Shown: one piece after another, positions 1 to 35,206 of the stretch | Layout of the letters: each line of letters starts with the position of its first letter | How positions within the stretch are numbered: position 1 is the first letter of the stretch | From: a virus | Length of the DNA: 35,206 bases | IMG/VR virus record: IMGVR_UViG_3300031525_000821 | Location: 1-35,206 of that record | Reading direction: 5' to 3' (one strand) | Notes under the pieces: generated by a model | Seen by the model: the letters and a program-made list of their open reading frames with translations, nothing else | Told to the model about the DNA's origin: nothing | Database searches by the model: none | Made by a program: the position numbers and the translations under genes

Positions 1-1
1 C

Positions 2-97
2 CTGATGCAGTATGTACGCTGGGTCACGTCCACGCACTACTTCTACTACCTGGCCTACGCCACCGAAGCGGTAACGCCGCACGGGAGAGGGCGATAA
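2..97 (+). CDS. C-terminal end of an upstream protein (partial)
   Basis: An open frame enters from the left edge and ends at TAA 95-97, giving 31 residues that are rich in Tyr and Trp (HYFYYLAYATEAV near the end). The next gene starts three bases later, as in the rest of this operon, so it is probably a real gene end. Too little is present to assign a function. Confidence 0.5.
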   Translation: MMQYVRWVTSTHYFYYLAYATEAVTPHGRGR

Positions 98-99
98 CG

Positions 100-609
100 G
101 TGCCGTTCATCCTGTGTAAGCGAAGAGACGCACATCGGTCGCTGTACCTACACACCTGGCCTACCCCAGGCCAAGTCGCAAAACTGGTCCAACGTTGGGA
201 AGAAATGGGCCCATCCGCGGCAGCATCGGACCCCTACGGCTTTTGGATCCCCCTTTCAGACCCCCGCGAGCACCATCTCGCTCTTTTGGCGGACCGCTTC
301 GTGTTGCGGAACACCGAGCACGGAGTCGACCTGGGTGAGCCCGGGCGCATCGGAGAGGGCTCTTGGGATGAATACGCCTGGTGGGGGGACCACCCCGGCG
401 GCGCGAAAGGCTACAAGGACAAGGCCGCGCTCGTGGCGTTGGCCGAGGCTCGGTTCGCCGCCCTCCCCGAGGTGTTTCATACGTCGAAGGGTCGACCCGT
501 CTGGTGGCCCAAGCTGAAGTCGGTCATCATCGTCGACCAGGCGCAGGAGATGCTCCGGTACGCCGCCAAGGGCCCGCGCGACGAGTGGGGCCGACCGATC
601 GGGCGATAG
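100..609 (+). CDS. Hypothetical protein, 169 aa
   Basis: The start is GTG 100, three bases after the preceding stop, with a purine-rich GGGAGAGGG stretch about 10 bases upstream. The product is soluble-looking and rich in Trp (for example EYAWWGD and PVWWPKLK), with no signal peptide or membrane segment. No known motif or family was recognised. A strong hairpin follows the stop, and a 151-base gap separates it from the initiator-like gene, so it probably closes a transcription unit that began left of the window. Coding status rests on length, GC-rich third positions and tight packing with the preceding gene. Confidence 0.6.
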   Translation: MPFILCKRRDAHRSLYLHTWPTPGQVAKLVQRWEEMGPSAAASDPYGFWIPLSDPREHHLALLADRFVLRNTEHGVDLGEPGRIGEGSWDEYAWWGDHPGGAKGYKDKAALVALAEARFAALPEVFHTSKGRPVWWPKLKSVIIVDQAQEMLRYAAKGPRDEWGRPIGR

Positions 610-631
610 CGCCCCGGGTCGCGGCGCTTTA

Positions 632-659
632 CGACCGACCCCGAACCGGGGTAGGGTCG
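632..659 (+). terminator. Strong hairpin after the first gene pair
   Basis: Inverted repeat: CGACC 632-636 and ACCCCG 638-643 pair with CGGGGT 647-652 and GGTCG 655-659, with loop AAC and a small internal bulge. It lies 23 bases after the stop of the 169-aa gene. No clear T-run follows, so termination is an inference; it may only be an RNA 3'-end or processing structure. Confidence 0.35.
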
Positions 660-700
660 CCCTTCGGCCGCGCCGCGGCCCCCGACCTCAAACCCCAAAT

Positions 701-747
701 AGACGTTCGCCCCGGCTCACTTTCCAGGGCAAGCCAGGGCGACGTCT
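701..747 (+). promoter_or_regulatory. Imperfect inverted repeat in the leader of the initiator-like gene
   Basis: AGACGTTCGCC 701-711 pairs with GGCGACGTCT 738-747 with one bulged base. It ends 13 bases before ATG 761. The 610-760 gap holds only this, the 632-659 hairpin and an AT-richer stretch (ACTATATGACTATAC) spanning the start codon. No convincing -35/-10 pair or Shine-Dalgarno sequence was found. An operator or translational control element is possible but unproven. Confidence 0.3.
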
Positions 748-760
748 GACAAGTGACTAT

Positions 761-2542
761 ATGACTATACACACGCGTTCGTCGTCGATCAAGCCCGATC
801 CGCATCCCGCGCGGCCTTCGCCGGGCGTCGTCGTAAAGCCCGCGAACACGAACTGGGAGGTCGCCGGGGGCGAGACACTGCCCGTCGACACCATGGAACG
901 GAAGCTCGGGCGGAACACTTGGGCGGTCTACCGGTGCCTCGCGACCTGCCGCGACCCGCGCAACGGGCTCACGCGCATTTGGAACGAGACGATCGCCCGA
1001 TACACGGGGATCCACCTCGACGTCGTCAAGGATGCGACCGCGAAGTTGAAGCGGTTGGGCCTCGTCGAGAGCGGCAAGGTCAAGGACGAGCCGGACCTCG
1101 GGGTCCTGGGCTTCCGCAACTTCCACCGCCCCGCCCGGGGCATCTGGCGGGCCCTCAACACGAAGGTCTACGTCCGGCGCATCCGGGGGTCGGCCGCCGT
1201 CGGAGCCGTCGGGGCCGACCGGGTCTGGATCCTTCCCGCCGAGGCAAAGCGCCGCATCACCGCCCCCGACCCGCGGGGGGGCCCGCGACCCGGGGCAGGT
1301 CGCCCCAAGGGGTCGGGCAACCTGCGTTACCCCCGCCCCGCCCACGGGCCCGCGGGGTGGGGCATCCGGGCATGGATGTGGGACCAAGATCCGAGCTACG
1401 TCGCCCCGGTTGAGGTGCTCTCCGGGGTCGATTTCGTCGGTGACCAGGATATCAAAAAGCCCCCGACGGGCGACGCCGAAAAGAATCAAAACCACCGTCG
1501 ACGATCTGATCCGGATCTGGGATCTCCTCCGGATCTGGATCCGGATCCGGATTCTTCTTCGAAGAATCCCGCGCGTGCGCGCGAGTTGGATTTTCAGATC
1601 CAGAGCCCGGACGGCACGCGGACCGGGTGCACGGATCACGACCCGATCCAAACCACCGCGACCCCTTCGACGTCGACCGCGGGTAAGATTCCGGGTCCGC
1701 CCCCGATGACGAACCCGACGCTCATGACTCCAACGCAGGACCCCGCCGGGGTTGCGCAGAACCGACCCGAGAACGCGTCGGGGGGTTCCAACCCAAGCGA
1801 GACCCTGTCGCGGGTCTCCGGAGCCGTTTACGACCCCGCTACGTCGGCCGACACCGTACCCACGATGACGCCCGAAGAAGAGCTGGCGTTGCCGATCGGG
1901 ACGTTCTTGCGACTCGCGGGGTTGCCCCGTACGCCGTCGCTGAACGATTTCTTGGTGGAAACTCCGCCCCCCGCGAGGCTCGCGCCGGAGACGACCCCCT
2001 ACGAGCGTGCGCGGCTTTTGGTTGCGACCTACCTGAGCGGGCTCGAAAAGCGCTACCCGGACGAACCCATGCGGGACTTTCGCGGCAACCTCGCAAAGTC
2101 CAAGCACTACGACAACCTCGTGGCGGCGGCCGCGGCGATGATTCCGCTCAACGTGGCGCCGGCCGCGTGGGTCTTGTATTCGTTCGATGTCTGGGAGCGC
2201 GGCGGCGGTATGCGGACCGGTGTGGTCCCGCCGCCGCGATTCGTTTTCGACCCGAAGCGCTTGAGCCGTCAGGGCGTCGCGATGTTCAACAAGGTCGAGC
2301 TGGACTACCGGGCCGTCCCCAACAAGATCACCGACGAGTTCCGGGAACTGACGCGCGCGTACAACCGGGCGATGCGGTTGGCGAGCGAGGCGCCGTCGTT
2401 GGCGGCCGCGCGTGTCGTGGTCGCGACGACGTTGGCGGAGAGGGGCTGGGAAACCCTGTTCAAAGCCGCGACCAAGGCGACACAGGTCGCGAGGGCGGCG
2501 CTCGCCGCGCGGATCGCTTCGGGCGAGATGGTTTGGGGCTGA
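761..2542 (+). CDS. Winged-helix replication initiator / helicase-loader-like protein, 593 aa
   Basis: Residues about 45-105 read as a winged helix-turn-helix (LGRNTWAVYRCLATC, then IWNETIARYTGI, then ATAKLKRLGLVESG), the fold used at the N-terminus of phage replication initiators such as lambda O and DnaD-like loaders. The middle (about 240-400) is low-complexity, Pro/Asp/Thr-rich and probably disordered; the C-terminus (about 400-593) is helical. The gene ends 14 bases before the DnaB-like helicase gene, the usual partner of such a protein. The initiator/loader role is inferred from the fold and this neighbour. ATG 761 has no clear Shine-Dalgarno, so the true start may lie downstream. The disordered segment is encoded by a GATC-rich repeat block that may be the origin. 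Confidence 0.6.
   Translation: MTIHTRSSSIKPDPHPARPSPGVVVKPANTNWEVAGGETLPVDTMERKLGRNTWAVYRCLATCRDPRNGLTRIWNETIARYTGIHLDVVKDATAKLKRLGLVESGKVKDEPDLGVLGFRNFHRPARGIWRALNTKVYVRRIRGSAAVGAVGADRVWILPAEAKRRITAPDPRGGPRPGAGRPKGSGNLRYPRPAHGPAGWGIRAWMWDQDPSYVAPVEVLSGVDFVGDQDIKKPPTGDAEKNQNHRRRSDPDLGSPPDLDPDPDSSSKNPARARELDFQIQSPDGTRTGCTDHDPIQTTATPSTSTAGKIPGPPPMTNPTLMTPTQDPAGVAQNRPENASGGSNPSETLSRVSGAVYDPATSADTVPTMTPEEELALPIGTFLRLAGLPRTPSLNDFLVETPPPARLAPETTPYERARLLVATYLSGLEKRYPDEPMRDFRGNLAKSKHYDNLVAAAAAMIPLNVAPAAWVLYSFDVWERGGGMRTGVVPPPRFVFDPKRLSRQGVAMFNKVELDYRAVPNKITDEFRELTRAYNRAMRLASEAPSLAAARVVVATTLAERGWETLFKAATKATQVARAALAARIASGEMVWG
1503..1569. other. GATC-rich repeat cluster with hairpin: candidate replication origin
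   Basis: Seven GATC sites fall within 45 bases (at 1503, 1508, 1514, 1521, 1532, 1538, 1544). The 11-mer TCCGGATCTGG occurs twice (1510-1520, 1528-1538), followed by overlapping GGATCC palindromes. A perfect 9-bp inverted repeat, GGATTCTTC 1549-1557 with GAAGAATCC 1561-1569, comes next, then alternating CG/TG sequence. Upstream at 1448-1492 are A-rich patches unusual in this GC-rich DNA. In lambda the origin iterons also lie inside the initiator gene O. The origin role is inferred; in-frame codons only for Asp/Pro/Ser repeats is the alternative. Confidence 0.4.
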
Positions 2543-2556
2543 TAGGAGCGCGAACG

Positions 2557-3939
2557 ATGGCGACTGACCGGAGCTACTACTGGCTGGATCTAAGGTTCGA
2601 GCGGCGTGTCGTCTTTTTGGCGTGTACGTCGCCGAAGTTTTGGGCTCGGCTGGGCCACGAGATCGAAGCCGAGAACCTGAACGCCGAAGAGGCTCGGTGG
2701 GCCATGCGGGCCGCCCGGATGATCGTGGCCGAGACCCACCGCCCGCCCGACTCATTTGTTCTCGTGCTCCAGCGGCTCAGGACGCTCATGGACGACGGCA
2801 AGGTCAGCTACGCCGAGGTCGAGGCCGTGGGTGACTACTTCATCGCGGGCGCGGAGGACTCGATCGCGTACGACGCCGTCGTGGACCAGCTCGCGCCCGT
2901 GTTGGCGAAGCGACTGCGCAACAAGGTTGTCTTGGCGGTCATGCAGGAGGCAGCACAACCCGACGGCGAGGAGGGTCCGTTCCCGGAGGCGCGTAAGTTG
3001 GTCGAGCGGGCGGCGGCGGTGGGCCGGGACGCCGAGGTGACCGACGTCGGGGTTGTGCTCGGTGAGGGTAGCTACGACGCGATCAAGGCTGTGCGCGGCT
3101 TGGTTCGGCTTGGCACCGGCATCGAGGATTTGGACGCGCAGCTCAACGGGGGACCGCGGCGAGGAGGGTTCACGATCTGGATGGGCTCGACGGGGGCGGG
3201 AAAGTCGCTCAGCCTCACGCACACGACGAGCCACGCGTTGCGCCACCAAAAGGTCGTCGCGTTCGCGACGCTGGAGCTGCCACTGGACCAGCAGTTCTCG
3301 CGACTCAAAGCCAACCTCACGGGTTTCCAAATCGACGACGTCCAGGACGACCCCGACTGCACCCGCGGTTGGTTCGCGGTGAACGGCGGCGGGCTCGGGC
3401 GCGCGTACCTCCAGGCGTTCCCTTCGCACGCCACGACGGTGGCGGATCTACGAAAGTGGGTGGACGAGGTCGAGTTGCGTGAGGGGGCATGCCGGGGTCT
3501 CGCGGAGGGGACGCGACATTCGATCGACCTGTTGGTCATCGACTACGGGGACCTTTTGGCCGTGCCGTCTTCAGTGGGTAAAGACGCGGACCACGGTTAC
3601 TCGGTGGGCAAGCACGTGTTCGGCGAGTTGCGCGACTACGCCGAGGGCCAGAAGCAGCCCGGCGACAAGGGGCACCCCGGGGGGCCCATCTGGGTGTCGA
3701 CCGCGTGTGCCGCGACGCGTGGAACCGCGTCAGCCAAGCGCAAGTACCTGTCGTCGGACGACATCGCGGACTCGATCCACAAGTCGCGACGCGCGACCCT
3801 GATGATCTCGATCAACCCACGCGACGACGGCACGGAGTATTGGGTCGCGAAGAACACGCACGGCAAGGACCTGTTTCCGGTGGGGCCGATCTTTGGCGAG
3901 CGCGAGAAGGGCCGCATCGCGCCGCTGTACAGCGTGTGA
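2557..3939 (+). CDS. Replicative DNA helicase, DnaB-like
   Basis: 460 aa, starting at ATG 2557 with AGGAG at 2544-2548. The RecA-type ATPase core has Walker A GSTGAGKS (210-217), a Walker B strand LLVIDYGDLL with Asp 329, and a C-terminal part (NTHGKD near 430) that matches the DnaB/gp4 helicase pattern. The N-terminal ~190 residues are helical and do not obviously match the DnaB N-terminal domain, so primase or loader contacts may differ. The protein should form a ring that unwinds the fork 5' to 3'. It follows the initiator-like gene, and its stop overlaps the HNH gene start (GTGA at 3936-3939). Confidence 0.85.
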   Translation: MATDRSYYWLDLRFERRVVFLACTSPKFWARLGHEIEAENLNAEEARWAMRAARMIVAETHRPPDSFVLVLQRLRTLMDDGKVSYAEVEAVGDYFIAGAEDSIAYDAVVDQLAPVLAKRLRNKVVLAVMQEAAQPDGEEGPFPEARKLVERAAAVGRDAEVTDVGVVLGEGSYDAIKAVRGLVRLGTGIEDLDAQLNGGPRRGGFTIWMGSTGAGKSLSLTHTTSHALRHQKVVAFATLELPLDQQFSRLKANLTGFQIDDVQDDPDCTRGWFAVNGGGLGRAYLQAFPSHATTVADLRKWVDEVELREGACRGLAEGTRHSIDLLVIDYGDLLAVPSSVGKDADHGYSVGKHVFGELRDYAEGQKQPGDKGHPGGPIWVSTACAATRGTASAKRKYLSSDDIADSIHKSRRATLMISINPRDDGTEYWVAKNTHGKDLFPVGPIFGEREKGRIAPLYSV

Positions 3940-4397
3940 AGTCGAAACACGAGCGCGCGTCGACTTGGTGCAGTCTCCGGACGCTCGGGGCCGCGCGGCG
4001 CTGCGCCATCATCTACCGTGGTGGGGGCTACTGCGCGTGGTGCCGGGTTCCGCTCACGCAGGACACGGCCCAGATCGACCACGTCGTGCCCCGGCGTCAC
4101 GGCGGATCGAACGACCCGGCGAACCTGGTCGCGGCGTGTTCGGAATGCAACGCGCGTCGCCCCGACGTGACGGGCGACCTCGCGCAGCTTTGCGAGCCGT
4201 TGGACACCGCTGCGGGCTTCCAGTTGGCGCTCTGCTGGTACCCATGGTTGCCCGCCCGCTACGCTGACAAGGAAGCGCGCAAGCGCAACGCTCGGGACCA
4301 ACAGCGCGAGCGCCAACGGGCCGCGCGACTCGAGGGCCTCGGTGGCGACGCGTTCCCGTTTGGCGCCGCGGAGCCTGAAGCCGCGGCGGCGGAGTAG
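3936..4397 (+). CDS. HNH endonuclease, 153 aa
   Basis: GTG 3936 overlaps the helicase stop by four bases. The HNH core is clear: C33-x2-C36, then IDHVVPRRHGG with Asp 48 and His 49, Asn 63, and C68-x2-C71 in CSECNARR. The four cysteines form the zinc site, and H49/N63 are the expected catalytic residues. The C-terminal third is Arg/Ala-rich. Small phage HNH proteins are often free-standing homing endonucleases, and the position directly behind the helicase gene fits that. A packaging-associated HNH is less likely because no terminase or portal gene is adjacent. Confidence 0.85.
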   Translation: MKSKHERASTWCSLRTLGAARRCAIIYRGGGYCAWCRVPLTQDTAQIDHVVPRRHGGSNDPANLVAACSECNARRPDVTGDLAQLCEPLDTAAGFQLALCWYPWLPARYADKEARKRNARDQQRERQRAARLEGLGGDAFPFGAAEPEAAAAE

Positions 4398-4451
4398 CGC
4401 CGTGGGGTTGGTCGTCGCAAAGCCGGCCCGCTCGGGGTAAGGGTCGCGTCG

Positions 4452-5477
4452 ATGACGACCCCTCGCGCGCTCCTGTACACGTTCGCGGACTACCGACGCG
4501 ACATGAACCTCGTCCTCGTCGAGCCCTCGTGGGGGGACTACGAAGTGCACTGCGACGCCAAAGGGATCCCGCCGCGTAAGCCCGACGGCGACATCAACAA
4601 CTGCGCGCTCGTTCACGGGGAATCGGCGCAGGATTGCCAGGTGTGCCCGGGCCGGTGCCCCGACGCCGTCCGGCTGTTCCAACGGGCCGCGGGGGCGTCG
4701 GTCGTGACCGCGGCGGAACTGGAGGCGGAGCCCGCCGCGGAGCGGGCGGCGGAGCCGACCGAGCCCGCGGCCGCGGAGGACGCGACGCCGCTGGCGCACG
4801 CGTTCGCACACTCGAGCGCCAGCGTGGAGCACTACAGCCCCTTCGGCCTTGTCGGCGCGGCTGCCCGGGTCTTTGGTGGGACGATCGACCTGGACCCTGC
4901 GAGCTGCGAGGCCGCGAACGAGTACATCGAGGCCACGACGTATTACGACGCCGCGACCAACGGTCTGAAGCAGGCCTGGGCGGGCAGTGTGTGGCTAAAC
5001 CCGCCCGGGGGTCTGTGCGACGAGGACGGGCGACCCTGTTACCCCCGGACGCGCAAGCGCGAGGGCTGCACCGTGACGGGCGCATGTGGTCTCGAGCCCG
5101 GGCACCAACATAAGGGCGTGACCAGCTCGGCCAAGCACTGGTGGGCGAAGCTCGCGCGTGAGTGGTCCGCGGGGCACCTCACGCAGGCGGTGTTCCTGGG
5201 GTTCTCGCTCGAGCAGCTCGGGTCCACGCAGTCCGACGTCGGTCCGGGCTTGCTGACGCCGCTCGACTGCATCCTGTGCCTGCCGCGCAAGCGCGTGCGG
5301 TACCTGCATCAGGACCCCGACGGCGCGCTGGTCTCGGGCGACGCCCCGCCGCACAGCTCGTTCCTGGCCTATCTCGGCCCCAACACGAAGGCGTTCACGG
5401 CGGCGTTCGTGCCGTTCGGCCGCGTGTTGGTCGGGCACCACGACCTGCGATCGGTGTGGTGGGACGAGACGCCATGA
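4452..5477 (+). CDS. Phage DNA N6-adenine methyltransferase (Dam-like)
   Basis: 341 aa, ATG 4452, with TAAGGGT at 4438-4444 as Shine-Dalgarno. The C-terminal ~210 residues carry the phage Dam (DNMP) family signature: DLDPAS near 146, then VWLNPPGG with the catalytic NPPG at about 183, then an aromatic WWAKLAREW helix. The first ~75 residues have several Cys (DCQVCPGRC) and may bind metal; an Ala/Glu linker (about 90-115) joins the two parts. It should transfer methyl from SAM to adenine, in GATC if it behaves like characterised family members. That would fit the GATC cluster at 1503-1547. The stop overlaps the next start (ATGA at 5474). Confidence 0.8.
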   Translation: MTTPRALLYTFADYRRDMNLVLVEPSWGDYEVHCDAKGIPPRKPDGDINNCALVHGESAQDCQVCPGRCPDAVRLFQRAAGASVVTAAELEAEPAAERAAEPTEPAAAEDATPLAHAFAHSSASVEHYSPFGLVGAAARVFGGTIDLDPASCEAANEYIEATTYYDAATNGLKQAWAGSVWLNPPGGLCDEDGRPCYPRTRKREGCTVTGACGLEPGHQHKGVTSSAKHWWAKLAREWSAGHLTQAVFLGFSLEQLGSTQSDVGPGLLTPLDCILCLPRKRVRYLHQDPDGALVSGDAPPHSSFLAYLGPNTKAFTAAFVPFGRVLVGHHDLRSVWWDETP

Positions 5478-6109
5478 GCGTCATCGAGACCACGCCGGGG
5501 CCGCCGTACGCGGCGATCCAGGGCCTGCTGCCGGGTGACCGGGTGAGGTGCCGGGATTGGCGATATGGTCGTCTCGTAGACGGGACGCACGTGGGCTTCG
5601 TGGCCAAGACGCGGCTCGCGCGTGTTCGGCTCGTCGTGGGGCCAGCGGCGCGAGCCAAGGAGGCCGCTTACCTGCTCGAGGGCGAGGCGGGGGTGCCGCG
5701 CGAGCGAGACGTGACCTACAGCGACGCCCTGCACGGCCGTGCGCCGTGCTCGGTGTCGAGCCTGTCGCTGAGCGTCCTGCGGGACTTCTCCGTCGGCGTG
5801 CGCGGGTTCTCGTGTTCCGACGTCGTTGAGGTGTTGGACGGCGGCGGGACCAAGGGCCGGGTTGAGCGGCTCGCCGACATCATCCGTTGTAACGCCGCGG
5901 TTGATGCGACGCCGCAGCCGTCGTTCCTCCAGCCGGGCAAGCTCTTCGCTAGGCGAGGTTGCCCTGGTTGCTTGGCGTTCTGGCTCGACCAGAATGACTT
6001 CCTGGCGCCGCACGATCCTCGCTGTATTGGCGAGGTGCTGGTGCCGGAGCTGGCGGCGGCGCTCGAGGTGCTGGGCCACTACGGCCCGACGGGTGTGCTC
6101 GGTGGTTGA
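5474..6109 (+). CDS. Hypothetical protein, 211 aa
   Basis: ATG 5474 overlaps the methyltransferase stop (ATGA). The N-terminal half looks like small beta-barrel strands (PGDRVRCRDWRYGRLV, then GFVAKTRLARVRLVV), and the C-terminal part has a Cys pair, GCPGC near 173, with a later Cys (DPRC) that could form a small zinc site. No family was recognised. Placement between the adenine methyltransferase and the primase suggests a role in DNA metabolism, but that is only context. Confidence 0.65.
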   Translation: MSVIETTPGPPYAAIQGLLPGDRVRCRDWRYGRLVDGTHVGFVAKTRLARVRLVVGPAARAKEAAYLLEGEAGVPRERDVTYSDALHGRAPCSVSSLSLSVLRDFSVGVRGFSCSDVVEVLDGGGTKGRVERLADIIRCNAAVDATPQPSFLQPGKLFARRGCPGCLAFWLDQNDFLAPHDPRCIGEVLVPELAAALEVLGHYGPTGVLGG

Positions 6110-6356
6110 GGTCGGCGACTACGTGCGCGATGTGACCTTGGATCGGAAGACAGGTAAGGCGCTTCGGACTGGCTGGATGCGGGCCATATTACGCGTGGGA
6201 GCGCGGACATTCTCAACCGAATGCGCGACGTACCTCCTGGACGGGCGTCGGTCCCCGTTGAGGGTGTACGGGCAAGGGGCGACAGTGCACGTTGCCCGTC
6301 GGGTGCCCAACCACGAGGTCGCGGCCGCGATGCTTGAGCACGAGGCAGCTCGATGA
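6102..6356 (+). CDS. Hypothetical small protein, 84 aa
   Basis: GTG 6102 overlaps the preceding stop by eight bases, and the stop overlaps the primase start (ATGA at 6353). The opening EVGDYVRDVTLDRKTG resembles the beta-strand opening of the gene before it. The tail AAAMLEHEAAR resembles the AMLDYEAAR tail of the small-paralog array at 29.6-34.9 kb, and its codons (GAGGC, 6343-6347) supply the Shine-Dalgarno of the primase, just as in the array. Relationship to the array is possible but rests on about ten residues. Function unknown. Confidence 0.6.
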   Translation: MVEVGDYVRDVTLDRKTGKALRTGWMRAILRVGARTFSTECATYLLDGRRSPLRVYGQGATVHVARRVPNHEVAAAMLEHEAAR

Positions 6357-7270
6357 GTACCCGATCGGGCGACCGTGCGGTGCTCGAGGCGGTCGCGGGG
6401 AAGCGCCCTGGGCCCAGCGGGTGGGTCCGGGGCAACTGCCCGTCGTGCGAGACCCGCGTGGGCAAGGTCGACCGGCGGCAGTGCCTCGGGCTCAACGTCT
6501 ACACCGCGCGCTGGGTTTGTCATCGGTGTGGTGACGGTGGCCGTATCGGCCGCATGCCCGACGAGTGGAGTGACCTGGAAGCCCCCGCGCCCCGCGCCGC
6601 CTCGGGCCCGAAGCTGCCCACGATGGACCCGCCCGACGGGTTTTTTGAGCTGTTCAACGGCGACGGTGCTCGTTCGCGTTCGCTCGACCCCGCGCGGCAC
6701 TACCTCACGCAGGTCCGGGGGTTGTCGCCGGAGGTCCTGCGTGAGGCCCGCGTGGGCGCGTGCGTCGCCGGGACCTTTGCCGGCCGGGTGGTCGTGCCGG
6801 TGTTCGGGGTCGAGCCCGACGAGGACACGGGGGAGCTTCCCTGGGTTGGCTACAGCACGCGACCCTGGGTCAAGAACTACACGGGAATGGGCTACCGGTA
6901 CCCGCGGGGCATGCCGTTGGCGACGCTGCTGTACAACGCCGCAGTGCTCCAGGTCGAGACCGACGAGCCCGTGCTGGTCGTCGAGGGCGTGTTCGATGCC
7001 CACGCGTTGTGGCCTGACGCGGTCGCGGCCCTCGGCGGGACCAAGGAGGGGCACCGGGAGCAGTTCATGTCGGCGCGCCGACCCGTCGTGTTGCTACCAG
7101 ACGGCGACGCTTGGCATAAAAGTTGGCTTTTCTCAATGCAGCTCCGCTTCGAGGGGCAGCGCGCGGGGCTGGTGAAGCTCCCGCCCAAGCGGGACCCCGA
7201 TGAGGTCCCGGTCGACGTGTTGCGCGCGGCCGCGCGCGAGTCACTTGATCGAGACTGGGTTGCGGTGTGA
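6353..7270 (+). CDS. DNA primase, DnaG/TOPRIM type
   Basis: 305 aa. An N-terminal zinc ribbon has C29-x2-C32 and C56-x2-C59 (CPSC, CHRC), followed by a helical part and a TOPRIM domain with Glu 211 in VVEGVFDAH and Asp 250/Asp 252 in LLPDGDAW, then LPPKRDPDEV near the end. This is the layout of a compact bacterial or phage primase that makes RNA primers for the polymerase. It lacks a fused helicase, consistent with the separate DnaB-like gene. The end of the gene abuts and overlaps a tnpB remnant, so the last few residues may have been altered by that event. Confidence 0.85.
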   Translation: MSTRSGDRAVLEAVAGKRPGPSGWVRGNCPSCETRVGKVDRRQCLGLNVYTARWVCHRCGDGGRIGRMPDEWSDLEAPAPRAASGPKLPTMDPPDGFFELFNGDGARSRSLDPARHYLTQVRGLSPEVLREARVGACVAGTFAGRVVVPVFGVEPDEDTGELPWVGYSTRPWVKNYTGMGYRYPRGMPLATLLYNAAVLQVETDEPVLVVEGVFDAHALWPDAVAALGGTKEGHREQFMSARRPVVLLPDGDAWHKSWLFSMQLRFEGQRAGLVKLPPKRDPDEVPVDVLRAAARESLDRDWVAV

Positions 7271-7422
7271 TCGATCGGGATCTCAACGCTGCCATCAACT
7301 TGAAAGATTTGGCCGGGAGTTCCCCGGTGTCAGCCTGTCGCCCTGGAGGCTCTGGTGCTGCTCTTACGAGCGGTACGAAACCTCTGGTTGGGCAGGAACC
7401 GAACCAGGTATCAGCTTGCTGA
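7267..7422 (+). pseudogene. tnpB: Remnant of IS605-type tnpB (C-terminal ~50 codons)
   Basis: From GTG 7267 the frame reads VIDRDLNAAINLKDLAG, then SSPVSACRPGGSG, then QEPNQVSAC and TGA 7420-7422. DRDLNAAINL is the third RuvC motif of TnpB, and SSPVSAC...QEPN is the usual TnpB C-terminal tail. All upstream TnpB sequence is missing. The fragment overlaps the primase stop by four bases (GTGA). No right-end hairpin was seen after it. It could be translated by coupling from the primase, but it lacks two of the three RuvC motifs and cannot be an active nuclease. The 63 bases to the next gene hold only a Shine-Dalgarno (GAGGT). Confidence 0.8.
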
Positions 7423-7485
7423 ACCTACCTCGGAGGACGTAAGGGTCGCGGCGGGACGAAACGAACGAAAGGGTCGAGGTACGAG

Positions 7486-8475
7486 ATGCGGACGATTACG
7501 TGGACGGGTACGGCGGTGATCTTGGGTGTGGAGCGGCCCGTGGCGTTCCAGGGGCTTGGTTTGGCGCCCGGCGTGGCGGGAGGTACGTCGCCGTTGATGC
7601 TGGCCATCGGTGGGCTGTCGTCCGAAGAGGGTGCGGCGATCGTCGCCGCACTCGAGAAGATCCAGCCCGCGGAAGGGACGAAGACCTACAACTTCCGCGT
7701 CGAGATCCCTGGCGCCAAGCTGGACCAGACGCCCGTCATCCCCGGCGACGCACACAGGTCGTGGTGGGACGAGACGCCGAAGCCCGCCCCGGCTGCGGCG
7801 AAGCCGGCCGCGCCCGCTGCGACGACTCCGCCGGTCAAGACCGCGGTCCCCGCGACGGCCGCGGCGCAGCAGGCTGCACCCAAGCCGGCACCCGCGGCCG
7901 TCGCCCAGGCGCGCCCCGCCTCGACGCTAGCGGCCGTCGCTACGGCTGCGCCTCTCCCTGCCGCGAGGCCCGCGGCGGCTCCTGCGCCCGTGACAGTAAA
8001 CCGGCCTGCGCCTGCTGCGAAGCCTGCCGCGGCGAAGCCTGCACCCGCGGCAGCGGCTCCGCCGGCCGCGACTCGCCCGAAGCCCGCCGCGGCCCCCGCG
8101 CCGGTCGCGGCAATCGACCCGGCCGGACCCGACGAGGACGAAGAGGAGGCGCCCGAGGAACCCGATGGGACTGAGCCCGCGGCGGCGTCGGTTGACGACG
8201 ATCCGGTGGGCTTGTCCTCGACGCCGATCCCGCCAGAGCTATTGGCGGCGAACGCAATGCTCCGGGCGGTGGTGGTCTGGGTCATTCAGCACATGATCGA
8301 CACGACGGGTGAGCACCCCACGGAGGACCAGATCATCGCGGGCATCGAGGCCCTCCGGGGCAAGGTCCCGCTGGTGACGCGGACGGTTGCCGCGGACCTC
8401 GCGCGCCGTGTCCCGCTGGTTCTTCAGGTCATCGGCAACCTGGGCCCGGCGCCCCGCGCGGACGCCGCGCAGTAA
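7486..8475 (+). CDS. Hypothetical protein with long Pro/Ala-rich linker, 329 aa
   Basis: ATG 7486 with GAGGT at 7474-7478. Residues 1-95 form a compact domain (TWTGTAVILGVERPVAF at the start, WWDETPKP at its end). Residues about 97-210 are almost only Ala, Pro and Lys, followed by an acidic stretch (DEDEEEAPEEPDG) and a C-terminal helical domain of ~80 residues. This is a two-domain protein with a flexible tether. It sits directly before the DNA polymerase (five bases apart), so a replisome accessory or clamp-like tethering role is conceivable, but there is no motif to prove it. No signal peptide or membrane segment is present, which argues against a TonB-like protein. Confidence 0.7.
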   Translation: MRTITWTGTAVILGVERPVAFQGLGLAPGVAGGTSPLMLAIGGLSSEEGAAIVAALEKIQPAEGTKTYNFRVEIPGAKLDQTPVIPGDAHRSWWDETPKPAPAAAKPAAPAATTPPVKTAVPATAAAQQAAPKPAPAAVAQARPASTLAAVATAAPLPAARPAAAPAPVTVNRPAPAAKPAAAKPAPAAAAPPAATRPKPAAAPAPVAAIDPAGPDEDEEEAPEEPDGTEPAAASVDDDPVGLSSTPIPPELLAANAMLRAVVVWVIQHMIDTTGEHPTEDQIIAGIEALRGKVPLVTRTVAADLARRVPLVLQVIGNLGPAPRADAAQ

Positions 8476-8480
8476 CGCCC

Positions 8481-11400
8481 ATGCGCGACCTCCCGCTGTA
8501 TTCTGCCTTGCCGGTCGCGGCCATCGAGGCGGAGCCGTCGCTCGACCCCGACGACCGGTGCACCCGGTGCGAGCTGTCGGGGCTCCGCCGGGCGACGGAT
8601 CCGGAGACCGGGGAGGAGCGGGTTGAGCCTCGCGATGCGAAGCGGCCCGGCCGCGTTTGTTTGGGTTCGGACGGGGGCAAGAACCCCCGTCCGGGCGGTG
8701 TCTTGGTCGTGGTCGATACGGTGACGCAGGACGACGACCGGCCCCACCCGGCCGGTCGCGTGTTGTCTGGCGTTGCTGGCCACATGGTCCGCCCGTTGGT
8801 GTCGAGGTGGTATCCCGGGCCCGTGACGTACGCGGCGGCGACGCGGTGCCGGCCCTTTCACAAGCTCGCGGTCGAGCACGTGGAGGCCTGTCGCGGCTAC
8901 ATGGCCCGGACGCTGGAGGATGTCCGGCCGGAGCGCATTATCGCGATGGGGTCGCTCGCGGCGCGCTCGATCCTGGGTCGGTCGGTCCAGCCGAACAACG
9001 TCCGCACCGGGTACGCGTACTTGCTCGCCGGGCGCTACCGCGACCGACCCATCCCGGTCTACTTCGTCGGAGCGCCCAAGGGCGCGGTAGACAACCGGTT
9101 CCTGAAGACCCTGCTTGAACAGGACATCGAGTACGCGTTGACGCGGCCGCCGCCGCCGTTGCCACCCCTCGACGCGGTCGTGCGCGTGGTCGAGACCGCG
9201 GAGGACGCCGAGGCCGCGGTGGCGGAGATGAGCGCCGCGCCCTGGTGCTCGGTAGACGTGGAGAGCGCGGGGCAGTTGTTTGACCCGTCGTTCCGGCTTC
9301 TGTGCGTGACCGCGACCCCGGAGCGAGAAGACGAAGCCTTGTCGGAGGATACGTGGACGTGGGACGAGGCCGCGTTGGCGAACCCGGCGACGCGCGCGCC
9401 CCTGGCGCGTTACCTTGCGGACCCTCGCGCACGAAAGTGCGGCGCGAATGTCAAATTCGACCGGTCGGCGCTTGTGACGAATGGGTTCGCGGTCGCGGGG
9501 GTCGACGGCGACGTGCGGCTGTGGCGCAAGTTGCTCGAGGCCGAGGCGCCCGCCGACCTCGCGACGATGGTTGAGTTGGTCGGGATGGGCGGCATGAAGG
9601 ACGAGCAGAAGTTGGCCGAGGCCCCGGCGGTCGACCGGATCACGTTCGGCGTCCACACGGAGCGCCGGTTGGCGAAGGCGAAGGAAGCCGACAAGAAGGT
9701 TGGCAAGCTGTCCGCCAAGGCCGCGGACGGGCTCGCGGCGCTCGCCGACCTCGACGCGCGTCTCCCGCACATCGCCGCGCTCGTTCGGGACGCGGGCGTT
9801 GAGTCGGGCGCTTGGGCCAAGGCGGTCGTACCGGACGACACGCTGCTCGCGTACAACGGTCGAGACGGTGTGGGGACGCGGCGTCTGTTGGCGCGGCTTC
9901 CGCGTGACCTAGCGATCAATCCACAGATCGACCGTATCCGGCGGCTCGTCGTAGACCGTGCCGCGCGCGCTGTGGCTCGGCTTGAGGAGTGGGGGGTCCC
10001 GGTCGACATGAACGCGCTCCGAGCCTTCGACGCGCACTGCACGCTATCGTTGCGCGTGACGCGTGAGAGGCTCGATGCGGAGGTGGGCGTGGATCTCAAC
10101 CCCGGGTCGCCGCAGCAGCTAGCCGAGTTGTTGTATCGAAAGCTTGGGTTCAAGCCGACCAAGCTCACCGCGGGCGGACAGCCATCGGTCGACGAAGAGG
10201 TCTTGGAGAAGCTGCGCGGTAAGCACCCGGTGGTGGACCTCGTGCTGGATCACCGAAAGTACGCAGGACTGCGCTCTAAGTACGCAGGAGGCATGATCCC
10301 GCATGTCCGACCTGACGGCCGCGTTCATTGCTCGATTCTACTCGATGGAGCAGCGTCGGGTCGTGCGTCTATCAAGGATCCCCCGCTACAGCAGATCCCT
10401 AGCAATAAGCGCGACCCTTTGTACGGCAAGATGGCGCGCGACGTCTTCGCGCCTGTGTTTGGTTTCCTTTTCCTACAGGCCGACTACAAGCAAGCAGAGT
10501 TCCGGGTGGCCGCGATGTTGTCTCAGGATCCTGTCATGATGGCTGACATCGCGGCGGGGTTGGACCCACATCTGGCGACGGCGAAGTTCATCTCGCGCGT
10601 GGCTTGGGGTATCTCGCCCGACGAGGTCACGGACGAGCACCGATCCCAGACAAAGTCTGTTGTCTTCGGCGTGTTGTACGGGAAAACAGCGGGGTCTCTT
10701 GCCGCGATGTTCGGTTGTTCGAGAGAACAGGCGCAGAAGATCGTGGATGCCGTAATGGGCCGCTACAAGGTCCTGGCCCGGTGGATCAAGACGAACCTCC
10801 GAGAGGCTCAGAATACTGGGTATGTCTGGACTCAGTGGGCAGGAGAGCCCGCGCGTCGTCGGCCGCTGTTCGACCTTGGCCTGCGCGGCGATCAGAACGA
10901 GGGGCGGCGAGTTCACGCGGCTAACGCCGCCACCAACTGCCTCGACGCCGAGACGGAGGCGCTTACGCGTCGCGGTTGGGTCCGCGGGTTTGATCTCCGT
11001 CCCGACGACGTCATCTTGACCAAAAACGCTGCGACCGGCGCGTTGGAATGGGAGACCATGACCGACCTTCGCCTCTTTCCCGACTATGAGGGCCCCGTTG
11101 TTGAATTCAAGTCGAGGAGCTTCAGCGCGGTTTCCACCCCCAACCACCGATGGCTCGTTGAGACCAAGTCGCGCCAGCCTGGGCGTCGAACGTGCGAGCG
11201 GACTACTCGTACGCTCTCTCCGTGGGGAGATGACCGCATCCACCGGACGGGCGAGTACCGCCCCGACGTCGACAGCGTCTTGACGCCGGACGAAGCGGAG
11301 CTTCTTGGGTGGTTCGTCACGGACGGTTCGATCAGGAAGGCCCATACGGTCGCTGGAAAGCAGAAGAACCGCAGGTATTCCACGACGAGCGCGAGGGCGC

Positions 11401-12248
11401 TCATCCACCAGAGCGGGACCGCGAACGCGGCTAACTGCTCCCGCATCGACGCGCTTCTAGCTCGCGCGGCTCCCAGCGAAACTACTCGTAGGTCGCTGAA
11501 GAATGGGATGGTCGTGTGGAACCTCGGTCGTCGCCTATCGACGCTTCTTATTGGGCTATGCCCAACAAGGACTCTCATGTTGGGGGCCATGCTCCGCCTC
11601 AATCGGCCCGCGCTTGACCGGCTGCACGAGGCAATGGTCCTTGGCGACCGGCATAAGCGGGGCATCTGCACGGGTCGGCGCGAGCAGGCCGAGGCGTTTC
11701 AGATCCTCTGTACACTCACCGGCGCGCACGCGTCCGTTACGTACCGAGACATGAGCCGATACAAGCTAAAGAAGTACCCAAGCATGGGGAACATCCCCGT
11801 GACCGAGGGGTGCTGGTTGTCGGACACGTTGAACCGGAAGACTGTCCAGGTCACTGCGGGCCAGCGCCGCGAGGTCGTGGCGCGCGTCCCGGTGTGGTGC
11901 CCTGTCGTGCCTAACACGTTCTTCGTCGCGCGCCGGAGTGACCACGTGTTCATCACGGGAAACTCGCCCATTCAAGGAGGGGCGAACGAGTTCCAGCTCG
12001 CGAGCCTCGTAGAGGCCGTCGAGTGGATCGAGGTTGAGGGCATCGAGCGGGACGTGAAGCTCCTGCTGCCCGTTCACGATTCGCTCCTGTTCGAGGTAAG
12101 AGCCGATATGGTGAACGACGTTGCCAGGAAAGTGCGTCAGATCATGACGAGCCACGATAGCGGTGGCGTCGCGATGGATGTTGACTGTGAAGTTGGGCCC
12201 GCGTGGGGCTCGCTCTCGAAGTGGAAGGACCCCGATGTTGTCGCGTGA
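8481..12248 (+). CDS. DNA polymerase, family A, with UDG-like N-terminal domain and intein
   Basis: 1255 codons including a 342-residue intein. Residues ~25-220 resemble the uracil-DNA glycosylase superfamily (Cys motif CTRC, GRVLSGVAGHMVRPLV, AAATRCRP, IIAMGSLAARSILG) but the usual GExPG loop is replaced. The 3'-5' exonuclease follows: Exo I VDVESAG (Asp 259), Exo II ANVKFD, Exo III YNGRDGVGT. Polymerase motifs are motif A ADYKQAEFRV (Asp 668), motif B RSQTKSVVFGVLYGK with Arg, Lys, Phe and Tyr conserved, and motif C PVHDSLLFEV (His 1199, Asp 1200). A UDG-like extension on PolA is known from phage SPO1. This is the probable replicative polymerase with proofreading, active after intein splicing. 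Confidence 0.92.
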   Translation: MRDLPLYSALPVAAIEAEPSLDPDDRCTRCELSGLRRATDPETGEERVEPRDAKRPGRVCLGSDGGKNPRPGGVLVVVDTVTQDDDRPHPAGRVLSGVAGHMVRPLVSRWYPGPVTYAAATRCRPFHKLAVEHVEACRGYMARTLEDVRPERIIAMGSLAARSILGRSVQPNNVRTGYAYLLAGRYRDRPIPVYFVGAPKGAVDNRFLKTLLEQDIEYALTRPPPPLPPLDAVVRVVETAEDAEAAVAEMSAAPWCSVDVESAGQLFDPSFRLLCVTATPEREDEALSEDTWTWDEAALANPATRAPLARYLADPRARKCGANVKFDRSALVTNGFAVAGVDGDVRLWRKLLEAEAPADLATMVELVGMGGMKDEQKLAEAPAVDRITFGVHTERRLAKAKEADKKVGKLSAKAADGLAALADLDARLPHIAALVRDAGVESGAWAKAVVPDDTLLAYNGRDGVGTRRLLARLPRDLAINPQIDRIRRLVVDRAARAVARLEEWGVPVDMNALRAFDAHCTLSLRVTRERLDAEVGVDLNPGSPQQLAELLYRKLGFKPTKLTAGGQPSVDEEVLEKLRGKHPVVDLVLDHRKYAGLRSKYAGGMIPHVRPDGRVHCSILLDGAASGRASIKDPPLQQIPSNKRDPLYGKMARDVFAPVFGFLFLQADYKQAEFRVAAMLSQDPVMMADIAAGLDPHLATAKFISRVAWGISPDEVTDEHRSQTKSVVFGVLYGKTAGSLAAMFGCSREQAQKIVDAVMGRYKVLARWIKTNLREAQNTGYVWTQWAGEPARRRPLFDLGLRGDQNEGRRVHAANAATNCLDAETEALTRRGWVRGFDLRPDDVILTKNAATGALEWETMTDLRLFPDYEGPVVEFKSRSFSAVSTPNHRWLVETKSRQPGRRTCERTTRTLSPWGDDRIHRTGEYRPDVDSVLTPDEAELLGWFVTDGSIRKAHTVAGKQKNRRYSTTSARALIHQSGTANAANCSRIDALLARAAPSETTRRSLKNGMVVWNLGRRLSTLLIGLCPTRTLMLGAMLRLNRPALDRLHEAMVLGDRHKRGICTGRREQAEAFQILCTLTGAHASVTYRDMSRYKLKKYPSMGNIPVTEGCWLSDTLNRKTVQVTAGQRREVVARVPVWCPVVPNTFFVARRSDHVFITGNSPIQGGANEFQLASLVEAVEWIEVEGIERDVKLLLPVHDSLLFEVRADMVNDVARKVRQIMTSHDSGGVAMDVDCEVGPAWGSLSKWKDPDVVA
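10938..11963 (+). mobile_element. Intein with LAGLIDADG-type homing endonuclease, in the polymerase gene
   Basis: Residues 820-1161 of the polymerase. The first residue is Cys 820 (CLDAETEALTRRGW, block A); block B is VSTPNHRWLV; the end is VFITGN with Ser as +1 residue (block G). The usual penultimate His is Gly here, a known variation. A dodecapeptide-like ELLGWFVTDGSI and a second LHEAMVLGDRHK indicate a LAGLIDADG (DOD) endonuclease; the second motif has Arg where Gly is usual. The exteins rejoin as NAATN-SPIQGGANEF, a conserved PolA segment near the active site. Splicing is expected because the ends are intact; endonuclease activity is uncertain. Confidence 0.9.
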
Positions 12249-12447
12249 CCCGTACCAACCGAGCGCCGAGCGCATCGCGCTCGTGGACGCGCTGCGCGCG
12301 ACCTTGATGCGGCTGCTCCCGGCCCTCGGGCCGTCCGCGGCCGACGCGGGGGCATGCTTCCTGGTGCGCCGCCTCATCGTGGACAACCGCCGCACCGCAC
12401 GCACGGTACGGAACGAGCGCGTCGCGTACGAAGGAGCTGTCTCATGA
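12235..12447 (+). CDS. Hypothetical small protein, 70 aa
   Basis: ATG 12235 lies inside the polymerase gene end (14-base overlap), and the stop overlaps the next start (ATGA at 12444). The product is Arg-rich and predicted helical (ALRATLMRLLPALG, then RRLIVDNRRTARTVRNERV). No family was recognised. Position between polymerase and SSB genes suggests a replication accessory; nothing else supports it. Confidence 0.6.
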   Translation: MLSRDPYQPSAERIALVDALRATLMRLLPALGPSAADAGACFLVRRLIVDNRRTARTVRNERVAYEGAVS

Positions 12448-12989
12448 GCGAGGCCGACGAATACCTCGCCGCCGCGGGCGATTACGGCAGCGAGCACCTG
12501 GCGCTCGATCCCGAGGCGCTCGACCCCGAGCCGGACGCTGGAGAGACCCAGATCCTGGAGGAGGAACTGGCGATCCGCGATCGGCTCCGGGTCGACCCGA
12601 GCAGCCTCGACGACGACCTCGCGCGGTGCGCCGGGGACATCGCGTACGCCGGCAGTCGGCAGGCGCGCGCGACGCTCCAGCAAGGCCGCGCGAAGATTCG
12701 GGCCAAGAAGACCAGGGCGATCGTCTATCTCCAATGCAAGGAAACCGCGACCGACACGTACGGAGCCCGCGGCGCGACCGTCGACGTGATCAACGCCCTG
12801 GTGGACCAAGACCCCCGGTACCTCGACGCCGCCGAGGACGAGGTCGTGGCGGACGCGACGCTCACGGTGGCCAAGACCAACGTACAGGCCGCGTTGGCTC
12901 GCAAGGACATGGTGGTCCAGGTCGCGTCGTCCCTGCGCGCCGAGATCGCGCGCGACGGTTACGTCGTGGAACGCCCGAAAAGAGCATAA
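12444..12989 (+). CDS. Hypothetical acidic helical protein, 181 aa
   Basis: ATG 12444 overlaps the previous stop; AAGGAG 12430-12435 is its Shine-Dalgarno. The N-terminal ~60 residues are very acidic (Asp/Glu repeats such as EALDPEPDAGETQ), and the rest is helical and basic, with KTRAIVYLQCKET and AATVDVINALVDQD-like segments. No motif was recognised. It directly precedes the SSB leader. An accessory role in recombination or SSB loading is a guess from position only. Confidence 0.65.
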   Translation: MSEADEYLAAAGDYGSEHLALDPEALDPEPDAGETQILEEELAIRDRLRVDPSSLDDDLARCAGDIAYAGSRQARATLQQGRAKIRAKKTRAIVYLQCKETATDTYGARGATVDVINALVDQDPRYLDAAEDEVVADATLTVAKTNVQAALARKDMVVQVASSLRAEIARDGYVVERPKRA

Positions 12990-13100
12990 CGCGCTACCAA
13001 ACGAGCCCAACATCAACTACAGTTTTCCTCGCGGTCGGGCCCTCGGGCTCCTCTCGCAAACTCGTCTGAATCTGCAACCGCTAACGAAAGAAGCAACGTC
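12990..13100 (+). promoter_or_regulatory. Leader of the SSB gene, possible promoter
   Basis: A 111-base gap that is less GC-rich than its surroundings, in an operon where most genes overlap. TACAGT at 13017-13022 could be a -10 element, but the -35 region is weak. GAAAGAAG (13087-13094) may be the Shine-Dalgarno. A separate promoter would let the SSB be made in excess, as stoichiometric SSBs require; this is inference. Confidence 0.3.
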
Positions 13101-14003
13101 ATGCCTACGTCGAATCAACGCACCGCGGCCCCGAAGTCGAGCTTGCTCGACTACGAGGAGTGGAAGCCCGAAGACGCCATCGGGAGCGCCCAGGAAGTCG
13201 CGGCGGCTTCCGAGTCGGGCAACTTCTGGAAGCCCAAGGCGGGCGAGAACGTCATCCGGATCCTGCCCGGGCGGCGGGACCTCCATCGCACGCCGCTCGT
13301 GCCGACCTGGAGCCATTATGTTGAGATCGCCGGGGAGGAGCGGGGCGTTTCGTTCCTATGCCCGAGAAAGCACAAGGCTGGACACGCGTGCCCGGGGTGC
13401 ATGCGGCTCGAGGAGCTTCGCGGCACGGGCAACCCCGCGGATTACAAGGCCGCGGCCAGCTTCCTCCCCAAGCTGCGCGTCTACGCGAACGTCATCGACC
13501 GGCGCGATCCCGGTGTCGGGCCCCAGACGTTCGCGTTCGGCAAGACCGTGTACGACCCGCTGATGTCTTACCGGTCTTCGGACCCCGCGATCGACATCCC
13601 GTTCACGAACCCGGACGACACCGGCTGCGACGTCGTGATCGTGAAGAAGGGCGAGGGCAAGCAGACCGAGTACAGCGTCCGGCTGGCCAAGGCGTTCAGC
13701 GCGCTGTCGCACGACGACGAGCAGGCGCTGGCGTGGCTCGAGGCCATGCGGGACCTGCGCAAGGAGACCCGGATCCTGTCGACCCAGGACATCTGGGCGA
13801 AGCTCACCGGGGACGATGGCGGCGGTCAGGGTCACGGCGGCGGTCGCCCCGCACCCGCGGGGGGTCGCGCTCTCGGTGGCGGCGGTCGTCCGGCGGCCGC
13901 GGGCGGGTCGGCCGTCCGGGGCGTGGGTGTCGCGCGCCCGCGGTCGGTCTCGGACGACATGGGGTACGGCCCCGCGGACGAGGAACTCGACCCCGCGGAT
14001 TGA
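13101..14003 (+). CDS. Single-stranded DNA-binding protein, T4 gp32-like
   Basis: 300 aa from ATG 13101. The gp32 pattern is visible: GNFWKPKAGENVIRILPG (40-57), a zinc site with Cys 87, His 91 or 95, Cys 97 and Cys 100 (CPGC), and DTGCDVVIVKKGEG in the OB-fold core. A Gly/Arg/Ala-rich linker (about 235-280) leads to an acidic C-terminal tail (EELDPAD), the part that recruits partner proteins. It should coat single-stranded DNA at forks and recombination sites. It has its own leader and a terminator-like hairpin, and is followed by SbcD/SbcC, so it forms a separate unit between the replication and recombination genes. Confidence 0.85.
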   Translation: MPTSNQRTAAPKSSLLDYEEWKPEDAIGSAQEVAAASESGNFWKPKAGENVIRILPGRRDLHRTPLVPTWSHYVEIAGEERGVSFLCPRKHKAGHACPGCMRLEELRGTGNPADYKAAASFLPKLRVYANVIDRRDPGVGPQTFAFGKTVYDPLMSYRSSDPAIDIPFTNPDDTGCDVVIVKKGEGKQTEYSVRLAKAFSALSHDDEQALAWLEAMRDLRKETRILSTQDIWAKLTGDDGGGQGHGGGRPAPAGGRALGGGGRPAAAGGSAVRGVGVARPRSVSDDMGYGPADEELDPAD

Positions 14004-14018
14004 GAAGCTTGGTGGGCA

Positions 14019-14039
14019 GGCCCGGGTAAGAGCCGGGCC
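14019..14039 (+). terminator. Terminator-like hairpin after the SSB gene
   Basis: GGCCCGG 14019-14025 and CCGGGCC 14033-14039 form a perfect 7-bp stem with loop GTAAGAG, followed by CGTCCTTTGG. It lies 16 bases after the SSB stop. The T-run is only three bases, so termination may be partial. Confidence 0.5.
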
Positions 14040-14070
14040 CGTCCTTTGGTGAAACGCCGACCAAGGCGTC

Positions 14071-14125
14071 CCGTCTGGGTGCGCGCGCCCGTTGCTCTCC
14101 TCTTGCCAGACGGAGCGACGGGCGC
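14071..14125 (+). promoter_or_regulatory. Two interlocking inverted repeats in the leader of sbcD
   Basis: CCGTCTGG 14071-14078 pairs with CCAGACGG 14106-14113. GCGCCCGTTGCTC 14085-14097 pairs with GAGCGACGGGCGC 14113-14125 with one mismatch. The arms interleave and share base 14113, so the two stems can hardly coexist and would be alternative folds of the leader RNA. The 178-base gap (14004-14181) otherwise holds the terminator-like hairpin and AAGGAG 14167-14172. An attenuator or RNA switch is possible; no trigger is evident. Confidence 0.4.
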
Positions 14126-14181
14126 ATCCCTTCCCGCACCTCGGCGGGCGCCGCCAGCGGTCTTGCAAGGAGTGTTGAAGC

Positions 14182-15303
14182 GTGAAAGTTGCTCTCGTAG
14201 CGGACTGCCACGTGGCCTCGCACAAGCGGCTTGGCGGCGACCGCGTCGCGAGCCTGAACGAGCGCTGTCGGCGCACGCTCGACGTCTTCACGCGAGCGGT
14301 CGAGCGTAGCCTTGAACTGGACTGCGCGGCCTTCGTCGTGCTGGGTGACCTTCTGGACTCGCAGCGGCCGGAGCCGCAGATCCTCGCGGCGATCCAGACC
14401 GCGCTCGCGCCCGCGAAGGCCGCGGGCATGGCGGTCTACCTCCTGGTGGGCAATCACGACCAGGTGAGCGACCAGCCGGGGGACCACGCGCTCGGCCCCC
14501 TCGCGCCGTTCGCGACGATCGTGGACCGTCCGACGATCATTCATGTGGACGGCCGTGCGCGCCCCTCGGGCTTGCTCGGTCTCGTCCCCTTCCGGACGGG
14601 CGCCGCGGATGCTTGGCTGCCCGAGACGCTACAGGGCTTCAACGCGCGCGTAGGCTCAACGAAGGCGCACCGGCTCTTGGGCGTTCACCTCGGCGTACGG
14701 GACAGCGCGACCGCGCCCTGGTTGAAGACCTCGACGGACGCGATTGACGTTGAGGTCTTGGCCGCGGCGGCGCGGGACGCAGGGTTTGGATCGGTCGCGG
14801 CGGGCAACTGGCACAACCGGCGTAGCTGGACCGTCGATGGCGTCGAAGTGCTTCAGGTCGGCGCGCTGGTGCCTACGGGGTGGGACAACCCCAACGTGGC
14901 CCCGTACGGGTCTGACCCGTACGGGACGCTGGCGGTCTGGGAGGACGGCGTGTTCTCGAACGAGGTGCTGCCGGGCCCGCGGTTTGTCCTGACGGACGCC
15001 GCGGGGCTCTCCGAAGCCGTGCGTTGGGCCGAGCAGCGCGGCCATACCCTCTACGCGCAGGTCAAGGCGCCGCCCGAGAGCCTCGCGGCCGCGGTCGCGG
15101 CGCTCGAGGCATCGGGGGTCGCGGGTGAGGTCGTGGTCGATGGTAAGGCCGTGGAGGCGAAGGCACGCGAGGCCGCGGAGGCCGCGAGCAGCTCCAAGAC
15201 CGTCGAGGCCGCGTTGGCCGCGTATCTCGACCGGTTTCCTTTGGAGCCCGGGGTAAGTAAGGAAGCGCTGGACGAAGCCGTGCGCGGCTACCTCGCGCGC
15301 TGA
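14182..15303 (+). CDS. sbcD: SbcD/Mre11-like DNA nuclease (gp47-like)
   Basis: 373 aa from GTG 14182, with AAGGAG nine bases upstream. Calcineurin-type phosphoesterase motifs run in order: VADCH (Asp 8, His 10), VLGDLLD (Asp 56), VGNHD (90-92), GVHLG near 170, and GNWH near 209-211. These residues bind two metal ions (usually Mn) in Mre11/SbcD. The C-terminal ~110 residues are Ala/Glu-rich helices expected to contact SbcC. With SbcC it should process double-strand ends and hairpins during recombination-dependent replication, as gp46/gp47 do in T4. The SbcC gene follows after one small gene. Confidence 0.85.
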   Translation: MKVALVADCHVASHKRLGGDRVASLNERCRRTLDVFTRAVERSLELDCAAFVVLGDLLDSQRPEPQILAAIQTALAPAKAAGMAVYLLVGNHDQVSDQPGDHALGPLAPFATIVDRPTIIHVDGRARPSGLLGLVPFRTGAADAWLPETLQGFNARVGSTKAHRLLGVHLGVRDSATAPWLKTSTDAIDVEVLAAAARDAGFGSVAAGNWHNRRSWTVDGVEVLQVGALVPTGWDNPNVAPYGSDPYGTLAVWEDGVFSNEVLPGPRFVLTDAAGLSEAVRWAEQRGHTLYAQVKAPPESLAAAVAALEASGVAGEVVVDGKAVEAKAREAAEAASSSKTVEAALAAYLDRFPLEPGVSKEALDEAVRGYLAR

Positions 15304-15317
15304 AAGGGTCAACGACG

Positions 15318-15572
15318 ATGAACTGGGAACGGGCTCGACTGATCGCGAAGGACTTGTTTCCCCGACGGCGGCCGGTCCGGATGGGCTTGGTTGAGCGGCG
15401 CGGGGATCTCCTGGTCTTGAGCGTCGAGGGCAGCGAGGACGTGTTGGTGCTGTACGGCGAGGGGCTTCAGGGTGTCCTGGAGGGCGCGGCGGCGGCCCGC
15501 GACTGTGTGGTCGTGCGCGAGAGTGAGCTGCCCGGCTTCTTCGGCCACGTAGGGCAGAAGCTTCCTGCATGA
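15318..15572 (+). CDS. Hypothetical small protein between sbcD and sbcC, 84 aa
   Basis: ATG 15318; the stop overlaps the SbcC start (ATGA at 15569). AAAGGGT after the preceding stop serves as Shine-Dalgarno. The sequence looks like a small alpha/beta domain (RRGDLLVLSVEGSEDVLVLY, then ELPGFFGHV). No motif recognised. Insertion between the two subunits of a nuclease complex suggests a regulator or accessory (T4 has small genes in the same place), but this is context only. Confidence 0.65.
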   Translation: MNWERARLIAKDLFPRRRPVRMGLVERRGDLLVLSVEGSEDVLVLYGEGLQGVLEGAAAARDCVVVRESELPGFFGHVGQKLPA

Positions 15573-17344
15573 GGGTCTTGGAGATCCAGACCGAGCGCTT
15601 CATGGCGCTGGCGCCGACGCGGATCCGGTTTCCTCGGTCGGGTGTCGTGTTGATCACCGGAGGCAACGGCGCGAGCAAGACGAGCCTGCTGGAAGCCATC
15701 GCGGTGGGCCTGTACGGCAAGACTCTCCGGGGCACGCCTTGGTGGCCGGCGGGCGCGCTCGGGTCTTCGGCGGTCGTCGTGACCGACCTGGTTGAGGCGC
15801 GTCGCGTCCGTAAGGGCGACAGGGTCTCGCTCGCGTGGAGGCCGAACGGCAACGAGCCCGCGGGGCGCGCGCTCTTGGCTTCGCGGGGGCTCGAAGGGGC
15901 CTCGATGGACGAGGAGTTCAAGAGCTACGAGACCGCGACGCAGGCCCAGGAGGCGCTGTCGGCGGTCATCGGGACGTTCGACTCATGGCGCCGGTCGAGC
16001 TGTTTCAGCGCGGACGACGCCCAGCACTTCAGCGGCGCGACCGACGCGGAGCGCAAGCGGCTGCTCGAGGCGATGCTGGGGTTGGATCGGTTCGATGCCG
16101 CGCTCGAGGCGTGCCGCGCGGACCTGCGGACCTTTTCCGACCTTGCGGTGTCGTGCGCGTCGATCCAGGACACCCTACAGCGCGAGCGCGACGTCCTGCG
16201 GGCACGGTTGACCCAGTACGAGACCGAGTTGGCCCGGGCGTTGGAGGACCTGGTGGTCCTGGTGTGCGATGAACTGCCCCGCGGGCGGTCGAGTGCAGCC
16301 TTGCGCGTACCCCCGTCGGACGCGATGGTCGCGGCGGCGTTGAAAGACGCGAGAGCACTAGACGCGATCGAGGCTGAGGCGATCCAGGCGGTCGGGCGCG
16401 TGCAGTCCGACTTGGTGCGAGCCCGCCGGGCCGTTGGGCTGTTCGCTTCGGGTCGGTGCCCGACGTGCGGCGCGGACGCGGTGGGCTTGTGCGACGACCA
16501 TGCGGCCGAGGTCGACCGGGCGCTCGTGGCGGAGCAGGAGGCCGCGTACGCGCGCAACATCGCCCGGGCGGACGCCGAAGAGGCTCGGTGGTTGTTGTCC
16601 GCGCTCCAGCAACGCCGCGTGGAGCACACCGTGGCCGAGGACAAGTTCAAGACCGCGGCGATTGCGCGCGGGCGAGCGAACGGTCGTGTACGCGAATACC
16701 AAGAGGGAGTGGACAGGCTCAAGGAGGAACTGGAGGCGAGTCGGGTGGCTTGGGAGGATGCGGCGCATAACCGCGCGCAGGCCGACCAGCGTGTTCAGCT
16801 CCTCCGGGCAGCCGAGGCTGTGTTGGGACTACGGGGGTTCCGCGCACACCTCCTGGCCGACAACCTCGCGGGCCTGTCGGCGGTCGCGAACGCGTGGCTT
16901 CCTCGCCTCGGCATGCCCGACATCCGGGTCAAGCTCCACCCGTACACGGAGAAGAAGTCGGGCGGCGTCTTGGACTCGATCAGCCTCGACGTCGCGGGCG
17001 TCGGGGACGGCTACGGCTACCGCGCGGCTAGCTCGGGGGAGCGTCGCCGCATCGACGTCGCGATCCTGTTGGCGCTCGCGGAGGTCGGGCAGGCCGCGGC
17101 GGCTCAGACGGGCAGCACGCTTTGCTTCGACGAGGTCTTCGACCGGCTCGACAGTACGGGCATCGCGGCCCTGATGGGTGCGCTCGAGGACCTGGCGCGA
17201 GACCGGGTTGTCCTGTTGGTGACACACAACGAAGAGGTCGCGCGAGGGGTAAGGGCGGCGATGACGATCCGGATGGACGCGGGCGTCGCGACGGTCTCTC
17301 CCGAGCAGGCCTTCGACGACGCAGGAGACACGCGCGGTGGCTGA
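15569..17344 (+). CDS. sbcC: SbcC/Rad50-like SMC-type ATPase (gp46-like)
   Basis: 591 aa, close to T4 gp46 and much shorter than cellular SbcC. Walker A is GGNGASKTS (31-39), with Ser where Gly is usual before Lys. A Glu/Arg-rich coiled coil follows, with the zinc hook CPTC at 297-300. The ABC signature is ASSGERRRIDVA (about 487-498), and Walker B is LCFDEVFDRLD with Asp 521 and Glu 522. The ATPase should clamp DNA and gate the SbcD nuclease. The short coiled coil means a compact hook. Start ATG 15569 overlaps the preceding stop, and the end overlaps the next gene by eight bases. Confidence 0.85.
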   Translation: MRVLEIQTERFMALAPTRIRFPRSGVVLITGGNGASKTSLLEAIAVGLYGKTLRGTPWWPAGALGSSAVVVTDLVEARRVRKGDRVSLAWRPNGNEPAGRALLASRGLEGASMDEEFKSYETATQAQEALSAVIGTFDSWRRSSCFSADDAQHFSGATDAERKRLLEAMLGLDRFDAALEACRADLRTFSDLAVSCASIQDTLQRERDVLRARLTQYETELARALEDLVVLVCDELPRGRSSAALRVPPSDAMVAAALKDARALDAIEAEAIQAVGRVQSDLVRARRAVGLFASGRCPTCGADAVGLCDDHAAEVDRALVAEQEAAYARNIARADAEEARWLLSALQQRRVEHTVAEDKFKTAAIARGRANGRVREYQEGVDRLKEELEASRVAWEDAAHNRAQADQRVQLLRAAEAVLGLRGFRAHLLADNLAGLSAVANAWLPRLGMPDIRVKLHPYTEKKSGGVLDSISLDVAGVGDGYGYRAASSGERRRIDVAILLALAEVGQAAAAQTGSTLCFDEVFDRLDSTGIAALMGALEDLARDRVVLLVTHNEEVARGVRAAMTIRMDAGVATVSPEQAFDDAGDTRGG

Positions 17345-18287
17345 CCTAGGGCGACGGCTACAGATCGTAAGCGGGGAGAAGGGGAAAGGCCGGAGCTTCA
17401 CCGCGGAGGTCCTGGCGATGGCCAGCGCGAACGTGTGGGACAAGCACGAGTCCAACGCGACGAAGGAGCGGCCCGCGTTCGTGATGCTGGCCTGTCAGCA
17501 AGAGGAAGCGCTGCCGGTCTTGGCGAACCTTCGAGCGGGCCACGGTGCGTTCCTGTCGGGTGAGGGTGTATACGGGAAGGGCGTCGCGTTCGAGACGTTG
17601 AAGTCCTCGCGGTACCGTTGGGGGTCGCAGCGGATCGCGCTCCCGCGGGGCCAGGGTGCGGTCGTGTTGACCGGGCGCGTACCGGGCGTGACGCTGGTGG
17701 ACCCCGGGCCGCAGGACCCCGCGGCCGACGTCAACTTCCTGATCGTGCCGCCGCGCGCGCGTCTCGAGCAGGAGACCGCGCGGTTGCCCGCGCGGGAGAT
17801 GCTCGAGTACGGGGCTGCGCTGCTCCGTCCGCAGCTCTTCCGCGACGGGGGCGAGCGGTGGAACCGGGCCGAGGTCCCGGTGGACGGACCGCTATGGCGT
17901 TTCATGCCCGCGATGGCGCTGTGGTTCTGTGCGTGCTTGGACCGCCGCACGGGTGTGCCGATCTTGCCGGACCCGCTCTTTCAGGTGCGCCTGTACTTGG
18001 CGGCCCTGTACGCGGGGCTCGCGAGCTGGTCGAAGCACGACGGCCAGAGCAACTACGGGAGCGACGTGCGGTTCGGTCGGCGCGGCGTCTACCTGTCGGA
18101 GTGGGGGTACGCGGGGTCCGGGCTCGCCCCGGGTGTCGCGTGTTCGACGAGTCAGGAACGGCTCCGCGGCCTGTTGGTCCAAGAGGTCCGGGCGTGGGGC
18201 CGGGACCGCGTGCTGGGCTCGACCCGGACCCCGGCCCAGTTGAAGCTTTGGCGTGCTGAAGGCGATCACGAAGAGGAGGCCGCGTAG
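17337..18287 (+). CDS. Hypothetical protein, 316 aa
   Basis: GTG 17337 overlaps SbcC by eight bases; the stop shares a base with the next start. Soluble, mixed alpha/beta, no signal peptide. Segments such as LQIVSGEKGKGRSFTAEVL, GEGVYGKGVAFETLKSS and NYGSDVRFGRRGVYLSEWG look conserved but match nothing I recognise. GEKGKG is not a true P-loop. The tight coupling with SbcC and the following helicase suggests a role in DNA processing. Length and codon bias make the coding call secure; the function is open. Confidence 0.75.
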   Translation: MADLGRRLQIVSGEKGKGRSFTAEVLAMASANVWDKHESNATKERPAFVMLACQQEEALPVLANLRAGHGAFLSGEGVYGKGVAFETLKSSRYRWGSQRIALPRGQGAVVLTGRVPGVTLVDPGPQDPAADVNFLIVPPRARLEQETARLPAREMLEYGAALLRPQLFRDGGERWNRAEVPVDGPLWRFMPAMALWFCACLDRRTGVPILPDPLFQVRLYLAALYAGLASWSKHDGQSNYGSDVRFGRRGVYLSEWGYAGSGLAPGVACSTSQERLRGLLVQEVRAWGRDRVLGSTRTPAQLKLWRAEGDHEEEAA

Positions 18288-18487
18288 TGGGCGCACATCT
18301 GGTCCGTGGAGAGTTTCAGTCCGATAAGTACCCCACCTGTCCGCCTGGCAAGGTCCCGTTGAGCGTACGGGACCCGATGGCGCAGGATCTACTCTGGGAG
18401 TACGCGCAGAGACGAAGGGCGGTCGACGCCGAGTTCTCGGATGACCTCGAGACCGCGCTCCTTGCCGCAGGTTACGTGGCCGCTTAG
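18287..18487 (+). CDS. Small conserved phage-type protein, 66 aa
   Basis: GTG 18287 overlaps the previous stop (TAGTG), and its stop overlaps the next start the same way at 18487. The core DKYPTCPPGKVPL followed by DPMAQDLLWEYAQRRR and AEFSDDLETALLAAGY looks like a small helical phage protein; I have an impression of similar proteins in other phages but cannot name a family. Function unknown. Confidence 0.65.
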   Translation: MGAHLVRGEFQSDKYPTCPPGKVPLSVRDPMAQDLLWEYAQRRRAVDAEFSDDLETALLAAGYVAA

Positions 18488-21400
18488 TGGCGCGCGCAGC
18501 GGCACAGGCACTCGCGGGGTATTTCCCGGCGCCCAACGAGGCCGTCGATCTCGCGCTGTCGCGCGTCGCGCTCGACCCGGGCAACCACGTCGTGTTCGAC
18601 CCATGCGCGGGTGAGGGGGCCGCGGTCTACCGCTTGGCCGCGGGCTTGTACGCGTCGCTGCCGCCGAAGGAGGCGAGCTACGTCGCGTACGACGACGCGC
18701 GGCCGACCTTGCCGGCGCTCAAGCATGTGTTCGCGTGTGAGATGGAGGCGGGGCGGCACGCGAAGCTTGACCAAGCGCGCTGGCAGCACCTCGGCAGCAA
18801 GGTGCCGGTCACGACAGCACGCGGCGACGCGTTCGCGCTCGACCTGGGACTCGACAGCAATAGCGACCCCGTGGGGCAGTGCTCGATCCTGTGGGCAAAT
18901 CCGCCGTACGACCAGGACCCCGAGGCGGGTCCGGGCGGGCGTTTGGAAGAGCGTTGGCTGAAGCGGTTTACGCCCGCGCTGGCGCCGGGCGGGGTCCTGT
19001 TGTTCCTCGTGCCGTACTACGCGCTCGCGGCCTCAGCCGACACGATCGCGCGTGAGTACGGCGTGGTGGAGTGTTGGCGGTTGCCCGGCGCGCTGTTCGA
19101 CCAGTTCAAGCAGGTGCTGCTGGTCGCGCGGCGCGCTGCGGTGCCGCTGCACGAACCCGACGCCGCGGTCGCGCATCAGGTCAGGGCTTGGGCGGATGAC
19201 GCTGACGCCACCCCCGAGCTGGGCGCAAGCCATCCGCCGCCCGTACGGGTCCGCGGCCTAGAGGACGCGGCCACGGGCTTCGACGCGTTCTCGGTCCGCG
19301 CGCTGGACCTCGCGTTGGTTCGGGCTGCGTTGACCCCGTGGGAGTTCATCAAGCGAGGGTCCCGGGTCGCGGGCCGCGGTGTCCTGCCCGAGGGTCCGTT
19401 CGCGGACCTCATCACACGTCGTTACCCCGTTGCGACGCCGCCGCGCCCCCCGCACATCGCCGCCGGTATCGCGGCCGGCGCGTACAACGGCGCCCGTCTC
19501 CACAGCGACACCGCGGGCCTGCCCGACCTCTTGGTCAAGGGTTCGTTCTCCAAGCGGTTCCAGTGCGTCGAGGAGAAGTTCAATAAGGACGGGGATGTCG
19601 TGGCGGAGCTACAGGTCGAGCAGCCCCGGCTGGCCGTGACCGTGCTGGACCCCGCGGCGGGCCTGTACGTCGACCTGAAGGGTGAGGTCACGCCGAAGGT
19701 TGGGGCGACGCCGAAGCTCGCGGACTTCTCGGTGGGCGACCTCCTGCGACACTACGGGTCGTCGCTGATCGAGGTCCTGCGGCACCAGTGCCCCGCACTA
19801 CATGACCCCTCACGCGACGAGGGCGTTCAGCCGGCGAGCTTTACGCGGCAGCTCTTCCCGGCGCAGCGACACACGATCGCGGCGATCGTGAAGCTTCTCA
19901 AGGGAGAGGATCGGGCTGCCTTGCTGGTGGGCGAGACAGGTTGCGGCAAAACTGGGTGCAGTATCGCGGCCGTGACAGCGATGGGTTACCGCCGCCCGCT
20001 TGTGATGGCCCCCCCACACCTCGTTACCAAGAGCTGGCCCGACCAGGTTCGGGCTTGTTTGGGGGCCAAGGCGCGCGTCGTCGTCCTCGACAGCTTGGAG
20101 GCGGTCGACCGGCATGCCCGCGACCAGGATCCTGACGTTGTGTTTGCGATCTTGTCGCGGGAGGCCGCGAAGCTAGGCCACGCTTGGGAGGGCGCGGACC
20201 CTGGGTGGCGGACGGGACTGCCGCTCGCCGCGGGCTCGAAGGCTGGCGCGCGGGGCAAGAAACTCAAGCCGGTCAACCGTTGCCCTCGGTGCGGTTCACC
20301 CGTTCCGGTCGACGCTGACCAGGAGCCGTTGATGCCGGAGGTGCTGGCGCGTCGTCGGGTCCGGTGTGAGGTGGAGCTACGGGTTCCGAAGCTACCGGAA
20401 CACCCGGCGGCCCCGACGGACGAGGAGCGGCGCGAAGGGTCGATGGCCCGTTGGGCTGAGCGCCTCGGGGCTCTCTTGGGCCCGTGTGCCCCGTCGGACG
20501 CGTTGGTGCGGGAGGTCGCGCCCCGCGTGACCCGGTGGCAGATGGCGCGTCTGCTCAAGAAGAAGCAGTCGCGACCCTGGACGGCGGAGCGCGGCCGCGC
20601 GGCCTTCCTGTTGCTCGCGGCGGAGCTTCGACGGGCTTGGCAGCGGGGTGCGGAGGTCGCGCCCGTGGACGCGAGGCTCTACCTCTTGGCGCTTCACGCG
20701 GCCGCGGACCCTCGGGCGGTCTTGTGGGAGGCCCGGCGGCTCTACTGGGCCTCGCGGACCAACGTGGAGGACTCCTATGGGCGCGAGGAGGGTCTGCGCG
20801 GGCTCGCGCGGGAGCTGTTGCTGTTGCTGCCGCGGGCCGAGCAAGACCTCGCCGCCGTGGAGCTTCGCGGTCGAATTGAGCTGAAAGGTCGCTACGGCTG
20901 GGACTGGGACGACTGGAATCGGGCGCGGGTCGACGGGGGCGCGCGTTGGATCGGGGGGTTCTATGTAGAGACCCGCGGAATTTCTGTCACGGTCGACAAA
21001 GCCGCGTCGGGTTCGATCGAGGCCGCGCGCGCCGTGTTGGCTTTGGTCATGGCGTCCGCAGCCTGGACGACCTTGCCCCCGTGCGGGGAGCCCTTGTTCC
21101 AAGCAGTGCCGCGGCCCCGGCGTTACCCGCTGGCGAATTACATTCGGGAACGTTACCCGCGCTGTTTCGACGCGTTGATCCAGGACGAGGCCCATGAAAA
21201 CGCCTCAATCGGCAGTGCCCAGGGTCTCGCGTCGCAGCAACTCCTGAACCTGCGGCTACCGACGATCGCCTTGACGGGCTCGGTGATGAACGGGTACGCG
21301 AGTTCGCTGTTCACGCTCTTGTGGGGCTTGTCGTCGAGGTTCCGCGCGGAGTACGCGCGGGCCGACCAGGTCCGGTTCGTGCGGGACTGTGGGTACGTGA

Positions 21401-22473
21401 AACGGATGGTCGAGGTGAGCGCCTCGGGCGCAACCAAGGAGACCAACTTTGGGGCCCAGACGGACCTCCGCGACGGGGGGAAGATCGTCGGGCAGGCGCC
21501 CGGGGTGCTGCCGGCGCTTCTGCTGCGCCACCTCCTGCCCATCGCGGTGCCGCTCCAGCTCGAAGACCTCGAGCAGGCGTTGCCGCCCAAGACCGAGATC
21601 ACGGTCGAGATTGAACCGTCTCCTGAGCTGCTCCGGCGGTACCAGAAGATGGAGCGCGGCCTGCGCGACCAGATCAAGCAGGACCGCTTCGTGAAGGGAC
21701 TGTCCGGCCGGTTGTTCGGCGCTCTGACCGAGATGGTGTCGGCGCCCGACCGGCTCTCGCACGACACCGGCAACGAGGGCGCGTCGCGGCCGAACGCGTG
21801 GGAGACGCGCTACCCCCCGGGGTGCAGCGCTGCGGGTGGTCTTGTGGCGAGCGCGGAGGCGTTCCCGGTCGACCACCTGTTGCCCAAGGAGCGGTGGTTG
21901 ATCCGGACGCTATGGGCCGAGCGCGCGGAGGGCCGGCGCGTGATGGTGTTCGGGTGGCACCGGTCGGTCCTCGACCGGCTCGCGCACCTGATCGCGGACC
22001 TGACGGAGGAGGCGGTCGTGGTGTTGGACCCGGGAAAGGTGGCGCCGAAGGTCCGGGGGGCCTGGATCGATCGGGAGGTTGTCGCGAAGGGCGTACCGTT
22101 CTTGGTCGTGAACCCCGTGTGCGTTCAAACTGGCCTAAACTGTCTCACCTGGTTCCACTCGGTGGTCTGGTATGAAAACCCAAATTTCAGCCCGACGATC
22201 CGTCGGCAGGCCAACGGGCGGATTCGTCGGATCGGCCAGGAGAAGGAAGCGCGCTTCTTCACGCCGACCGTGTCGGACACGATGCAGCCGCTGGCGATGG
22301 AGCTGCTGATGGTGAAGCAGGGCGTCTCCGAGGCGACCGAGGGGCTGGACGCCGAGGCGTCGTTCACGGCCTCGGGCGTGGGCGACCCGAGCAGCGTGAT
22401 CGCGGGGCGGGAGATCGGCCAGGTGTTGTTTGAAAAGATGCAGGAGCGCGACGACGCCGCCAAGAAGCTCTAA
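18487..22473 (+). CDS. Adenine methyltransferase-SNF2 helicase fusion, 1328 aa
   Basis: Starts at GTG 18487. Residues ~1-215 form a SAM-dependent N6-adenine methyltransferase: motif I FDPCAGEGA (37-45), motif IV ANPPY (NPPY 138-141). From ~455 a superfamily 2 helicase begins: Walker A GETGCGKT (482-489), DEAH (900-903), motif III ALTGS, and a C-terminal lobe ending with QANGRIRRIGQ (1241-1251), typical of SNF2 proteins. About 410 residues separate motifs I and II; this insert holds a zinc ribbon CPRCG (about 598) and a helical region. P1 DarB also joins a methyltransferase to a helicase, so antirestriction is a candidate role; remodelling or methylating DNA during replication is another. A ZRANB3-type HNH gene lies downstream. 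Confidence 0.85.
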   Translation: MARAAAQALAGYFPAPNEAVDLALSRVALDPGNHVVFDPCAGEGAAVYRLAAGLYASLPPKEASYVAYDDARPTLPALKHVFACEMEAGRHAKLDQARWQHLGSKVPVTTARGDAFALDLGLDSNSDPVGQCSILWANPPYDQDPEAGPGGRLEERWLKRFTPALAPGGVLLFLVPYYALAASADTIAREYGVVECWRLPGALFDQFKQVLLVARRAAVPLHEPDAAVAHQVRAWADDADATPELGASHPPPVRVRGLEDAATGFDAFSVRALDLALVRAALTPWEFIKRGSRVAGRGVLPEGPFADLITRRYPVATPPRPPHIAAGIAAGAYNGARLHSDTAGLPDLLVKGSFSKRFQCVEEKFNKDGDVVAELQVEQPRLAVTVLDPAAGLYVDLKGEVTPKVGATPKLADFSVGDLLRHYGSSLIEVLRHQCPALHDPSRDEGVQPASFTRQLFPAQRHTIAAIVKLLKGEDRAALLVGETGCGKTGCSIAAVTAMGYRRPLVMAPPHLVTKSWPDQVRACLGAKARVVVLDSLEAVDRHARDQDPDVVFAILSREAAKLGHAWEGADPGWRTGLPLAAGSKAGARGKKLKPVNRCPRCGSPVPVDADQEPLMPEVLARRRVRCEVELRVPKLPEHPAAPTDEERREGSMARWAERLGALLGPCAPSDALVREVAPRVTRWQMARLLKKKQSRPWTAERGRAAFLLLAAELRRAWQRGAEVAPVDARLYLLALHAAADPRAVLWEARRLYWASRTNVEDSYGREEGLRGLARELLLLLPRAEQDLAAVELRGRIELKGRYGWDWDDWNRARVDGGARWIGGFYVETRGISVTVDKAASGSIEAARAVLALVMASAAWTTLPPCGEPLFQAVPRPRRYPLANYIRERYPRCFDALIQDEAHENASIGSAQGLASQQLLNLRLPTIALTGSVMNGYASSLFTLLWGLSSRFRAEYARADQVRFVRDCGYVKRMVEVSASGATKETNFGAQTDLRDGGKIVGQAPGVLPALLLRHLLPIAVPLQLEDLEQALPPKTEITVEIEPSPELLRRYQKMERGLRDQIKQDRFVKGLSGRLFGALTEMVSAPDRLSHDTGNEGASRPNAWETRYPPGCSAAGGLVASAEAFPVDHLLPKERWLIRTLWAERAEGRRVMVFGWHRSVLDRLAHLIADLTEEAVVVLDPGKVAPKVRGAWIDREVVAKGVPFLVVNPVCVQTGLNCLTWFHSVVWYENPNFSPTIRRQANGRIRRIGQEKEARFFTPTVSDTMQPLAMELLMVKQGVSEATEGLDAEASFTASGVGDPSSVIAGREIGQVLFEKMQERDDAAKKL

Positions 22474-22512
22474 CGCGGCGCTGACGAGGTAAGGAGCCCG
22501 CGGGAGGTCGTG

Positions 22513-22716
22513 ATGGCGAGGAAGCTAGGTGAGGCGGTCTGGGTCGCGGCGGGCGTGTTGGACAGCGCGCTCGACGTCGCGGAAGCGATGGTGCCGGGGT
22601 TCTCGCGGTCGCGCCTGGACTGGTGGGCGACGCGTGTCTGCTTCCGCTGGATTCGGGTCGCGGTTGCGCTCGGGTACGACGGCCCCGGCGGCGCTCACGA
22701 GCGCGGCGAGGCGTAG
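22513..22716 (+). CDS. Hypothetical small protein, 67 aa
   Basis: ATG 22513 with GGAGG 22503-22507 (five bases apart); GTG 22510 is a less likely start. The sequence is helical and moderately hydrophobic (EAVWVAAGVLDSALDVAEAMV, CFRWIRVAVALG), possibly membrane-peripheral but with no clear transmembrane segment. Function unknown. Confidence 0.5.
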   Translation: MARKLGEAVWVAAGVLDSALDVAEAMVPGFSRSRLDWWATRVCFRWIRVAVALGYDGPGGAHERGEA

Positions 22717-22718
22717 CG

Positions 22719-23243
22719 TTGAGCACGGATGCCTACATGTTCGTGGAGCACCAGACGCCCGACGGCTCCTGGTCTCTGGTCGAAAAGCGGGCGATTTTGG
22801 TTCGACGTCAGGCACGCAAGCTCTACCGGGCCGGCCCGCTGAATGCCTCGCGGCTCCGCGCGGGCGAGGCCGCGCTGTTGCTCGAGTCGGAGTCGCTTGA
22901 CCCGTTTCGCCGGTACGATCAGAACCGCTGGTTTCTGGAGCGGGACTACGTGTTGTTCGGTCTGCTGTCGGGCGCGCGTGACCATCGCCAGCCGGTCTAT
23001 TCTGTGCGGGGTTTCCCGGCGGATCTCAGCGACCTAGGTCGCGCGCAGTTGCCGCTTGGCCTGCTGGCGTGGGATGCCTACGGGACTTGGCTCACGACGG
23101 CGGAGCTTCGGGCGGTTGATACGGTCTACAGGGCCGTGACCGGGTTTCCGCAACACAGCACCGCCTTGTTCGTTGACACGATTCGTCCGATGCTATGGGC
23201 GGGGCCCCCGGACCGCGTCCGCGCCGTCATGTGGTTCTCTTGA
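22719..23243 (+). CDS. Hypothetical protein, 174 aa
   Basis: Probable start TTG 22719, two bases after the previous stop, with GAGGC about seven bases upstream; ATG 22737 is an alternative. The reading MSTDAYMFVEHQTPDG and the segments RYDQNRWFLERDYVLFGLL and YGTWLTTAELRAV suggest a compact soluble protein. Not recognised. The stop overlaps the HNH start (TTGA at 23240-23243), so it is translated as part of the helicase-HNH block. Confidence 0.65.
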   Translation: MSTDAYMFVEHQTPDGSWSLVEKRAILVRRQARKLYRAGPLNASRLRAGEAALLLESESLDPFRRYDQNRWFLERDYVLFGLLSGARDHRQPVYSVRGFPADLSDLGRAQLPLGLLAWDAYGTWLTTAELRAVDTVYRAVTGFPQHSTALFVDTIRPMLWAGPPDRVRAVMWFS

Positions 23244-23671
23244 GCCTTCACCGGACCAGACCAGACGCCGGGTGGATCGCGGGGAAGCTCGCGGCGTGTC
23301 GCTATTGCGGGGGGCCGATCCCGTCGGGGCGGAGGACGTTTTGCTCGGGCCAACGGGGCCGGTTCCGTCGCGACCGCGGGGTCCTGCGGTTCCTCGTGCT
23401 TCCGGGTGGCTGCGTCCACGAGTTCTGCGTCCGGTCCAACGCTGCGTACGCGCGCAAGTGCGTTGAGGTCCGAGACGGTCGCGTGTGTGCTGTTTGCGGC
23501 GTCATGCAGCCCCGCGATGGTTGGCAGGCGGACCACATCGTGCCCGTCAGCCGGGGCGGCGGCGAGACCGGGCTCGACGGCTTGCGCACGCTGTGCACGG
23601 AGCACCACCGAGTCGAGACGAAGAAGCTGGCGCAGGAGCGCGCAGCCGAGAGGAGAGCGAAGAGATGTTGA
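23240..23671 (+). CDS. HNH endonuclease, ZRANB3-type
   Basis: About 143 aa from TTG 23240 (GTG 23231 is possible). The N-terminal zinc part CRYCGGPIPSGRRTFCSG and CVHEFCVRSN is the pattern that precedes HNH domains of the ZRANB3 class. The nuclease core follows: VCAVCG, ADHIVPVSRGGG with the catalytic His, GLRTLCTEHH. In known proteins this HNH class is often joined to SNF2 helicases, and here the SNF2 fusion gene lies 0.8 kb upstream in the same operon. A structure-specific or modification-dependent nuclease working with that helicase is possible; a free-standing homing nuclease is the alternative. Confidence 0.85.
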   Translation: MSLHRTRPDAGWIAGKLAACRYCGGPIPSGRRTFCSGQRGRFRRDRGVLRFLVLPGGCVHEFCVRSNAAYARKCVEVRDGRVCAVCGVMQPRDGWQADHIVPVSRGGGETGLDGLRTLCTEHHRVETKKLAQERAAERRAKRC

Positions 23672-24225
23672 AGACGAGGAAACGACTCTTGTGCGACGTC
23701 GACGGCGTGCTGGCCGACTTTGCGTCCGCCGCGACGGCCGTGGCGGTTCGCGTTCTCGGGATGCCGTTCCCTGCGAACGCCCAGGACGAGTGGGACATGT
23801 TCCGGCACCTCCAGCCGGAAGATCGAGCCCGCGTGTACGAGGCTCTGCACGAGCCGGGGTTCTGTCGTGGGCTACTGCCGCTCCCTGGTGCTGTCGAGGG
23901 AATGCGCGAGTTTCGGGGGGTCGCGGACGTGTACTTCGTTACGAGCCCCATGCAGGGCATGACGTGGACACGCGAGCGCGAGCTGTGGCTGGCCGAGCAC
24001 TTCGGGGCGTCGACTCGGGAGATTATCCACACGTCCGCGAAGCACGTGTGCGTCGGTGACGCCCTGCTGGACGACAAAGTGCAGAACGTGGTGTCGTGGC
24101 AACGCTACCACCCTGAGGGGGTCGGCATCGTGTGGGACGCGCAGTACAACCGTCGGGCTGCCGTGCTTCACCGTGCTCGATCGTGGTCGGACGTGACTTC
24201 GATTCTTGGAGGAGAACCAACATGA
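23665..24225 (+). CDS. HAD-family 5'(3')-deoxyribonucleotidase
   Basis: 186 aa from ATG 23665, overlapping the HNH end. The HAD signature is LLCDVDGVLADF with nucleophile Asp 11 and Asp 13; the second motif is FVTSP near 92 and the third is CVGDALLDDK with its acidic pair. The length and DVDGVLADF form fit the deoxyribonucleotidase (NT5C) branch, which removes phosphate from dNMPs. The ThyX-like gene follows with a 4-base overlap, so a role in trimming the pyrimidine pool (for example dUMP or an unwanted dNMP) is likely. Substrate cannot be read from sequence. Confidence 0.75.
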   Translation: MLKTRKRLLCDVDGVLADFASAATAVAVRVLGMPFPANAQDEWDMFRHLQPEDRARVYEALHEPGFCRGLLPLPGAVEGMREFRGVADVYFVTSPMQGMTWTRERELWLAEHFGASTREIIHTSAKHVCVGDALLDDKVQNVVSWQRYHPEGVGIVWDAQYNRRAAVLHRARSWSDVTSILGGEPT

Positions 24226-25802
24226 TGAAGCGAACGATCCTGGGCGGCGTACGTGTGCTCTTGATCGACGACCTGTCTCCCGAGGACTTGGCCATGTGCA
24301 TGGCCCTTTACGCGCGCTCCGGCGAGAGCGTCGAGGTCCACTACGAGAAAGTCATGAAGGCGCGGCGGCGAGCGCTCTCGAGGGCGCTGGATCCGTGGGA
24401 CTACCCCAACGGCGACCCGGAGGGCGACATCGTGGACGCCGTGATGGATGTTTGGGGCGACAACCACCCGACCGCGCGCGCGGAGAAGCTCGGGAAGCAG
24501 TACGTTGTGGGGTACGGACACCGCAGCATCGCGGACAACGGGTACACCGCACTGTTCTTCGAGGGCGTGTCGATGCTGGCCGCGAAGGCGATCCAAGACA
24601 CGCCGCTGTACAACGGCCAGGAGATGTCCTCGCGGGCGGTTGACTGTGGCGAGCAGCCCTACGTCGATCCGGTCGGTACCCCGGAGTCCCGCGCGGTGTT
24701 GGAAGGATGGCGCGCGTTGTACCGGCGCTGCTTGCTGGCTGCCGTGGACGAGACGATGGTGCGTCACCCGCGGCGCGAGCCCGAGGAGGACTTGGGCCAG
24801 TACAACCGCGCGGTCAACATGCGCGCGTTTGACGTCGCCCGGGCGATGCTGCCTTTCGGGTGCGCGACCCAGGTGGGTTGGAGCGGGACGCTGCGCCACG
24901 TCGGCGAGCGCCTCGGGGTCCTCAAGCACCATCCGAGCGCGGAGGTGCGGGCGCTCGCGGAGGTCGCGATCGAGCTGTGCCACGGGCGCTACCCGGGGTC
25001 CGGTTTCGGGGATGCGGTCGCGTCGGGCGTCGGGCTGCTGAACGAGCCGACCGAAGGCGCCATGGCACGCGACGCTTGGACCGCGCTCGCCGCGTCACTC
25101 GTGACCTACCGGCCGGAATTGGGTCGTCCGCTCAAGGAGAGCGTTTGCTACGACTTCGGTGAAATGAAGTCTGGCTGGCTCGGGAGCCCCGACCCCGACC
25201 TCGTGGAGGGTGAGCAGGCCTTTACCGAGAAGGTTCGTGATCTCCTCCAGTTGCGGCCGCGCGGCGCTTTGCTCCCGTGGAGCCTGACGAAGTACGGGCT
25301 GGCGGACTTTGAGTTCCCGCTGGACATGGGGTCCTGGCGCGACCTCCAGCGGCAGCGAGCGATGGTGGTGCCGACGCCGCTGCTCACGGCGGACCTCGGG
25401 TTCGAGCCGTGGTACCTCGACCAGTTGCCGGCACCCGGCGGCGACAAGCGCGCGGGGAGCCTGGGGGACATCGGCGCGGAGGTCACGGCGTTGCTCCACC
25501 GGGCCAAGGCCGTGACGGACGACCCCGTGGCGCGGCAGTATTACTTGCCGCTGGGCGCGAGGGTCCGCGCGCGCGTCTCGGCAGGTCTGCCGGGGCTCGT
25601 GTACTTCTTGGAGCTTCGGACGGGCAAGACCGTCCACCCGACGCTCCGCGCCCGGGCGCTCGAGATGGCACGTGCGTTCCGCCGGGGGTTTCCGGACGTT
25701 GCGATCCACGTTGACGAAGACCCGGATGGTTGGAGCCTGCGCAGGGGTGCCGCAACGCTCGCGGAACGCGTTAAGGTGGTTGAGTCAACGACCCCTCTCT
25801 GA
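24222..25802 (+). CDS. ThyX-like protein with two fused ThyX modules
   Basis: 526 aa from ATG 24222 (or 24225), with GGAGGAG 24208-24214. ThyX enzymes are usually 220-300 aa. Module 1 has GYGHRSIADNGYTALFFEGVS (about 96-116), matching the ThyX GHxS...EGVS block, but AKAIQDTPLYNGQEMSSR stands where the flavin/dUMP-binding RHRx7S motif is expected. Module 2 has DMGSWRDLQRQRAMV (about 366-380, RQR instead of RHR) and RQYYLPLGARVRARVS with LVYFLELRTGKTVHP. It may be a flavin-dependent thymidylate synthase relative with changed chemistry, such as a base-modifying enzyme. The last codons and the stop come from the inserted IS element. Confidence 0.75.
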   Translation: MMKRTILGGVRVLLIDDLSPEDLAMCMALYARSGESVEVHYEKVMKARRRALSRALDPWDYPNGDPEGDIVDAVMDVWGDNHPTARAEKLGKQYVVGYGHRSIADNGYTALFFEGVSMLAAKAIQDTPLYNGQEMSSRAVDCGEQPYVDPVGTPESRAVLEGWRALYRRCLLAAVDETMVRHPRREPEEDLGQYNRAVNMRAFDVARAMLPFGCATQVGWSGTLRHVGERLGVLKHHPSAEVRALAEVAIELCHGRYPGSGFGDAVASGVGLLNEPTEGAMARDAWTALAASLVTYRPELGRPLKESVCYDFGEMKSGWLGSPDPDLVEGEQAFTEKVRDLLQLRPRGALLPWSLTKYGLADFEFPLDMGSWRDLQRQRAMVVPTPLLTADLGFEPWYLDQLPAPGGDKRAGSLGDIGAEVTALLHRAKAVTDDPVARQYYLPLGARVRARVSAGLPGLVYFLELRTGKTVHPTLRARALEMARAFRRGFPDVAIHVDEDPDGWSLRRGAATLAERVKVVESTTPL

Positions 25803-25811
25803 AGGGAGGGG
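25792..25811 (+). repeat. Left-end hairpin of the IsrB element
   Basis: CCCCTC 25792-25797 pairs with GAGGGG 25806-25811 around TCTGAAGG. The TCTGA in the loop supplies the stop codon of the ThyX-like gene (TGA 25800-25802). TnpA of IS200/IS605 recognises such hairpins on single-stranded DNA. Confidence 0.8.
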
Positions 25812-25996
25812 CTTGAGAAAGGAAGATTCACCACCTCTCCGATCAAGAGACCAAACCGTTGACTAGACATGTCGAAAGACAAGCTGAGCCAGCTAACCGT
25901 GGTAGGTTGAAACGACGTCTCGGGTGTCCCGCTAGCCCGGACCTTCTCGGCAGGCCAGCGTCGAAGCGAAGTACAGACAAGGGGCTTAACGCCATC
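25812..25996 (+). ncRNA. Probable omega RNA (guide scaffold) of the IsrB element
   Basis: 185 non-coding bases upstream of the IsrB start, the place where IscB/IsrB omega RNAs are encoded. Visible structure: CTTGA 25813-25817 with TCAAG 25843-25847; TGTC-GAAA-GACA 25870-25881 (GNRA tetraloop); CGGG-TGT-CCCG 25921-25931; CGACG 25913-25917 closing with CGTCG 25959-25963. GTAGGTTGAAA (25902-25912) also occurs, from memory, in known IscB omega RNA scaffolds. In IscB-type systems the guide lies 5' of the scaffold and comes from DNA flanking the left end, here the end of the ThyX-like gene. The RNA ends are approximate and the RNA may run into the IsrB codons. Confidence 0.7.
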
Positions 25997-27040
25997 ATGT
26001 TCGTTCCCGTCGTAGATCAGAAAAACCAGCCGCTCATGCCGACCTCGCCGGCACGAGCACGTCGCTGGATTGAAACCGGAAAGGCTACACCTTTCTGGAA
26101 ACGCGGTGTGTTTTGCGTTCGCCTGAACGTCGAGCCCTCCGCACGAGAGACGCAAACCATTGCCGTCGGGATTGACCCCGGCAGCAAGCGAGAGGGGTAC
26201 ACCGTCAAGAGCGAAGCACACACGTACCTGAACCTTCACGTCGAAGCTCGTACCGGCGTCAAGGAGGCCGTCGAGGCTCGCCGAAACATGCGGCGTGCGC
26301 GCCGCTTCAGAAAGACGCCGTGCAGGAAGAATCGTCTAAACCGAAGTCGAGGAGGGCTCCCGCCGAGCACGAAGGCTCGCTGGCAGTGGAAGCTTCGGCT
26401 AGCCGGATGGCTGGCGCGAATGTTTCCGATCGTTCGGTTCGTCGTAGAAGACATCGCTGCCGTGACGAAGAAAGGTCAGCGACGGTGGAACAAGTCGTTC
26501 AGCCCTCTCGAGGTGGGCAAGAAGTGGTTCTACCGAGAGTTGGCGAGAGTCGCTCGGGTGAGCACGAAGAAGGGCCACGAGACGAAAGAGATGCGGGACG
26601 CTTGCGGTCTCAAGAAGACCAGCAAGAAGCTCGAAGAGACGTTCGACGCGCACTGCGTTGACAGCTGGGTACTGGCCAACTCGTTCACCGGCGGCCACAA
26701 CAAGCCCGACAACGTGGAGATCCTGTGCGTCGCGCCGCTCGCTCTGCGTAGACGCCAGCTTCACCTGATGCAGCCAGCCAAGGGCGGAGAGCGTCGACGT
26801 CATGGAGGAACGAGAAGTCTCGGGCTTCAACGAGGCAGCATCGTAAAGCACCCGAAGCACGGAATCACTTTCGTCGGCGGGACGCTGGGAGATCGTGTGA
26901 GTCTGCACGCGCTCGACACCGGCAAACGCCTCACGCAGAAAGCAAAGCCGGCTGATTGCCGAGTGCGCTCTCATAACTCGTGGCGTACCTGGACGCCCGA
27001 AATCAGCAAGAAAACCGAACGGGGCTCCTCCCCGACCTGA
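25997..27040 (+). CDS. isrB: IsrB-like RNA-guided nickase (IscB family, no HNH domain)
   Basis: 347 aa from ATG 25997. Order of domains: PLMP motif (NQPLMPTSPARARRWIE, 10-26), RuvC-I AVGIDPGSKREGY (Asp 60), Arg-rich bridge helix RRNMRRARRFRK (95-106), RuvC-II FVVEDIAAV (Glu 151), RuvC-III TFDAHCVDSW (Asp 217, His 219, Asp 222), then a basic C-terminal part. Only ~65 residues separate RuvC-II and RuvC-III, and no HNH motif is present, which fits IsrB (about 350 aa) rather than IscB. All RuvC residues are intact, so an active omega-RNA-guided nickase is plausible. Known relatives cut one strand and may help element maintenance after transposition. ORFs upstream in the same frame are the RNA leader, not coding. 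Confidence 0.88.
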   Translation: MFVPVVDQKNQPLMPTSPARARRWIETGKATPFWKRGVFCVRLNVEPSARETQTIAVGIDPGSKREGYTVKSEAHTYLNLHVEARTGVKEAVEARRNMRRARRFRKTPCRKNRLNRSRGGLPPSTKARWQWKLRLAGWLARMFPIVRFVVEDIAAVTKKGQRRWNKSFSPLEVGKKWFYRELARVARVSTKKGHETKEMRDACGLKKTSKKLEETFDAHCVDSWVLANSFTGGHNKPDNVEILCVAPLALRRRQLHLMQPAKGGERRRHGGTRSLGLQRGSIVKHPKHGITFVGGTLGDRVSLHALDTGKRLTQKAKPADCRVRSHNSWRTWTPEISKKTERGSSPT

Positions 27041-27050
27041 AGGAACGGGG
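27030..27050 (+). repeat. Right-end hairpin of the IsrB element
   Basis: CCCCG 27030-27034 pairs with CGGGG 27046-27050; the loop contains CCTGAAGG. TTTCCGCC follows, as at many IS200/IS605 right ends. The next gene starts 19 bases later. Confidence 0.75.
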
Positions 27051-27069
27051 TTTCCGCCCCGGAAAATCG

Positions 27070-27645
27070 ATGACCGACGTTCGGATTGCCCTCGCGGGCG
27101 CAAGTGGCTGTGGGAAAACGACCCTCATGGACTTCCTCGCGCAGGAGCTAGGGCTTCCCGTGAACCCCGTGGGGTCGAGGTCGGTCGCGCTCGCGATGGG
27201 GTTCATGAACCCGTACGATGTTGACGCCGCGGGCCAACGGCCCGCGTTCCAGGAGCGCCTCGTGCGGGACAAGATCGCCTGGGAAGCTAAGACGCCGTCA
27301 TTCGTCACCGACCGGACGACGGCGGACAATCTCGCGTACCACGCGCTGCACGCGCTCGACGACCTCACGGGCTTCGTCATCGACGCCGCGGCCGAGGGGA
27401 TGCGGCGCTACACGCACGTTCTGTACTGCCCGCTGGCGGAGCACCAGTCGCTCGCGGGCGACGCGGTACGCCGCGCGGGCCGGTCATACCACGAGGTCTA
27501 CGACGCGCTGTTGTACGGGCTGCTGCACCGGTTCTGCGGCGACGCGGTCGTGCGGGTTTCGGGCGATGACCTCGCGCGCCGTAAGCAGTTCGTCCTCGCG
27601 ACCGTGACGGGGTGGTTGTCGCCCTCGGCGGAGTCCCGGCGGTGA
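27070..27645 (+). CDS. P-loop kinase / AAA-family NTPase, 191 aa
   Basis: ATG 27070 lies just after the IS right end; the open frame extends upstream into the element but starts naturally at MTDVRIALAGASG. Walker A is GASGCGKTT (10-18). SFVTDRTTADNLAYHAL (about 77-93) resembles the DRx(T/S) lid/acceptor segment of nucleoside and nucleotide kinases, and the length suits such a kinase. Candidate role: phosphorylating a (deoxy)nucleotide in the pool pathway with the nearby deoxynucleotidase, ThyX-like protein and dCTP deaminase. The original Shine-Dalgarno may have been displaced by the insertion: only GGAA is left upstream. Stop overlaps the next start (GTGA). Confidence 0.75.
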   Translation: MTDVRIALAGASGCGKTTLMDFLAQELGLPVNPVGSRSVALAMGFMNPYDVDAAGQRPAFQERLVRDKIAWEAKTPSFVTDRTTADNLAYHALHALDDLTGFVIDAAAEGMRRYTHVLYCPLAEHQSLAGDAVRRAGRSYHEVYDALLYGLLHRFCGDAVVRVSGDDLARRKQFVLATVTGWLSPSAESRR

Positions 27646-27797
27646 GCGCGCGACCGACGCGTTGGGGCGAAGCCGTCAACCTGTTGACGTACAGCGTACC
27701 TTTTACGCGGCCTCGGGCTTTCTCGTGCTTCGGGATCGAACACGAGGTTTTCACGGTCCGGGCGCTCGCTGAGGCGCTCTTCGGGTGGATCCCGTGA
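27642..27797 (+). CDS. Hypothetical small protein, 51 aa
   Basis: GTG 27642 overlaps the kinase stop (GTGA), and the end overlaps the 5' nuclease gene by 13 bases. Sequence includes RWGEAVNLLTYSVPFTRPRA. No family recognised. Its coupling on both sides is the main support for translation. Confidence 0.5.
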   Translation: MSARPTRWGEAVNLLTYSVPFTRPRAFSCFGIEHEVFTVRALAEALFGWIP

Positions 27798-28750
27798 CTG
27801 GTATTGAGGCCCTGCCGGCGCCCGGGGATCCTGACGCGGTCTACTGTTTTGACCTGAACGGATTTATCTGGCGGCTTGCTTCGAGTCCGTTCATGGCCGG
27901 CAAGGCCGCGCTGGGGTTCGCCCGGACGCTGCGTCGGATCCTGCGGGAGCGACGTCCGGGTTACCTGGCGGTTGCGGTCGACAACGCGCTGCCGACGTTC
28001 CGCCACGACCTGTTCCGGCAGCACTCGGCCATGTTGGGCGCCGAGGACTACAAGGCCGACCGGGTCAAGCGGATCAAGCCCCACGAGCGCGCGGCCGTGT
28101 TGGAGCAGATTCGCACGGCCCAGGAGCTGCTCGAAGACGCGTACGGCGTCCGGTGCCTCGCGGCCCGGGGGTACGAGGGGGACGACGTCTTGGCGACGCT
28201 GGCCCAGCGCGGGCTCGACGCTGGGCTGAAGGTCGTGGTGGTCGCGTATGACAAGGACATGTTCCAGCTCGTGCAGCAGGACCGCTGTTGGGTCTGGGAT
28301 GGCGAGGGTCGGGTGTTCGACGCCGCGGCGGTCGAGGCCAAGCTCGGGTGCGCGCCGGACCGCGTGGTCGACTTCATGTCGATCGTGGGCGACTCGACCG
28401 ATGGCGTGCGGGGCGTCGTCGGGGCCGGACCGGTCGCGGCGTTGAAGGTCTTGGCGGCGTTCCCAACGCTCGATGCCGCGCTAGAGTCGGCGGAGCGTGG
28501 CGACCAGGACCACCCGCTGTGGCAGCAGGATCCGCGGCTCTGGGCCAAGGTGGTGTCGCAGCAGCGTCAAGCGCAGCTTTGCCGCCAGCTTGTGACGCTC
28601 GCGCGTGACGTCCCGCTGGCCGTGACGCTCCAGGAGCTGAGCCTGTCGGCCTCGATGGCGGTGGAGCTAGCGCTCCAGGACACGACGGCGTCCGAGGCCG
28701 ACCCTGTTGACGGTCCCGAGGCGTTCGAGTGGTCGGTGGCGGATGTTTAG
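27785..28750 (+). CDS. 5'-3' exonuclease / flap endonuclease (FEN family)
   Basis: 321 aa from GTG 27785 (GAGG ten bases upstream); GTG 27794 with a GTGA overlap is an alternative. The FEN pattern is complete: N-terminal FDLNGFIWR with the first metal Asp, DNALPTFRHDLF, GYEGDDVLATLA with the acidic pair, VVAYDKDMFQLV, and a helix-3-turn-helix VGDSTDGVRGVVGAGPVAALK. It should remove RNA primers and flaps, the job of the PolA N-terminal domain that is absent from this phage polymerase (replaced by the UDG-like domain). T4 RNase H and T5 D15 are functional counterparts. Confidence 0.88.
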   Translation: MDPVTGIEALPAPGDPDAVYCFDLNGFIWRLASSPFMAGKAALGFARTLRRILRERRPGYLAVAVDNALPTFRHDLFRQHSAMLGAEDYKADRVKRIKPHERAAVLEQIRTAQELLEDAYGVRCLAARGYEGDDVLATLAQRGLDAGLKVVVVAYDKDMFQLVQQDRCWVWDGEGRVFDAAAVEAKLGCAPDRVVDFMSIVGDSTDGVRGVVGAGPVAALKVLAAFPTLDAALESAERGDQDHPLWQQDPRLWAKVVSQQRQAQLCRQLVTLARDVPLAVTLQELSLSASMAVELALQDTTASEADPVDGPEAFEWSVADV

Positions 28751-28776
28751 TCGCACCGCGGGGTAAGGTGGACGAA

Positions 28777-29580
28777 GTGAGCATCCTATCTGACAGCGCG
28801 GTCCTGGTCGCCATGGACCAAAAGCGCATCGTGATCGATCCGTTCGACCGAGCGCGCCTGGGGTCAAACAGCTACGACGTTGCGCTCGGCCCGCGCCTGC
28901 TGGTCTACGAGACCGAGGAGCCGATCCTGCGTCCGGATGGCCGCGTTTTCTTCCCGGGCGCGCCGACCATCCTGGACGTCCGAAAGCAAAACCCGACGAT
29001 GACGGTCGACATCCCGGAGTCCGGGATCGTCCTGCACCCCGGGCAGCTCTACCTGGGCTCGACGATTGAGCGGACCGAGAGCCACGACTTCGTGCCGGTG
29101 CTGTGTGGCAAGAGCAGCCTCGGTCGGTTGGGCCTTTCCGTGCACGTTACCGCAGGATTCGGGGATGTAGGATTCTGCGGGGCATGGACGTTGGAGCTGA
29201 TGGTCGTGCGCCCGCTCCGCATCTACGCCGGCATGCCGGTGGCGCAGATCGCCTGGCACACCGTCGAGGGTTTGGTTCTGCGACCGTACGGGTTCAAGCC
29301 GGGGGCGAAGTATGCGAACCAGTCGGCGGACCCGGTGGCGTCGGAGATGTGGCGGAACTTCGACGGCCTGAAGCCTGACGAGTGGCGACCGACCCCTAGC
29401 CGCGACCTTCCGCCGTTTAAGCTCAAGCCCGACGAGCGATCACAGCGCTGGCGCGACGCCGAGGCCCTGTGTGGTCCAGGCTACTGCCCACCCGACGCGC
29501 TCAAGATCATCGAGGAAGAGCAGGCCGCGTACGACGCCAAGCTGTCCGCAGTAAACCTCGACGGTGTGGGGCGGCCGTGA
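28777..29580 (+). CDS. dcd: dCTP deaminase
   Basis: 267 aa from GTG 28777 (MSILSDSAVL is the usual Dcd opening; TAAGG 28764-28768 upstream). Family motifs: RLGSNSYDVALGPR (27-40), KSSLGRLGLSVHVTAG (112-127) with the substrate-binding Ser/Arg, and DVGFCGAWTLEL with catalytic Glu 140. It converts dCTP to dUTP, feeding dUMP to thymidylate or modified-base synthesis. Family members are ~170-200 aa; this one has ~75 extra C-terminal residues (DEWRPTPSRDLPPF, a Lys/Glu-rich helix). Whether it also has dUTPase activity cannot be judged. Stop overlaps the first paralog gene (GTGA). Confidence 0.85.
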   Translation: MSILSDSAVLVAMDQKRIVIDPFDRARLGSNSYDVALGPRLLVYETEEPILRPDGRVFFPGAPTILDVRKQNPTMTVDIPESGIVLHPGQLYLGSTIERTESHDFVPVLCGKSSLGRLGLSVHVTAGFGDVGFCGAWTLELMVVRPLRIYAGMPVAQIAWHTVEGLVLRPYGFKPGAKYANQSADPVASEMWRNFDGLKPDEWRPTPSRDLPPFKLKPDERSQRWRDAEALCGPGYCPPDALKIIEEEQAAYDAKLSAVNLDGVGRP

Positions 29581-29825
29581 GCTACGTGGTCCGGATATCA
29601 AGCGGGTATGACCGCTTGGCCTCCTTTTACGTGGCCGACGACGGGAGGATCACGGCGCAATTCGAGGATGCTAAGGAGTACCCGACGGTGGAGGCGGCCG
29701 AGCGAACGACGTTCTGGGTTGCGCGTGTCTGGGTAGGTTATGACGTACGTGTCGTAGACCTTGCGGAAGAACTCCTGACGCGAGAAGCCGCGCGTCAGGT
29801 TGGCGTCGAGGACCCGCTGTGGTGA
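29577..29825 (+). CDS. Small-paralog array member 1, 82 aa
   Basis: GTG 29577 overlaps the dCTP deaminase stop. It carries the family pattern: opening SYVVRISSGYDRLASFYV, middle EYPTVEAAERTTFWV, and the C-terminal signature VRVVDLAEELLTREAAR. Twelve genes between here and 34912 share this pattern (short strand opening, variable middle, A-x-x-F-x-T segment, V-x-L-A-x-E-L-L-x-x-E-A tail). The pattern resembles many small phage proteins of unknown function. No enzyme motif or signal peptide. Confidence 0.65.
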   Translation: MSYVVRISSGYDRLASFYVADDGRITAQFEDAKEYPTVEAAERTTFWVARVWVGYDVRVVDLAEELLTREAARQVGVEDPLW

Positions 29826-30127
29826 GCGGCGCCGCGTGGTTGTTGGTGATGCCGCGACCCCCGGGGGTGAGCCGGCCTGCGCTGATGTGGTATGTTGGGG
29901 GCGCAACCTGGACGTACGACGCGCTCCGCGCGACCGCGTTCCCGACCGCCGAGGCCGCCAAGGCCCAGGTCGACGCCGCCGCGATGGGGCTCGGCCCCAA
30001 GGTCGCGTTGCGCGTCCGGGCGGTGCTGTTCGCGGAGGTGCTGCGCGAGAACGAGGCGGTGCTGCGGCGTGCGGTGCCTGTCCTGACGGACCCACGGGGC
30101 GGTCCTGGGGGACGGGGCCGTGGTTAG
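29822..30127 (+). CDS. Small-paralog array member 2, 101 aa
   Basis: GTG 29822 (GTGA overlap; GTG 29819 also possible). AAWLLVMPRPPG opens, TAFPTAEAAKAQVDAAA is the middle segment, and VLFAEVLRENEAVLRRAV replaces the tail. The tail is a divergent version of the signature and is followed by a Gly/Arg-rich extension (GGPGGRGRG), so this copy differs more than its neighbours. Confidence 0.55.
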   Translation: MSGAAWLLVMPRPPGVSRPALMWYVGGATWTYDALRATAFPTAEAAKAQVDAAAMGLGPKVALRVRAVLFAEVLRENEAVLRRAVPVLTDPRGGPGGRGRG

Positions 30128-30379
30128 GCGCCAAGGGCCTTTCGTCGTTCGGGTCGAGACCTGGGAGGAAGACAAGCCCGTGGCCTTCTGCCGTTGTCAC
30201 CCGCGTGCTCGCGGCGAGGTCGCCTGACGCGTCACCCGTCGTTGGCCGCGGCGTTCGCGGTCGTTGGCCAAGCAAACGTTCTGGCCACCCGATACGCCCG
30301 AAAGTACGGGTGGACCCGCACCTCGCGCGTTGTCCCGCTCGCTGATGCCCTGTTGGAGGTTGAGGCGGGCCTTGTCTGA
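30120..30379 (+). pseudogene. Small-paralog array member 3, frameshifted
   Basis: The N-terminal part starts at GTG 30120 (VVRRQGPFVVRVETWEEDK) and stops at TGA 30225. The C-terminal part continues in the -1 frame: LAAAFAVVGQANVLATRYAR, then TSRVVPLADALLEVEA to TGA 30377-30379. Together they make one family member, so a single-base loss between about 30194 and 30225 is the simplest cause. The second half could start alone at TTG 30194. No slippery heptamer was seen. A sequencing or assembly error is also possible. Confidence 0.6.
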
Positions 30380-30644
30380 GTTCTTGATCCGGTTACACAG
30401 AGACGGAGTCTGGCCGTACTACTGGACCCAGTATTACTTGGGTTGGGTGACAGAGCCCTCGCGGGCGACCCCCTACTTGGAGGAGGAAGCGCGCGAGGAA
30501 CTCAAGCGCGTGATCCACTACTTGGAGGAGGACGCGCGCGAGGCACTCAAGCGCGTGATCCGTCGGACAAGTCAGCCGAGTCTCGACGTCGTTCCGTTGT
30601 CCGACGCGATGTTGGACCGGGCCGCGCGCTATCCCAACCTCTAG
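30372..30644 (+). CDS. Small-paralog array member 4 with internal duplication, 90 aa
   Basis: TTG 30372 overlaps the previous stop. SEFLIRLHRDGVWPYYWTQY opens; the middle contains two 15-residue copies (YLEEEAREELKRVIH, YLEEDAREALKRVIR); the tail is LDVVPLSDAMLDRAAR. The duplicated helices are highly charged and probably form an extended amphipathic helix. The stop lies back-to-back with the end of a minus-strand gene. Confidence 0.6.
   Translation: MSEFLIRLHRDGVWPYYWTQYYLGWVTEPSRATPYLEEEAREELKRVIHYLEEDAREALKRVIRRTSQPSLDVVPLSDAMLDRAARYPNL
30473..30562 (+). repeat. Tandem 45-base duplication (2 copies) inside array member 4
   Basis: Units 30473-30517 and 30518-30562 begin CTACTTGGAGGAGGA and differ at only a few positions. 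The unit is a multiple of three and keeps the frame. Low divergence suggests a recent duplication. Confidence 0.85.
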
Positions 30645-30883
30645 CCCAACGCCTCCTCTTCGAAGTGGCGCAGGCCGTGGAGGGACCTCGGCGCGCGCAA
30701 CGCGGCGCTCGGGCGCGAGCGTGCGACCGCCGCCCAGACGGCCTCCGCGGCTTCCTCAGCCGCCGACAGGATCGGCGGCGGGTACTCGAGCGCGCTCAGG
30801 GGGGCCGTGACCCGCGTACGCCTCGCCGGGTACGGGGCCGCGTAGGGGTTGCAGATTTTGGCAGACTGGGGCACAAAGCTCAT
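30641..30883 (-). CDS. Hypothetical protein on the minus strand, 80 aa
   Basis: The only plausible minus-strand gene in the window. ATG at 30883-30881 has AGAGGT seven bases upstream (plus-strand 30891-30896). It reads SFVPQSAKICNPYAAPYPAR at the start and HGLRHFEEEALG at the end; the middle is an Ala-rich helix (AAEEAAEAVWAAVARSRP). It converges on array member 4 and diverges from members 5-11 across a 250-base gap. No family recognised. A small regulator is one idea, but it has no clear helix-turn-helix. A chance antisense frame cannot be ruled out. Confidence 0.5.
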   Translation of the reverse strand: MSFVPQSAKICNPYAAPYPARRTRVTAPLSALEYPPPILSAAEEAAEAVWAAVARSRPSAALRAPRSLHGLRHFEEEALG

Positions 30884-30912
30884 CACGTTGACCTCTTGCT
30901 CAGGTTGACCAG

Positions 30913-30939
30913 GCCCTCGGCGTTACCCGCGCCGGGGGC
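30913..30939 (+). terminator. Hairpin with T-rich tail in the divergent gap
   Basis: GCCCTCGGCG 30913-30922 and CGCCGGGGGC 30930-30939 form a 10-bp stem with one G-T pair and loop TTACCCG, followed by TTTCGTTCGTCT. It would end plus-strand transcripts running antisense through the minus-strand gene, insulating the next group of paralogs. A second weaker stem (ACCGGGCC/GGCCCTGGT, 30963-30988) follows. Confidence 0.5.
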
Positions 30940-31048
30940 TTTCGTTCGTCTGAGAAGCTAAAACCGGGCCGGAGTCGCGGCCCTGGTAACTTAAGGCTTT
31001 TCTAGCAATTCTGCACGGCCGGTAGACGCAAAAACGCATCACACGTCC

Positions 31049-31054
31049 TACAAT
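31049..31054 (+). promoter_or_regulatory. Possible -10 box (TACAAT) before the second paralog group
   Basis: TACAAT lies in the AT-richer part of the 30887-31133 gap, 79 bases before GTG 31134. No good -35 is visible. The gap also contains TTAAGGCTTTTCTAGCAATT (about 30991-31010) and a GGGGGTAAGGA Shine-Dalgarno (31114-31124) before the next gene. Confidence 0.3.
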
Positions 31055-31133
31055 TGCGCATCGGGGCGATCAACCCCGGGCGTAAGGGCGGCGCGGGTTC
31101 CGAAGCGTCGCCCGCGGGGGTAAGGATCCGGGC

Positions 31134-31382
31134 GTGGGCGAACAGCATGTCGGCGCGTGGATCGTGAAAGTAGTCGGCGGACACGTAGACGTGTCCGCGG
31201 CGTGGGTGGTGCGCATCGGCGCGATGACAGGGGCCAGCCGCGTCACGACCGAGCCCGGGAAGGCGGTGTTCACCACCCGAGCCACGGCGCTCGACTGGAT
31301 GAAGGCAAACCACGCGTCCGCGGGGTGCGCGGTTCCGCTGGCTGATGAGCTGCTTGAGTGCGAGGCCCGACGGACGCCATGA
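31134..31382 (+). CDS. Small-paralog array member 5, 82 aa
   Basis: GTG 31134 with TAAGGA ten bases upstream (31119-31124). GAWIVKVVGGHVDVSAAWVV opens, AVFTTRATALDWMKA is the middle segment, GCAVPLADELLECEARR the tail. First gene of a seven-gene run (31134-32961) with 4-base or shorter overlaps. The GAGGC within the tail codons serves as Shine-Dalgarno of member 6. Its upstream stretch (GGGTAAGGAxCCGGGGCGTG-like) closely resembles the one before member 12 at 34564. Confidence 0.7.
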   Translation: MGEQHVGAWIVKVVGGHVDVSAAWVVRIGAMTGASRVTTEPGKAVFTTRATALDWMKANHASAGCAVPLADELLECEARRTP

Positions 31383-31642
31383 AGCAAGCGTGGATCCTGC
31401 GGGAGTTGCCTGACGAGCCTGACGTGGCGCTCTCGTCGGTCTGGCGGAGACCTACGCTCTACGTAAGCGTGTACGGTGACGATTGCGCGGTCTTCGCCCT
31501 TTCGGCAGCAAAGGTGTTCCGGTCGGCAGCTTGCGCAGAGCGTCACCGTCGTCGTCTTTTGATGCCCGATCGGTGGACCGTGGTTCCGTTCGCGGACGCG
31601 ATGCTCGATTACGAGGCGGCGCGCCATGAGGCGGCCCGATGA
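31379..31642 (+). CDS. Small-paralog array member 6, 87 aa
   Basis: ATG 31379 overlaps the previous stop (ATGA). KQAWILRELPDEPDV opens; AVFALSAAKVFRSAACAE is the middle; RWTVVPFADAMLDYEAARHE the tail, with the last EAAR duplicated (EAARHEAAR). Two free Cys. Function unknown, as for all members. Confidence 0.7.
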   Translation: MKQAWILRELPDEPDVALSSVWRRPTLYVSVYGDDCAVFALSAAKVFRSAACAERHRRRLLMPDRWTVVPFADAMLDYEAARHEAAR

Positions 31643-31902
31643 GCCGCGATGCTGGCTGGGTCCTGAAGTCGCGGATGACGGCGGAGTACTTTGTGGCTGG
31701 GGTTCGGACGGGAGGTACTTGGTACACCGGGGTTCGGACGGGAGGTGCTTGGTACACCGTCGCGCCCTACTGTTCGATGGGCCGCGTGTTCTGGACGGAA
31801 GCCGACGCCCAGGAGGCCCGCGGTCGCCTCGACGACCCGGAGACGTGGATCGTGGTCCCGTTGGCGGATGAACTGCTGGAACAGGAGGCCCGACGCCGAT
31901 GA
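31639..31902 (+). CDS. Small-paralog array member 7 with internal repeat, 87 aa
   Basis: ATG 31639 (ATGA overlap). GWVLKSRMTAEYFVA opens, then two copies of GVRTGGxWYT, then RVFWTEADAQEARGRL, then WIVVPLADELLEQEARRR. The repeated aromatic strand may lengthen a beta-hairpin. AGGAGGC in the tail codons (31884-31890) is the Shine-Dalgarno of member 8. Confidence 0.72.
   Translation: MSRDAGWVLKSRMTAEYFVAGVRTGGTWYTGVRTGGAWYTVAPYCSMGRVFWTEADAQEARGRLDDPETWIVVPLADELLEQEARRR
31701..31760 (+). repeat. Tandem 30-base duplication (2 copies) inside array member 7
   Basis: Units 31701-31730 and 31731-31760 start GGTTCGGACGGGAGGT and differ at only two or three positions. In frame (10 residues each). Confidence 0.85.
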
Positions 31903-32189
31903 CCTGGGTCTTGGTCTGTAGACGCCCCGGCGCGCAACGCGGCGCGCAACGCGGCGCGCAACGCGGCGCGCAACGCGGCGATACTTATTACGCCCGGGAC
32001 CTGCGTTCGCACGGTGAAGACTGGCCATACACGCTCATGCTCGACTTCGCCCAGGAGTTCTCGACCGAGCAAGCCGCGCTCGCGCATCGGATAGAGCACC
32101 CCAGCGATGATCACGAGCTTGTGGTGGCGGGTCCTTGGATCGTGGTTCCGCTGGCGGATGAGCTGCTGGAACGGGAGGCGCGGCGCTGA
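31899..32189 (+). CDS. Small-paralog array member 8 with GAQR repeat, 96 aa
   Basis: ATG 31899 (ATGA overlap). TWVLVCRRP opens, then four GAQR units, then DTYYARDLRSHG, then EFSTEQAALAHRIEH, then WIVVPLADELLEREARR. The tail is closest to the family consensus. The basic repeat could contact nucleic acid or simply be a tolerated expansion. Confidence 0.72.
   Translation: MTWVLVCRRPGAQRGAQRGAQRGAQRGDTYYARDLRSHGEDWPYTLMLDFAQEFSTEQAALAHRIEHPSDDHELVVAGPWIVVPLADELLEREARR
31929..31980 (+). repeat. 12-base microsatellite, 4.3 copies, inside array member 8
   Basis: GGCGCGCAACGC repeats exactly four times (31929-31976), plus GGCG. In frame, encoding GAQR. Perfect identity means a very recent or actively slipping repeat. 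Confidence 0.95.
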
Positions 32190-32467
32190 TGAGCTGGGTC
32201 CTGAAGCAGGCGGCGTTCCACGACGGCCGTGTACCTAAGGAGCCCCCCGCGCCGTACTACCTGGGCAGGACTCGCCCCGTGGCTCAGGACTCCGCGGCGG
32301 CGTGGTACACGAGTCCTGGGGACGCGATCGAATTCACGACCGAGCAGGATGCACGGGACTTCGTTCAGGAGCGGGGGATCCTCGGGGAGTGGCGACCCGT
32401 TGATCTCGCGGGTGAACTGCTGGCGCGCGAGGCTGCGGGCCCGAGCGGCAAGCCGGACCGCGGATGA
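32189..32467 (+). CDS. Small-paralog array member 9, 92 aa
   Basis: ATG 32189 shares a base with the previous stop (TGATG); GGGAGG in the tail codons of member 8 is its Shine-Dalgarno. SWVLKQAAFHDGRVPKEPPA opens, AIEFTTEQDARDFVQ is the middle, WRPVDLAGELLAREAAG the tail, with a short polar extension (PSGKPDRG). Confidence 0.7.
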   Translation: MSWVLKQAAFHDGRVPKEPPAPYYLGRTRPVAQDSAAAWYTSPGDAIEFTTEQDARDFVQERGILGEWRPVDLAGELLAREAAGPSGKPDRG

Positions 32468-32474
32468 GGACCCG

Positions 32475-32699
32475 ATGCCCTGGATCCTGAAGCAGGACAG
32501 ACCCTGGCCCTGGTACGTGTGGCGCGCGTTCCCAGCGCTCGTCGCCAACGGGGCGTACCACATGACCGATAGCCCCGGGAGGGCGCTCGCGTTTGACACG
32601 TGGGCCGAGGCCGACCGCTTCCGTAGCCCCAGTCTCGACCTCCATTGTGTCAACCAGGCGGACGAGACGCTGTCGTGGGCCGCGGCCCAGCACCCGTGA
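32475..32699 (+). CDS. Small-paralog array member 10, 74 aa
   Basis: ATG 32475 with GAGGA just upstream (32466-32470). PWILKQDRPWPWYVWRAFPA opens; ALAFDTWAEADRF is the middle; the tail is divergent (HCVNQADETLSWAAAQ). It is very Trp-rich. The only member in the run that starts after, rather than overlapping, the previous stop. Confidence 0.62.
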   Translation: MPWILKQDRPWPWYVWRAFPALVANGAYHMTDSPGRALAFDTWAEADRFRSPSLDLHCVNQADETLSWAAAQHP

Positions 32700-32961
32700 A
32701 GGCCGCGAAGCCCGTGTGGATCGTGAGATTCGGGTCGCGACGATCGACGATGTGGGCCTGCCTTGCTGGCTTTACTTGTACATGGACGCCAACGACGACG
32801 TTGAGGCGACGAGCTGGCTTGACCTCGCGACCGAGTTCCCTCGTTCGGGGGAGGCGCGCCGGCTTCTGAAGCGGGGGGGTCTAGGCCCCGTGGGCTGGGA
32901 ACCCGTGGACCTCGCGGACGAGATGCCTGAACACGCGTTGGAGCACGAGTCGCGGCGCTGA
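32696..32961 (+). pseudogene. Small-paralog array member 11, frameshifted
   Basis: GTG 32696 (GTGA overlap) begins KAAKPVWIVRFGSR in the family style, but that frame loses similarity and stops at 32869. The -1 frame carries the rest: LPCWLYLYMDANDDVEATSW, LATEFPRSGEARRLL, GWEPVDLADEMPEHALEHES to TGA 32961. The shift lies between about 32720 and 32777. It could be a decayed copy or a sequence error; no slippery site was seen. Confidence 0.55.
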
Positions 32962-32985
32962 GTCGCGGCGCTGAGTCGCGGCGCT
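32947..32985 (+). repeat. 13-base tandem repeat (3 copies) at a stop codon
   Basis: GAGTCGCGGCGCT repeats exactly at 32947-32959, 32960-32972 and 32973-32985, then GAG. The unit is not a multiple of three. The first copy ends member 11 (SRR then TGA across the junction). Confidence 0.9.
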
Positions 32986-33137
32986 GAGCAGAAACCTGTC
33001 TGCGGGGCGTTCGGGCTCAACGGCGTAGGCGCGCTCTAGCGTGCGTCTCCGTGGAGCCTCCTTGGGAACCCGGGCCAGTATATCGCCGGACGCGCCAGAA
33101 GCGTCTCGTGTGGCCGCGACGCCCCCCGGGCGCCCGC

Positions 33138-33170
33138 TCGGAGCTTCCTCGGAGCTTCCTCGGAGCCTCC
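33138..33170 (+). repeat. 11-base tandem repeat (3 copies) in the 32962-33224 gap
   Basis: TCGGAGCTTCC at 33138-33148 and 33149-33159, then TCGGAGCCTCC at 33160-33170. The 263-base gap otherwise holds no convincing gene; it contains a promoter-like sequence near its right end. Confidence 0.85.
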
Positions 33171-33185
33171 TCCCGCGCCCCACGC

Positions 33186-33215
33186 TTGCGGCAAGGGCTG
33201 CCGCGCCGGTACAAT
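33186..33215 (+). promoter_or_regulatory. Sigma70-like promoter close to the next start codon
   Basis: TTGCGG 33186-33191 and TACAAT 33210-33215 with an 18-base spacer. The -10 is near-consensus. Initiation would fall about 33221-33223, next to ATG 33225, giving a leaderless or nearly leaderless mRNA. No Shine-Dalgarno is present before that ATG, which fits. Confidence 0.45.
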
Positions 33216-33224
33216 GCCCTCTCC

Positions 33225-34079
33225 ATGCCGAGAAAGTTCCGTCCCCCGGTCGACCCCGCGCTGCGCCAGAAGCGCCCCGCGCTGCCCCGTACGCGCGCGC
33301 TCTACGATGAGTATGTCGAGCAGTTCCGCCGGGATAGCCGCATCGCCCGGGTCGCCGCCCACTTCGGCGTCACGTGGACGACGGCCCGGATCGTCTACCA
33401 CGACGGGTGGGTCGGGATCCCCTGGGCCCGGCCGATCAAGAAGGTCCTGGAGCAGGACGTCTTCGAGGAGGAGAACCGGTCCCGGGAACAAGCCCGCCGC
33501 GACCGCGCCCGGGAGCTAGAGGCCCGGGAAGCCGAGCAGGAAGCGAAGCGCGAGGCCCTGAAAGCCGAGCGACAACGGGCCCAAAACGAAGAGGCCACGC
33601 TGGTCACCAGCACCCGCCGAGGCCTCCAGCAGCTTGCCTCAGTCGTGCTGGCGCTGAGCCCCGCGGCGGCCCAGATGGTCCGGGTCGTGATGCGCGAGGC
33701 GTTCGACGAGACCGTCGGGCCGGACGGCAAGCCCCAGTACACGCCCAAAGCCATCCCGACGATCAAGCCCGACGCCGCGATGAAGTACCTGAACGCCATG
33801 GCCCAGATGGCGGCCCGCGTGACCGTCGCGGGCGTGGATCTTTCGCACTTTGCCGCCGAACGCCGTGGGCCGGAGCCCACGGTGGGCGCGGTTGAGATGA
33901 CGGAGGAGGAGAACGAGGAGGCGTTGCAGCACGCCCGCTCCATCCTGTGGAGCCTCGACGAGGAGGCCCGGCTGAAGCGGGAGGACGCGTACCCGCGGCC
34001 CGAGGCCCCGGCGGTCGCGCGGGAGGACGCCCCGGACAAGCCCTCGATCGGGCCCCAAAACCCGGGCGAAGTGCACTAA
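33225..34079 (+). CDS. Helix-turn-helix and coiled-coil protein, possible small terminase subunit
   Basis: 284 aa from ATG 33225; the frame is open upstream but the tandem-repeat gap precedes it. Residues ~25-65 look like a helix-turn-helix (YDEYVEQFRRDSRIARVAAH, FGVTWTTARIVYHDGW). A long charged coiled coil follows (about 80-125, EAEQEAKREALKAERQRAQ), then a helical domain and an acidic, Pro-rich tail. DNA-binding plus an oligomerising coil is the plan of phage small terminase subunits, and its place after the replication genes would fit the start of a packaging module. No large terminase is seen before the window ends, so a transcription regulator is an equal alternative. Confidence 0.6.
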   Translation: MPRKFRPPVDPALRQKRPALPRTRALYDEYVEQFRRDSRIARVAAHFGVTWTTARIVYHDGWVGIPWARPIKKVLEQDVFEEENRSREQARRDRARELEAREAEQEAKREALKAERQRAQNEEATLVTSTRRGLQQLASVVLALSPAAAQMVRVVMREAFDETVGPDGKPQYTPKAIPTIKPDAAMKYLNAMAQMAARVTVAGVDLSHFAAERRGPEPTVGAVEMTEEENEEALQHARSILWSLDEEARLKREDAYPRPEAPAVAREDAPDKPSIGPQNPGEVH

Positions 34080-34080
34080 A

Positions 34081-34145
34081 GGTATATACCTTTGCTTGCG
34101 GGTATATACCTTTGCTTGCGGGTATATACCCGAAGGTATATACCC
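34081..34145. repeat. Four copies of the palindrome GGTATATACC: candidate operator or iteron array
   Basis: Perfect palindromes at 34081-34090, 34101-34110, 34121-34130 and 34135-34144. The first three are spaced exactly 20 bases with identical spacers TTTGCTTGCG; the last two are separated by CGAA and form an 11-bp hairpin (34120-34130 with 34135-34145). Very AT-rich against its background. It fills the gap between the coiled-coil gene and the next start (ATG 34153). Likely a cooperative protein-binding site (repressor operator, partition or replication site); the last hairpin could also act in RNA. Confidence 0.85.
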
Positions 34146-34152
34146 CGGATTC

Positions 34153-34569
34153 ATGGCAGCTAAACAGAAGCGACTGTTGGTTTGGTCGGCGAGGGCAGAG
34201 GCGGCCCTTCGTCGCGCGGAAACGGAGCGGAGGGCCTCCTTGGGTCGGGAGCTTCTCCCGCGCGAGAAGTCTGCAAGCTCCGTTGTGCTCTGGGCCCTTG
34301 AGTCGGTCGGGTCTCCGCGACCTACTATCCGTGAGCGTGTCCGCGAGAAGGTTGTGCAGGCTCATGTGTATCTTGAGGGCGACCCCGTGGGCGAGCAACA
34401 CGACGCTGCCGTCGCCATGGCTAGGCTGCGCGAGATCGAGGCGCACCCTGAGCGCCTCGTGAGGGGCGAAGAACTGGGGAAGCTCCTTGATGGGCTGGCG
34501 GAGTTCCCCGAGCCCTTGGTCGAGTACGACGACCCTCGGGTTGCCGCGAAGAAGGCCCGGCGCGGGTAA
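34153..34569 (+). CDS. Hypothetical basic helical protein, 138 aa
   Basis: ATG 34153, eight bases after the last palindrome, with no Shine-Dalgarno, so translation may be leaderless. AAKQKRLLVWSARAEAALRR opens; the rest is charged helices ending VAAKKARRG. Palindromic operator-like sites directly before it suggest it is regulated through them, or encodes the protein that binds them. No helix-turn-helix was recognised with confidence. Confidence 0.6.
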   Translation: MAAKQKRLLVWSARAEAALRRAETERRASLGRELLPREKSASSVVLWALESVGSPRPTIRERVREKVVQAHVYLEGDPVGEQHDAAVAMARLREIEAHPERLVRGEELGKLLDGLAEFPEPLVEYDDPRVAAKKARRG

Positions 34570-34579
34570 GGACCGGGGC

Positions 34580-34912
34580 GTGCCCTGGATCATCAAGCTC
34601 ACGGAGCTGGCCACGACGCACTGGCCCTCCCCGGGACGGACGGCGTACCTGCGGGCGTGGCCCCAAGGCCCTGTTGGGTGGCGCGCCGTCCAGATGACGC
34701 ACATCGTCGCGACCGACGGCGCGGCCGTTTGGGTGCCAGAGCTGAGCCTGGCGAAGGTGTTCGCCACCGAGGAGATCGCGCGCGCCGCGGCGGACCGATG
34801 CCGGTCCAAGATCGGGGAGGCGCGGTTTGTGCGGCTTGAGTTCGCGGACTGGGCGGGGGAACTGTTGGAGCGAGAAGCCGCCCACGCTGGGGGTAAGGGA
34901 CCGCGAACGTGA
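34580..34912 (+). CDS. Small-paralog array member 12 (detached copy), 110 aa
   Basis: GTG 34580 with GGGTAAGGA upstream (34564-34572), nearly identical to the sequence before member 5. PWIIKLTELATTHWPSPGR opens, LAKVFATEEIARAAADR is the middle, FVRLEFADWAGELLEREAA the tail, with a Gly/Lys-rich extension. It is 1.6 kb from the main array, behind the coiled-coil and unknown genes. Its stop overlaps the tnpB start (GTGA at 34909). Confidence 0.68.
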   Translation: MPWIIKLTELATTHWPSPGRTAYLRAWPQGPVGWRAVQMTHIVATDGAAVWVPELSLAKVFATEEIARAAADRCRSKIGEARFVRLEFADWAGELLEREAAHAGGKGPRT

Positions 34913-35206
34913 AGATCCTCCGAGCGTACAAGACCGAGCTGGACCCCACGGTCTCCCAGACCGAGCAGCTCCTACAGCACGCCGGTTGCGCTCGCTGGGC
35001 TTACAACTGGGGTCTCCGAAGGAAGATCGAGTCCTACGAAGCTACGGGCAAGAGTCCGTCCTGGGTGGATCTCAACCGCGAGCTGAACGTGATCAAGAAG
35101 CTCCCCAAGGAAGCCGGCGGGGTCCCGTGGATGTACGAGTCCTCGAAGTGTGCCCCGCAGGAAGCGCTCCGAAACCTTGATCGAGCCTTTGAGGGCTTCT
35201 TTCGTC
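34909..35206 (+). CDS. tnpB: TnpB-type RNA-guided nuclease, N-terminal part (runs off the window)
   Basis: GTG 34909 begins KILRAYKTELDPTVSQTEQ, then CARWAYNWGLRRKIESYEA, then NRELNVIKKLPKE, then ALRNLDRAFEGFF, the standard N-terminal helix-turn-helix and wedge opening of IS605/IS607 OrfB (TnpB). The RuvC part is outside the window. TAAGGGA 34894-34900 is its Shine-Dalgarno, and it overlaps array member 12 by four bases, so it is translated with the phage operon. No left-end hairpin was seen upstream. Full length and activity cannot be judged. Confidence 0.85.
   Translation, partial: MKILRAYKTELDPTVSQTEQLLQHAGCARWAYNWGLRRKIESYEATGKSPSWVDLNRELNVIKKLPKEAGGVPWMYESSKCAPQEALRNLDRAFEGFFR

Follow-up and report, generated by a model that had tools for sequence, protein, structure and literature searches.

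The closest known counterparts of the genes considered here are small phage proteins that occur once per genome. SmphiM12_372 (AGR48004.1, 89 aa) of Sinorhizobium phage phiM12, with orthologues in phiM7, phiM19 and phiN3, carries its motifs in the same order as our family (a YIIR opening, YYES, W, ATIFRT..IA and DIVPLRGEL), but is present in one copy, has a shorter C-terminal helix and lies among other neighbours. Hypothetical proteins of the Brevundimonas phages Kikimora (KIKIMORA_00780), Gurke, Bambus and Marchewka share a WVLR opening, YYETP, W, ATIFTSFEAGEA and DVVPLYGEIL; they differ in having one convincing copy per phage and no LLEREARR helix. Orf36 (80 aa) of Lactococcus phage 1358 resembles the family pattern in its FVIM opening, YY, AKVYKTEAGANKA and VLDI, although it is a single copy without the tail helix and was missed by the sequence HMM. 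A small protein of Prochlorococcus phage P-TIM68 (69-codon frame, 107628-107807) has the pattern MVWHIKK..YYKGNNTWTENFEERSTYTSQAKA (E 0.003), but is likewise single and in another genome context. A literature search returned no description of the family.

The array described here is carried by a 35,206-base virus record (IMGVR_UViG_3300031525_000821), analysed over its full length and referred to below as the window. Its last 13,308 bases are identical (100%) to part of a 169,748-base IMG/VR contig, IMGVR_UViG_3300037255_000025 (G001), and the polymerase proteins of the two records are identical too. As G001 encodes a tail sheath, tape measure, portal, baseplate wedge and head protease, it belongs to a contractile-tailed phage (myovirus).

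Relatedness to proteins of other phages

In phiM12 the family HMM found a single protein (E 0.0016). Four Brevundimonas jumbo phages each yielded one as well (E 5e-5 to 5e-4 per genome). When the search was reversed, with a profile of these phage proteins, the first six of the 2630 G001 ORFs were family members, each with an E value of only 0.3-5 and not significant singly; the similarity to the SmphiM12_372/KIKIMORA_00780 domain is thus seen in both directions, in reverse by rank only. The turn in the tail is also common to the relatives (DIVPLRGEL and DVVPLYGEIL vs VVPLADELL). A match in 201phi2-1 (E 0.004-0.008) spans only part of the domain.

Foldseek searches of BFVD with the two AlphaFold2 models described below gave 162-178 weak matches, with probabilities up to 1.00, E values of 0.009 or weaker and query TM scores mostly of 0.4-0.7. 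The fifty matches listed are all small phage proteins that are uncharacterised or lack a name, and the two models have entries in common. They include S5MDG1, an 89-aa phiM12 protein, and D3W0G7, an 80-aa protein of Lactococcus phage 1358 matched by both models; from the matching phage and length these are presumably SmphiM12_372 and Orf36, respectively. Within the searches made, homologues were found only in phages. From the profile and model comparisons we conclude that the domain is probably widespread in phages and unnamed, and any notion of a family peculiar to this phage has to be revised. What distinguishes this virus is the expansion to about 28 copies and the added C-terminal helix, LLEREARR. 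The comparison links many anonymous small phage proteins, usually met singly in a phage, to a common domain that has its own signature and predicted fold; one genome offers about 28 natural variants of it.

IMG/VR protein searches with single members found nothing beyond the same virus, and a DNA search of phage records with the array gave no match. A degenerate tail pattern run against IMG/VR and genome contigs hit the same virus and chance matches only (checked with the HMM), and gapped head-middle-tail patterns gave seven matches, all by chance. No family member was seen in 385 Alphaproteobacteria genomes, in a search that had no positive control. Searches seeded with the DNA polymerase and the tail sheath revealed no close relative phage; the best-matching tail sheaths belong to Streptomyces phages (~25% identity), and in three of those phages no family member was detectable.

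Extent and organisation of the array

The original prediction listed twelve related small genes; all twelve are present at the given positions and are indeed related. An HMM was built from ten proteins of a second cluster only (165.7-168.7 kb of G001), without window sequences. Among the 519 window ORFs its thirteen best matches were the twelve listed genes and a further ORF at 100-609, with E values of 1e-13 to 9e-5 for eleven of the listed genes and 0.005 for the gene at 29822; the next best ORF had an E value of 0.43. The full family HMM, run on 2630 reversed or shuffled ORFs, gave best E values of 0.016 and 0.58. In pairwise local alignments of the twelve, most pairs beat 200 shuffles (best z 13-15), and the most divergent members, 29822 and 32475, had weak pair-by-pair support.

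Two of the twelve, at 30120 and 32696, are frameshifted rather than intact (Table 1). Both frameshifts are present in both records, which may come from one assembly, and sequencing error is a possible cause. Nor are the twelve the full set, given the thirteenth member and the copies elsewhere. A profile from ten window members matched 28 places in G001, which by this measure would hold about 28 members: 12 in this array, a further 11 in an opposite-strand array at 165.7-168.7 kb and five singles at 7.2, 18.7, 70.3, 78.0 and 149.7 kb. The expansion and diversification within one phage is thus stronger than had been claimed.

Table 1. Family members in the window and the gene preceding the array (positions are those of the window)
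Feature	Position	Strand	Length	Remarks
13th member	100-609	+	169 aa	Long insertion; tail VIIVDQAQEMLRYAAK; second-cluster HMM E 2.4e-4, sequence read
dCTP deaminase	28729-29580			DCD domain
m01	29577-29825	+	82 aa	Start overlaps dCTP deaminase stop by 4 nt
m02	29822-30127	+	101 aa	Most divergent tail (VLFAEVLRENEAV)
m03	30120-30379	+		Disrupted; N-terminal part in frame to 30227, tail RVVPLADALLEVEA in other frame; split 30120-30227 / 30128-30376
m04	30372-30644	+	90 aa	In-frame 45-nt tandem duplication
m05	31134-31382	+	up to 82 aa	Upstream GGGTAAGGATC
m06	31379-31642	+	87 aa	
m07	31639-31902	+	87 aa	In-frame 30-nt duplication
m08	31899-32189	+	96 aa	In-frame 12-nt repeat x4.4 (AQRG) in first loop
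m09	32189-32467	+	92 aa	Second AlphaFold model
m10	32475-32699	+	74 aa	Diverged tail (VNQADETLSWAAAQ)
m11	32696-32961	+		Disrupted; WIVRF opening vs WEPVDLADEM tail in different frames; tail frame open from 32716; split 32696-32869 / 32716-32961
m12	34580-34912	+	110 aa	Stop overlaps TnpB gene start at 34909

Neighbouring members usually overlap by 1-8 nt, but the array is interrupted by 490 nt without a member after 30644, and two unrelated ORFs (33051-34079 and 34096-34569) stand ahead of m12. Within the 490-nt gap (30641-31130) there may be an 81-aa gene on the minus strand, and a hairpin resembling a terminator lies at 30966-30983. The short overlaps, including that between m01 and the dCTP deaminase gene, suggest co-transcription with the replication and nucleotide genes, and from this arrangement expression of the array would probably be early or middle.

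Conserved core, variable loops and loss of copies

Members are mostly 74-110 aa long and follow a common plan: an opening [WFY]-[VIL]-[LIV]-[KR], a variable loop, Y, W-T, the middle motif A-x-x-F-x-T-x-x-x-A, a second variable stretch and the tail, with consensus V-[DP]-L-A-[DG]-E-L-L-E-R-E-A-x-R. The WxxK/R opening proposed earlier describes most members (W in 15/21, K or R in 16/21), although the consensus is broader. An A in the middle motif and an A in the tail are invariant (21/21). The shared middle motif and tail against a strongly varying rest are borne out, with identities of 45-49% for the former and 8-14% for the loops. The conserved positions form a hydrophobic core (with W, A, F and T) together with the tail, and include no conserved catalytic set.

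AlphaFold2 was run with the 21 paralogues as the sole alignment. For a compact member it predicted a beta-beta-beta-alpha-beta-alpha fold with a mean pLDDT of 92 (a strand, two short strands, helix 33-44, strand 50-55 and helix 56-75); for m09 the mean pLDDT was 78 and the first loop was uncertain. No significant fold or sequence relative was found in the PDB, and Pfam, NCBIfam, PADLOC and PHROGs gave no significant match to members; single weak Pfam, PHROG and NCBIfam matches differed from member to member and were taken to be chance.

AP2-type DNA-binding domains consist of a three-stranded sheet followed by a helix, which the predicted fold recalls, and four GGTATATACC palindromes lie ahead of the m12 operon; the copies could accordingly be regulators or other nucleic-acid-binding proteins. 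Against this, the AP2 domain (PF00847) had no match at E 1 in the 169.7-kb contig, and the PDB search gave no significant fold match of any kind. Basic conservation is limited to K/R at position 5 and R67, with no conserved basic patch elsewhere. The mean pI is 6.5 for members (range 4.5 to 11.1) and 6.8 for the small genes of the phage, and this absence of an overall charge bias argues against a uniform nucleic-acid binder or a DNA mimic. We consider such a role very unlikely.

Codons were compared at aligned positions across the 21 members. In the first loop codon positions 1/2/3 differ in 0.71/0.73/0.67 of pairs (amino acid identity 0.08), and in the tail in 0.33/0.37/0.60 (amino acid identity 0.49); 60% of identical tail residues use different codons. 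Because third positions in the tail vary nearly as often as they do in the loops, it is selection at the protein level that maintains the tail, which is not a shared DNA repeat. A GGAGG-like sequence does occur shortly ahead of the next start in m07 and m08, whose junction DNA is 87% identical, as would be expected if the tail existed mainly as DNA, giving the following gene a ribosome-binding site or a recombination repeat. This explanation is largely refuted by the codon comparison, and lone members that no other member follows still keep the tail; it is extremely improbable.

The loops, on the other hand, look free to vary. Positive selection in them is unmeasurable because silent sites are saturated, and with identity at random level they may be simply unconstrained rather than diversified. 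A diversity-generating retroelement acting on them was rejected, as G001 (which may be incomplete) has no RVT_1 match. In-frame tandem repeats occur in three members (45 nt in m04, 30 nt in m07 and 12 nt in m08); they are nearly perfect and therefore probably recent. In addition to the two frameshifted genes, the second-array member at 166387 is without its tail in frame, and the single member at 149741 is cut by a TnpB remnant. Together, the broken copies and repeats fit a pattern of gene birth and death.

Such turnover could be mostly neutral, in which case a harmless small gene duplicates easily and its copy number means little for function. The broken or truncated copies (30120, 32696 and 149741) and the repeats drifting in the loops are consistent with this, but the core and tail have been constrained at the protein level over a very long divergence (mean column identity ~22%). 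Phages seldom retain ~7 kb of open frames that serve no purpose, which also counts against a neutral explanation, and we regard it as rather unlikely.

Possible roles and genome setting

With no catalytic pattern, uniform charge or known family, the best reading is that members are small binding scaffolds with variable loops; most likely they are target-binding proteins, and the variable interface suggested originally would fit conservation confined to the core and tail. We propose that a small phage domain (~75 residues) may have been duplicated in tandem and scattered to give about 28 copies in one myovirus. Selection at the protein level maintains the core and the C-terminal amphipathic helix V-[DP]-L-A-D-E-L-L-E-R-E-A-x-R; the inter-strand loops drift or diversify, changing length through in-frame repeats, and some copies have decayed. 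Each copy would then be a small soluble protein that binds, through its variable loops, a different target in the host or in a rival mobile element. The constancy of the helix suggests a shared role, such as the pairing of copies or docking to a common partner. Against this account, the single-copy homologues in other phages show that one copy can suffice. The account as a whole is put forward tentatively, as a serious possibility. Should the loops indeed have different targets, the array would offer a ready panel for identifying host proteins that phages attack.

A stricter version would make the 28 or so copies a repertoire of adaptors, kept in tandem arrays: each set of loops would bind a single host or rival target, and the helix would bring them all to a shared effector. 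This version seems to us distinctly unlikely.

The targets could instead be bacterial immune systems, each copy being a specific counter-defence protein that blocks a different one. The family is phage-specific, small, diversified and clustered in an accessory-like operon, all of which would suit such a role. However, no PADLOC, Pfam, NCBIfam or PHROG family of such a role was matched, and no defence or counter-defence family of the first three was found in the 21 members or in the ten window members. No neighbour with a known anti-defence role was identified, and around the homologues nearly every neighbouring gene encodes a hypothetical protein, with none recognisably related to defence. Counter-defence is possible, with nothing pointing there in particular, and on balance unlikely.

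Genes ahead of the array in the window encode, among others, a family A DNA polymerase with a uracil-glycosylase-like part, a gp32-like protein, an SbcC-like ATPase, a ThyX-type thymidylate synthase, an IscB-like RRXRR protein, a kinase-like ATPase, a 5'-3' exonuclease and the dCTP deaminase. The polymerase (1255 aa, 8481-12248) has its uracil-DNA-glycosylase-like part at the N-terminus (E 2e-5). The IscB-like gene (25784-27040; RRXRR domain, E 3e-36) is overlapped by a full-length but weak HEARO RNA match (36 bits, under the curated cut-off).

A stretch of 210 bases within a TnpB gene recurs at both ends of G001 (99% identity). The contig could thus be nearly a complete circle, although the repetition of TnpB keeps this from being proof. 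Three TnpB genes (~87-91% identical) and three remnants were found: in G001 the genes lie at the contig ends, 112.8 kb and 159.7 kb and the remnants at 12.4, 85.1 and 149.7 kb, and in the window TnpB occupies 34909-35206. Three of these six directly adjoin or interrupt family members. TnpB elements often stand after a GGTAAGG motif, and further TnpB relatives with two TnpA-like genes lie at 19.6-36 kb of G001.

The four GGTATATACC palindromes (window 34077-34141; spacing 20, 20 and 14 nt) are the sole four in the 169.7-kb contig and immediately precede the small operon whose last genes are m12 and TnpB; they resemble an array of operators or iterons. In the 25 nt ahead of predicted genes in G001, GGTAAGG (~22-fold) and TAGGCT (33-fold) are strongly enriched but the usual AGGAGG is not, with examples in the window at 31111-31136 and 34557-34582.
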